Assembly (NCBI GenBank): GCA_023248215.1
Contig: JAHFEW010000002.1
Span: forward strand, 30,774 to 79,186
Source: Nitrospira sp.
GTDB taxonomy: Bacteria; Nitrospirota; Nitrospiria; Nitrospirales; Nitrospiraceae
Direction: 5' to 3'
DNA length: 48,413 nt
The notes under the pieces were generated by a model. It did not search any database. It worked only from the letters and a program-made list of their open reading frames with translations, and was not told the DNA's origin. The translations under genes were made by a program, and so were the position numbers. Positions 1 through 48,413 of this stretch are shown piece after piece; the stretch's first letter is position 1; the number at the start of each line of letters is the position of its first letter.

Positions 1-168
1 CCGCCGACCAGCCCCGGTGTACTGGCTACTGGCCGGGTATCGAACTCCTTGCGGAGCAGGCGCCGTAGCGGCAAGCCTGTAGCGGTACTGAGCCCGTAGG
101 GGCGTGCTCGAAGAATCTCGAAATGAAGGTGGTTCTCCAGGCGGGAAATCTCTCCTGGTCTGTGGCTA

Positions 169-948
169 TCAGGGAAGTCGTGCCGACGTGGTCTCCTTGG
201 GGAGCAACGAATCAAGTGTGTCCTCGCTCGCTGTCTTCTCAAGAATGATAATTTCAACTCTGCGGTTCTTCGTCCGCCCTTCAGGCGTATCGTTACTCAT
301 GATCGGTTTGGCGTCTGCCAGGCCGGTGGCGGAGAGGTGCGTAATCGGCACGCCATAGAGTTCGGAGAAAATTCTGACGACCATCACGGCACGCCCCGCC
401 GACAGTTCCCAGTTGGAGGGAAATTGTGCCGTCCGGATCGGCACATTGTCCGTATGACCCAGAATTCGGATGTGGCGGTCCATTTCGATCAGGATCTCGG
501 AGAGTGCTTTCATGAACGGTAACGCTTCCGAACGCACACGCGCTTCCCCGCTTTGAAAGAGAATGGATTCCGGCAGAGAAATCATGATGGTACCGTGGCC
601 GCTTTCTACGATCTTGACCTCCGAGACGTCCGCCTTGAGATTTGGGTTAATCCTGGTCATGATTTCCCGCATCCGACGAATGACGGGATCGCTGCTACTG
701 ACGGCCTCGGACGGGATCACTTTTGGTTTCGCGTCGCCGATCGTGAAAGGGAGGCGGCTGGATGGAATGCTGTTGACGGGATTCAGCGCGGCTTTGATGG
801 ACTCGCTCACGGTTCGATACTTGCCCTCATTTACAGACGACACTGAATACATGACAACGAAAAAGGCGAACAGCAGCGTGATGAAATCGGCGTAGGACAC
901 CAACCAGCGTTCGTGGTTTTCGTGTTCTTCGTGTTTTTTCTTGGCCAT
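169..948 (-). CDS. motB: Flagellar stator protein, MotB/MotD family
   Basis: Peptidoglycan-anchored half of the flagellar stator; with the MotA-type protein encoded just upstream it forms the ion channel that drives rotation. The 259-residue product has a short basic cytoplasmic tail, one membrane helix at about residues 16-37 containing SYADF with the essential ion-binding Asp at residue 21, a linker, and a C-terminal OmpA-like peptidoglycan-binding domain (GHTDNVPI, NWELSAGRA, NRRVEI). The ATG start matches the family N-terminus. It lies 90 bp downstream of motA in the same direction. The tail and the LVSYADF region resemble the MotC/MotD class as much as classical MotA/MotB, so the ion used (H+ or Na+) cannot be told. 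Confidence 0.95.
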   Translation of the reverse strand: MAKKKHEEHENHERWLVSYADFITLLFAFFVVMYSVSSVNEGKYRTVSESIKAALNPVNSIPSSRLPFTIGDAKPKVIPSEAVSSSDPVIRRMREIMTRINPNLKADVSEVKIVESGHGTIMISLPESILFQSGEARVRSEALPFMKALSEILIEMDRHIRILGHTDNVPIRTAQFPSNWELSAGRAVMVVRIFSELYGVPITHLSATGLADAKPIMSNDTPEGRTKNRRVEIIILEKTASEDTLDSLLPKETTSARLP

Positions 949-1038
949 TTAAGATCGTGAAGAGTGAAGCGTGAAGCGCTGAGCTCAGCCCCGGGTGGGG
1001 ATTCCACGAGAGACGAGAGCCGCTTCACGCACGACGTG
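949..1038. repeat. Heptamer repeats forming a long inverted repeat between motA and motB
   Basis: The motA-motB spacer holds three near-identical tandem heptamers, GTGAAGA/GTGAAGC/GTGAAGC, at 957-977. Two tandem ACGAGAG heptamers follow at 1006-1019, and then a reversed copy of the first unit. GCGTGAAGCG (969-978) and CGCTTCACGC (1021-1030) are perfect inverted copies 42 bases apart. The layout resembles an intergenic REP-like element. Between cotranscribed genes it could fold in the mRNA. No encoded function is seen. Confidence 0.6.
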
Positions 1039-1809
1039 TCACTTCTTGTCCTCTTTGGTCCGCTCGTGCGGAGGCAAGTAACTTTCCAGCTTTTCCTGTA
1101 GCAGTCTTGGGTTTTCCCCCTGCGCCAGGCCGACGAGTCCCAGAATCACCATCGTCCGTAAGCCCGCTTCTTCCTTCAGTTTGAACTTCATCTTGTTGGC
1201 GATCGGCAGGAAGAAAAGATTGGCGGCCCCGACGCCGTAGACGGTGGCTACGAACGCCACGGCAATTCCCCCGCCGAGCTTGGACGGGTCGGCGAGATTT
1301 TCCATCACATGGATCAAGCCGAGGACGGCACCAAGGATCCCGACAGTCGGCGCATACCCGCCGGCGGCTTCCCAGACCTTGGCTGCGTGAACCCCTTCTT
1401 CTTCATGGTGCTCAACTTCGATCTCCAAAATTTCTTGTAGAAGTTTGGGGTCGGTCCCGTCGACGATCAACTGCACTCCTTTTTTGAAGAATGGATCGTG
1501 CAAGTCCTTCAATTTGCCTTCGAGCGCGAGCAGGCCTTGCTTGCGCGACACATTGGCCAGATCCAGGATCTGCGTGATAGTGCCTTTGACGTCGTGGGGA
1601 GGATTGGTCAGCGCGAGTGAGACGGAGGTAAGGGATTTGATCACGACCGGAAGCGGATTTTGCACGCAACAGGCCCCGATCGTCCCACCCATGACGATGA
1701 TAAAGGCCGTCAATTGGAGGACCGACCCGATGTGCCCGCCTTCGAGGGCCTGGCCACCGAGGATGGATCCGATTGCAATGACGACGCCCAGTATGGTGGC
1801 GATATCCAC
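1039..1809 (-). CDS. motA: Flagellar stator protein, MotA/MotC family
   Basis: Integral membrane half of the stator. The 256-residue length is typical. Hydrophobic segments lie at about residues 2-20, 30-50, 148-170 and 178-202, with a large cytoplasmic loop between the second and third (EGKLKDL, FKKGVQLIVDG) that contacts the rotor protein FliG. GGYAPTVGILGAVLGLI is the conserved third-helix proline motif. The start is GTG at 1807-1809, preceded on the minus strand by a GAGGT stretch. Its motB partner follows 90 bp downstream. A small rightward gene starts 140 bp upstream, so the spacer is probably a divergent promoter region, though no clear sigma-28 or sigma-54 site was found there. Confidence 0.95.
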   Translation of the reverse strand: MDIATILGVVIAIGSILGGQALEGGHIGSVLQLTAFIIVMGGTIGACCVQNPLPVVIKSLTSVSLALTNPPHDVKGTITQILDLANVSRKQGLLALEGKLKDLHDPFFKKGVQLIVDGTDPKLLQEILEIEVEHHEEEGVHAAKVWEAAGGYAPTVGILGAVLGLIHVMENLADPSKLGGGIAVAFVATVYGVGAANLFFLPIANKMKFKLKEEAGLRTMVILGLVGLAQGENPRLLQEKLESYLPPHERTKEDKK

Positions 1810-1948
1810 GGCTCAGTTACCTCAGCACCCCATGTGGCGGGTGTTCCTCAAAAGTACCGTTCGGGGCCAGAACGGTGGGCTTGCGCCTGTCGGAAACACT
1901 CTGGTAGCGTGCACCAGAATCACTATTGTCTTGCATGGAGGTGCTCTT

Positions 1949-2191
1949 GTGGGTCCTGCCGATAGCTTGATGCTCGATGCCAAACAGGCCATTCTCGATG
2001 AGCAGCATCGGAAGTTTCAGGTCCTACAGCAGGAAGGTCGCTGGCCGGAAGCCATGCAACAGTTTCATATCACCCTGAGTTGTGCCTCGGACGTGTTGAC
2101 GGAGTCATTGCAGCTGCTCGAACGGGTCCTCGATGCTCAGAGCCGCCGCGGTTCCTCCCCGTCCAGCCCTTCCGATCCTCAGAGTTCCTAA
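1949..2191 (+). CDS. Small hypothetical protein, divergent from motA
   Basis: No family recognised. The 80-residue reading frame starts at GTG 1949, with a perfect GGAGGT at 1937-1942 six bases upstream; an in-frame ATG at 1970 is the alternative. The product appears wholly alpha-helical and acidic/amphipathic (about residues 8-62), followed by a short Ser/Pro-rich tail. There is no signal peptide or cysteine pattern. Size and helical make-up recall small flagellar chaperones or FliT/FlgN-like adaptors, but that is only an analogy. It is the only rightward frame between the motility and chemotaxis blocks. The strong ribosome binding site is the main reason to accept it. Confidence 0.5.
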   Translation: MGPADSLMLDAKQAILDEQHRKFQVLQQEGRWPEAMQQFHITLSCASDVLTESLQLLERVLDAQSRRGSSPSSPSDPQSS

Positions 2192-2340
2192 CGTGTTCTT
2201 GGCAGGGTGACAGGGTCTCCCCAGCTCCTCCATGCCCACGCGGCCATACGAACGTTCGAGGCTGTAGGTATGTCTGCACTGTTTGGCCGCTTCATGCTCC
2301 CGCCACACGCAGATATCACTCAGTGTGCTACTCAGCCTGA

Positions 2341-2859
2341 CTACGCTGCTTCCCGGGCGAGAAGCAGCCGGCTCAAATCCACCAGGATGAGGAGTCGGTC
2401 ATCAATGCGTCCCACGCCCTGTGTGAATTCTGCGCCGGCCATCGTGCCGACCGAGGGCGGAGGCTCGATGGCGCTTCTCGGCACACGCAAGACCTCTTCC
2501 ACCGAGTCCACGATCAATCCGACCAAGCGCGCCTGCACGGACACCACCACGATACGCGTGTGGGTAGTCTGTTGGGCACCAGTGAGGCCGAAGAGCTTCC
2601 GCAGATCCAGCACTGGAATAATACGGCCTCGCAGATTGATGACACCCTCCACATAGGGCGGCGTTTTGGGGACTCGCGTGACCTCTACGATCCGGTTGAT
2701 TTCCTGAACACTCAGGACATCTACCGCGAACTCTTCGCTTCCAATTAGGCAGATGACGAACTGACAGAGATCGTCACCCGCCTTCTCACCCAGACGGTCC
2801 GCAGGATTCTCTGCGGCCGCCTGGTACTGAGGTTTTGCCTGTTGGTCCGTGGCACTCAT
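2341..2859 (-). CDS. cheW: Chemotaxis coupling protein CheW
   Basis: Adaptor linking chemoreceptors to CheA. The 172-residue protein has a single CheW domain from about residue 30 to the end (QFVICLIGSEEFAVDVLSVQEI, GVINLRGRIIPVLDLR, GLIVDSVEEVL). The N-terminus is about 25 residues longer than minimal CheW. The ATG is preceded by AAGGAG at good spacing. It is the last gene of the leftward chemotaxis run, 27 bp after the MCP stop, so it probably couples that receptor (and others elsewhere) to the CheA encoded upstream. Confidence 0.95.
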   Translation of the reverse strand: MSATDQQAKPQYQAAAENPADRLGEKAGDDLCQFVICLIGSEEFAVDVLSVQEINRIVEVTRVPKTPPYVEGVINLRGRIIPVLDLRKLFGLTGAQQTTHTRIVVVSVQARLVGLIVDSVEEVLRVPRSAIEPPPSVGTMAGAEFTQGVGRIDDRLLILVDLSRLLLAREAA

Positions 2860-2886
2860 GCTGGGCTCCTTCTCGTGGTTGGCGTC

Positions 2887-4572
2887 TTAGATCTTGAATC
2901 CACCCACGATTCCCTGCAATTCGACAGCCAGCTGGCTCAGGTCTTGACTGGCCTTCGCCGACTCATGCGCTCCCGATGAAGACTCTTTGGTAACCTTTGC
3001 AACGTTTTCGATGTCGCTCGCAATCTGCTGGGTCGCGACTGACTGCTGTTCCGAGGCCACCGCGATTTGACGGATCATGTCCGCGCTTTCCGAGACCATG
3101 CGCACGATCTGGGACAGGGCTTCGCCGGTCTTATTGACCAGATCGACGCCGGCCGTGACCTTCTGGGTACCCTGTTGCATCGAGTCCACGGCTCCCCGCG
3201 TATCCTGCTGGATTTGGCGGATCATATCGCCGATTTCTTTCGTGGCTTTGGTCGTCCGCTCGGCGAGTTTCCGGACTTCATCGGCCACGACGGCGAATCC
3301 CCGGCCCTGTTCACCGGCGCGGGCTGCTTCGATCGCGGCGTTCAAGGCCAGCAAGTTGGTCTGATCGGCGATATCTTCGATCGTCCGCACAATCTCGCCG
3401 ATTTGATCGGACGACTTCCCGAGGTCAGAGATGATCGTTGCCGAATTCGAGACGGCTTCAGACAACTGCTGCATCCCGGAGATGGTGCTCGACACCACCG
3501 TCCCGCCCTCTTGGGCTGTCTTGACGGTATCCTGCGCCAGACTGGCGGCTTTGCCGGAATTCTGCGCGACTTGACCGACAGTGGCATTCATCTCTTCCAC
3601 CGCGGCGGCGGTTTGTGAGGCACGCGATGTCAGGGTGTCGGTGCCCTTCGAAATTTCTTCGGCGGTTGCGGACAATTCGACTGAGGCGGAAGCCACTTTG
3701 TCCGTGACATGCGCGACTTTCTTGATCATGTGCTGCAACTTCTCGATGAACTCGTTGAAATAGCCGCCCATGTGTGCAATTTCGTCGTTGCCGTCAGAGG
3801 GCACACGTTTGGTGAGGTCGCCCTCGCCCTTGGCAATGTCTCGGGAAATGTCGCTCATTTTCGCCAATGGCTTCAGCACGATGTTGTGGAGCAAGAAGTA
3901 CGTGACCAACATAATGATGACGACCATGCCTGCCATCAGGCCTCCGGTTTGCCACATGGATCGGTTTGACAGGACTACGGCTTCTGCCATCGGCAGCGAG
4001 AGGCTCAACATGCCCAGCGTATCGCCGACCTGGCTGTTGGTATGGCAGGTCAGACAGGCAGTCGACGTGGCTTTATCTGCAATCGCACGGCGGAATGTCT
4101 GCACACCGTTGACGTCGTCGCGGCGGGAATAGTGGTCCGCGCCGGCCATGATGGCCCTTATCGCTTCATTCTCGAAATTGTCTTTGGGCGTATTCGCCGC
4201 GTTCATTGGATTCTGGCTGACCAAGCGGACGCTGTACAGCCCCGTTCGCGTGGCTTCTTCGCCCATTTCTCTGACCGCCGTCGCGGGGAAAGGAATGGCA
4301 TCCGGAACACCCGTATGGTCCTTGAGGATCTGGATCTCCCCGGCGGCTTTCGATTTCTTGATCTTGGCCACATAGTTCTGCGTGATATAGGCTCGGCCGA
4401 TCATGATCTGCGTGCTGATCACGTTGCTGCGCCCACCGAGCATCGTGTCCATTTTGGTTTCTTCCTGTTGGTACAGGACCACGAGACCGAGCGTGATCAC
4501 CAGCAGTGCCACGGCAGAAATCGACAGGATGAACTTAGGCCCAATAGTCATATTCTTCATCATGCTCCCCAT
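2887..4572 (-). CDS. Methyl-accepting chemotaxis protein with periplasmic c-type heme motif
   Basis: Transmembrane chemoreceptor of 561 residues. The start is placed at ATG 4572 because AGGAGG lies six bases upstream; a longer frame from 4593 has no such site. Order: membrane helix about 14-34, periplasmic sensor about 35-208, second helix about 209-228, HAMP about 229-282, then the MCP signalling hairpin with the conserved tip ([36 protein letters not shown]). The sensor contains CLTCH at residues 173-177, a CxxCH covalent heme-attachment motif, in a region resembling the Tll0287-like/DUF3365 heme sensor fold. Redox, oxygen or NO sensing is therefore likely (inference). No CheR-tethering pentapeptide is seen at the C-terminus. 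Confidence 0.93.
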
Positions 4573-4620
4573 AACGCCTCCTACCCTCTCCATTGTGAAC
4601 GATTGAGATGACGGTCTCTG

Positions 4621-5718
4621 TCACACCATATTCATGATTTCGCCGATCACTTTAGATAGCGAAACCACTTTGTCTGCACACCCGGCTTCGACGACGGCTT
4701 TCGGCATGCCGTACACGACACTCGATGCTTCATCTTGCGCTACTGTTCGACCCTTCGCTGCCTTGATCGCTTTCATACCTTCCAACCCGTCATGTCCCAT
4801 CCCGGTTAAGATCACACCGATACTGCGCTCTCCATACAGAGCCGCCACCGATTGGAGCATGATGTCGACGGACGGTGCATGGGGATGGTTTTCGACATTC
4901 GGTGCCAGCTTGACGACGGAGCTCGTAATCGTCTTCTTCACGATCCGAAACTGCATGCCACCAGGGGCCACGAGTACGCGACCAGGTTTAACTTCCTCCC
5001 CATCGACGGCTTCGCGCACATCCAGCGCGCAGAGGTTGTTCAGTCGCTCGGCAAACGGCTTGGTAAATGATTTTGGCATGTGTTGGACGATGACGATGCC
5101 GGCCGGACAATCCGCCGGAATCGTCGGCATGATTTCGAACAGAGCCTGAGGGCCGCCCGTCGAACATCCGATCGCGATCAGTTTCGTACCGCGAGTGACA
5201 CTGACGGCAAAGCTACTGAGTGCTTTACTTGGCAGGGCGGCGGTCTTTGCCATTCCAGCCAGTGGGATAGGTCTCAGCTTCGAGCCCGCATATCTGGCCG
5301 CCAGCACTTTGGACACCAGATGCTTTTGAATCTCGGCAATTTTCGAGGCGACTCCATCCAATTGTTTGGGGACGAAATCCACCGCTCCCCATTCCAGGGC
5401 TTGCAGGGTTTCTTGTGCGCCTTCTACAGTGATGGAACTCACCATGATCACTGGAACAGGATGTTTCGCCATGATGTGCTGCAAGGCTTGCAGGCCAGTC
5501 ATGCCAGGCATTTCCACATCCATCGTGACGACATCTGGTTTCAATTGTTGCACCTGTTGAACGGCTTCCTCTCCGTTTCGCGCGACGCCCACAACCTGAA
5601 TCTGTTTGCCTTCTTCAAGCATGCTGGTCAGGCTCTTCCGCATAAAGGCGGAATCGTCCACGACTAAGACGCGAACGGGAGGTGTCGCGATGTTCGTGTG
5701 TGAAAGTGAAAGGGCCAT
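4621..5718 (-). CDS. cheB: Chemotaxis response regulator/methylesterase CheB
   Basis: Removes methyl groups from (and deamidates) chemoreceptors, giving adaptation together with CheR. The 365-residue protein has an N-terminal receiver (VVDDSAFMRK, phospho-acceptor Asp67 in TMDVEMPG) and a C-terminal methylesterase. The catalytic triad is visible as Ser in GCSTGG (about residue 184), His in VQHMPKSF (about 212) and Asp in GMGHDG (about 309). Length is normal. It sits between cheV and the MCP gene. A candidate sigma-28 promoter lies in the 57-bp gap upstream, so it may be transcribed both from the run and on its own. Confidence 0.96.
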   Translation of the reverse strand: MALSLSHTNIATPPVRVLVVDDSAFMRKSLTSMLEEGKQIQVVGVARNGEEAVQQVQQLKPDVVTMDVEMPGMTGLQALQHIMAKHPVPVIMVSSITVEGAQETLQALEWGAVDFVPKQLDGVASKIAEIQKHLVSKVLAARYAGSKLRPIPLAGMAKTAALPSKALSSFAVSVTRGTKLIAIGCSTGGPQALFEIMPTIPADCPAGIVIVQHMPKSFTKPFAERLNNLCALDVREAVDGEEVKPGRVLVAPGGMQFRIVKKTITSSVVKLAPNVENHPHAPSVDIMLQSVAALYGERSIGVILTGMGHDGLEGMKAIKAAKGRTVAQDEASSVVYGMPKAVVEAGCADKVVSLSKVIGEIMNMV

Positions 5719-5733
5719 AGCGTTCTGTCTTTT

Positions 5734-5761
5734 ACATCGGCCGCTTGCTGCGAAAGCTTGA
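5734..5761 (-). promoter_or_regulatory. Candidate sigma-28 promoter upstream of cheB
   Basis: Minus-strand TCAAGCTT-N12-GCCGATGT lies in the cheV-cheB gap. Spacing is identical to the fliC and flgM promoters. The -10 matches GCCGAT but ends GT rather than AA. The predicted leader to the cheB ATG would be only about 10 bases, which lowers confidence. Confidence 0.35.
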
Positions 5762-5775
5762 GTGTGCCTGTTGAC

Positions 5776-6759
5776 TCACGCGGCCTTGCTCGCCTGCTGC
5801 CTATCCTCGCTGAGATAGAACGACAATTTTTCACCCAACATTTTGGCGTCAAATTTCGTGATATAGTCCGTTGCGCCGACCGCTTTGCCCTTCTCCATGT
5901 TGCACGCGCCTGTCAATGAGGAGTGGAGCATCACGGGCAGATGCGCCAGTCTTGGGTCTGCACGAATGTGCTTCGTCAAGGTGAACCCGTCCATTTCCGG
6001 CATTTCAATGTCACTCAAAATGCATTGGATCTGGTCCACCCGCTCCTTGCCTTCCGCAGTGGCTTGATCCGCGAGGGCTTGCAGTTTTGTCCAGGCTTCC
6101 CCGCCGGTTTGGGTCATAATGTAGGACATCCCCAGGCGTTCTAATGCCTTACGAATTTGCGTACGTGCCACCGACGAATCGTCGGCAAACAACATGCACT
6201 TGGATTTCAGCTCTGGCGTCGCCACCATGCCTGCAAAGACTTCATCATCTGAACGAGGACAGATATCGTTCAAGACTTTCTCCACGTCGAGAATCAGCAC
6301 CATGCGACCATCATCTAGCATGGTGACGGCCGTGACTGCTCCCTTGTTGTTCTCCCTCACAATCGCTGGCGGCGTCTTGATGGCGGACCAGGAGAAGCGA
6401 ATGATTCGATCGACACCCGCCACGAGGAACCCCTGCAAGCTCCCGTTGTATTCGGACACAATCAGATAGGGATGTGACGGTCCTCCGGCCTCCGCTTGTA
6501 CCTCGGTCTCAACTCCCAGGCCCAGACTGCGTTTGAGACCCACCACGGGAACCATAATCCCGCGGATATTGGCCATGCCCACGATTCGATTATCTGCTTC
6601 CGGAATCTGGGTGAGCGTCGGCAGTTTCATCACTTCGCGAACCTTGAACACATTGATCCCGAAAATTTCGTTGGTCCCCAGTTTAAACAGCAGCAGCTCC
6701 ATCTGGTTGGCGCCGGCCAGCCTGGTCCGAGCATCGATTTCATTGATGAGAGTCGACAT
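5776..6759 (-). CDS. cheV: Chemotaxis protein CheV (CheW-receiver fusion)
   Basis: Receptor-CheA coupling protein whose receiver domain lets coupling be tuned by phosphorylation. The 327-residue protein has a CheW domain at about residues 18-170 (LLFKLGTNEIFGINVFKV, GMANIRGIMVPVVGL) and a receiver at about 188-315 (LFADDSSVARTQIRKAL, LSDIEMPEMDGFTL, TDYITKF). GGAGGAAGT precedes the ATG. It follows cheA after a 111-bp gap with no recognisable promoter. With CheB and CheR it gives this cluster two adaptation routes. CheD is not present in the window. Confidence 0.95.
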   Translation of the reverse strand: MSTLINEIDARTRLAGANQMELLLFKLGTNEIFGINVFKVREVMKLPTLTQIPEADNRIVGMANIRGIMVPVVGLKRSLGLGVETEVQAEAGGPSHPYLIVSEYNGSLQGFLVAGVDRIIRFSWSAIKTPPAIVRENNKGAVTAVTMLDDGRMVLILDVEKVLNDICPRSDDEVFAGMVATPELKSKCMLFADDSSVARTQIRKALERLGMSYIMTQTGGEAWTKLQALADQATAEGKERVDQIQCILSDIEMPEMDGFTLTKHIRADPRLAHLPVMLHSSLTGACNMEKGKAVGATDYITKFDAKMLGEKLSFYLSEDRQQASKAA

Positions 6760-6870
6760 ACTTCCTCCGATCTCGCGCTTCGCCGTTCGTCTTTGGTGAC
6801 ACGCCGGTTGACATGAGGCTCACTCGAATCTGCCGCCCACACGACACAGTTCCGTACTCTCTTTTATTCT

Positions 6871-8781
6871 TTAGACCGCTACCCCGTTGCTATGCCAGGC
6901 CCTTGCGTTCTGAACCAATTCAGAAGTATCCAGAATCAGAACGACCTTGCCTTCGCCGGTAATCGTGGCACCAGACACGCCTTTGACGGTTTCCAAATAA
7001 TCCCAAATGGACTTGATGACGACCTCCTCTTGTGACCGCAGCTCGTCGACCACCACGCCGACCCGTCGATCACCCAACGCGGCGACCACCACGTAAAAGC
7101 GTTCGCGCTCAGAGTTTGTTGGGATGTCAAACTCCTGAGCCAAGCGAATCAGCGGCAGCACGCGATCCCGCAGATGCAGCACCTCACGCCCGTTGATGGT
7201 CTTGATGTCGGTACGTGAAATCCGCACCGCTTCGATTACGGTGCTCAGGGGGATGGCGAAGATAGACTGCTCTACTTCCACCATCAGCGCCTGGATAATC
7301 GCGATTGTCAGGGGCAGCTTGATGATAATCTGGCTGCCCTTGCCCGGTTCGGATTCGAGATCCACGCTTCCGTTGATCTTCCGAATGTTTGTGCGCACGA
7401 CATCCATGCCGACGCCTCGCCCGGACACATCGGTGACATGCTCGGCCGTGCTGAATCCTGGCAGGAAAATCAGGTTCAGGACTTCGCGATGTTCCATCGT
7501 CGCCAGTTCGGCTTCACTGATCAGCCCTTTGGCCAGCGCCTTGGCTTTGATCTTGTCGACCGGGATTCCGCGTCCGTCGTCGTTGATCCGAATGACGATG
7601 CTGTTGCCTTCCTGGCTTGCGGCAATGGTCAACTGTCCCTCGCCAGGCTTGCCTTTGGCCTGCCGTTCCGCGGGTGTTTCAATCCCATGATCAATGGCAT
7701 TGCGCACCAAGTGGACCAGCGGATCTCCGATTTCGTCGGCGACGGACTTGTCGAGCTCGGTTTCTTCCCCGCGCATCTCCAACCGCACCTGCTTGTTCAG
7801 TTTCTGCGAGAGGTCACGCACCATACGCGGCAACTTGGCAAATACCTTTTTAATCGGGAGCATGCGGGTTTTCATGACGGCCAACTGCAAATCGGTTGTC
7901 ACCAAATTAAGTTGTGCGAGGGTTTCGCTCAATACCCGGACCTGAGGATCGGATTCATGATTCTGTTCCAACTGGGTGCCGATCTTGATCAGTCGATTGC
8001 GACCCAGGACCAACTCTCCGACCAGGTTCATGACGCTGTCGAGTCGCTTGGTTTCCACCCGGATGGTCGCGTCTTCTTCGGCCGGTTTCGGCTGTTTCTC
8101 CTGTTTATGGAGTGCCTGATCCAGCGCGCGCTCGGTAATGGCTTTGGCCTGAAGCAGAATTTCGCCCAACGGTGTCTTCGGGTCGGCCTGATGCTGTTGG
8201 GCATTGAGGGCATCCAGCACCTGGTCTTTCGACGCCAGGCCTTCGTTCACTAAGATTTCGCCCAGCGTGGGCGCTGTATGTGCAGGAAGAACTTGAGAAG
8301 CTGATGGTACGGCTGTATCGGCTATCGGCGCCGTCTCAACTTTCGGCTGCACAGGGGCTGCAGCCGCTGCTGTCGGCATCGCGGCACTCGTCTTACCATT
8401 GATGATATCGTCCAGTGTGGCGGCGATGGCGTCCGTCGCGACGTGCGTGTCGGTTCCCGACTCCCGAATGTCGGCCATGATGGCCTTAATGACGTCGACG
8501 GTCGCGAGGATGACGCTGATGATCGCCGGGCTGACGGCCATTTCACCCTGACGGAGTTTATTCAGGATGTTCTCTCCGCGATGGGCCACGTTAACCAAAT
8601 GGTTGAATCCGAGAAAGCCGGCCGACCCCTTCATGCTATGCATCGCACGAAAGATCTCATTGAGGAGGTCGGTGTTGTTGGGATCGGACTCCAGTGTTAC
8701 GAAGCGCTGATCCAACACCTCCAGCATCTCGTTGGATTCAGTAAGAAAGTCGTTGAGTATCTCCTGCATTTCATCGCTCAT
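6871..8781 (-). CDS. cheA: Chemotaxis histidine kinase CheA with MshEN-like tandem motif
   Basis: Central kinase of the pathway, phosphorylating CheY, CheB and probably CheV. The 636-residue order is: HPt domain with phospho-acceptor His48 (HSMKGSAGF); an Ala/Pro-rich linker about 130-171; a paired LGEILxxxG...ALxxQ motif at about 172-227; dimerisation domain about 240-310; HATPase (N box about 358-366, DDGRGI 401-406, GRGVGMD 454-460); and a C-terminal CheW-like P5 domain from about 490. A canonical P2 domain is not apparent. The paired motif occupies its place and resembles the MshEN/T2SSE-N repeat, which in other proteins binds c-di-GMP, although the Arg normally before LG is missing in both halves. 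GAGGTGGG precedes the ATG, 8 bp after the cheZ stop. Confidence 0.96.
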   Translation of the reverse strand: MSDEMQEILNDFLTESNEMLEVLDQRFVTLESDPNNTDLLNEIFRAMHSMKGSAGFLGFNHLVNVAHRGENILNKLRQGEMAVSPAIISVILATVDVIKAIMADIRESGTDTHVATDAIAATLDDIINGKTSAAMPTAAAAAPVQPKVETAPIADTAVPSASQVLPAHTAPTLGEILVNEGLASKDQVLDALNAQQHQADPKTPLGEILLQAKAITERALDQALHKQEKQPKPAEEDATIRVETKRLDSVMNLVGELVLGRNRLIKIGTQLEQNHESDPQVRVLSETLAQLNLVTTDLQLAVMKTRMLPIKKVFAKLPRMVRDLSQKLNKQVRLEMRGEETELDKSVADEIGDPLVHLVRNAIDHGIETPAERQAKGKPGEGQLTIAASQEGNSIVIRINDDGRGIPVDKIKAKALAKGLISEAELATMEHREVLNLIFLPGFSTAEHVTDVSGRGVGMDVVRTNIRKINGSVDLESEPGKGSQIIIKLPLTIAIIQALMVEVEQSIFAIPLSTVIEAVRISRTDIKTINGREVLHLRDRVLPLIRLAQEFDIPTNSERERFYVVVAALGDRRVGVVVDELRSQEEVVIKSIWDYLETVKGVSGATITGEGKVVLILDTSELVQNARAWHSNGVAV

Positions 8782-8789
8782 AACCCACC

Positions 8790-9443
8790 TCAGTTAAAAC
8801 CGAATTGCTTCAGAATCTCATCGGCCAGATCCTGGTTCATCGAGGTATTCTTGGTCGCTTCCAACTGCTTCAACATTTCACTGGCTTTGCCTTGGTCTTT
8901 CTTCGCCGCCTGTTTTTGGTACGGGCCGAACACCACCACCAGTTGGAGAAGCTTGTGCTCGACCTCGTCGAGAATCGTCACGAGTTTATTGACGCTCTGC
9001 GCCACCAGATCTTGGAACGACAGTGCCGTCATGATGTCGAGCAGCCGCTTGTCGTCCTGTCCGAGCTGCTGCCCGACTTTCTGGAACTGTTGCATGAGCG
9101 CGGGTGACACCTGCGCCTGCTGCAGCGCCTGTGTCAGCTCCTTGAGCATGGTAATGATCTGGGTGTGGTTGTCCTGGATGGCCTCCACTTGAAGCATGAC
9201 TTCATGTGTCCCCTGTTCGGTCAGCGTTTTGAGATTGGTGAGATGGGTCAGCGCTTGAGGCAGTTGTTCTGTCGAGCTGTTGACCGGCGCACTGAATTCG
9301 GACAGGGTCCTCATCGTGGTATCGATAAATCGTGCCAGCTCTCCGAGTTCCTCATACAGCTTGGTATCGGGCGCCTTCCCGTCCTGTTCAGGTTCGTTCA
9401 TCTCGTCTCGCGACTGTGCTGGCCCACGTGATTGCGCCATCAT
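8790..9443 (-). CDS. cheZ: CheY-P phosphatase CheZ
   Basis: Dephosphorylates CheY-P and so ends the signal. The 217-residue product is mostly long helix. The family signature SFQDLVAQSVNK carries the catalytic Gln, and the C-terminal NQDLADEILKQFGFN tail matches the CheY-binding peptide. Two adjacent ATGs (9443 and 9440) follow a GTGAGG stretch. A GTG at 9452 is also possible and would add three residues. The order cheY-cheZ-cheA places it beside its substrate. CheZ is usually associated with proteobacterial-type chemotaxis; its presence here fits a fast polar-flagellar system. Confidence 0.93.
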   Translation of the reverse strand: MMAQSRGPAQSRDEMNEPEQDGKAPDTKLYEELGELARFIDTTMRTLSEFSAPVNSSTEQLPQALTHLTNLKTLTEQGTHEVMLQVEAIQDNHTQIITMLKELTQALQQAQVSPALMQQFQKVGQQLGQDDKRLLDIMTALSFQDLVAQSVNKLVTILDEVEHKLLQLVVVFGPYQKQAAKKDQGKASEMLKQLEATKNTSMNQDLADEILKQFGFN

Positions 9444-9466
9444 CACCCTCACCGGTTAGGAGTCGA

Positions 9467-9847
9467 TTACTTGAAAATCTTGTTGATCTTTTCCTGCATC
9501 GTCTCGGCGGTGAACGGTTTGACCACATAGTTGCTGACGCCGGCCTGGACGGCCTCCATGAGGTTTTCTTTCTGTGCCTCGGCCGTGACCATCAGGACTG
9601 GAATTTTTTTTAGTTTCTCGTCGGCGCGGATGGCGCGCAGCATGTCGATTCCCATCATGACCGGCATATTCCAATCGGACACCACGAAGCCGTAGGTGTC
9701 GGCATGTAACTTGGTCAATGCATCCTGACCATTCTCGGCTTCTTCCAAATTGTTGAAGCCAAGTTGTTTGAGAATGTTCTTGACGATACGCCGCATGGTG
9801 GACATGTCATCAACCACGAGAATTTTCATATTGGGGTCAGCTGGCAT
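9467..9847 (-). CDS. cheY: Chemotaxis response regulator CheY
   Basis: Single-domain receiver that, when phosphorylated by CheA, binds the FliM switch and changes motor rotation. At 126 residues it is a canonical stand-alone CheY: acidic pair Asp13/Asp14, phospho-acceptor Asp58 in VVSDWNMP, Thr88, Tyr107 and Lys110 (NYVVKPF) are all present. An AGGAGG-like site (AGGAGGATAACTC) precedes the ATG. It lies between cheR and cheZ with short gaps, so it is almost certainly cotranscribed. Confidence 0.97.
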
Positions 9848-9859
9848 GAGTTATCCTCC

Positions 9860-10723
9860 TTACTGTTTCTCATGAATAACGGAACGGCCTGCGTGAATGC
9901 CTCGAAAGAGTCCGGTGGTGTCGTGCAACGTCTCGGAAAACCCGATCATCAAGTACCCTTTAGGGCGTAAGGCATCGCGCAAGTCCGAGACGATTTGCGC
10001 TTTGGCTTTGTCGTCAAAATAGATGAGGCAGTTACGGCAGAACACGATATCCATGCCGCGTACCAGTTTGAGTCGGGGACGGTCGTAGAGATTTACGTTC
10101 ATGAATCGCACCATATCCTTCACCTGGGGCACGAGTGTCTGATGCTCGGCCGTCCCGGTGAAATACTTTGCCCGCATGGCCGGAGGAACCTTGCGGAGCG
10201 AATGGGAGCTATAACTGGCAGCTCTGGCAATATTCAGGACGTTTTCACTGATATCCGTCGCCAAGATATCGATCGTCCAGGCGGCCAGCGGAGGATAGTC
10301 GCGCAGCAGCAACGCCAGGGTATAGGGTTCATCTCCGGTGGAGCAGGCGGCGCTCCAAATTCGTAGCTGCTTCGTCTCCGCGTTCGTTTTCATGACCTCT
10401 GGAATCATGACCTTCATGAAGGTCTCGAGCTGCGCTTCATCGCGAAAGAAGTACGTTTCATTGGTTGTAATGACCGTGTAGAGTTCGGTGACCTCCCGAT
10501 CACGGTAGGCGTCGAAGCGCAAATAATTGAGATAGCTTTCGAATGTCTGGCACCGGCAGGCTTTTAAGCGAGGCAGCAACCGACTTTCCAGCAGATAGGT
10601 CTTGTTGCCCTGAAAATGAATGCCGGTCTTTTCGTAGATCAGATCCCGAAGCTGTTTGAAGGTGTCGGGAGTCAGCTTGGTCGCGGGTAGGTCCGCTTTT
10701 CTGACCGTATTTGTGTCGGCCAT
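9860..10723 (-). CDS. cheR: Chemoreceptor methyltransferase CheR
   Basis: SAM-dependent methylation of receptor glutamates. The start is placed at ATG 10723 (MADTNT), with AAGAGG upstream; a frame open from 10816 has no family-like sequence in its extra 31 residues. The 287-residue protein has the N-terminal helical CheR domain (FKQLRDLIYEKTGIHF) and the SAM-binding domain (WSAACSTGDEPYTLALLL, ILATDISENVL, VFCRNCLIYFDD). Length is normal. It lies downstream of the small HTH gene, separated by a 114-bp spacer with a strong hairpin. Confidence 0.96.
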   Translation of the reverse strand: MADTNTVRKADLPATKLTPDTFKQLRDLIYEKTGIHFQGNKTYLLESRLLPRLKACRCQTFESYLNYLRFDAYRDREVTELYTVITTNETYFFRDEAQLETFMKVMIPEVMKTNAETKQLRIWSAACSTGDEPYTLALLLRDYPPLAAWTIDILATDISENVLNIARAASYSSHSLRKVPPAMRAKYFTGTAEHQTLVPQVKDMVRFMNVNLYDRPRLKLVRGMDIVFCRNCLIYFDDKAKAQIVSDLRDALRPKGYLMIGFSETLHDTTGLFRGIHAGRSVIHEKQ

Positions 10724-10763
10724 TGAATGCCTCTTATGAACCGTTGCAGGTGATAGGGCGAAT

Positions 10764-10790
10764 GCGTCGGACACCGGGGGCGTCCGACGC
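10764..10790 (-). other. Perfect 9-bp hairpin between the HTH gene and cheR
   Basis: GCGTCGGAC (10764-10772) and GTCCGACGC (10782-10790) are perfect inverted repeats with a 9-base loop. The structure lies 48 bases after the HTH stop and 41 before the cheR ATG. There is no T-run on the minus strand, so it is not a textbook intrinsic terminator. It could be a weak terminator/attenuator, an mRNA processing site, or a protein-binding palindrome. Confidence 0.5.
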
Positions 10791-10837
10791 CGCTCGCGTT
10801 CCTCCCAGCGCTGCACGCTTCCCTCTCGCAGGGGAAG

Positions 10838-11068
10838 TCAGTTCTGCTGGGTCCGGCTGTGCATCCATTCGTGAATGTCGCGCCGGAGAAAGCGCCAATG
10901 TTTCCCGATTTTGGAGGCCGGGAGCTGCCCCAGGCGTGCGAGCTTATACACCGTGGACTTAGGCACGCGCAGAAATCGCGCCACCTCCATCACGGTCAAA
11001 ATCTCGCTCTCCGAAGACGGTGCACTGTCGACGTTGACCTTGGTTGTTGCTGCGATGGCATCGTTCAT
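10838..11068 (-). CDS. Small excisionase-type helix-turn-helix DNA-binding protein
   Basis: About 76 residues from ATG 11068. The C-terminal half is an HTH_17/excisionase (MerR-like) domain: MEVARFLRVPKSTVYKLARLG, then KIGKHWRFLRRDIHEWM. The N-terminal 25 residues are Ala/Thr/Ser-rich and probably disordered. The start is uncertain: the frame is open to 11194, and a candidate sigma-28 -10 element ends only 11 bases before ATG 11068, so translation may be nearly leaderless or begin at an internal codon. No integrase or phage gene is nearby, which argues against a true excisionase. It heads the chemotaxis run and may regulate motility genes, but no target can be named. Confidence 0.8.
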   Translation of the reverse strand: MNDAIAATTKVNVDSAPSSESEILTVMEVARFLRVPKSTVYKLARLGQLPASKIGKHWRFLRRDIHEWMHSRTQQN

Positions 11069-11078
11069 GATGGATAAG

Positions 11079-11106
11079 GTATCGGTGGGCACGGTCTCAA
11101 ACTTTA
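11079..11106 (-). promoter_or_regulatory. Candidate sigma-28 promoter before the HTH-cheR run
   Basis: Minus strand TAAAGTTT-N12-ACCGATAC. The -35 element is a perfect match to the FliA consensus and the -10 differs only at its ends. Spacing equals that of the fliC and flgM sites. Transcription would start close to 11072 and read into the HTH gene and the chemotaxis genes. Confidence 0.6.
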
Positions 11107-11233
11107 ATTGCCAGTTTCTCGGCAATGGGGTGAAATAGGAGCGGTCGGTTGATTGGGCGGTTGCAGGGAGGACCACGAGAGCATTCCGCACCACTTCCGC
11201 TTATGTTTTGTCCGCTTGAGACCGAAAGTAAGA

Positions 11234-12199
11234 ATGGCAAATACACACAAGGGCGAGAGACCAGTCCAGATGGCGACTATTGTTTCGGTAGGCTCAGGGA
11301 AGGGCGGTGTGGGTAAAAGTGTGATGGCCGCCAACTTGGCCATGTTGCTGGCGAAGCAGGGTAAGCGGGTGGTGTTGGCCGATCTGGACGTGGGAGGCGC
11401 CGACGCTCATATTCTGTTCGGCATGCTGCACCCCCCCCTCACGTTGACGGACTTTATCGAACGTCGGGTCGAGTGCTTGGATGATGTCCTCCAGCCAGTC
11501 TCGGCGCATCCCTTCCTCCAACTGATTCCCGGCACGGGAGACACCCTGGCTACGGCCAATCTTCCCTATGCAAAGAAAAAACGACTCATTCGCCACTTTC
11601 GACAACTCCAAGCCGATGTCATCCTCGTCGATATCGGCGCAGGCACGAGTTACCATGCGCTCGACTTTTTTCTCATGGCCGATCATTATCTGACGGTGGC
11701 GACTCCGGATCCGACCTCTGTCCTCGATCTGTATCGCTTTATCAAGCTTGCCGCCATTCGCCGCGTCCTGTCAGCCTTTTTATCGCGGGATGCCGTCAGC
11801 GAGACACTCTCCGATCGCGACTTTTCCAGTATCGAGGAGGTCATCCAGGCTGTCGGAGAGACTGATCCCAACGCGCGAGAGACAGCGAGCCGGACGCTAG
11901 AGGGATTTCAGCCCCACCTTATCGTCAACCGAGTATCAGGGAAGTCGCGTGTCAATGTGCTGCAGTTAAAGAAACTGTTGAAGGAATACGTCGGTGGGGA
12001 CCTGACGATGCTGGGTGAGATTCCGGATGACCCGGCTATGACTCGCGCGGTTCGCAGTTATCTGCCGGTCGTCGAGTTTGAGCCGACTGCACCGGCGTCA
12101 CTGGCCCTCGAGAAAGCGGCTCAGACCTTGCTCACCCTCCTAACCCGTCCTACGCCTGTGCTGGCCGAGAATCCTCTGCCACCTGAACAGGCCGCCTAA
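11234..12199 (+). CDS. MinD/FlhG-like ParA-family ATPase
   Basis: Deviant-Walker P-loop ATPase. The 321-residue product from ATG 11234 (a second ATG at 11270 is possible) has SVGSGKGGVGKS as Walker A, VLADLDVGGADAH, VDIGAGTS as Walker B and a C-terminal amphipathic segment. It resembles FlhG/MinD proteins that set flagellar number and place, but the N-terminal DQA motif of classical FlhG, which stimulates FlhF, is not seen, and flhF and fliA are not adjacent. It has about 60 extra residues in the middle (roughly 160-225) compared with MinD. It is the only rightward gene in this block, diverging from the HTH gene and converging on the PilZ gene with a 12-bp gap. A role in polar placement of motility or chemotaxis machinery is inference. 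Confidence 0.88.
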   Translation: MANTHKGERPVQMATIVSVGSGKGGVGKSVMAANLAMLLAKQGKRVVLADLDVGGADAHILFGMLHPPLTLTDFIERRVECLDDVLQPVSAHPFLQLIPGTGDTLATANLPYAKKKRLIRHFRQLQADVILVDIGAGTSYHALDFFLMADHYLTVATPDPTSVLDLYRFIKLAAIRRVLSAFLSRDAVSETLSDRDFSSIEEVIQAVGETDPNARETASRTLEGFQPHLIVNRVSGKSRVNVLQLKKLLKEYVGGDLTMLGEIPDDPAMTRAVRSYLPVVEFEPTAPASLALEKAAQTLLTLLTRPTPVLAENPLPPEQAA

Positions 12200-12211
12200 A
12201 GGTGGGCGCGC

Positions 12212-12823
12212 TCAGTGCGCCGCTTTCCTCGCCCGTAAGCGTTCGGCTTGAACCTGAAGAATATGGCGAATAATCAGCTCCTGATCGTCGCCTGCCAGTT
12301 CAACAAACTGTGTAGCGACGTGAAACCCCGTCTCTGCCTTTTCTGCCGCGGTCACTCGGATAATGCGCGCCGTCGTCTCGATCATGCTGAACGGTGGAAG
12401 AATGAGTTTGAGGGCCAACACATCCTCCGCCTGGAATTGCCGGGGAGTGTTGAATCCCACACCGCCGGCACTGATATCCACATCCGTTAGTCGTGCAATA
12501 TTCACACTTCCCGGGTGACTCTTCGCCAACGACTTGAGAATCGTCTCGAGCATCCAGTCGATCTTCGACACCCAGGGAAACAACGGAGAACCCGTGAAAG
12601 TCTCGCCCGCTCGAGCCAATAAATCGACTGTCGGTTTCGAGACGGTAGTGGCGATGGTGTCCTCCGTCACCGGAGGCAGATAGAGATTCATGGCCTCTGC
12701 CGGCTCGTCGAACAGTCGATACTCGAGCAGCAGCCGGTCATCGATGCGCAACCATTCGCGCCGCTCGTCATTTTTGATGTCATTGTGAGTGGTTGTGAAA
12801 GACGTGCCCCGTGGAGGAGTCAT
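12212..12823 (-). CDS. PilZ-domain protein with large internal insertion
   Basis: Likely c-di-GMP receptor. The start at ATG 12823 is supported by AAGAGG upstream. The 203-residue protein keeps both c-di-GMP-binding motifs: RxxxR at residues 22-26 (RREWLR) and DxSxxG at 116-121 (DISAGG). They are about 90 residues apart, where normal PilZ domains have about 20-30. The insert is partly helical (residues 85-105). The tail (180-203) is helical and basic. Such an insertion recalls tetrameric PilZ (tPilZ) proteins. It lies between the FlhG-like ATPase and the filament operon, so a role in motility control is plausible but unproven. Confidence 0.85.
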   Translation of the reverse strand: MTPPRGTSFTTTHNDIKNDERREWLRIDDRLLLEYRLFDEPAEAMNLYLPPVTEDTIATTVSKPTVDLLARAGETFTGSPLFPWVSKIDWMLETILKSLAKSHPGSVNIARLTDVDISAGGVGFNTPRQFQAEDVLALKLILPPFSMIETTARIIRVTAAEKAETGFHVATQFVELAGDDQELIIRHILQVQAERLRARKAAH

Positions 12824-13128
12824 AACGAGCCTCTTGTATGCATGTCGGTTGCCGTTGAGCGAGGAATATTCTTGCGGCCAAGGGTCCGGTGAGCGCTGGT
12901 CTGTGGGGCCAGGATGGAACGGTTTTCTGTTCCCAGAAGACGTCGGATAACGATGTGCGTCCAAAGGGCGCGAGCCTGCCGGAGTCGGAGCTCGGTCGGG
13001 TACGAAATCACTATGGTTGCCGTCCGTGGCATATCAAATGCGAGCGGGAATTGGTCTCGTCGAACAGGCCTGCGCGCCGGCGCCTCTAAGGCCGCCCGCT
13101 CTCGATGCGGGGCATGATCTGCACAGGG
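12824..13128. other. 305-bp gap with no supported gene
   Basis: This space lies between the PilZ start and the fliT-like stop. Short open frames on both strands have no ribosome binding site or recognisable protein. No sigma-28-type motif, T-run terminator or repeat was found. It must hold the PilZ promoter and the end of the filament operon, but neither can be placed. Confidence 0.5.
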
Positions 13129-13473
13129 TTATGCTTCATGATGCATCGTACCGCTCTCACCAGCGAGCGGTCCGCTACTTTCACGTAATCGGCGGAGATG
13201 GCGGGTGACCTGTGCGGCGTCGCCGAGCTGTCCGGATATCGCTGCTTGCGCCACAAGGACCGCCGCGCGAACCTGTTCATCGATGGTCACCAACCGCTGG
13301 GCGACGGTGCGATCCACTCCGCCTGTGGCCAGGCTGATCCCGCGGGCGGTGTAGCAGGCATCCACTCGATCCCAGTCACCTGCCTGCGCTGCTTCAAGGG
13401 CTTCAGTTGTGAGTTCTTCGATGGAGTGAGTCTCGTGGAGAGGCTTTGCCTGACGCGGACTAGGTGCCGACAT
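13129..13473 (-). CDS. FliT-like flagellar chaperone (tentative)
   Basis: The 114-residue product, mostly helical, starts at ATG 13473 inside the last codons of fliS (14-base overlap). The pattern of a helical pair around EALEAAQAGDWDRVDACYTARG, then LVTIDEQVRAAVLVA, is like FliT-type chaperones, and a gene right after fliS is where fliT usually sits. Sequence similarity is too weak to be certain. If correct it would cap FliD and tune flagellar gene expression. Confidence 0.6.
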   Translation of the reverse strand: MSAPSPRQAKPLHETHSIEELTTEALEAAQAGDWDRVDACYTARGISLATGGVDRTVAQRLVTIDEQVRAAVLVAQAAISGQLGDAAQVTRHLRRLRESSGPLAGESGTMHHEA

Positions 13474-13852
13474 GGGCCACCGCTTCTTGCCGGGCGACAA
13501 CCTGCCAACCTTCGCGCAACGTGGTCAAGCATCGAATCGGCGCGTCCAGGTGCTTTCCATTGTGTCGAAGGTTGGCTTGTATGCACTGTTGAACCATGTA
13601 GTCGTACAAGCGGTGCAACGACACGGCGATCTCCCCGCCTCGCTCGAAATCCAGGACACTCGACAATTCCCCGAAGATGGCAATGCTGCGATCGAGGAAG
13701 CGGGCCTTGTCCTTATAGTTGTTGGTGAGAATGGCTTCCCGGGCCAGGTCCAACGACTGGATCGCCGAGTCATAGAGCAGGACGATCAGTTGCACCCGGT
13801 TGGCGGTCATGACCTGCGTCTGTTGGTAGGCATTGGCGGCATTGGCAATCAT
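13460..13852 (-). CDS. fliS: Flagellin export chaperone FliS
   Basis: Binds unfolded flagellin in the cytoplasm and delivers it to the export gate; family members also interact with FliW. The 130-residue product is of normal length, with the N-terminal AYQQTQVMTANRVQLIVLLYDSAI signature and the helical bundle through HRLYDYMVQQCIQAN. It follows fliD by 14 bp and overlaps the fliT-like gene, so it is part of the fliC-flaG-fliD-fliS transcript. Confidence 0.96.
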   Translation of the reverse strand: MIANAANAYQQTQVMTANRVQLIVLLYDSAIQSLDLAREAILTNNYKDKARFLDRSIAIFGELSSVLDFERGGEIAVSLHRLYDYMVQQCIQANLRHNGKHLDAPIRCLTTLREGWQVVARQEAVAHVGT

Positions 13853-13866
13853 AGTGACCCTATCGG

Positions 13867-15261
13867 TTATCTCAGCGCCTGAAGGGAGCTGGTTTGTGCC
13901 TGTAGTTTCTGTAACAGTCCATCCAGTGCGGCAAACTGAAGGCGAAGCCGTTCCTCATATTGGGCGGCAATGTCTTCTTTACGGCCGATCTCGGCGGTCA
14001 GTTTACTGATCTGGTCCGTAATGGAATTCTTCCGAATGGTAAAGGCGCCGCTGTCGACGCTATCGAGAAAATCGACTGCTTGGGTGATACGCTCCGCGAT
14101 CCCGGTCGATGTCGACTGCGTCACAAACAACGCTTTCGTAGCGGCATAGTTACTCGCCAGTGCCGAATCCAATTTGGCGTCTTCGATGGTGACGGTGCCG
14201 TCGCGCTCTGTTTTGAACCCGACCGCGCCCAACGTCTTGTACGTGGAGAGCTCGTCGACCTGCCCTGAGAGCGCGCTGCGCAGTTGACTGAGGACGTTCC
14301 GCGCCGTGTTCTCGTTGAAGAAAATTCCACCGGTTTTCGTCGTAATGTCGTAGCCGCTGCGCTCATTGATAAACTTGACGATGTCGTTGTAGGCCGTCGC
14401 CAAGGCTTTGATGTTTGTCTTGACGCTGTCGGGGTCGGCGGTGACATTGACCGTCACGGGGACCACGGCGGGAGTGGTGGCGGTCTTGCTCTTCAACATG
14501 AGCGTGACATCCGGAATGGCATCGGTGATCACATTGCTTTCCCGCTCAATGGAGATGGTGGTTGCATCCGGATCTCCGATCACCAGGATGGCGTTCTGCC
14601 CTGCCTGCAACGTATCGCTGCCTCCGGTTCCACTCGCGTTCAAGAAGTCAAGGCTGGTCGTATCGGCCACGACCGTGACGGTATTGGCGGCCCCTGAGGA
14701 GGTCGCCGTAAGCGTCAACCGATAGGCCGGGCTTGCTTCCGTACCGGTATTGATCAACGAGGCTGACACGCCGGTGCCAAGATCGTTAATGGCTGAACGA
14801 AGGTCTTCGAGCGTGGCGCCATCACTAAGGGTAATCGTTTGGTTGCTGCCGGTGCCGACTTTAAACGTGAACGTGCCAGATCCGCCGGATACAATGGCGG
14901 TGGTGGTGCTGGACACAGCCTTCGCGGCTTTGTTGGTAATCTGATGGGCTTTGGCCAGCTGCGTGACCTGAACGGTATAGCTACCAGTTGCGGCTCCTGC
15001 CGAGGCTTGGGCGGTTAATACCTTCTCGTCGCTGACGCTGCTGATGGAGCGGTCGAAACCGGCCGGCAACCGTAGGGCGTTCGCCGCACTCTGGAGGGCA
15101 AGGAGCTTGGTACCGAGGGACCCATAATCCGTGAGCCTGGTTTGGAGATCTTTCTTCTTGGACGTCAGTTTGTCGATCGGCAGACGGTGGACTTTAGCCA
15201 ACTCGGAGACAACTTGGCCAAAGTCCACGCCGTTGCCTAATCCGCCGAAACTAATCGCCAT
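13867..15261 (-). CDS. fliD: Flagellar filament cap protein FliD (HAP2)
   Basis: Pentameric cap that folds flagellin at the filament tip. The 464-residue product has the FliD N-terminal domain (SFGGLGNGVDFGQVVSEL, LTSKKKDLQTRLTDYGSL), a Ser/Thr/Gly-rich exposed middle and the C-terminal domain ending in a coiled coil (GAFTIRKNSITDQISKLTAEIGRKEDIAAQYEERLR). GGAT/AAGGG precedes the ATG. It lies between flaG (28 bp upstream) and fliS. Its many surface Ser/Thr residues could, like those of FliC, be glycan acceptors. Confidence 0.96.
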   Translation of the reverse strand: MAISFGGLGNGVDFGQVVSELAKVHRLPIDKLTSKKKDLQTRLTDYGSLGTKLLALQSAANALRLPAGFDRSISSVSDEKVLTAQASAGAATGSYTVQVTQLAKAHQITNKAAKAVSSTTTAIVSGGSGTFTFKVGTGSNQTITLSDGATLEDLRSAINDLGTGVSASLINTGTEASPAYRLTLTATSSGAANTVTVVADTTSLDFLNASGTGGSDTLQAGQNAILVIGDPDATTISIERESNVITDAIPDVTLMLKSKTATTPAVVPVTVNVTADPDSVKTNIKALATAYNDIVKFINERSGYDITTKTGGIFFNENTARNVLSQLRSALSGQVDELSTYKTLGAVGFKTERDGTVTIEDAKLDSALASNYAATKALFVTQSTSTGIAERITQAVDFLDSVDSGAFTIRKNSITDQISKLTAEIGRKEDIAAQYEERLRLQFAALDGLLQKLQAQTSSLQALR

Positions 15262-15288
15262 GACATCCCTTTCATGTCGTGAACCCCG

Positions 15289-15648
15289 CTACACTTTGTG
15301 GTGTAGCAACAGTCCGGTTGGAGTCTCTAAGCTCTTGGCAAGCTCGAGGACTTCCTGCTGTGGAATCTGGCGAATCACGGTGCCGGAATCCCCGTCCATG
15401 ATCTTGACGATCACCCGATCGAGTTCTGGGTCGATCGAAAACTCCACGCGGGAATCGGCTTTTTGAAACACCTCACGCACACGTGTGAGCGCCTGTTCGA
15501 GTTCTTTCTTATTGACCTCACCCCCAGAGGACTGAGGTTCGGGGACTCGTGCCTCTGCTTTCCGTACGGGGGTATGCTGCGAAGCATTCTGGCTCGCATG
15601 AGGAGTGGCTGCGAGGAGGTCCGCATTTTTTGATACGTCTTGGACCAT
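15289..15648 (-). CDS. flaG: FlaG-family flagellar protein
   Basis: The 119-residue protein has a disordered, Ser/Pro/Gln-rich first half. Its C-terminal FlaG domain (ALTRVREVFQKADSRVEFSI, DRVIVKIMD, VIRQIPQQEVLELAKSL) fits the family well. FlaG affects filament length in some polar flagellates, but its biochemical role is unclear. GGGAGGGT precedes the ATG. It is placed between fliC and fliD with a stable hairpin in the fliC-flaG gap, suggesting that its expression is set below that of fliC. Confidence 0.93.
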   Translation of the reverse strand: MVQDVSKNADLLAATPHASQNASQHTPVRKAEARVPEPQSSGGEVNKKELEQALTRVREVFQKADSRVEFSIDPELDRVIVKIMDGDSGTVIRQIPQQEVLELAKSLETPTGLLLHHKV

Positions 15649-15672
15649 GTTACCCTCCCAGGATCAGTCCGG

Positions 15673-15702
15673 GGATAGCCCTCCCCGAAGAGAGGGCTAT
15701 CC
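15673..15702 (-). terminator. Perfect 11-bp hairpin between fliC and flaG (attenuator-like)
   Basis: GGATAGCCCTC (15673-15683) and GAGGGCTATCC (15692-15702) pair perfectly around an 8-base loop. It starts 14 bases after the fliC stop on the minus strand. No T-run follows, so it is more likely a 3' stabiliser or partial terminator that lets fliC mRNA exceed the downstream genes. Confidence 0.6.
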
Positions 15703-15715
15703 GACGGGTGATGCC

Positions 15716-16543
15716 TTATCCTCGCAGCAGCGCCAGGGCCTGCTGTGGCAGCGAGTTGGCTTGAGCCAACACCGCAATGCCGGATTGTGTGAGGATCTGG
15801 TTCTTCGTGAACACAGATGTTTCATGGGCAATGTCCGCATCACGAATACGGGATTCTGCTGCCGTGAAGTTCTCAGCTGTGACCGTCAGGTTCTGAATCG
15901 CAACCTCGAACCGGGCCTGAATCGATCCGTAATTCGCACGGGCGGTAGCCACCGTGCTGATCGCGCCGTCGATCGACGCGAGCACCGTCTGTGCGGCCGC
16001 CGCGGTCGACACGCTTGCTCCGGTCAATCCCACCGCGGCCACATCGAGGTCATTCAACGCGACCGACAACGAGTTGCCCGTCCCGCTCTTGAACCCGATG
16101 AACACCTCGAAGGTATTGCTGGATCCGCTCAGAAGCGGTTGACCGTTGAATTCCGTCGTGACCGAAATTCGATCGATTTCAGAGCGCAACGCGACAAATT
16201 CCTGATCCAGGTATGACCGTTCGGTCGTCCCGACCGTTCCGCTCGCTGATTGAGTCGCCAACTCACGCATACGAGACAACAAGCTGCCGATCGACGCCGC
16301 AGCGCCGTCCGCGACCTGTGTCAAGCTGATGCCGTCTCCGGCGTTCCGGTTGGCCTGATTAATACTGCGAATCTGTGCACGCAAGGTTTCGGACACGCCC
16401 AATCCGGCGGCGTCATCCGATGCGCGAGTGATGCGCAATCCTGACGACAACCGCTCGACGGAACGAGCCAGCTGGGCTTGATTGATTCCAAGATTCCGCT
16501 GTGCCGACAGCGACGAGATGTTGGTATTGACGACTAATGCCAT
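15716..16543 (-). CDS. fliC: Flagellin
   Basis: Filament subunit. At 275 residues it is a short flagellin with complete D0/D1 ends: MALVVNTNISSLSAQRNL and SSGLRITRASDDAAGLGVSE at the N-terminus, and the C-terminal SRIRDADIAHETSVFTKNQIL and terminal LPQQALALLRG. The variable region (about residues 140-200) is only some 60 residues long but rich in Ser/Thr, a reasonable target for O-glycosylation by the adjacent island. CAGGAGGAAG precedes the ATG. Transcription is from a strong sigma-28 promoter about 130 bp upstream, and the leader has several GGA motifs fit for CsrA. It is the only flagellin gene in this window. Confidence 0.98.
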   Translation of the reverse strand: MALVVNTNISSLSAQRNLGINQAQLARSVERLSSGLRITRASDDAAGLGVSETLRAQIRSINQANRNAGDGISLTQVADGAAASIGSLLSRMRELATQSASGTVGTTERSYLDQEFVALRSEIDRISVTTEFNGQPLLSGSSNTFEVFIGFKSGTGNSLSVALNDLDVAAVGLTGASVSTAAAAQTVLASIDGAISTVATARANYGSIQARFEVAIQNLTVTAENFTAAESRIRDADIAHETSVFTKNQILTQSGIAVLAQANSLPQQALALLRG

Positions 16544-16550
16544 GACGTAC

Positions 16551-16655
16551 TTCCTCCTGAAGGTTCTGCACTACTACGGGAGAATCGTCAGCGTCCGTGC
16601 CGACGAGATGGTAACGAGGTCTGGTGAAGATGTGCGCACATCCCCGCTCCTCCGG
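16551..16655 (-). promoter_or_regulatory. fliC leader with clustered GGA motifs (candidate CsrA sites)
   Basis: The untranslated leader from the sigma-28 start contains CCGGAGGAGCGGGGATG near its 5' end (16640-16656), a CACGGACG in the middle and CAGGAGGAAG at the ribosome binding site (16551-16560). CsrA binds GGA in loops and represses by covering the Shine-Dalgarno site. CsrA control of flagellin is known in Bacillus hag. Here csrA and fliW are in the same window. Binding itself is inferred. Confidence 0.5.
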
Positions 16656-16675
16656 TTACCGTATCGCTGTGCCCC

Positions 16676-16703
16676 TTATCGGCAGCCCGTCAGGAAGACT
16701 TAA
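16676..16703 (-). promoter_or_regulatory. Sigma-28 (FliA) promoter of fliC
   Basis: Minus strand TTAAGTCT-N12-GCCGATAA. The -10 is a perfect match to the FliA consensus. The -35 reads TTAA (or TAAG with 15-base spacing). Transcription should begin near 16669, giving a leader of about 125 bases. Confidence 0.85.
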
Positions 16704-16748
16704 GTGTTTCAAGAAGCACACGAAATGCCTGTAATGAGGGGTATCATC

Positions 16749-16776
16749 CGTTGGTCTGCCCTATCGAACACCAACG
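16749..16776 (-). other. Inverted repeat after the last gene of the glycosylation island
   Basis: CGTTGGT (16749-16755) and ACCAACG (16770-16776) flank a 14-base loop just past the stop of the hypothetical gene and upstream of the fliC -35. There is no T-run. It may act as a weak end-of-operon structure separating the island from fliC. Confidence 0.3.
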
Positions 16777-16780
16777 AACA

Positions 16781-17323
16781 TTAAGCGGCCACAGTGGCGT
16801 CAGTGAGCCGCGGCAATAATTCATATTCAAGGAGATCGGCGACGCGAACGGGGTCGGAACAGGATCGTGCGGCCAAGAGTTCCTGAATCCATGGGAGCAG
16901 CGTGGCGGATGAGAGGCCCGCGACTCCTTGCTTGTGGCCGGCTTCCAACATCTCGGTGTAATCCGCCAGGCGACCGAGCCAGGCATCAATCGATCCCACT
17001 TGCCCGGTTCCGGACCGCAACGGAGCGAGCAGCACCTGCCCGTCGGCATACAACTGGCCGGCGAAACGTATGATGGCCTGTCTGGCGTCGGTAACAATGG
17101 CGTGAAGCGATTGGGAGACGGCGGCTATCGGCCCCAGTCCCTGACCGACTTGGTTCAAGAACGCCGGCACAAGGTCTCGATCGCTGATCGCCTTGCCACC
17201 GATGGTCAACGACGTCACGATGCGATGCTGAGCCTGAGCCCTGTCGCTGATCGCAGCCAGGGCCTCCATGAGGGAGGTGTTATCGGACAGTTGCCACTGT
17301 TCTCCATCGAGCGTAATGTGCAT
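16781..17323 (-). CDS. Hypothetical protein at the fliC-proximal end of the glycosylation island
   Basis: No family recognised. The 180-residue product starts at ATG 17323, with AAGGAG seven to eight bases upstream. Residues 1-50 look like a small beta-rich domain (VTSLTIGGKAISDRDL). Residues 60-170 are predicted helical (VSQSLHAIVTDARQAIIRFAGQLY, WLGRLADYTEML, LLEYELLPRL). There is no signal peptide, cysteine or membrane segment. It is the last gene of the leftward island, 45 bp after the GT9-type gene and directly upstream of the fliC promoter. A cytoplasmic helper linking flagellin or a chaperone to the glycosyltransferases would suit the position, but nothing in the sequence proves it. 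Confidence 0.8.
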   Translation of the reverse strand: MHITLDGEQWQLSDNTSLMEALAAISDRAQAQHRIVTSLTIGGKAISDRDLVPAFLNQVGQGLGPIAAVSQSLHAIVTDARQAIIRFAGQLYADGQVLLAPLRSGTGQVGSIDAWLGRLADYTEMLEAGHKQGVAGLSSATLLPWIQELLAARSCSDPVRVADLLEYELLPRLTDATVAA

Positions 17324-17368
17324 GACGAGACTCCTTTGAAAGAGTGTCAAACCACGTCCACGGTCCTG

Positions 17369-19045
17369 CTAAGCGGACCGCGCCATGGGAAGGGGGCGCG
17401 ACACCCCGTGATTCACGCGCAGGTCTGGTTTCCGGAGCGAACGAAACTGGGTTGCGACGGACTGAAGTCGCCGTTGCCATCGTCGATAGGTGGCGAGACG
17501 GGATTGCGCCATGCCGGTGAGGTCATGGCCGTCATCTCCATGGGTATCCCGCACCAGGCTCACTGCCAAGGAAGCGGTCGCCGGCCTTTGCATACTGAGG
17601 GCCACGATCTTCTGGCGATCCATGTGCTCGCGCAGTTGCATCTGTTGCAAGGCGGTCACCGGCACGGGACGTTGTTTCGTTAAGCGAACGAGTTCCTCCG
17701 CTTTCGACACGAGCGTGGCAGCCAGAGGCGCCAGATGATCCAGAAGCGCCATCGCGTCACCCCAATCCGGAGGGAGCTCAGTACCGGCCGGCACCTGGCT
17801 GGATATTCCGGTAAATTGTTCGAACCAGAAGCGGCGCCAGAACCGGCCATACCAGCTGACCGTGGGATCTTCCCGTCCGGCACAGAGATCCACACCGCCC
17901 AGTCCATCCTCATCGACTCGGGAGCGATAGACTTTCACGCCGGTCAATGATTGAGGAAAGGCGTCTCCGGTCAACACGTGCAGGCACAATCCTGCGATCT
18001 GATCCGGAACCAGTCGTTCGTTGCAAGCGTGATGAAAACAGACCTGATCAAAACCGCATGGAGCACAGCCCGTATCCGGCTGCACGATCCAATGCCCCGG
18101 TCCATAGGGGCCGGTTTCCCGGAAGTCGACATGCCCGACTGATAGATCGATGACCGGAGTCCCCACCCCCACCGCGAGGTGCATGGGGCCGGTATCGTTG
18201 GTCAGTAAGAGCCGGCATTGTGCCAATACAGCAGCCACTTGCGGCAAGGTTGTACGCCCGACTGCATCGCAGAGAGGCGCAATGCCCCCGGCCTGACGAT
18301 AAGTGGTTTGGGCGATACGAATGGCTTTCCGTTCTTCTTCCGTGCCGATAAACACATAGCCAACCTGTGTCCGGCGACTCAGGTCGGCCAAGGTCTGGCC
18401 GAATAACTCAGGCCGCCAGGCTTTCATGGCATCGCTGGCGCCGACCTGCACCGCCATCCATGGAATCTGCTCTCCACCGTGAGGGGCGAAAAACTCGCGT
18501 GCCCATTGCGTCGCGCTTGAAGGCAGGGTGAGGGACATTGGCGCAAAAGGTCCGGGGCCACTCCCGCCTAAAGCATAGATATCCACAAGGTTAAAGTGGT
18601 TGAACTGTCGCTGGCTGTGGACGTCCGTCAAATAAGCCATCCATGGATTATGAATTGCCACGTCCCCGTCCTTCGGGGCGGCGATGCCGCGAACCTCTCT
18701 GGCCCCGACGTACGAGGTCAGAAGCCCGCTCCGTCGGTTGAAGGTGAGATTGATGGCACGGTCATACTGTGCCTCGACCAATGGCGCGGCCCAACGTGTC
18801 ATCTCGCGGTACAGGGTCACGACATCTTTGCTTTGGACCCGGCTCTCATCGACCAAACGATGAAAGTCATAGGCCACGATGTGCCGAAGGTGCGGCAGGA
18901 GGCTCGCGACCGAAGCGAACCGTTGGTCGACGACGAGATCGATCGCCGCTCCCGGCCACTCATGTTGCAGACGCTGCAGCAACGTGCCCATCTGCACCAG
19001 GTCGCCCATCCGAGTAATATTGATGAGAAGAACTTGTTTACTCAT
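17369..19045 (-). CDS. Glycosyltransferase family 9 (heptosyltransferase-like) with C-terminal extension
   Basis: The 558-residue protein begins like ADP-heptose:LPS heptosyltransferases (INITRMGDLVQMGTLLQRL, IDLVVDQRFA) and has the GT9 donor-site region (PWMAVQVGASDAMKAWRPELF, LLLTNDTGPMHLAVGVGTPVIDL). After about residue 350 it has some 200 extra residues, largely helical, not found in LPS heptosyltransferases. Its ATG overlaps the stop of the next upstream gene (ATGA), so translation is coupled. With the GDP-heptose-type genes in the same run, transfer of a heptose-like sugar to flagellin or a growing glycan is a fair inference. Acceptor unknown. Confidence 0.88.
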   Translation of the reverse strand: MSKQVLLINITRMGDLVQMGTLLQRLQHEWPGAAIDLVVDQRFASVASLLPHLRHIVAYDFHRLVDESRVQSKDVVTLYREMTRWAAPLVEAQYDRAINLTFNRRSGLLTSYVGAREVRGIAAPKDGDVAIHNPWMAYLTDVHSQRQFNHFNLVDIYALGGSGPGPFAPMSLTLPSSATQWAREFFAPHGGEQIPWMAVQVGASDAMKAWRPELFGQTLADLSRRTQVGYVFIGTEEERKAIRIAQTTYRQAGGIAPLCDAVGRTTLPQVAAVLAQCRLLLTNDTGPMHLAVGVGTPVIDLSVGHVDFRETGPYGPGHWIVQPDTGCAPCGFDQVCFHHACNERLVPDQIAGLCLHVLTGDAFPQSLTGVKVYRSRVDEDGLGGVDLCAGREDPTVSWYGRFWRRFWFEQFTGISSQVPAGTELPPDWGDAMALLDHLAPLAATLVSKAEELVRLTKQRPVPVTALQQMQLREHMDRQKIVALSMQRPATASLAVSLVRDTHGDDGHDLTGMAQSRLATYRRWQRRLQSVATQFRSLRKPDLRVNHGVSRPLPMARSA

Positions 19046-20859
19046 ACCAAATCGCGTGTCTCGCTCCGATACTCGTCCAGCATCAGCACCATCAACTCTT
19101 CGCGCTTGAGGGTTGCCGACGGCCCTTTGGTACGAATTTTCGCCGCGACATCTTTCAGCTCAATGCGTTGTCCTGCCGGACATTCCTTGAGAAGCGATTC
19201 CAGAGGAAGATCATCGGCACACCGTGTGACCAAGGCTTCCTGTTGCCGGTCACCTCGCAATACCGCGCCCACTCGATCCGGCTGAGACAGCCCGATCTGC
19301 GCCAGCAAGTCCCTCATTCGATGCACGTAGGTATGGGCGTTCAAGACGCGCGCACGAGCCGCCGTCGTCATCGCCTGTCGAGCCGCAGGATCTCCCAACC
19401 ATCGTCGAACCAGCCCGGGAACTTCATCGAAGGCACGAAATGAAACCATCTCCTGGTCGGTGAAGAACTCCGGGAGCAGCGAGCGGTGATCAACCAATTG
19501 AAAGGCCTCACAGGCCGCCAGTTCGAAGGTGCGTGGATTGACGAAATCGGCCTGCGGGTCCATCCCGACCCCGGTGGTCGAATGCAGGTTCAAATTGATG
19601 GTCGTCGCGTTGAAGACCTTCATACAGGTGGCGGTATCGATCCGCGCCCCCTTCAATTGCAGCACGAAGCGGAGGTCGTCGGCTCCGTCCCACTCATTGC
19701 CCCACAGTTTGAATGACCAGGGTTGGCGAAGCAGTGTCGGGAAGAGCCGCCGACGATTGGGATATCCCGCGCCAACGAACGACACGTCTGCGCCGTAATA
19801 ACGCCGATCTTCGTCAGGTAGGATCACAGGATGATGTACGACCGGGTCTGCCGCCATCGGCAAGTAGCTGACATGCCGCGCGCCCGCCTGCCGGAAGGCA
19901 TCCAGACATTGCCCCTGTTGAAATACAAACCAAAACTCATATCCCGGCGCCATCTGTTGCCAATAGGTGAGATGACGGTAGTTCTCCACGAACCACATGG
20001 CCGTGAGAAATTTCTTCTTGCGCAAATGTTCCAGGACCGGCAACGTCAATGGGGCCTGGGCGAGCGACAACACGAGATCGGGGGGAGATTCGGCTAGCGT
20101 GGCCAAGGTCCATTGGCTCAAGACTTCCGCCATGCGACTTTGCATCAGCTGGCGGTTACGCGCGTCCTTCAGCGTGCCCATGACTTCGTAACTGGGCGCG
20201 TGGAGACTATGGTCGATCCACTGCACCTTGTGACCGAGCGTTTCCAGCGCCCGTTTGACATAGCCGGCAATCGGAAGCGACCCTCCGTAAATCGGTCCCA
20301 CCAGCGCGATGGTCAGTTGGCCTCCCGCCTGACGCGCGATACCTCGGCGCAAGGCTTGCTCAAAGGCGCTATGGAAGTCGGCATCCGCTTGTGATGCCGG
20401 CGCATAGGCCAGGCAGCGCAGGGGTTGCCCGGTCTTGGTCAGCGTCTGGGCGATGTCCGCGGGCATTCCGAAGAGCCAGGCGATCTGTTCGCCCCAGGGC
20501 TCGAGTGGCCTCGCGGAGAGGGCATCGTGGAATTCGTCAATGTTGGGAATCAGCACGGCGACGGTGATGTCCGGCGAGAGTTTCTTGCGAAGGGCTTCCA
20601 CGTGATACAGCAGCCCGATTCCTGCGACGACGATGGTTTCTCCCGCTTGGCAGGCCGGCGCATGGGTGTTGGCCCAGGTATCGGCTTCACGAATGGGATC
20701 ATAGGCGCTGTGAATCCATCGGTCGGACCGCCGCGCCGACGGTACACCGCTGCGCGCCGGTTCGATGGTGAGTATTCCTCCGACAGCGGATTTGAGGGAG
20801 GCTGCCAGGTCTGGATATCGTGCGGCCAACCTCGTGACGTTATCGTTGAACAAGTTCAT
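19042..20859 (-). CDS. CgeB-type glycosyltransferase
   Basis: 605 residues from ATG 20859, which overlaps the preceding stop as ATGA (a frame open to 20994 would lie inside that gene). The N-terminal third has a degenerate nucleotide-binding/helical region. The central part (about 200-520) is a GT-B fold of the CgeB type: ALVGPIYGGSLPIAGYVKRALETLGH, YYGADVSFVGAGYPNRRRLF, then the C-terminal signature VNPRTFELAACEAFQLVDHR. The last 80 residues are charged and helical. CgeB-like enzymes occur in spore-surface, LPS and flagellar glycan loci. It probably adds one sugar to the glycan made by this island. Confidence 0.85.
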   Translation of the reverse strand: MNLFNDNVTRLAARYPDLAASLKSAVGGILTIEPARSGVPSARRSDRWIHSAYDPIREADTWANTHAPACQAGETIVVAGIGLLYHVEALRKKLSPDITVAVLIPNIDEFHDALSARPLEPWGEQIAWLFGMPADIAQTLTKTGQPLRCLAYAPASQADADFHSAFEQALRRGIARQAGGQLTIALVGPIYGGSLPIAGYVKRALETLGHKVQWIDHSLHAPSYEVMGTLKDARNRQLMQSRMAEVLSQWTLATLAESPPDLVLSLAQAPLTLPVLEHLRKKKFLTAMWFVENYRHLTYWQQMAPGYEFWFVFQQGQCLDAFRQAGARHVSYLPMAADPVVHHPVILPDEDRRYYGADVSFVGAGYPNRRRLFPTLLRQPWSFKLWGNEWDGADDLRFVLQLKGARIDTATCMKVFNATTINLNLHSTTGVGMDPQADFVNPRTFELAACEAFQLVDHRSLLPEFFTDQEMVSFRAFDEVPGLVRRWLGDPAARQAMTTAARARVLNAHTYVHRMRDLLAQIGLSQPDRVGAVLRGDRQQEALVTRCADDLPLESLLKECPAGQRIELKDVAAKIRTKGPSATLKREELMVLMLDEYRSETRDLV

Positions 20860-22049
20860 GCAGCAACCGATTCGTACAAGGTGGGAGAAAGTGAGTGCCA
20901 CACTGCGGCTCGCTGGAGATCGACCGCCTTTTTTCCGGAGCCGTCGTCGAAGAAGGTTCCCCATCGATCCATGTGACTGTTCCACAGGGTCCAACCAGGC
21001 GCTGCACGTCGCCGTCCGTCACATATCAATTCGATGCTTTCCATGATCGGCCAGCTGTCCGGCTGAGTCTGCGTGGCATATTGATAGACCCAATGACCCT
21101 CTCCATAGGGACCGGTTTCATGAACCCGGGCGCGCGTGAAATAAAATCCCAGGGCGCGGCTTCCCACAAGCGTGGCCAGATGCAGCGGTCCGGTGTCGGC
21201 GCCGATCACCCAGCGGCATCTGCCGAGTAAGGTCATCAGTTGAGTCAGCGTCGTCCGGCCGGTCGTGTCCCATACTCGGCCCTGAAGCAGAGTTGGAACA
21301 GCTTCCAGAATCGCCTGCCCGGTTTCACGCTCGTGTCCGCTGCCGATCAACACCACCTGTCCGTCATCCACCTGCGTAAGAAACTCCCTTATCCAGGAAG
21401 CCCACACGGAGGGGGAGACACAACGTGCCGAATCCCCTGCCCCGGTCACCAGGGCAATCCAGAGTCCCTTGCGTTCACCGATTGCGGTGAGATCTTCAGG
21501 AAGTTCGACCTCCTGTCCGTCCAATACAGGCGCACGACCTCGCGGTCTCACCCCGCACATGCCGCACCAGGCATCCGCCAGATGCACACGGTTTTCTCCA
21601 CGCTCCTTGGCCACCTGACGGAGATATCGCGCCCATGGACTCATGCCATGATCTGCTTGCCTCGCCTGACCGGCTTGCACGGAGTGACTGGAGAAAAGAT
21701 GCGTCATCAAAATGCCTCGTGCATGCTGATTCAGGTTGTAGACCCGGTCGTATCCGATCTCATCGAGTGAGGCGAGATAGGTCTGGACTGTGCGCAAGGT
21801 CGCTGCCGGATCCTGCGTCCACTGATCAGCCCAGGCCCGCCACTGAGCGCCGTCCCAGGGTATCACTCGGCGAATGGCGTGGGACCTTGCGAGGACAGGC
21901 GCCAAGGGCGCCGAGCATAGAAGATCCAACGGTCGTTCCGGATATCGTTCTTGTATGGCCTCAATCGCAGGAAGCGATTGCACGAGATCTCCCAACCTGG
22001 CCAGCTGAATCAGCAGTGCCCGGCTATTGGATGCTGATTTAGGCAGCAT
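20856..22049 (-). CDS. Glycosyltransferase family 9 (heptosyltransferase-like)
   Basis: A 397-residue GT9 protein of about the usual length: LLIQLARLGDLVQSLPAIEAI at the N-terminus; GLWIALVTGAGDSARCVSP; and the donor-site WVIGADTGPLHLATLVGSRALGFYF. It overlaps the giant glycosyltransferase gene by 11 bases upstream and the CgeB-type gene by 4 bases downstream, so all are co-translated. A second GT9 gene lies two genes downstream; the two differ in length and C-terminus, suggesting successive, distinct transfers. Confidence 0.9.
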   Translation of the reverse strand: MLPKSASNSRALLIQLARLGDLVQSLPAIEAIQERYPERPLDLLCSAPLAPVLARSHAIRRVIPWDGAQWRAWADQWTQDPAATLRTVQTYLASLDEIGYDRVYNLNQHARGILMTHLFSSHSVQAGQARQADHGMSPWARYLRQVAKERGENRVHLADAWCGMCGVRPRGRAPVLDGQEVELPEDLTAIGERKGLWIALVTGAGDSARCVSPSVWASWIREFLTQVDDGQVVLIGSGHERETGQAILEAVPTLLQGRVWDTTGRTTLTQLMTLLGRCRWVIGADTGPLHLATLVGSRALGFYFTRARVHETGPYGEGHWVYQYATQTQPDSWPIMESIELICDGRRRAAPGWTLWNSHMDRWGTFFDDGSGKKAVDLQRAAVWHSLSPTLYESVAA

Positions 22050-25000
22050 GGTTTGGAATCAAGTGAGCCTCGGGTTCTGCCAGCCTTCTCGCTAGCTCGT
22101 CCAAACCATCGAACGTGGGGTCTAGGGCGCGGAGCATGTCACATTCTCGCTGGGCATCCGTCCGCTTGCCTGATCGGAGCAGCACTCCGGCGAGGGCAAA
22201 CCGCAGGGCCATATTGCCGGGATTGCGAACGAGAAAGGTCGTGAGACGAGAGCCGACCGCATCCCACCGTTCGAGCGCCGTTCCAGAACGCAGGAACCAG
22301 TGCATGCATTCTTCGTCGTCCGGTTCATTCGCGCAGAGCGGCACTAGCAGGTCCCAGGCTCTCTCCGGGCGGTTGGCACCCATCGCGGCCATGACCATTC
22401 CCAACGATGCCTTGCGTGGATCAGCGCCGAACAGCTTGGCTCGTTCGAAGGCGCTTTCCGCCTCTGCGTATTGGTTCTGTTGCATGGCGACGATCCCCCG
22501 CAACAGCCAACCTTCTCCATGAGAGGGGGCACCCTTCAGCAGCGCGGCCAGATATGCGTCAGCCTCAGCGAGGGATCCCGTTTCGAGTGCATGCTTGGCG
22601 AGCGCGATGCGGGCCTGCGAATCGTCTTCTAACGCCAGGACACGTCGCCAGAATGGAATCGCCAACTGCGGATGCATCACGCCGTGACACAGGAGAGCCG
22701 CCCAGCGGAGTATCCAGACATCGTCCGGCCATTCCTCGACTCGTTTCAAGAGGGCGACCACCATGTCCTGATCCCGTCGTTGTGCGGCACGCTGCACCTC
22801 GGCCACGAGCGCTCGTTCCGCCCGTATCGTTGGATCGTCGATCAGGCGGAGACGGTAGCTTAGTTGTCCGTCTGCGACATACGTGTGCAGTGCATACCCA
22901 TCCTCGAAGTGAATACGATCTTCATCAGCGAGCCACCAGGAGGTTGCCCAGCGGTCATGGAGGCGGCGGCTGTTGTCGCTGTCATGAGCCTTGCGGCCCG
23001 GCGTCCGGCTTTCCAAATGATACAGCACGCTCTGCGGTTGATAGATGATCTTCCATTTCTGCGCTCGAACCTTGAGACAGAGGTCCACGTCCTCAAAGCC
23101 GTTTCGATACCCTTCGTCGAATCCCCCCACCTGGTCGAACACCGCTCGTCGCACGAGCATGCAGGCCGCCGTCACACAATCCAATTCCCGGCGACGAGAC
23201 ACACATGCGGCATGGGCATCGGCGCCACGATAGATGTGATAGGGCAAGAACCATTCACGAGAAAACGCCACACCCGCATGTTGGATCGTGCCGTCTTCGT
23301 ACAGCAATTTGCTCCCTACGACAGCCACATCTGAATGGATGCGGACTTCCTCGATCAACGGCGCCAACCATCCCTTTAAAGGAATCGTGTCGTTATTCAG
23401 AAAGACCAGATATTCCCCTCGCGCCGCCCGCGCGCCCTGATTGCAGGCCTTGGCGAATCCGAGATTTTCCTGATTGCGGATAACCTGCACATCACCGCCG
23501 AGTGTCTGCATAAAATTCTGCACTCCATCGGTCGAACCGTTGTCGACGACGACCACTTCGTAGGTCACCCCATCGGTAACCTCCGCCAAGGCGGTCAGAC
23601 ATTGCTGCGTCAAATCGGCATTGTTCCAGACGGGAATGATGATGGAGCAGTGGTACGATGCCTTCGCGACGCGGGCCTTCAGTCCGCTCAGGTGTTCCCG
23701 TTGCGCTGCCAGTATTCTCGGATGTGCGGCGGCGTATGGAAAGTATTTTCGATAAATAATGTCCATGGTTCGGGAGAACGCATCCTGGTCGCGACTGGTC
23801 ATCGACGATCCGTCGCTTCTCCAGGTAAATTCTGCGGTGGTCTGAGCAATATGCGCGAAGGGATATTGGGTGGCGAGTCTGATCCACAGGTCCCAGTCTT
23901 CATGCACGAACAGGCTTTCGTCGAACAGTCCGACTTCATCCAGGCAGGCCCGGCGATGCATCAGGCAGAGGACCGGAATATAGTTTTCAACGAGCAATCG
24001 AGGTGCAGCGAAGTCGGAGGAATGTGGCCGGTCGCGACCAGCTTCTGTCAGTACCCCTTCTACCTCTTGTTCGACAATGCGCCAGGCATCCGTATAGGCG
24101 ATCTGGTGGGTTCCGCGTTCGAGAAACCCGACGAGCGTGCCAAGGTGATCGGGCAGGAACCGGTCGTCGTCATCGAGGTACGCGATGTAGGTGCCTTTCG
24201 CGAGCCGAAGGCCGGTATTGCGCGAGGCGGCCAACCCACGGTTGTGGTCGTGGTTCACCAGGGTCATGCGTCCGGCGAGGTTCATCTCTACCACCACGGA
24301 CTCGACCGGGATGGTGCCGTCATTCACCACAATCACTTCAAAGTCCTGGTACTGTTGCCGATTCACACTTTCAAGCGCGACACGCAAGCGCTCGGGTCGG
24401 TTGTGGGTCGGCACAATGATCGAGACCATCGGGGGCCGGGTAAAGGCCATCGATGGCGCGACAGACGTAGCGGCGCGCCGGCAGGCCCACACTTGATAGA
24501 TCGGCATGAGCCTGAAGGTGCGAACATCATGGGGTGTCGCGGCGGGAAAATACCGCAGCGATGGAACCTCGATCGGGATCCGTTCCATGCCCAAATGACA
24601 AAATCCTCCATCACTCAGTAGCTGACCGAGCTGCTGCTCCGTGACCCAATCTTCCACCGGCTGATTCGGGGGGGCGATCCGTCGCCATTCATCCCACACG
24701 TCCCCTCTCGGAGTCGTGAGAATAAGATATCCATCAGAAGTGAGGAGTCGTGCCAGTTGATTGACGAACGCCGGTTTGTCAGGGTGCGGGACATGTTCGA
24801 TGACTTCCGAGCAGAGTACAACGTCGAACGGCCTAAAGTCTGGCCTTGCGAGGACCGACTCGGGAGTGCCCGCTTCAAAGCGAATGTAGGGAAACATGCG
24901 GCGCGCATGTTCGACGACGCCGGCGACCGGTTCAATCCCCTCGCAGGTTCCGTAAGCCGTCGCAAGATTCGTCAGCCATCCGCGACCGCATCCCACATCG

Positions 25001-26430
25001 AGAATTCGCAAGGTGCGACGAGGATCCTCGCGGCGCGTCTGTCGCAGGACATATTCGAGAAACGACGCGATTTTTGACCAGCGCGCGGCCTCGTCGGGGT
25101 TCGGCTCTGGTGTGGACCAGGCCGGCTTGTTGACAAACAAGTCCACATAAAACTCGTTCTGATCCATAGTCGCCTCGCCGGATGATGGATGGACCGTTCG
25201 AGGTGCCCTCTGGTTCACTGAGTGGACCGTCGAGGGAGGCTGTGCAAGCACCATAGAAGAGGTTTCTCTCGGCGGCCGTTGCTCGCCTTGGGTCGACAGC
25301 CCATAGTCTGGCGCTGTTCCTGTTCGAATCCAATCAAGCGTACCCCGCAGACGACGTTCGGCCGTGTGATACCGTTTGATCCTGCCCTGTGCCTGTTGCG
25401 CCAGCGATTCGGCGAATGCACGATCGTGCAGGACGTGATCGATTTGCTGAGCGAGCGCTCCCGGGTCATCTTGCTGGAACAGCAAGATGTCTTTCTCAGG
25501 TTCGAATAAGCCCATATTCTGTGGATGATCAGGAATATTCCAGGAAATGACCGGCCGTCCTGCCGCCATGGCCTCGATGACACGACCTCCATAAAATTTG
25601 GCCAAACTCGGTAAGTTCACCACGGCCGGCCACTGTGGAAGCTGTGCCATCCATTCGGTGAACTCTGCGAGTCGGATCTGTTGAAGCGCCTGTACGTATT
25701 CGAGGGTGGCGGATTCGGTCACCACATGGTTTTCACGTAGGTATTGCGCGGCCGTTTGTTGCAGCTGATCGAATAACTGTTGGTTTCTGGTTTGAGGGTG
25801 CACCGCTTTCGCGCAGTGGAGCCGGTTCTTGAGGAACGTATTGCCCACCCAATTCTGACGTCGTCCGTACGGCGTTCCGTGGAAGACGGCTTGTGATTGA
25901 AGCGGGCGGGTAGCGGGGCTGACGATGAATCGTTCCGGGACCATCGGTGGCCACCAGAGCGCGTTAGCCAGTCCACGCGCGTTGAGAGCGGCGGCATCTT
26001 GTTCATCGGGCGCGAGGACGTGGGTCAGATAAGGAAGCTGCACTTCGAGTTGTCCCTGCCGATGTTTCAGCTGCGGCGCCCAGGCATAGTCTTCCGCATC
26101 ATAGCGAAGCGACTCCATGAGCACCCCGACCCGCACCGGCGCCAACTCAGCCACCCATTCCAACGTGGCTTGGTCGAGCGGAGTATGAATCAGCCATAAC
26201 CAGACTTGGTCGAAGCGCCGTCCGGCCAGCATCTTCTTGGCGTGATAGACCCAGGAGGCGGGGCTGGAGCAAGGAGTCTCTGCAATCGCCGGAATGGTAA
26301 GAGAGGTCACACCGTTGGCCGTGAGGCCTTCTTGGACGGCAAAATTGGCCGAATAGGTCCAGGGGCGCGCGGCCGCCCAGGTAGGAAATTCCAGTTGGAT
26401 GAGGAGTGCGTTGGCGCGAATGGTCGTCAT
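22039..26430 (-). CDS. 1463-residue multidomain glycosyltransferase-methyltransferase fusion
   Basis: Order of domains: GT-B/CgeB-like transferase about 1-390 (SLAKFYGGRVIEAMAAGRPVISW); Ser/Pro-rich linker about 395-420; class I SAM methyltransferase about 430-640 (RILDVGCGRGWLTNLA, DVVLCSEVIEHVPHPDK); first GT2 domain from about 664 (VSIIVPTHNRPERLRVALES, AYLDDDDRFLPDH); second GT2 domain from about 926 (CSIIIPVWNNADLTQQCLTAL, VFLNNDTIPLKGWLAPL, and the GFDE/FEDVDLCLK acceptor region); TPR-like helical repeats from about 1240 to the end. One polypeptide could thus add and methylate several sugars. An in-frame ATG at 25167 (residue 422), preceded by GCGAGG, could give a separate protein lacking the first transferase. 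It heads the four-transferase block. Confidence 0.93.
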   Translation of the reverse strand: MTTIRANALLIQLEFPTWAAARPWTYSANFAVQEGLTANGVTSLTIPAIAETPCSSPASWVYHAKKMLAGRRFDQVWLWLIHTPLDQATLEWVAELAPVRVGVLMESLRYDAEDYAWAPQLKHRQGQLEVQLPYLTHVLAPDEQDAAALNARGLANALWWPPMVPERFIVSPATRPLQSQAVFHGTPYGRRQNWVGNTFLKNRLHCAKAVHPQTRNQQLFDQLQQTAAQYLRENHVVTESATLEYVQALQQIRLAEFTEWMAQLPQWPAVVNLPSLAKFYGGRVIEAMAAGRPVISWNIPDHPQNMGLFEPEKDILLFQQDDPGALAQQIDHVLHDRAFAESLAQQAQGRIKRYHTAERRLRGTLDWIRTGTAPDYGLSTQGEQRPPRETSSMVLAQPPSTVHSVNQRAPRTVHPSSGEATMDQNEFYVDLFVNKPAWSTPEPNPDEAARWSKIASFLEYVLRQTRREDPRRTLRILDVGCGRGWLTNLATAYGTCEGIEPVAGVVEHARRMFPYIRFEAGTPESVLARPDFRPFDVVLCSEVIEHVPHPDKPAFVNQLARLLTSDGYLILTTPRGDVWDEWRRIAPPNQPVEDWVTEQQLGQLLSDGGFCHLGMERIPIEVPSLRYFPAATPHDVRTFRLMPIYQVWACRRAATSVAPSMAFTRPPMVSIIVPTHNRPERLRVALESVNRQQYQDFEVIVVNDGTIPVESVVVEMNLAGRMTLVNHDHNRGLAASRNTGLRLAKGTYIAYLDDDDRFLPDHLGTLVGFLERGTHQIAYTDAWRIVEQEVEGVLTEAGRDRPHSSDFAAPRLLVENYIPVLCLMHRRACLDEVGLFDESLFVHEDWDLWIRLATQYPFAHIAQTTAEFTWRSDGSSMTSRDQDAFSRTMDIIYRKYFPYAAAHPRILAAQREHLSGLKARVAKASYHCSIIIPVWNNADLTQQCLTALAEVTDGVTYEVVVVDNGSTDGVQNFMQTLGGDVQVIRNQENLGFAKACNQGARAARGEYLVFLNNDTIPLKGWLAPLIEEVRIHSDVAVVGSKLLYEDGTIQHAGVAFSREWFLPYHIYRGADAHAACVSRRRELDCVTAACMLVRRAVFDQVGGFDEGYRNGFEDVDLCLKVRAQKWKIIYQPQSVLYHLESRTPGRKAHDSDNSRRLHDRWATSWWLADEDRIHFEDGYALHTYVADGQLSYRLRLIDDPTIRAERALVAEVQRAAQRRDQDMVVALLKRVEEWPDDVWILRWAALLCHGVMHPQLAIPFWRRVLALEDDSQARIALAKHALETGSLAEADAYLAALLKGAPSHGEGWLLRGIVAMQQNQYAEAESAFERAKLFGADPRKASLGMVMAAMGANRPERAWDLLVPLCANEPDDEECMHWFLRSGTALERWDAVGSRLTTFLVRNPGNMALRFALAGVLLRSGKRTDAQRECDMLRALDPTFDGLDELARRLAEPEAHLIPNHAA

Positions 26431-26456
26431 CGTGTCCAGACCCCTTCCCCTATAAG

Positions 26457-28079
26457 TTACCCGTTCGGGTTTCGCGGATCACCGAAATGACCGGCCGGCG
26501 CCGCTGTTCGGGATGCTGGTGTGATTTGCAACAATGATCCCGTGCCTGCAGTACTCGTTGCAGGAACTGCTGCCGGTGCCATGGCCATCGCCGGATCCTG
26601 TATGTGCCCAAAGGCGCCATCTCCCAGACTCACAAGCTGTTCCTGTGACGACGTCCCTGAATCGGCAAACAGTTTCTTTGACAGAAGGCGGGCGACACGC
26701 ACGAGCATCAGTGTTCCGCCGATGACCCCATGTTTTTGCAACATGGGCACCCACCGCCATGGAGCGGAATAGATACTGACAAAGCCTTCGTTTTGCAGAT
26801 CGATGAGGTCGGTGGGTGTCAAATCGCCTACCGTCGTCACCGCCGAGCCATAGCGCCTGTACTCAGAGAAGTCTTGCGTCATCAATCGCACGCCCTTCTC
26901 ACCCTTCACCGCCAAACTGTGAAACTCCGTGCCGGGATAGGGCACCGCGATGGCAAAGTTGGCCTGCTTCACCTCCCGGGCCTGGCGTAAGAATTTCAAC
27001 GTCGCCCGAACCGTGTCTCGCGTTTCTCCCGGCAATCCGATCATCACGGAGTTCAACGCTTCGACTCCGTATTTGTTGCAGATGCCGTTGGCTTTGACAT
27101 AGTGTTCGAGGGGGACTTGCTTCTTCATGGTTTTCCGTATTTCGGGATCCACGGTTTCCAGTCCGAACGACAGACGAATCAACCCGCTCTTGACCAGGCG
27201 CGCAATCACCTCTTCTTCCACCAAATTAGCCCGGGTGCTGCCTTCAAAGGTAATGGTCAGCCCTTCCTGGTCGATTAAGTCGCAGATTTCCAGAATGTGC
27301 TCCTTCCAGAGGGTCATCACATCGTCGACAATGTAAAAATGCCTGGTCCCGAAGGTCTCCACCACTTGCTTCATTTCATTCACGACCGAGCGTGGGGAAC
27401 GCACCCGCATCTCCGTCGTCTTGAGGGCTTCGGAGGCACAAAAAATACATTTCCAGGGGCAGCCGCGCATGGTTTGGATCGACGTGAAGGGCAGCCGTCC
27501 CCGCAGGGTGCCCAGTCTATAGTGGGGCATGTGCAGCCGATGTCGGGCCGGCACCGGCAACTCGTCAAGATTGGTGATGTCGGCTGGTTGCCCTGTCGAG
27601 ACAATCGCACCGTCCCGTCGAAAAATAAGCCCGGCCACGGCGGAGAGATCCTTGCCTTGTTCATAGTGATTCAAGAATTGCGGCCAGGATTCTTCCGCCT
27701 CCCCGATGAACGCATAATCGAACGGTTCCAGCAGCGTCTTCTCTTTCATGATGGTGATATGGGGTCCGCCCACCGCGATGGGAATGTCCGGCGCAAGCCG
27801 CTTGATGCCTTCCGCCACCGCCTTACTGAGGTGGAAGAACGGGCTGGTGGCCGTGAACCCGATAAGATCTGGTTTCTGTTCCACGGCTTTTCGGACCATG
27901 TCATCGAGGGGGATGTGCTCCGCCTCACCGTCCAGAATGGTAACCTCATGGCCATGGCGCTCGGCGATGGCAGCGAGGAGCGCCAGATTCAGCGGCGGCC
28001 AGGTTGAGTTTCTACGCGCGAAATGGCCGAAAAGCCCGTAGGCGCCGGTCCAGGTGGGATACAGCAACAATACCTTCAT
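26457..28079 (-). CDS. B12-binding-domain radical SAM protein (first of two)
   Basis: 540 residues with an N-terminal cobalamin-binding Rossmann domain (about 1-140: KVLLLYPTWTG, DLIGFTATSPF, IPIAVGGPHIT) and a radical SAM core with the 4Fe-4S motif CxxxCxxC at Cys207, Cys211 and Cys214, then SFGLETVDPEIRKTMKKQ and a basic/hydrophobic C-terminal part. The last 60 residues are Ala/Pro/Thr-rich. Class B enzymes of this type often methylate unactivated carbons. In a sugar locus, C-methylation or another radical rearrangement of a nucleotide sugar or glycan is the likely role, but the substrate is unknown. GAGGTGAT precedes the ATG. Confidence 0.92.
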   Translation of the reverse strand: MKVLLLYPTWTGAYGLFGHFARRNSTWPPLNLALLAAIAERHGHEVTILDGEAEHIPLDDMVRKAVEQKPDLIGFTATSPFFHLSKAVAEGIKRLAPDIPIAVGGPHITIMKEKTLLEPFDYAFIGEAEESWPQFLNHYEQGKDLSAVAGLIFRRDGAIVSTGQPADITNLDELPVPARHRLHMPHYRLGTLRGRLPFTSIQTMRGCPWKCIFCASEALKTTEMRVRSPRSVVNEMKQVVETFGTRHFYIVDDVMTLWKEHILEICDLIDQEGLTITFEGSTRANLVEEEVIARLVKSGLIRLSFGLETVDPEIRKTMKKQVPLEHYVKANGICNKYGVEALNSVMIGLPGETRDTVRATLKFLRQAREVKQANFAIAVPYPGTEFHSLAVKGEKGVRLMTQDFSEYRRYGSAVTTVGDLTPTDLIDLQNEGFVSIYSAPWRWVPMLQKHGVIGGTLMLVRVARLLSKKLFADSGTSSQEQLVSLGDGAFGHIQDPAMAMAPAAVPATSTAGTGSLLQITPASRTAAPAGHFGDPRNPNG

Positions 28080-28152
28080 ACATCACCTCGCTTGGAAGAC
28101 CATTCGTCGGTCATAGACCCAATGATCGTGCATCGGCAGTAGGCTCGATTCG

Positions 28153-29991
28153 TTACGGCTGTGATTGGACGTCCCGGCGGACGACATCCGGATATTCAGG
28201 ATTCATCCACCCGTCGGCCGGTTCGATGACCATGTTCGCTCGGAATTCTTCACGAGGCAGATAGGGATACATATCTTCGATGGGCGTCTTCCATCCGAAG
28301 ATCCTGGGTTCGTAGGTGTGAAACTCGTGCATGTCCACATCACAAACCACCGGGCCGTCGAATTGAAGCACCTCGTCGATCTTCGCATCCATCTCGCCAT
28401 GATTATTGATGGCCACGGTCTTGATCCCGTACGCCTGCACGAGTTTGAGGAAGTCAGGAGGATGGTATCCCTTCGGCCCGCAGGCTTCGGCACGTCCTTG
28501 AAAATTCGTCTCCTGGTAGGCCTTGGTAATCCCGTAGATATGGTTGTTCAAGATGAACGTTTTGACTTTGACGCCATAGTTGATGAAGGTCTGCAGCTCC
28601 TGCGGATTCATATTGAATCCGCCGTCACCGATCGTACAGACGACTTGGCGTGTGGGATCGGCGAACCAGGCGCCCATGGCGCCGGCAAAGGAGAAGCCCA
28701 TCGGCGAATTGCCGTTGTTGGTCAGGTTTCGTTGGCCATACTTGGTTTCGAACGCGTGGTTGCTGACGACGATGTTGCCGCCGCAGTCCCCCACCAGAAT
28801 ATCCGTCGCGCTCATCTTCTCGGACAGGCGCCGCATGAAGGCATAGGGATGCACGCGCTCGCGTTGCGCAAAAAACTCCGGCCGGACCGGATCGTACTGA
28901 TGCTTCCACTCCATCACTCGTGCCGTCCAACCCGAATAATCGGGCAGCGGCTTGCTTCGGCGATCGAGCGCGGCGATCAGGTGCCGGGTGAAGACCTTGG
29001 CATCGCACAGGATGTTCACATCAAAAGGCACTTGCTGGAACTTTCGCTGCACCATGGCCGGATCGATTTCCACCAGATACTTCTTGGCTTGACGCGCAAA
29101 GCTCTGTACATTTCCGCCGGTGATCCGACCGGAGATGCGGCTGCCGATGGACAGGAGCAGGTCGCTGTTCTGGATGCCGAAGTTTCGTCCGGCTCCGCCG
29201 TAGGTGCCGACGCGGCCGCCGTAGTTCTCGTAGTCCGAGGTGATGACATCCAGGGCATTCCAAGTTGGGAAGCAGGGCACGTTCAAGCGCCGGCCCAATT
29301 CACGCACGTCATCCTGCGCATCGGCCAAGCGCACCCCGCCGCCGACGAGAATGACCGGCCGTTCTGACGTCTGCAGTTCTGAGATGAAGCGCGCAATCTG
29401 GTCATCCACCACGGCGACATCGAAACTCGCGGCGGCAGGCGGTTCAAAGCCGGTGAGTTGTTTCGCATCGACCATTGTTTTTTGCACGTCGAGGGGGATA
29501 TCCAGCAGCACCGGGCCGGGTCGCCCCTGTTGGCAGAGCCACAGCGCTTTTTCCAGTTCATACCGGACGTCTTCCGCTTTTAGAATCATCTTGGCGTATT
29601 TGGTCACCGGCGCCGCCATCGCGACGATATCCGTCTCCTGGAACCCGATTTGCCGGATGGAGGGATCGGGCCGTAAGAAGCGCGAATTGATCTGGCCGGT
29701 CAGAAATACACAGGCTACGGAATCGTAAAAGCAGTTCCCCATCGCTGTGAGGAGATTCATCCCACCCGGCCCGCTGGTCGCGATCGCCACGCCGGGGACG
29801 CCTTTCACTTTGGCATAGGCTTCTGCTGCGAAACCGCCGGCCTGCTCATGCATGACCGCGACATACTCCGTGGCGCCCGTGCGGGTGAACGCATCGATCA
29901 AATCCCCGTTCGCGGCGCCGTAGACCACAAACATTTTGTCGATGCCCCGTTCCGCCAGCGTATTGATGATAAAGTCCGCGACCTTGATCAT
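28153..29991 (-). CDS. Thiamine diphosphate-dependent enzyme, acetolactate synthase-like
   Basis: 612 residues with the three-domain layout of acetohydroxyacid synthases: N-terminal ThDP Pyr domain with catalytic Glu49 (MHEQAGGFAAEAYA), central domain (VILVGGGVRLADA), and C-terminal ThDP PP domain with GDG...NN (about residues 452-481, CTIGDGGFNMNP ... FILNNHIYGI). AAGGAG precedes the ATG. Housekeeping ilvB would normally neighbour ilvN/ilvC; here it lies between two radical SAM genes in a sugar locus. Related enzymes (YerE of yersiniose synthesis) attach a pyruvate-derived two-carbon branch to a keto sugar. That role is inferred from context; a decarboxylase or lyase is also possible. Confidence 0.9.
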   Translation of the reverse strand: MIKVADFIINTLAERGIDKMFVVYGAANGDLIDAFTRTGATEYVAVMHEQAGGFAAEAYAKVKGVPGVAIATSGPGGMNLLTAMGNCFYDSVACVFLTGQINSRFLRPDPSIRQIGFQETDIVAMAAPVTKYAKMILKAEDVRYELEKALWLCQQGRPGPVLLDIPLDVQKTMVDAKQLTGFEPPAAASFDVAVVDDQIARFISELQTSERPVILVGGGVRLADAQDDVRELGRRLNVPCFPTWNALDVITSDYENYGGRVGTYGGAGRNFGIQNSDLLLSIGSRISGRITGGNVQSFARQAKKYLVEIDPAMVQRKFQQVPFDVNILCDAKVFTRHLIAALDRRSKPLPDYSGWTARVMEWKHQYDPVRPEFFAQRERVHPYAFMRRLSEKMSATDILVGDCGGNIVVSNHAFETKYGQRNLTNNGNSPMGFSFAGAMGAWFADPTRQVVCTIGDGGFNMNPQELQTFINYGVKVKTFILNNHIYGITKAYQETNFQGRAEACGPKGYHPPDFLKLVQAYGIKTVAINNHGEMDAKIDEVLQFDGPVVCDVDMHEFHTYEPRIFGWKTPIEDMYPYLPREEFRANMVIEPADGWMNPEYPDVVRRDVQSQP

Positions 29992-30014
29992 GAAGACTCC
30001 TTTCCCCTCTGCTT

Positions 30015-31523
30015 CTAGGCAGCCGGTCTGGCTGCCATGTCATGATGGCGCCGACGCACCTGGTGGCTGCACATGCCAGCCACATGGGTGGCGATCCGAT
30101 CTCCGAATCTCTGTTGCAGCATGTTCAGATAGCCTGGGTGGCCGAAATACTCTAAAAAGGCGCGATCTCGGAAGGCCAACACCTCCGTGGCCGTGAGGCG
30201 GTCGGTGGGCAAGGGACAGCTGTCGTAGGCATGTTGTGAGTAGCCAATCCAACCGGGCCCTCCCCTATCGTCCGGCAGCGCCCACTGTTTTTGTTTTGCG
30301 AGGCCGTACAGCGCCGAACCGGGATAGGCCATGGCACAGTAGAAGTTGGCCCACTCCGTGTTGAGGGCGAGGGCGAGATCCAACGTGGCGCGCATACTCT
30401 CCAACGTATCGTCGGGTAATCCGAAGATATAGTTGGCGGCGACGTGAATGCCGTACGAGCGGATCTTATCGACCGTCGCGACGATGTCTCGCTCGCCGAA
30501 CCGGCCCTTTTCTACGCCGTCCCTCACATGCTGGCTGCCGGATTCGATGCCGATGCCCAGCCAGGTAAATCCCGCTCGAGCCAATCTCACCAACACCTCG
30601 TCCTGTACCGTATCCACTCGCGCATAGGCCCAAATGTTGAGGCGGTAGCCCCGTTCGATGATGCGGTCGCAAATGCCGATTACATGCCGTCGATTCAGCA
30701 CGAACATTTCATCCGGGATCTTGATGTTGGTGACACCATAGTCCCGGACCAGCCGGTCGATTTGGCCGATGACGTTATCCGGGCTCCAGGTGCGCAGCAT
30801 GGGAGTGGCAAAGGGGGCATTGATGCAACAAAACGAACAGGTAAAGGGACAACCCAAGCTGGTCTGCAGCGAGGCGTAAGGAGATCTCGCGTCTAAGTTT
30901 CCGAAGCAGTGCCAGTTATGGGCGCGATACCGAGTCATATCGAGAAGATCCCAGGCCTGACCCGGCAATTCACGATCCAGATTCGTCAGCAGTTGCGCAG
31001 GGGCATTGCCCACCGGGGTTCCATCCTCCATGTGCCACAGGCCCGGTACATCGCGCAGGGAGTGCTGTGGCGCCCGCAGCGCGATCACCAAACCCAGAAT
31101 GGTCGCGGGGCCTTCGCCCTGGCAGACATAGGTATAGGGCTCTTCAAGCAACGTGCGCTTCGGCAGGGCCGAAGGATGCGTCCCCATCACCAGCGTAGGA
31201 ATGTCACAGAGTGTGTGAAGGATCTCGCACACCTTCCGTCCGGCCGGCATACATTGAGTGGAAGCGGAGGGCTGTTGGCCGTAGATAACAAAGACCGCGA
31301 GTCTAGGAGACATCACGGCGATCTGTTGCGCAGTCTGCTCATGATTCAATCCCTGCGCTTCGGCATCAAGGATGGCGACTGAGCAACTGTGTTGTCTCAA
31401 AAAGGTGGCGAGCAAACCGGACCACACGGGCGGTTCAATCGCGGCAAAATCACGGCTCAGTTCCTGGTAGACCTGTACCCGGCTGGGAGGGGTTACGAAG
31501 AGCACGTCAAGCGGCTTGGACAC
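30015..31523 (-). CDS. B12-binding-domain radical SAM protein (second of two)
   Basis: 502 residues from GTG 31523, chosen because GGAGG lies five bases upstream; the frame is open to 31670 but the extra part falls inside the aminotransferase gene. Cobalamin-binding-like domain about 5-150 (DVLFVTPPSRVQVY, CSVAILDAEAQ, TLVMGTHPSALP), radical SAM core with CxxxCxxC at Cys225, Cys229 and Cys232, and GIGIESGSQHVRDGVEKGRF. It overlaps the preceding aminotransferase stop by 17 bases. It is clearly different from the first radical SAM gene, so the two probably catalyse separate steps. Confidence 0.9.
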   Translation of the reverse strand: MSKPLDVLFVTPPSRVQVYQELSRDFAAIEPPVWSGLLATFLRQHSCSVAILDAEAQGLNHEQTAQQIAVMSPRLAVFVIYGQQPSASTQCMPAGRKVCEILHTLCDIPTLVMGTHPSALPKRTLLEEPYTYVCQGEGPATILGLVIALRAPQHSLRDVPGLWHMEDGTPVGNAPAQLLTNLDRELPGQAWDLLDMTRYRAHNWHCFGNLDARSPYASLQTSLGCPFTCSFCCINAPFATPMLRTWSPDNVIGQIDRLVRDYGVTNIKIPDEMFVLNRRHVIGICDRIIERGYRLNIWAYARVDTVQDEVLVRLARAGFTWLGIGIESGSQHVRDGVEKGRFGERDIVATVDKIRSYGIHVAANYIFGLPDDTLESMRATLDLALALNTEWANFYCAMAYPGSALYGLAKQKQWALPDDRGGPGWIGYSQHAYDSCPLPTDRLTATEVLAFRDRAFLEYFGHPGYLNMLQQRFGDRIATHVAGMCSHQVRRRHHDMAARPAA

Positions 31524-32727
31524 GGCAACCTCCGAGATTCTGGGCAAAGGCGATGGTGCGTGAGACGCCTTCCAGGACATCGTCTTCCTGCCCACAGGTG
31601 GCCAGGCGAATGAACGAAGCATAGGCTGGGCCGAAACTGCGGCCCGGTGTGACGGCGGTCTGATGTTCATCGAGCAGCCGTCGGCAAAAAGTCATGTCAT
31701 CGAGATTGGTGCCGGCGATGTCGACGAATAGATAAAATCCTGATTCCGGGCGGTTGCAGCGCAGGACCCCCGAACGGTTGATGTGGTCGGCGCAGGATTC
31801 GATCAGGCGGGCACTGCGCGCCCGGATGTCGTTCACGTAGTCTTCGAGCACCGCCAATCCGGCGAGACAACCCAGTTGGGTAAAGGCAGGAAGACAGGAA
31901 TACAGCGTTGAATTAGAGAGGGCCAATTTCGCAGCCACCGCTTCGTGGGCGAGGGCGTAGCCGGTCCGAAATCCTGGGATCGAGAACACTTTTGAAAATG
32001 AGGAGATCGCTACAACATGTCCGGCCTGCGCCGACGCAAGGGTGGTGAACGAGCCGTCGAATGTCAGGTCGGCGTAGGTCTCATCGCTCAACAACCAGAT
32101 TCCTGCCTCTTCGCAGCGAGCCGCGAGTTCCCTCACAATGACCGGTGTATACAGGGCCCCTGTAGGATTGTTGGCGTTGTTGAGGATGATCGCCTTTGGC
32201 CCGGACGCGAGAGCGGCTTCCACGGCTCCGCACGTGAGGTGAAAGCCATCCCCCTCAGACAGCGGTACGGCCGTGCCCCGGAGACCCAAGTGACTGGTGG
32301 CTGCCCAGTAGGAGGGAAACGCCGGCGTAAATAACACCACCTGATCGCCTGGATCGCAGGTAATATCGAGAAATTGGTGAATCAAAAGATTCGCCGGGCT
32401 GATGACGACATGGGAGTCAGTCAGCGCCTGCCCTGTCAACGACGCGTATCGAGCCGCCACCGTTGCACGCAACTCCTTCAAGCCCGCCATCGGTGTATAC
32501 CCGAGATGTCTGGCTCGGAGCGCTTCCATCGTCGCCTCAATGACTTGAGGCGGAGGGGCCATCCGTGGGTTGCCGAGTTCCAAGTGATAGATATGGTGGC
32601 CTTGCCGTTCCATGGCCTGAGCGCGATCCATCACCCGGAACATCTCCTGGCCAATCAACCGTTCGCCACGAGATGAGAAGGACAGCGTGTGAAGTACGGG
32701 TGAAGCGGGCAACGTGCGAGGTGCCAT
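31507..32727 (-). CDS. Class I/II PLP-dependent aminotransferase
   Basis: 406 residues of the aspartate aminotransferase fold. The PLP lysine is Lys246 in SSFSKVFSIPGFR. Other key residues are Asn187 (NNPTG), Asp215 and Tyr218 (DETYAD) and Arg254. Substrate not evident: amino acid, keto acid or amino sugar precursor. Its start shares one base with the preceding stop (TAATG), so it is tightly coupled to the nucleotidyltransferase gene. Class I/II enzymes are unusual for nucleotide-sugar amination, which normally uses DegT-family proteins; it may instead supply an amino-acid-like decoration or a precursor for the ThDP enzyme. Confidence 0.9.
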   Translation of the reverse strand: MAPRTLPASPVLHTLSFSSRGERLIGQEMFRVMDRAQAMERQGHHIYHLELGNPRMAPPPQVIEATMEALRARHLGYTPMAGLKELRATVAARYASLTGQALTDSHVVISPANLLIHQFLDITCDPGDQVVLFTPAFPSYWAATSHLGLRGTAVPLSEGDGFHLTCGAVEAALASGPKAIILNNANNPTGALYTPVIVRELAARCEEAGIWLLSDETYADLTFDGSFTTLASAQAGHVVAISSFSKVFSIPGFRTGYALAHEAVAAKLALSNSTLYSCLPAFTQLGCLAGLAVLEDYVNDIRARSARLIESCADHINRSGVLRCNRPESGFYLFVDIAGTNLDDMTFCRRLLDEHQTAVTPGRSFGPAYASFIRLATCGQEDDVLEGVSRTIAFAQNLGGCRVQAA

Positions 32728-33488
32728 TACGAGATCGATCCTTGTGCGTGATGGAGGGGCGATGCCGGGAAGTAGACCGACGGGTCTTTCCAGACATCCC
32801 GGAAGCGCGCCAGACGCTCGGGAGTTCCGATGTCATACAGCGAACTGGCCGTCACGAAGCCGTAAAAACCTTGTGTCACCAGCTGTGGGAGCAGAACTCG
32901 CTCCAGGGACCAGGGGCTGTTCCCAAGGAACAGAGACTCGATGGCACGATCAAACACATAGATGCCGGCATTGTGATACCCCCTCACCCGAGTGCGCGGC
33001 TTTTCGACCATCGAGAGGACCCGATCGTCTTCGCCTAGCACCACGGCCCCCGTGTCCTCGCGTTCATCCGATTGGGTCACCGCGATCGTCGCGCGCGCCC
33101 GCTTGAGCGCATGAAAACGCAACAGCCGCTCCGGGTCGATCTCACACAGGGAGTCCCCGTTCAGCACCAGGATCGGATTGCTGCGCACCAATGTCATGGC
33201 CAGCGCCAGGGCTCCGCCGGTTCCTAGCGGAGAGGGATCGCGGATGAACATCGTGTCGTAGACACCCCGGTGGCGTCCGAACCATTCCTCGATCATCTCT
33301 CCACGGTGGCCCGTGCTGAAAATGAATCGTCGCGCACCATGGCGCAGAAAATGTTCGACGATCAGGGACACGAACGGACGGCCATGAATCTCGGCCATCG
33401 GTTTCGGACGGTCCTGCACCACGGATTGAAGGCGAGTGCCAAGCCCTCCACAAAGAATGATGACATCGCATTCGCCAAGTGCGCCCAT
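32727..33488 (-). CDS. hddC: Nucleotidyltransferase, HddC-like (heptose-1-phosphate guanylyltransferase)
   Basis: 253 residues from ATG 33488. Typical NTP-transferase: LCGGLGTRLQSVVQDRPKPMAEIHGRPF, then LVLNGDSLCEID. Adjacent to a GHMP kinase of the HddA type and close in sequence style to D-glycero-alpha-D-manno-heptose 1-phosphate guanylyltransferase. It should make GDP-heptose (or another NDP-sugar) for the island. The kinase stop lies two bases upstream. Base specificity cannot be read from sequence alone. Confidence 0.85.
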   Translation of the reverse strand: MGALGECDVIILCGGLGTRLQSVVQDRPKPMAEIHGRPFVSLIVEHFLRHGARRFIFSTGHRGEMIEEWFGRHRGVYDTMFIRDPSPLGTGGALALAMTLVRSNPILVLNGDSLCEIDPERLLRFHALKRARATIAVTQSDEREDTGAVVLGEDDRVLSMVEKPRTRVRGYHNAGIYVFDRAIESLFLGNSPWSLERVLLPQLVTQGFYGFVTASSLYDIGTPERLARFRDVWKDPSVYFPASPLHHAQGSIS

Positions 33489-33490
33489 CG

Positions 33491-34561
33491 TCAGGCTGCC
33501 TTTCCGATAAGGGCGGCTTTGAGTCTGGAGGCTGTATGGGCCGAACTCTGAGCCCACACGTCATCCAACATGGAATGGTCTTCCTGGTAAAACACAATCT
33601 GGCTGCCCAGCCCTTCAAATTTGAAGGGAACCTGCAATAAACCCGGCAAGGCCATGCGAATCCGTTCATGATCCTCCGGCTTCGCGAAGAACAACATGAA
33701 CCCCCCGCCTCCCGCGCCCAACAACTTCCCGCCGAGCGCCCCGGCTTCCCTGGCCGCGGCATAAATGTCGTCGATGGCCGGTGTGGTAATGCGCGACGTC
33801 AGACGGCGTTTCAACATCCAGGCCTCATGAAGTAATGTTCCAAACTCAGTCAGATCCCCTTCACCGGTGAGGATTGAAATGCCCTCCTGGACCATCTGCA
33901 ACATGGCGAAGAGTTCGGCCTGGCGTTGTTTCGTGCGATCGATTTGCTCGCGGGCCACCTCCGACGCGATCCGTGAAAACCCCGTGAAATACAGCTGTAA
34001 ATGGTTCTGGAACGCGGTGAGCCGATCCGGCCGCATCACGATCGGAGTATGGCCGATCTCTCCGTTCTGAAAGAAATTGACCCGACAGAGGCTGCCTTGT
34101 GCCGCCAGCACCTGATCCTGGCATCCGACGGCTTCGCCGAGCACATCCTGTTCGACGTGAATCGCCGCCTGCGCGAGCTGTGCTTTGCTGGGCATGATGT
34201 GCTGCAAGGCGTACAGCGTGTGGAGCAGGCCCACAGTAAACGATGAGCTGGACCCCAGCCCGGTGCGGGCCGGCAAGTCCCCGTCGTGGTGAATTTCCAG
34301 CCCGTCGTTGATATTGAGATACTTGAGCACGCCGCGGACCGCGGGATGTTCGATGTCCTGATTGTTGTTCACCAGCTCGATGCGTGAATAGGCAATGCGA
34401 GTGCGATGTTCGAAAAACGGCGGCAGGCGGCGGCAACTGATGTAGCAATACTTGTCGATGGTCGTGGCCAGCACGGCCCCGCCATGCTCACGAAACCATA
34501 CGGGATAGTCGGTGCCTCCGCCGAAGAATGACATTCGGAAAGGGGTTCGGCTAATAATCAT
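33491..34561 (-). CDS. hddA: GHMP kinase, HddA-like (heptose-7-phosphate 1-kinase)
   Basis: 356 residues from ATG 34561; the frame open to 34795 has no family-like extension. The start MIISRTPFRMSFFGGGTDYP and the region TTIDKYCYISCRRLPPFFEHR strongly recall D-glycero-alpha-D-manno-heptose-7-phosphate kinase (HddA). The GHMP ATP motif is visible as ARTGLGSSSSFTVGLL, and the C-terminal GGKLLGAGGGGFMLFF motif is complete. With hddC it gives two steps of GDP-heptose synthesis; the sedoheptulose-7-phosphate isomerase (GmhA) and phosphatase (GmhB) are not in the window. Confidence 0.9.
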   Translation of the reverse strand: MIISRTPFRMSFFGGGTDYPVWFREHGGAVLATTIDKYCYISCRRLPPFFEHRTRIAYSRIELVNNNQDIEHPAVRGVLKYLNINDGLEIHHDGDLPARTGLGSSSSFTVGLLHTLYALQHIMPSKAQLAQAAIHVEQDVLGEAVGCQDQVLAAQGSLCRVNFFQNGEIGHTPIVMRPDRLTAFQNHLQLYFTGFSRIASEVAREQIDRTKQRQAELFAMLQMVQEGISILTGEGDLTEFGTLLHEAWMLKRRLTSRITTPAIDDIYAAAREAGALGGKLLGAGGGGFMLFFAKPEDHERIRMALPGLLQVPFKFEGLGSQIVFYQEDHSMLDDVWAQSSAHTASRLKAALIGKAA

Positions 34562-34590
34562 CGTGATCGTCCTCGCTGCGTGGCGTCGCT

Positions 34591-35538
34591 TCAGACATTG
34601 GCATACTGGCCGGCCTTGATGATTGTGTAACACTTGATCAACTCCCGGATCCCCCGCTCCAGCGACCACTCCGGCTTGAACCCGGTGGCCAGCAGTCGCT
34701 GGTTGGACACGATATAGTCCCGCTTGTCTGGGTCCTCGCCGATGGGCGCTTCGAATGACACAAAGTGGGGCAGCAAACGCTGGATCTCCCGGCACAGCTC
34801 GAGTTTCGACAGGTTCGCGTCATCCAGCCCCACGTTGTAGGGGCGGTCTTTCATCTGTTCGAAGTGATCGATCGCGTGGAGGAACGTGCGCACGACATCT
34901 CGCAGGTGGATATAGTTGCGCTTGCAGTGGCCTTCGAAGACGACCACGGCGCGATCCTGCACGGCATGCCAGACAAAATCGTTGACGAGCAAATCCATCC
35001 GCATTCTCGGCGACACACCAAACACGGTGGCTAGCCGCAAGGTGATGGCATTGCCGCGGTCCAGCACGACCCGCTCCGCTTTCACTTTGGTCTCGCCGTA
35101 AAGACTGATAGGACGCAGTGGAGATTCTTCCGTGCAAGGCACGCCGGGTTGCCCGATCCCATAGCCGCTATTGGTGACAGGAAAAATGATTCGTTGGCGG
35201 GGTGAAGACAGTTTACACAGGAGCTGAACGGCTTCGAAATTAACCGTATAGGCCCCGATTCGGTCCCGATCGCAGAGGGGGGCCCCGACTAAGGCCGCGA
35301 GCGGGATGATAATGTCGGCATGCCGCAGCAGATCCGTCAGCAGCCGTTCATCCCTGCAGTCACCACGGACCACCTGAAAACCCTCTTCACCACAGCAGTC
35401 CATCAGGCTGTTCTGTCGATAGAGAAAATTGTCCAGGGCTGTCACCCGATAGCCCCGTTCAAGCAGCCGTTTGCTGAGCACAGAACCGATATACCCGGCT
35501 CCTCCGGTCACGAGCACATGTGTCGAGGCTGTCGTCAT
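34591..35538 (-). CDS. NAD-dependent SDR nucleotide-sugar epimerase/dehydratase or dehydrogenase
   Basis: 315 residues from ATG 35538. Extended SDR: NAD motif TGGAGYIGS (11-19), Ser124 in the VTNSGYG stretch, and YxxxK at Tyr147-Lys151. The start VLVTGGAGYIGSVLSKRLLE and the lack of a clear 4,6-dehydratase signature recall enzymes acting at C4 of GDP-heptose (Campylobacter Cj1427 type), which would produce the 4-keto sugar needed by the neighbouring DegT-type protein. A 4,6-dehydratase or epimerase is also possible. Confidence 0.87.
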   Translation of the reverse strand: MTTASTHVLVTGGAGYIGSVLSKRLLERGYRVTALDNFLYRQNSLMDCCGEEGFQVVRGDCRDERLLTDLLRHADIIIPLAALVGAPLCDRDRIGAYTVNFEAVQLLCKLSSPRQRIIFPVTNSGYGIGQPGVPCTEESPLRPISLYGETKVKAERVVLDRGNAITLRLATVFGVSPRMRMDLLVNDFVWHAVQDRAVVVFEGHCKRNYIHLRDVVRTFLHAIDHFEQMKDRPYNVGLDDANLSKLELCREIQRLLPHFVSFEAPIGEDPDKRDYIVSNQRLLATGFKPEWSLERGIRELIKCYTIIKAGQYANV

Positions 35539-35676
35539 GGTTGAACGAGCTCCCCTATGAGTGAGCGCACAGTGGTTGTTGCAGGCCTGCCGATGCGGCA
35601 TGACGACCGGTCGCACCCATGAGATCCAAGGACGCAGGCGGCAAGCCGCTGCTCCCAATCACCAAGAGGCGATCTG

Positions 35677-36870
35677 TCATGCGGCCTCCAAGACAACGCG
35701 GGCGATCTGAGCCACATCCTGCTCGTTCATCGAAGCATGATTGGGCAGGAAGAACCCGCAATGATGCACTCGATCAGCCACTGGGAAGCTGGCTTTCCCA
35801 TAGCGGTTCACCCAGAAGGGATGGAGGCCCAGGTTGCCGGCAGAGAAAATACGCGTCTCGATTCCCTCAGCCACGAGCGCGCGAACAATTCGCCGCCGCT
35901 GCTCCGGTGAATCCGCGAGCAGGCCGAAGGAGATGCTGGACACCTTGCTGCCCTTGGGCGGGCGTTGGGTGTAAAACCGTCCCCCCAGCTGTTGCAGATA
36001 CCGTTCGTGGTTCGCCTGTCGTCGGCCGGTCATCCAGTCGAGCTTGTGCAGCTGCTCAAGTCCGATGAAGGCGTTGAGATCAGTCGAACGCAGATTGAAG
36101 CCTGGCTCGTAAAAGACGAAGGGAGAGTGAAAGTCGTCGATCTGATAGTGCGAGACCAACTCCTGATGGCTCGCAGAATCGAGATCCTTGCCCCACCCAT
36201 GGCTGCGCAACATCAAGAGAAGATCGGCGAACCGTTTATCGCTGGTCGACACCATGCCGCCTTCGATAGTGGACATCTGGTGGCCGAAATAAAATGAGAA
36301 GCTCGCCATGTCGCCGAAGGTTCCCACCTTCTTGCCTTGATACTCCGCTCCGATCGCAGCGCAGGCGTCTTCGAGCAAATAAAACCCATATCGATTCTTG
36401 AGCGCCTGCAATTCATTCATGCGGTGTGGGACGCCGAGCACCTGCACCAGGATGACGGTATGCGCCTCATGGCGTTTCAAGAGGTCTTCGAGATGATTCA
36501 GATCAAGTCCGAACGTATCCGGGTCGGCCTCGCACATGATGGGCGTGAAACCAAATTGGATGGCCGGGGCGATAGAGGTCACCCACCCGACGCTGGGCAC
36601 GATCACGTTCGTGTTGCGCAACGTGCCTGATCGGAGCAAGGCGTAATACATTAAAAGATTTGCCGAGGAACCGGAATTACAGTTGACCGAATAGGGACGC
36701 CCCAACCATTCCGACCATTGCCGCTCGAAGTCGAGGGTCACCGCCCCTTTCGTGAGGCGTGGGTAGGTTTGAAGCCAGGCGATCAATCGATCGATGTCTC
36801 GTCGATCGATGGTGTCCTGTGCGAGGCACCATCGAGGATTCAGTCCGGCACTATGGGTGTGAAGAGTCAT
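35677..36870 (-). CDS. DegT/DnrJ/EryC1-family PLP/PMP enzyme with His in place of the catalytic Lys
   Basis: 397 residues with the sugar aminotransferase fold ([31 protein letters not shown]). Where aminotransferases have the Schiff-base lysine (SFxxxK), this protein has [14 protein letters not shown], with His197. That substitution is the mark of PMP-dependent sugar 3-dehydratases (ColD, DdhC/E1), which remove the C3 hydroxyl of a 4-keto-6-deoxy sugar. A role in making a 3-deoxy sugar is likely. It lacks the C-terminal cysteine cluster of DdhC, so it is closer to ColD in type. First gene of the island; GAGGG precedes the ATG. Confidence 0.88.
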
Positions 36871-37069
36871 AATCGTCGTCCCTCTCGCTCTTCCGAATGT
36901 TTCCCCTGGTCCATCGAAGGACGAGAGGCGGCATTAGGACAACAATCAAGATGTATGCCACTGATAGGTCAGGAGAGAGAGGGCGAAATTCGGGGATTTG
37001 GGAGTGATGCCACAGAATGATCGCGCGGGACCGGGTAAAAATTTCCCAGTCACCGGCAACAGCTGCAGC
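36871..37069. other. 199-bp space upstream of the glycosylation island
   Basis: This gap must contain the promoter for the 20-kb leftward island and the end of the YcgR-like gene. No sigma-28, sigma-54 or obvious sigma-70 pair was found, and no hairpin with a T-run. Short purine-rich stretches are present but not informative. Confidence 0.4.
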
Positions 37070-37783
37070 CTAGGCAGACTCGAACGAATGTTTCTGCAGA
37101 ACGAAGGATTCGAGCGCTTTCTGCACCGATCCTCCCCACCCGCGATATTCGATCGTTTCTTTGCCGTCGAACCGAAATTCCAAGCCAAGGTGGGTCTCGC
37201 CGCCCTGCACCGAGATGTTTCGGACCAATCCGGCCAGATTTCCGACGTGACCGGTGCCGACGATTTCAAATTCGACCCGGAGGACCATGCCGGGGAAAAA
37301 ATCTTGAACCGGTCGTTGCAGAATGACCGCGCAGCCAGCTGCGCTCAAGTCCATCAACAACCCGCCGATGTGCGTCACTGTTTCAGACCGTGGGGCGGAC
37401 AACCCGTCGTTCACTCGACGGAGAAGGATGGGTTCATTCGCCGGCATCCGACAGTGTTTGCGGAGAGACACCTCATCCAGAGTCGAGGGAAACGCCAGCA
37501 GGAGAAATGGAAAGGGCTGTGTTTGGGTGTTCAACACCTCGCTGTGGTATCCGATCATTTTTCCTTGGTAGGTATATCGCAGCAGCACGCGCGTTCCTGG
37601 ACCGCAGGGAATGGGTTGTCCCAAATGAAACGGCCATTCACAAATGAGCCAACTCCCCTGCTTCCAGCCCAGAACCGAAGAGCCGTACTGCGCGCCCGTC
37701 CCATCCTGGGACAGCGCGAGTTGGAGTGAGAGGCCGACCGCGAGAAAGGAGGATGGCGAACGGGGGACGGCATGGTCACTCAC
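37070..37783 (-). CDS. YcgR-like flagellar brake protein (PilZ domain)
   Basis: 237 residues from GTG 37783, chosen because GGAGAAG lies four bases upstream; the frame is open to 37858. N-terminal YcgR-N-like beta domain about 12-100 (GSWLICEWPF, TRVLLRYTYQGKMIGYHSEV), then a PilZ domain with RxxxR at 108-112 (RKHCR) and DxSxxG at 145-150 (DLSAAG), and VEFEIVGTGHVGN. In enterobacteria YcgR binds c-di-GMP and slows the motor. It diverges from the HD-GYP gene, and a candidate sigma-28 promoter lies upstream. It is placed between the glycosylation island and the c-di-GMP hydrolase. Confidence 0.88.
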   Translation of the reverse strand: MSDHAVPRSPSSFLAVGLSLQLALSQDGTGAQYGSSVLGWKQGSWLICEWPFHLGQPIPCGPGTRVLLRYTYQGKMIGYHSEVLNTQTQPFPFLLLAFPSTLDEVSLRKHCRMPANEPILLRRVNDGLSAPRSETVTHIGGLLMDLSAAGCAVILQRPVQDFFPGMVLRVEFEIVGTGHVGNLAGLVRNISVQGGETHLGLEFRFDGKETIEYRGWGGSVQKALESFVLQKHSFESA

Positions 37784-37836
37784 ATGTCTTCTCCATGTTA
37801 CGCGCACGAAGATGCACCACCGCGCTCTGATGAGCG

Positions 37837-37864
37837 GTATCGGTGCAATCCCGAACAATCTAAA
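37837..37864 (-). promoter_or_regulatory. Candidate sigma-28 promoter of the YcgR-like gene
   Basis: Minus strand TTTAGATT-N12-ACCGATAC. The -10 is identical to that before the HTH gene and the spacing matches fliC and flgM; the -35 is weak. The predicted leader is about 45 bases. Confidence 0.35.
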
Positions 37865-37895
37865 GCGACTCGCCGGGCCAATCGGAGACAGAGAG

Positions 37896-37923
37896 TTAAG
37901 GACGGCTCGGCATCAACCGATAT
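37896..37923 (+). promoter_or_regulatory. Candidate sigma-28 promoter of the HD-GYP gene
   Basis: TTAAGGAC-N12-ACCGATAT on the plus strand, with the same spacing as the fliC site. It would start transcription near 37930, about 70 bases before the ATG at 38003. It overlaps the alternative ATG at 37922 and so argues for the later start. Confidence 0.4.
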
Positions 37924-38002
37924 GAACCCTACAGGAGAGACAAGCCAAAGAAGTTTCTCACGCGTCCCACAACCCGCTCACGCAATCAGGCATAGCTCTG
38001 GT

Positions 38003-39280
38003 ATGGATTCTACCAAACGCATTCCTATCGCCCAGTTAAAACTCGGTATGTATATCGTGGGCATGGATCAGCCCTGGTATCGCACTCCATTTCTTCTTCA
38101 TAAGTGGCTGGTTTCGAATCCTGAGGACATCGCTCAGCTCATACGGCATGGGATACGTGAGGTCACCATCGATCTGGAGCGCGGGCTCGATGTTGCAGAC
38201 GAGAAGATGTCTGCGAAGAGCAGTGCAGCTCCTGCGGATAGCAGTGAAACTCCTGTCGTTGAGCTGCCGCCTAGTGGCAACGACCCCGATGCCTCCCCGG
38301 GGGAAATCACTGGCCAGCCTGCTGCTGCGGCCAAGGCGGCCTATCAGGAAGCCATGGCGGCCATGGAACGTGTGTTCAGAGACCTCGAAGCGGGACAATC
38401 GCCGAATCTCGTAACGCTCACACACATTGTCTCGGGTCTGGTGAACAGGATCCTTGCGCATTCAGAATCCATGATGACCCAGTTCTTTCTTGAAAAAATG
38501 CGGCGCTACGATCGCACCCTCGCTTCACACGGCATGGATGTGTGTGTGTTGGCGCTCATCGTCGGGGTGGAATACGGGTGTGACGAGGCCGACCGTGAAA
38601 CACTCGGTGTCGGGGCGCTGCTCCATGACCTCGGCTATGTGCGCCTTCCACGGAACGTGTACCGGAAATCCACCGCCCTGACCGATCACGAGAAGGCTCT
38701 TATGCAACAACACCCACAGTTGGCCGCAACGGTGCTCGCGCAGGCGGAACAGCTGCCGGAGGCGGTCAATCGCATTATCGCGCAACATCATGAGTGGCTG
38801 GACGGCAGCGGATTTCCCAATAAACTCAAGAATGGATCCATATCCACGCTGGCCCAGCTCGTCGGGGTGGTTGATACCTATGATGGCATGGTCGGTGCGC
38901 GGCATGGTCGCCCGCCCCTGTTGCCCCACGATGCGATTCGGCAACTATTTGTTCTGGGTGAAAAAGGCTGCTACGATAAGGCGCTGATTGAAGTGGCCAT
39001 CAAGGCCTTGGGTGTCTACCCCATCGGAAGTCTCATCAAGCTCAATACCAGTGAAAATGCCGTAGTCACCGGCATCAATCACAAGGATCGCTTGAAGCCG
39101 AGAATTCGCATCATCAGCGGTCCTGCCGGCGACGTGCATAAGGACCCGATCGATGTCGATCTCACGGTCACGAATCCCGATGAGCCGACGCGTACGATTC
39201 TCCGCGCCTTGGATCCCAATCAGGAACATATAGATCTCCCCATGTATCTTGAAACCGCCGTGAGCGGGAATCAGCGATGA
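38003..39280 (+). CDS. HD-GYP domain c-di-GMP phosphodiesterase (DUF3391 type)
   Basis: 425 residues from ATG 38003, where the DUF3391-type N-terminus begins (KRIPIAQLKLGMYIVGMDQPW); earlier ATGs (37922, 37772) lack good ribosome binding sites. Linker about 65-110 is Ala/Ser/Pro-rich. HD-GYP domain about 165-345: His176, HD pair 208-209 (LLHDLGYVRLP), His229 and His237, HHEW (262-263), DGSGFP (267-272) and Asp291. The GYP motif reads GFP (Tyr to Phe), while all metal ligands are kept, so c-di-GMP hydrolysis is likely. Its stop overlaps the ATG of the hybrid kinase (ATGA). Confidence 0.9.
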   Translation: MDSTKRIPIAQLKLGMYIVGMDQPWYRTPFLLHKWLVSNPEDIAQLIRHGIREVTIDLERGLDVADEKMSAKSSAAPADSSETPVVELPPSGNDPDASPGEITGQPAAAAKAAYQEAMAAMERVFRDLEAGQSPNLVTLTHIVSGLVNRILAHSESMMTQFFLEKMRRYDRTLASHGMDVCVLALIVGVEYGCDEADRETLGVGALLHDLGYVRLPRNVYRKSTALTDHEKALMQQHPQLAATVLAQAEQLPEAVNRIIAQHHEWLDGSGFPNKLKNGSISTLAQLVGVVDTYDGMVGARHGRPPLLPHDAIRQLFVLGEKGCYDKALIEVAIKALGVYPIGSLIKLNTSENAVVTGINHKDRLKPRIRIISGPAGDVHKDPIDVDLTVTNPDEPTRTILRALDPNQEHIDLPMYLETAVSGNQR

Positions 39281-42108
39281 ACCGCACGCCCCATTCACGT
39301 GCCACACCGCCTCACGATCGTACAGAGGTCCCTCTGCCCGCAGAGCTCTCTGCCTTGTTGTGGGATGCCGTGCCTCTGGGCATTTGTTTGTTGGCCGCTG
39401 ATCAGACCGTGCGTTTTGCCAATCGCACAGCCAGTCGTCTTCTCCGTCGGTCATCGAGTGACTGCGTGGGAAAAACGCTGCCGGACCTCGTGGGTCATCA
39501 TCTCGACCTGAGCGAATCCCTTCGGGCCACTGGTATCTGGAAATTGCCGGGAGAACTGACCACGCCCTCTGAGGCCTCCGCGGAAGATGGTGATTCCGAC
39601 CAGGGCACAGCCACCGTCGTCGAATGGCAGCAACTCCGTCTTTCCGGGATCCCCGCGGTGGCCACGCTGTTGACCTTGCGCGATGTATCCCGTGAACTTG
39701 AACTGGAGGAGGATCGTAACCGTCTGGCCGCAGTGGCGGAAGAAAGCCCCTATCCGATCGTCGAACTCGATCGCGACGGCAACCTCTTGTATGTGAATCC
39801 AGCTATGGTAGAGGTGCTCTGTCGGTTTGGATATGACCTCAGCGGCAAGCCGGATATTCTTCCGGACAACCTTCCCGCACTCGTGGCAACCTGTCTGCAA
39901 GAGGCACGACCGCTGGCGTCCCAGGAAGTCGTACGGGGCGACGCCTGTTATCGTTGGACCCTCTGTCCGGTTCCCAGCCATGGGCTTGTGCGGGCCTATG
40001 CCATCGACTTGAGTGAAGTGTATGCAACCCATCGAGCGCTCAACGATACGGCCGATCACCTCCGCGAGAGTAACCGTCAGTTGGACCAAGCACTCCAACA
40101 GGCCCAGGCGGCGACTCACGCCAAATCCACCTTCCTCGCGACGATCAGTCATGAATTACGCACGCCGATGAACGGCGTCATCGGCATGGCCAGCTTGCTC
40201 CTGGATACGCCCCTTGCCGAAGAGCAACGCTCCTTCGCGCAAACGATCCAGCAATGCGGGGAGGCTCAACTCTGCCTCATCAACGACGTCCTCGAATGCA
40301 GCAAAATCGAAGCCGGCAAACTGGAATTGGAGACGCTGGACTTTCACCTTCGCACGACCGTGGAAGACGTGCTGTCCCAGTTCGCGGAACGCGCTCAGCG
40401 AAAAGGCTTGGAAATTACCGGTCTAGTGCATGCCGCGGTGCCCAATGCATTGCGCGGGGACCCCGGCCGCCTGCGGCAGGTTCTGACGAATTTCGTGGGC
40501 AATGCCATCAAGTTCACCGAGGCCGGGGAAGTCACCTTGCAGGCGTTCCTGGAGAGTGACTCCCCGTCCGGCGTGAAGATCAGGTTCGAAGTCACCGATT
40601 CAGGGATCGGGATCAGCGAGGACGTGCAGGCGCGCCTCTTTCAACCCTTTACTCAAGCCGATAATTCCACGACCCGCAAGTACGGCGGGACGGGGCTCGG
40701 CCTCGCTATTTCAAAACAATTAGTTGAACTCATGGGAGGCAAAGTCGGGCTGCGCAGCCGACCTGGCCAGGGAACCACGTTCTGGTGCACGGCCACCTTC
40801 CAGAAACAGGCGGTCTGTTCACCGGCGATCGTTCCCTCAGTTGAGCTCAGCGGGCGCCGCATCCTGATCGTCGACGACAATGAATCCAACCGAACGATCC
40901 TGCATCATCTAGTGTCGGGATGGGGCATGCAGGATGATCAGGCGAAGAATGCCGACGAGGCCATGCAGATGTTGGATCAGGCTGCCGCAAAGGACGCGCC
41001 GTATGACGTGGCCGTACTCGATATGCTCATGCCGGGCAAAGATGGCCTCCAACTCGCTCAGGAGATAAAGTCCCACCATCGAGGCGCGGCGGTGCGATTG
41101 ATCGTCCTGACGTCGCTGATTCAGCCCGGCCATGCCGAACGAGCGCGGCGTGCCGGATTCAACGCGTACCTCACGAAGCCGGTTCGCCATGACCAGCTTC
41201 AAGGTTGCCTCCGTGTGGTGTTCGGCCTACAGCAAACGGCTGTGACTACCCCTGCCGGGACAGGAACGGCGGTGCTGGCGCCGCCGGCGCTCATCACGCG
41301 GCATACATTGGCTGAACAGCGGACTCGCCCACGCATTTTGGTCGCGGAAGACAACCTGGTGAATCAGAAGCTGGCGGTCCGCATGCTCGAGCGCCTGGGT
41401 TATCAACCGGACATTGTCTCCAACGGAGACGAAGCGCTGGCAGCATTTGAGCGAGAGGTATATTCGGCGATCGTCATGGATTGTCAGATGCCGGTGATGG
41501 ACGGGTATGAGGCGACACGCCGTATCCGCGAGCGGGAACAGCGTCCCGATGCCTCCCGCGATCGGGCTCACATTCCCATCATCGCCCTCACGGCCAATGC
41601 CATGCAAGGAGACCGTGAACGCTGCCAGGTCGCCGGAATGGACGACTACCTATCTAAACCGGTGAAGACGGACGATCTGGGGAGAATTCTGCAGCGATGG
41701 ATTCCGTTGCCGCCTCCTGAGGAAACTCCCGCCCCTGCACCGCCGCGGGAGATGTCCAAGAGCGATGCGACTATTTTTGACGCGAGCACGATGCTGACGA
41801 ATATCGGGGGAGATGTCGAACTCTTTGATCAACTTATCCGCCTGTTTCTGGATCGCCATCGTACGATGGTACACGATATCGAGGTCGCCATCGGTCAGGC
41901 CGATAGCGTCGCGCTGGAACGTGCAGCCCATAGCATGAAAGGCACGGCAGGAAATCTGTGCGCGCCGGATGTGGTGCTGTTGGCGAGCCAGTTAGAAGCC
42001 ACGGGACGCCTCGGTACGCTCGCTGAAGCTCCCACACTTCTCCTCCAACTTGAGCGGACCATCCAGCAGCTTGTCGAAGTGCTGACACGCCAGATCCGTC
42101 CAGCCTGA
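39277..42108 (+). CDS. Hybrid sensor histidine kinase (PAS-HisKA-HATPase-REC-REC-HPt)
   Basis: 943 residues, no membrane helix or signal peptide, so probably cytoplasmic. Order: PAS-like regions about 25-130 and 145-240; short coiled coil; HisKA with phospho-acceptor His292 (SHELRTPMNG); HATPase (Asn409 in GNAIKF, GGTGLGLAIS); receiver 1 with Asp582 (VLDMLMPGKDG); receiver 2 with Asp735 (VMDCQMPVMDGYEA); HPt with His885 (AHSMKGTAGNL). A complete internal phosphorelay with no DNA-binding output. It is translationally coupled to the HD-GYP protein, which lacks a receiver, so the link between them is not evident; the relay may pass to an unlinked regulator. The input signal is unknown. Confidence 0.94.
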   Translation: MNRTPHSRATPPHDRTEVPLPAELSALLWDAVPLGICLLAADQTVRFANRTASRLLRRSSSDCVGKTLPDLVGHHLDLSESLRATGIWKLPGELTTPSEASAEDGDSDQGTATVVEWQQLRLSGIPAVATLLTLRDVSRELELEEDRNRLAAVAEESPYPIVELDRDGNLLYVNPAMVEVLCRFGYDLSGKPDILPDNLPALVATCLQEARPLASQEVVRGDACYRWTLCPVPSHGLVRAYAIDLSEVYATHRALNDTADHLRESNRQLDQALQQAQAATHAKSTFLATISHELRTPMNGVIGMASLLLDTPLAEEQRSFAQTIQQCGEAQLCLINDVLECSKIEAGKLELETLDFHLRTTVEDVLSQFAERAQRKGLEITGLVHAAVPNALRGDPGRLRQVLTNFVGNAIKFTEAGEVTLQAFLESDSPSGVKIRFEVTDSGIGISEDVQARLFQPFTQADNSTTRKYGGTGLGLAISKQLVELMGGKVGLRSRPGQGTTFWCTATFQKQAVCSPAIVPSVELSGRRILIVDDNESNRTILHHLVSGWGMQDDQAKNADEAMQMLDQAAAKDAPYDVAVLDMLMPGKDGLQLAQEIKSHHRGAAVRLIVLTSLIQPGHAERARRAGFNAYLTKPVRHDQLQGCLRVVFGLQQTAVTTPAGTGTAVLAPPALITRHTLAEQRTRPRILVAEDNLVNQKLAVRMLERLGYQPDIVSNGDEALAAFEREVYSAIVMDCQMPVMDGYEATRRIREREQRPDASRDRAHIPIIALTANAMQGDRERCQVAGMDDYLSKPVKTDDLGRILQRWIPLPPPEETPAPAPPREMSKSDATIFDASTMLTNIGGDVELFDQLIRLFLDRHRTMVHDIEVAIGQADSVALERAAHSMKGTAGNLCAPDVVLLASQLEATGRLGTLAEAPTLLLQLERTIQQLVEVLTRQIRPA

Positions 42109-42236
42109 CCCGCCTAGATAACGCCCATTCATCATGCGAGAACAGGGCACCACCCTCCTGACGGAGACCCGTCTGGAATGCGGCACATCGGCGAGTGCCG
42201 TCGAAGCGCTCGCGAAAATTGCAGGCTATGAATTGA

Positions 42237-42713
42237 TTAACAGGCTGTTGCTTGAAGCGGAAGGTTGTTCGAAGGACGTTGAACCGTGCGGCCGGCAAAG
42301 AGTGGATACCGAGTCGGCAGATCTTCGGAAAGCACCAGCTGCTTGCAGAGTCTGGTTCGATGGTTCATGACCAGCGGGCCACGCAGGTTGGCTGTCACCG
42401 CACTGGGATCGTGTGAAGGAATGGTCAAGACCGTCACGACGGACAGCTCGTCGCTGTCCTGTTTCTGGATTTCGATCAAGGCATCCAAGGGAATCTGGAT
42501 CTGATAATCTGGCTTAAAGAAGGCAGGGTCCAGGACGACAAATGCCAACTGTGGCTCCTCCATGCACTGCAGCCATTTGAACGGAGCATCCGTGTCATGA
42601 TCGAGTAGCACGTACTTGGTCCATTCCGGAAAGCCGAGGATGCCGGAAGGAAACACCAACACGGTGTCATCTTTCACCTCAAACGTACCAAACCTAGTCG
42701 AGTAACACTTCAT
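42237..42713 (-). CDS. fliW: Flagellar assembly factor FliW (CsrA antagonist)
   Basis: 158 residues with the FliW start (MKCYSTRFGTFEVKDDTVLVFPSGILGFPEWTKYVLLD shape) and family motifs LQCMEEPQLAFVVLDP and LTIPSHDPSAVTANLRGPLV. FliW binds CsrA and is displaced by flagellin, thus linking filament assembly to translation. It follows csrA by 9 bp and ends the flgH-to-fliW leftward run, converging on the hybrid kinase gene. The last 20 residues are less conserved. Confidence 0.96.
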   Translation of the reverse strand: MKCYSTRFGTFEVKDDTVLVFPSGILGFPEWTKYVLLDHDTDAPFKWLQCMEEPQLAFVVLDPAFFKPDYQIQIPLDALIEIQKQDSDELSVVTVLTIPSHDPSAVTANLRGPLVMNHRTRLCKQLVLSEDLPTRYPLFAGRTVQRPSNNLPLQATAC

Positions 42714-42722
42714 GCGTTCACC

Positions 42723-42968
42723 TCAGGCTCCGCGGCGTCCGGTTTTATTCGACAATTGGCGGAAGGCTTCGAGCGGAATGACGCCCGGTCCCGCCGCTAT
42801 TCGATTCTCTTCTTGAATCCTCGCGTGGACTTCGTCTCGGTGCACCTCCACATTGAGCGGTGCCTCGATTCCCAGCCTGACCTGTCCGCCTTTGATTCCG
42901 AGTACCACAATGCGGACATCGGGACCGATGGTGACGCCTTCTCCTCGACGTCGGGATAACACCAGCAT
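42723..42968 (-). CDS. csrA: Carbon storage regulator CsrA
   Basis: 81-residue RNA-binding repressor. The start at ATG 42968 gives the canonical MLVLSRRRGEGVTIG N-terminus (AAGGAAGG upstream); a longer open frame is spurious. Core KGGQVRLGIEAPLNVEVHRDEV contains the RNA-binding Leu and Arg. The C-terminus is about 15 residues longer than minimal CsrA, as in species with FliW, where this tail is part of the FliW-binding surface. A sigma-28 type promoter lies in the short gap after flgL. Probable target: the fliC leader. Confidence 0.97.
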   Translation of the reverse strand: MLVLSRRRGEGVTIGPDVRIVVLGIKGGQVRLGIEAPLNVEVHRDEVHARIQEENRIAAGPGVIPLEAFRQLSNKTGRRGA

Positions 42969-43006
42969 GCAAGCCTTCCTTGGCGTGTGGATACGGGTAC
43001 ATGGCT

Positions 43007-43034
43007 TTATCGGTTCGGATGAAATTGAACTTGA
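43007..43034 (-). promoter_or_regulatory. Sigma-28 promoter of csrA-fliW
   Basis: Minus strand TCAAGTTC-N12-ACCGATAA in the flgL-csrA gap. The -10 has seven of eight consensus bases and the -35 shares AAGTTC with the flgM site. Expected leader about 32 bases. Confidence 0.65.
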
Positions 43035-43041
43035 GGGCGGG

Positions 43042-43932
43042 TTAGCGGAGATAGTTGAGCAAGGACGTGTCGAAAATTCTGGTAAAGGCCTGGCTGGCGG
43101 CGTCCACCGCGACTTCTTGCAGTCGGAGCTGGGTGATCGCCGTCGCAAGATCGGCATCTTGGTTGTCGGAGATAGATTTTGAAATGGTCAACGTGGCCGT
43201 ATCCAAGGCGTCGTGTGTGACTTGCAGTCGGTTGCCCAAGGCCCCGATTGTGCCCTGCGCATCGCTGAGCTGAGCGGTGGCCAGATCTAGATTGCCGAGG
43301 CCGGTCTGAATGCCGTTGCGGTCGTTGCCTTCCAGGGCCGTTAAGAGATCGCGCAGAGAATCAAACACATTGGTGCTCGATCCCGTAAAGATGCTGCTCC
43401 CCGGCACGAGGACTTGTACGGTCTGATTTTCACTGACGGCGATCGACTGGGTTTCGCTGTTGCCTTGATAGGCCACAGTATCTCCGGACGTGATGGTGAA
43501 GGGGGTCACATCGGTTTTGGTCCCGGCGAAGACCGCCTGCCCGGCCACTTCCGTATTCCCCAGTTGGACAAGGTGACGCTGAAGCTGACGCACTTCCTTG
43601 GCAATCGTGTTGCGTCCTTCGGCTGAAGTCGTGTCGCTGGCGGCTTGAATCGTCAACTCACGAACCCGCATAATTAGGTTTTGTGCCTGCCCCAGTGCCT
43701 GGTCGGCCGCATCGACCCTGGCCGTGCCGAAATTAATATTCCGAATCCATTGTGTCGTCTGAGATAGCGCCGATTTATCGAGCACAATCTGTCCGAACGC
43801 ACTCGGGTCGTCCGAGGGATTCTCAACCTTTTTCTGACTGGAGATCTGTTCTTGTGCAGTCAGGATTTGTGAGCGAGAGCGTTGGAGATTGCCGAGCAAG
43901 GTTCCGTAGATTTGTTGGTCGGCCACTCTCAT
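43042..43932 (-). CDS. flgL: Hook-filament junction protein FlgL (HAP3)
   Basis: 296 residues, normal length. Flagellin-like ends: MRVADQQIYGTLLGNLQRSRSQIL and the C-terminal TAITQLRLQEVAVDAASQAFTRIFDTSLLNYL. Joins hook (via FlgK) to filament. AGGGAGC precedes the ATG. It follows flgK by 30 bp in the same run. Confidence 0.96.
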   Translation of the reverse strand: MRVADQQIYGTLLGNLQRSRSQILTAQEQISSQKKVENPSDDPSAFGQIVLDKSALSQTTQWIRNINFGTARVDAADQALGQAQNLIMRVRELTIQAASDTTSAEGRNTIAKEVRQLQRHLVQLGNTEVAGQAVFAGTKTDVTPFTITSGDTVAYQGNSETQSIAVSENQTVQVLVPGSSIFTGSSTNVFDSLRDLLTALEGNDRNGIQTGLGNLDLATAQLSDAQGTIGALGNRLQVTHDALDTATLTISKSISDNQDADLATAITQLRLQEVAVDAASQAFTRIFDTSLLNYLR

Positions 43933-43962
43933 GGTGTCTGCTCCCTTTGGGTAACAGATTCG

Positions 43963-45357
43963 TTAACGTTTCAGCGTCAGAATCGTTTGCAACATCTCAT
44001 CGCTGGTGATAATCAGCTTCGAGGCCGCCTGAAATGCCCGCTGGTATTTCAGAAGATTAATCAACTCCTCATCCATCGATACCCCCGACACTTCCGCGCG
44101 ATGGGCCTGCAATTGATCGTGAAAGATCTCCTGCCCTTGTAGATCGCGCGTGGCTTCCTGAAGCGTGGCTCCGAAGCTGCCGGCCATGGCGCTGTAGTAG
44201 CCTTGAAACGTCGTATTTCCCAATCCTGACACAGCGGCCGTTTGCAGGTTGGCCAATGCCAGGGCATTGACATTATTCCCAGGGACGCCTGCGGCAGTGG
44301 AAGAGGCCGCGATCTGTCGTCGGTCGGTCAAGGCCACGCTAATCGTGGCGGCCGTGCTTCCAGTCGCGGTAAAGAAGTCCTGGGTCGTGGATCCATCCAG
44401 GCCATATCCCACACGATGCTGGGTGTTCACCTGCGAGACGAGTTGAGACGCGAGGGTATCGAGAGAGCTCTGCAGACCGGCCGCCGTCGAGTCACGCGCG
44501 TCGATCAAGCCTTTGAGACGACCACTGCTGATGACCGACGTGAGATCCGTGTTGGGCCCGCTCCCGCTATCGTACCGCACGTCCAGGAGACCGCCGTTAC
44601 CGGCATTGGCGACGCCGGCCAGTTGGAAGGCCGTCTGCTGAGCCACCAGCACCTGCCCGACTCCGACAAAGACCGTGACTTGTCCTGTGGCATCCTCGAT
44701 GGATGAGACATCAATCAATCCACCGAGATCATTCAGAAACCGTCCGCGTTGGTCGCGCAAATCATTGGCCTGCTGACCGCTGACTTCCGCGAGCTTAATC
44801 TGGCTATTGAGATCGGCAATCTGAGCGGCAAGGGCGTTGATATCGTTGATGCCGCTCTGAATCTGACCGTCCAAGGACGATCGCTGAGAAGACAGCTGAG
44901 TGGCAGCCTGATTAAGTCGTTTGGCTGCCGAATCGGCCTTGGAGAGCAGAACGGTTCGGGACGTCAGGTCAGCGGGGTTGGTGGCGACATCTTGCCAGGC
45001 CTTGAAGAACTCGTTGAGTCCTGCGGCGATGCCCTGGTCGTTCGAGTCCGCAAAGACCGACTGAATTTGCGAGAGGGCTTTCTGTGATGCCCCGAACTGA
45101 CCCAGTCGTTCGTTCGAGTTCAACAACTGCTGTTCAACGAAGGTATCGACGGAACGCCGGACCTCGGACGCTTCGACACCGGTTCCAATCTGTCCCGGCC
45201 GTCCGTTTTCCGGCGTAGTTTCGTTGAGGATAATTTCCTGTCGAGAGTAGCCTGGCGTATTGACGTTTGCAATGTTCTGGCCCGTCACGGCCAGGGCACG
45301 TTGGAACGTGGCCAACGCATTGGAACCGATCCCGAACAAGCCGTTGAGTCCAGACAT
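43963..45357 (-). CDS. flgK: Hook-associated protein FlgK (HAP1)
   Basis: 464 residues. N-terminal rod/hook signature (GIGSNALATFQRALAVTGQNIANVNTPGYSRQEI), coiled helical region, and C-terminal GVSMDEELINLLKYQRAFQAASKLI. Slightly shorter than enterobacterial FlgK (about 550), lacking part of the outer domains. It sits between flgN, its chaperone, and flgL. Confidence 0.97.
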   Translation of the reverse strand: MSGLNGLFGIGSNALATFQRALAVTGQNIANVNTPGYSRQEIILNETTPENGRPGQIGTGVEASEVRRSVDTFVEQQLLNSNERLGQFGASQKALSQIQSVFADSNDQGIAAGLNEFFKAWQDVATNPADLTSRTVLLSKADSAAKRLNQAATQLSSQRSSLDGQIQSGINDINALAAQIADLNSQIKLAEVSGQQANDLRDQRGRFLNDLGGLIDVSSIEDATGQVTVFVGVGQVLVAQQTAFQLAGVANAGNGGLLDVRYDSGSGPNTDLTSVISSGRLKGLIDARDSTAAGLQSSLDTLASQLVSQVNTQHRVGYGLDGSTTQDFFTATGSTAATISVALTDRRQIAASSTAAGVPGNNVNALALANLQTAAVSGLGNTTFQGYYSAMAGSFGATLQEATRDLQGQEIFHDQLQAHRAEVSGVSMDEELINLLKYQRAFQAASKLIITSDEMLQTILTLKR

Positions 45358-45368
45358 ACGACTACCCG

Positions 45369-45821
45369 TTATCCTGTGGTTCTCACCCTGTGGGTTGTTT
45401 CCTGCACATGGGCGCCGTTGGATGAGTATAGTGCCGCCGACTCCGGTGAGCGTTGCCAGAGCCGCAAGGTACCCTCCAAGAATTCGAGAGATTGCCCGAT
45501 GAGTGCCCCGTTCAACCGGTTCAGCCGATCGGTCTGCCCTATGGCCACGACGAGGTCTGTTTCCTGCTGCTGCAACGCAGGGGGCAATTTCTGAGCTCTT
45601 GGAGAGGACGGCATGGTCCGACGTTGTTGTTCCAGGTTTCGAATCTCATCTAAGAGTTGAGATTTGTGCAGAGTCACCGTGGTGAATTGTCCGAACGAAA
45701 GGGAGCGAATGGCTTCTTGCTCCTCCATGAGCAATGCCTGAAAGGCGACGATTTTGTCGAGCATGCGACGGAGGAGCGTGTCAGATTCTGTGGGCAATGG
45801 CTGCTGTACGGTCGGCACCAT
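45369..45821 (-). CDS. flgN: FlgN-type export chaperone
   Basis: 150 residues, predicted nearly all alpha-helix (LLRRMLDKIVAFQALLMEEQEAIRSLSF, LLDEIRNLEQQR, LNGALIGQSLEFLEGTLRLW). FlgN proteins guide FlgK and FlgL to the export apparatus. Weak sequence conservation is normal for the family; position directly upstream of flgK and after flgM is decisive. Confidence 0.88.
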   Translation of the reverse strand: MVPTVQQPLPTESDTLLRRMLDKIVAFQALLMEEQEAIRSLSFGQFTTVTLHKSQLLDEIRNLEQQRRTMPSSPRAQKLPPALQQQETDLVVAIGQTDRLNRLNGALIGQSLEFLEGTLRLWQRSPESAALYSSNGAHVQETTHRVRTTG

Positions 45822-45894
45822 GTCCCCTCATCGGCAGGATTGTTACGAAATCTCCAGGCTACGTGAGCGCTGGATCGAGCCGCGCTGGAGACGT

Positions 45895-46200
45895 CTACAG
45901 GACCGAGTCCGTCAGAACGCTGCGGATGATGGCGTCCGCAACCTGCTTGCCGTCCACCCTGTAGGTTCCGCCTTCGAGCGACTGGCGGATATGATCGACC
46001 TTGGCATCACGCTCCGCATTTGGCTGTTCAGCCGCCGCCCTCAGGCGCTGCAGCTCTTTGGCCTGTTCGGAAATCTGTACACGGTCTTGAGTCCCCGTAT
46101 TCTGAGATGCCGTCTTTTTGCTGCCTGTCCGTTCGGTTTCGTGGACTCCCAGCAGGATTTTTGCGAGATCTGCCGACCGGCCGTTCTGTGAGATCTCCAT
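45895..46200 (-). CDS. flgM: Anti-sigma-28 factor FlgM
   Basis: 101 residues. The C-terminal half holds the sigma-28-binding region (RVQISEQAKELQRL, RDAKVDHIRQSLEGGTYRVDGKQVADAII). The first 40 residues are longer than in short FlgM versions and look disordered. It holds FliA inactive until the hook is done and FlgM is exported. AAGGAG precedes the ATG. The gene has its own sigma-28 promoter, giving the classical negative feedback loop. Confidence 0.95.
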   Translation of the reverse strand: MEISQNGRSADLAKILLGVHETERTGSKKTASQNTGTQDRVQISEQAKELQRLRAAAEQPNAERDAKVDHIRQSLEGGTYRVDGKQVADAIIRSVLTDSVL

Positions 46201-46262
46201 GGCTGCTTCTCCTTCCCAATTCCCAGGCCGCCCCTCAGGGGCCTTACCCCTAGTCGAGTACT

Positions 46263-46290
46263 CTATCGGCTGGACCGGCGGGGAACTTTA
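46263..46290 (-). promoter_or_regulatory. Sigma-28 promoter of flgM
   Basis: Minus strand TAAAGTTC-N12-GCCGATAG; both elements are within one base of the FliA consensus. The -35 overlaps the flgJ stop codon. Transcription should begin near 46256, with a leader of about 55 bases that includes a small GCCCC/GGGGC hairpin at 46230-46242. Confidence 0.75.
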
Positions 46291-46635
46291 GGAGAATGCG
46301 CGGGGTTTAGCGGCTTTTTCTGCATATGCATCAACAAAAGCCGTGATGCCGATCCCCCCTGCTTGCGTCGCCAGCTTGGCAATTTCTTGATCATAAAAGG
46401 AATACCAGACCTGCTCCCCCTTCCTGTCGAACAGGCCTTTGGGGACAGTTTCCCGCATGTTCTTAATAAGATAGGAAACAAAATATGATTCAAACTCTTG
46501 CCCAGCCTTGTGAAGCTCGGCGCGGGTCTTCTCCCCTGCCTGCTTCTGCTCCACCGGGTTGCGCAGGCCTAAGGGCTGAGAGACAGTCATCTGTGCCAAG
46601 TCGAGGTGACCCGCGAGCAGATTCTTGATTTCCAT
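46288..46635 (-). CDS. flgJ: Rod-binding protein FlgJ, N-terminal domain only
   Basis: 115 residues with the rod-capping domain (AELHKAGQEFESYFVSYLIKNMRETVPKG, WYSFYDQEIAKLATQAGGIGI). The C-terminal peptidoglycan hydrolase domain of enterobacterial FlgJ is absent. This one-domain form is common outside the gamma-proteobacteria and implies a separate lytic enzyme elsewhere. It follows flgI by 19 bp. Confidence 0.95.
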   Translation of the reverse strand: MEIKNLLAGHLDLAQMTVSQPLGLRNPVEQKQAGEKTRAELHKAGQEFESYFVSYLIKNMRETVPKGLFDRKGEQVWYSFYDQEIAKLATQAGGIGITAFVDAYAEKAAKPRAFS

Positions 46636-46654
46636 AAAGACCTAAGACCTTTCT

Positions 46655-47965
46655 TTATACAATCTCAAGATTAGCTTGAAGTGCTCCGGCCGACCGAAGA
46701 GCGGATAGAATAGCCACCAGATCACGGGGAGTCACACCTACCGCATTCAGTGCACGCACGACCTCTCCCAGGGTCACCGTTTGATCGACGACTACCAAGC
46801 GCGATTCCTGCTCAGTGACTTCGGTTTGCACATCGGGAGTGACGGTGGTTTGCCCCTGCGTTGAGCCAATGAGCGGTGCTGGAGGCTGAGACACATTGAG
46901 GGTGTTCTTGACGGAAATCGTCAGGTTGCCGTGGGAGATCGCACAGGTAGAGAGGCGTACATGTTCACCCAGCACCACGGTGCCGGTGCGTTCATTCACC
47001 ACGACCTTCGCGGCGACATCGACCGTGACGTCCAACCCTTCCATCGTCGCAATGTATTCCACTACACGACCATGAAAGATTGATGGGAGGGTTGTCTTCA
47101 CTAGCCCTGCATTCACCGGCACGGCGGTTCCCTTTCCAAACGTGCCGTCGATCGCTTCCGCAGTTCGAATGGCGGTGGTGAAATCAGGATGCCGCAGCAG
47201 GACGGAGACTGTATCCCACGACTCGATATCCACGACCAGTTCTTTCTCCACGATAGCGCCGGCGGGAACCACGCCGGCAGCCTGGTGATTCTTGGTGACG
47301 GTGGCACCACCGGCGCCGCCGGTTCCTCCCAAAAACCCACCGATAGAGACCGGCCCCTGGGCCACGGCAAAGACCTGCTGGTTGGGAGCCTTCAACGGCG
47401 TCAGGAGCAGTGTGCCGCCCTGGAGGCTCTTCGCGTTCGCCATCGACGAGACAACAGCATCGAGCGTCATACCTGGCTTGACGAAGGGCGGAAGTTTGGC
47501 CGTCACCATCACCGAGGCGATATTGCGAGTGAGCAACTGAATGGGATCGATGACCAGGTTGATGCCCATCTTGTTCAACATGGACATCATAGCCTGAATA
47601 GTGAACTGTCCACCGATGACCTGGTCGCCCGTGCGATCGAGACCCACGACCAGCCCATACCCGATTAATTGGTTTTCACGAACGCCTTCGATCGTGGCGA
47701 CGTCCTTGACGCGAACGGCCTGGGCCAGCGACGCAGTGAACAACGAGATTGTCAGGAACGCCAGCATTCCGACGACAGTCCGACGAAACCAGGGAATCCC
47801 CTGCGGCTGTGCCTGAACCTCATGAACCGGTTTCGGTGCAGGGGGCGCCCAGGGCCGGGTCAAGAGACCGGGATCTGTATGGGCCGGACGCAGCACCCCG
47901 CTTGAAAGCATGAGACGAAAGCATTGCATGATCATCGCCCGTTGTTGTTTGCGTGGCCTCGTCAT
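46655..47965 (-). CDS. flgI: Flagellar P-ring protein FlgI, long N-terminus
   Basis: 436 residues from ATG 47965, with AGGAG upstream and placed 43 bp after the flgH stop. FlgI core from about residue 84: VRVKDVATIEGVRENQLIGYGLVVGLDRTGDQ, then LLTRNIASVMVTAKLP, RTGTVVLGEHVRLS and the C-terminal LVAILSALRSAGALQANLEI. The mature start would follow a signal sequence at about residues 60-83 (FRRTVVGMLAFLTISLFTASLAQA). The 60 residues before it are basic/Pro-rich and unusual; translation might start nearer the signal peptide (ATG at codon 67, but with no clear ribosome binding site). Confidence 0.93.
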   Translation of the reverse strand: MTRPRKQQRAMIMQCFRLMLSSGVLRPAHTDPGLLTRPWAPPAPKPVHEVQAQPQGIPWFRRTVVGMLAFLTISLFTASLAQAVRVKDVATIEGVRENQLIGYGLVVGLDRTGDQVIGGQFTIQAMMSMLNKMGINLVIDPIQLLTRNIASVMVTAKLPPFVKPGMTLDAVVSSMANAKSLQGGTLLLTPLKAPNQQVFAVAQGPVSIGGFLGGTGGAGGATVTKNHQAAGVVPAGAIVEKELVVDIESWDTVSVLLRHPDFTTAIRTAEAIDGTFGKGTAVPVNAGLVKTTLPSIFHGRVVEYIATMEGLDVTVDVAAKVVVNERTGTVVLGEHVRLSTCAISHGNLTISVKNTLNVSQPPAPLIGSTQGQTTVTPDVQTEVTEQESRLVVVDQTVTLGEVVRALNAVGVTPRDLVAILSALRSAGALQANLEIV

Positions 47966-48008
47966 GAGGTCTCCTGTCTCGCTCCGATTCTCTGCGATGG
48001 TCCTGCGA

Positions 48009-48413
48009 TTAGAACGGATAAATCCAGTCCAGGACCCGGACGAACCAACCCGGGCGCTGCACATCGTCCACCACTCCCAGCCCGGAATATTCGATTTTGG
48101 CATCGGCGATGGCACTCGACTGCACGGTGTTCTTCGTATTGACATCGACGCGGCGGACAATGCCCCCGATGGTCATGATTTGCCGCTCCGAATTGACCGT
48201 CACTTCCCGGCGCCCCTCGACCCGTAAGTCGCCGTTCGGCAGCACTTCCGTGACGATGGCCGAAATGGTCCCTGTCAACGTGTCCTCTCGGTTTGTGGCC
48301 CCTTTGCCGCCGAATTTGTTTTTGGCGCTGGCGTCGATACCGAACCCGCGTCTGGCTTCACCGCCCAAACGAAGCCCCGGAATGCCGAGATAGCCGATTC
48401 CGCTGCCTCCCAA
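48009..48413 (-). CDS. flgH: Flagellar L-ring lipoprotein FlgH (C-terminal part, cut by window edge)
   Basis: At least 134 residues are visible, running off the right edge, so the start and lipoprotein signal are missing. Family motifs: LTGTISAIVTEVLPNGDLRVEGRREVTVNSERQIMTIGGIVRRVDV and the tail KIEYSGLGVVDDVQRPGWFVRVLDWIYPF. Forms the outer-membrane ring, so the organism has an outer membrane. First visible gene of the leftward flgH-to-fliW run. Confidence 0.95.
   Translation of the reverse strand: MGGSGIGYLGIPGLRLGGEARRGFGIDASAKNKFGGKGATNREDTLTGTISAIVTEVLPNGDLRVEGRREVTVNSERQIMTIGGIVRRVDVNTKNTVQSSAIADAKIEYSGLGVVDDVQRPGWFVRVLDWIYPF

Follow-up and report, generated by a model that had tools for sequence, protein, structure and literature searches.

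The csrA and fliW genes of Nitrospira sp. form the tail of a compact run flgI-flgJ-flgM-flgN-flgK-flgL-csrA-fliW, in which all genes have the same direction (Table 1; positions refer to the window, that is, the whole analysed stretch of 48,413 nt). The FlgM gene belongs to the same operon as csrA-fliW, and the FliA gene is also nearby. There is one FliA above the curated cut-off in the genome (TIGR02479 match, 262 bits). CsrA, FliW and flagellin are all encoded, with a single flagellin besides FlgL. The flagellar region also contains two genes for MinD/FlhG-like ATPases, as judged from translations only, at 11153..12199 of the window (plus strand) and at 2264..3151 of locus L002 (minus strand). 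One of them adjoins fliA and the other is divergent from the chemotaxis operon.

The CsrA and FliW proteins are predicted to be of the interacting type, as the first-pass annotation had assumed: they belong to the respective Pfam families and both match the solved CsrA-FliW complex 5dmb. FliW binds an extended C-terminus of its CsrA partners; the 81-aa CsrA aligns to 5dmb_D, the CsrA chain co-crystallised with FliW, over residues 2-68, past the core domain. Of 175 genomes of the family, 127 encode both CsrA and FliW, 43 encode neither and five are discordant. For CsrA and FliA the respective numbers are 122, 40 and 13, and fragmented drafts make up many of the discordant cases. That csrA, fliW and fliA are inherited together nearly throughout suggests a flagellar role for CsrA in the Nitrospira family. 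Two further arrangements were seen among relatives. Family f2, a different family within the same order (loci L144-L149), has fliW, and the 1.5 kb upstream of it showed no csrA. In a genome of the same class (G315, locus L074), a single contig carries two fliW genes separated by about 19 kb.

Table 1. Genes, predicted promoters and candidate CsrA sites of the flagellar loci (window positions)
Feature	Position	Strand	Remarks
Predicted sigma-28-type promoter before chemotaxis operon	11079..11106	minus	TAAAGTTT-N12-ACCGATAC; sibling of the csrA site
fliC (flagellin)	15716..16543	minus	275 aa
Candidate CsrA site 2, over fliC Shine-Dalgarno box	16550..16562	minus	CTTCAGGAGGAAG, GGA-rich
Candidate CsrA site 1, fliC leader hairpin	16586..16605	minus	CGUCGGC-ACGGAC-GCUGACG; 7 bp, ANGGAN hexaloop
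Predicted sigma-28-type promoter of fliC	16676..16703	minus	TTAAGTCT-N12-GCCGATAA
fliW	42237..42713	minus	158 aa, PF02623; begins 9 nt past csrA
csrA	42723..42968	minus	81 aa, PF02599; sole CsrA in genome
Candidate CsrA site for autoregulation, over csrA Shine-Dalgarno box	42973..42984	minus	GCC-AAGGAA-GGC
Predicted sigma-28-type promoter of csrA-fliW	43007..43034	minus	TCAAGTTC-N12-ACCGATAA
-10 box of csrA site	43014..43007	minus	ACCGATAA, read from sequence
Spacer of csrA site	43026..43015	minus	AATTTCATCCGA, 12 nt
-35 box of csrA site	43034..43027	minus	TCAAGTTC, read from sequence
flgL	43042..43932	minus	Flagellin_N and Flagellin_C domains
flgK	43963..45357	minus	PF22638
flgN	45369..45821	minus	PF05130
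flgM (anti-sigma-28)	45895..46200	minus	PF04316
Predicted second sigma-28-type promoter of csrA-fliW operon, upstream of flgM	46263..46290	minus	TAAAGTTC-N12-GCCGATAG

The gap between flgL and csrA is 73 nt long (43041..42969, between the flgL stop at 43042 and the csrA start at 42968, minus strand). The first-pass annotation had placed a sigma-28-type site in this gap, and the site is there exactly as described, on the minus strand at 43034..43007. Its -35 box is separated from the end of flgL by 7 nt, and the csrA-fliW transcript would be expected to start at about 43000. The site agrees with the E. coli sigma-28 consensus TAAAGTTT-n11-GCCGATAA in 13 of 16 positions and has a spacer longer by 1 nt (PMC2859248). 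The octamers are of the type found in the class 3 promoters of E. coli, where the spacer is 11 nt (PMC2859248), versus 12 nt in genus Nitrospira; both lengths occur in the wider family. The 12-nt spacer is common to the csrA, flgM, fliC and che sites of this genome. No sigma-70 promoter was flagged on the minus strand in the gap.

Pattern counts set the site against chance. The pattern TNAAGTNY-N12-RCCGATA, which was loosened until the flagellin promoter fitted, matches the 4.69-Mb genome exactly at five places, against none for the reversed control. Four of the five are directly upstream of flgM, csrA, fliC and the chemotaxis operon. The fifth, on contig 167, falls inside unrelated protein-coding genes and seems to be due to chance. 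A second pattern, TMAAGTTY-N14-CGATAA, was shaped on the csrA site, which is its only match with zero mismatches in the same 4.69 Mb. With at most two mismatches allowed, six matches were found in the 48-kb window versus 0.29 expected, and none of 50,000 dinucleotide shuffles of the flgL-csrA gap reached the observed score. The genome-wide counts are pattern searches and the patterns were partly shaped on the sites themselves; thus the independent evidence is conservation in relatives.

Both boxes upstream of csrA are retained in all 16 named relatives. If the site is called present at a score of at least 13 of 16, it is found in 28/28 genomes of the genus, 65/76 genomes of the family and 0/23 genomes outside the family, with 26 of 7600 dinucleotide shuffles (0.3%) and none of the reverse-strand controls passing. 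Among genus members, the boxes have a pairwise identity of 92% and the spacer one of 56%. Of the 28 genomes, 27 have a spacer of 12 nt, and 34-39 nt separate the end of the -10 box from the csrA ATG. Genus g15 has a mixture of 11- and 12-nt spacers, with two at 10 nt, and genus g17 has spacers of 11 nt. The 11 family genomes in which no site scores at least 13 include the single examined members of g6, g9 and g16 and about half of g17; several of these 11 genomes encode FliA.

A functionless chance resemblance would account for the extra base of the spacer relative to E. coli and for the first boxes, which are not perfect matches to the consensus. However, it is contradicted by the conservation throughout the genus and in 65 of 76 family genomes while the spacer is free to vary, by the recurrence of the 12-nt spacer at flgM, fliC and che, and by the shuffled gaps. 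As far as comparison can decide, conservation together with the genome-wide pattern count rejects this explanation, and we consider its probability negligible. Given the pattern count, the conservation, the retention of the boxes over the spacer and the presence of both FliA and FlgM in the genome, csrA-fliW almost certainly has a sigma-28 promoter of its own. The proposal that csrA-fliW is under such a promoter is thus backed by comparative evidence.

This promoter need not be the only source of the csrA transcript. A second sigma-28-type site upstream of flgM is retained in all 13 loci of relatives that reach that far, and a search of the minus strand from flgM to csrA revealed no intrinsic terminator. 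The operon being compact and no terminator cutting csrA off from its upstream part, transcripts begun at earlier promoters or at the sigma-28 site of flgM are expected to read through into csrA. The first-pass annotation had csrA-fliW switched on only after hook completion, which requires that csrA have no other source of transcript; since read-through is expected, this part of the claim is not supported. It is defensible to say that csrA-fliW expression is boosted at the flagellin stage.

It may even be that csrA-fliW owes most of its transcript to read-through from the early flg promoters and from the sigma-28 promoter of flgM, with a real but minor contribution of the proximal one, and that CsrA is made before hook completion as in Bacillus. 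The compact co-directional operon and the conserved flgM site fit this possibility, and so do two known systems. In Geobacter sulfurreducens the operon flgJKLMN-csrA-fliW, which has much the same gene content and also has csrA before fliW, is co-transcribed, and the available part of the report mentions no separate sigma-28 promoter (PMC13407953). In Leptospira, the csrA and fliW genes likewise end a hook-associated operon, flgN-flgK-flgL-fliW-csrA, which is treated as one unit with one promoter before flgN, and CsrA acts on flagellin (PMC8668096). On the other hand, read-through alone leaves the retention of the proximal site in 65 of 76 family genomes unexplained. We regard predominant read-through as a serious possibility, although the lesser one. 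Very probably, a FliA (sigma-28) promoter gives csrA-fliW its own late-class transcript beside the read-through from flgM-flgN-flgK-flgL with its conserved flgM sigma-28 site.

The flagellin gene appears to be transcribed from a promoter of the same class. Of 27 genus genomes with a fliC match, 26 yielded a leader, and the promoter TTAAGTCT-N12-[GA]CCGATAA is present in all 26. The start signals of csrA-fliW and the flagellin gene being the same, the brake is probably made together with flagellin; the suggestion that csrA-fliW shares the timing of the flagellin stage agrees with these data. The fliC leader contains two candidate CsrA-binding sequences, ACGGAC and CAGGAGGA. The first is in the loop of a hairpin found in 26/26 genus leaders, always with seven base pairs and an ANGGAN hexaloop; the stem has five variants, none of which breaks a pair, and the folding z-score is -3.5. 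ANGGAN in a hexaloop is a described high-affinity site of the CsrA protein family (PMC7652899). The second overlaps the Shine-Dalgarno box, where TTCAGGAGGAAGT is identical in 26/26 leaders. Thus the assumption that CsrA blocks fliC translation has gained candidate binding sites in the fliC leader in all 26 genus loci. Two other features of this region were observed. Between the promoter and the CsrA hairpin, at 16642..16629 of the window (minus strand), the fliC leader contains a largely conserved perfect palindrome of 14 nt, GATGTGCGCACATC (GATGTGGCCACATC in most relatives). The segment at about 17000..37000 of the window, between fliC and flgL-csrA-fliW, contains glycosyltransferase-like, radical-SAM-like and sugar-nucleotide genes, as judged from translations only, and this block is possibly involved in flagellin or surface glycosylation.

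The leader of csrA contains a candidate CsrA-binding sequence of its own, GCCAAGGAAGGC. The pattern GCC-ANGGAN-GGC over the csrA Shine-Dalgarno box is found in 54/76 genomes of the family and 5/23 genomes outside it. AAGGA in this leader is also a plain Shine-Dalgarno box. Since the N positions vary and the other bases are retained, a CsrA site of the form GCC-ANGGAN-GGC fits better than a plain Shine-Dalgarno box. In about half of the examined g17 genomes ACGGAT is found on the csrA start codon instead. The stem is only 3 bp long and is not more stable than shuffled sequences (folding z-scores 0.05 to 0.55), so a stable structure is not supported by folding energy and the autoregulation claim rests on motif conservation. 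It is a reasonable inference that CsrA probably represses its own translation via this leader. E. coli CsrA represses its own translation (PMC7652899), and the Nitrospira csrA leader is a candidate equivalent. The action of CsrA on its own leader would be a probable fourth arm, absent from the three-part loop of the first-pass annotation.

Conservation of this 3' part of the gap would also be expected if the whole gap acted mainly as RNA, that is, as a leader or regulatory structure of the read-through transcript, and not as a promoter. However, the upstream part consists of two octamers of the sigma-28 consensus separated by a spacer of fixed length and variable sequence, and it belongs in one class with the promoters of fliC and flgM. 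A purely RNA-level role of the gap is therefore highly improbable.

The observations are of sequence elements, of how well these are conserved and of proteins that are inherited together; from them we infer promoter activity, RNA binding, partner switching and timing as follows. Upon completion of the hook FlgM would be exported. FliA would then act on promoters that all have one shape, TNAAGTNY-N12-RCCGATA, and so start fliC, flgM-N-K-L-csrA-fliW, csrA-fliW and the che operon at the same time. CsrA dimers would bind the fliC leader at the ACGGAC hexaloop hairpin and the GGA-rich Shine-Dalgarno box and block translation. FliW would bind CsrA and free fliC until flagellin builds up and captures FliW. 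Finally, CsrA would probably limit its own translation via GCC-ANGGAN-GGC over the csrA Shine-Dalgarno box. The elements fit the three-part homeostatic loop proposed in the first-pass annotation, as do the conserved fliC leader sites and the co-inheritance of CsrA, FliW and FliA; the exclusively post-hook switch-on is the part that does not stand.

The proposed three-part loop is the known Hag-FliW-CsrA circuit of B. subtilis, with the same three proteins, where CsrA represses flagellin translation at the Shine-Dalgarno box of the leader and FliW is the antagonist (PMC6529632, PMC7652899). FliC-FliW-CsrA homeostasis is known from Bacillus, Campylobacter and Clostridioides (PMC6529632, PMC4894983, PMC11898703). 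In Nitrospira, unlike B. subtilis, csrA precedes fliW and the pair has its own predicted sigma-28 promoter. The B. subtilis fliW-csrA genes, which likewise lie downstream of flgM-flgN-flgK-flgL, have an internal promoter that is said, in Yakhnin's work of 2007, to be sigma-A dependent. Compared with B. subtilis, a separate promoter for sigma-28 would speak for homeostasis after hook completion rather than a checkpoint before it. In E. coli, csrA has five promoters, used by sigma-70 and sigma-S and not by sigma-28, according to the title of Yakhnin 2011 (cited in PMC13407953), and a search of E. coli gave no FliW match.

No link of Nitrospira csrA to a sigma-28 promoter and no description of a family-wide, separate and conserved sigma-28 promoter for csrA-fliW were found in the literature searched. 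Hence the predicted promoter wiring of the Nitrospira family, which is well supported at the level of sequence comparison, is the new part, the FliC-FliW-CsrA circuit itself being known. The flagellin brake would be tied to the stage of flagellin transcription in a poorly studied, ecologically important family of nitrite oxidisers and their relatives. This provides a clean comparative case of a homeostatic circuit rewired at the promoter level, with a separate sigma-28 promoter versus read-through operons elsewhere. A bolder proposal, which we consider rather unlikely, is that CsrA of the Nitrospira family is no longer a global carbon regulator. It would be a single-copy, flagellum-only protein, transcribed by sigma-28 together with its target from a dedicated promoter and limited by autorepression; the loop would exist only in filament-building cells and would serve post-hook homeostasis, not a pre-hook checkpoint.

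The pattern TNAAGTNY-N12-RCCGATA can be used as it stands to map the late flagellar genes of Nitrospira. The chemotaxis operon, which has one of its matches, opens with a small helix-turn-helix gene. Only about 12 nt separate the end of the site from the ATG of this gene (window 11106..11066, minus strand), and thus the transcript may have almost no leader. Another sigma-28-like site, TCAAGCTT-N12-GCCGATGT, which is weaker, was observed just upstream of cheB at 5761..5734 of the window (minus strand).
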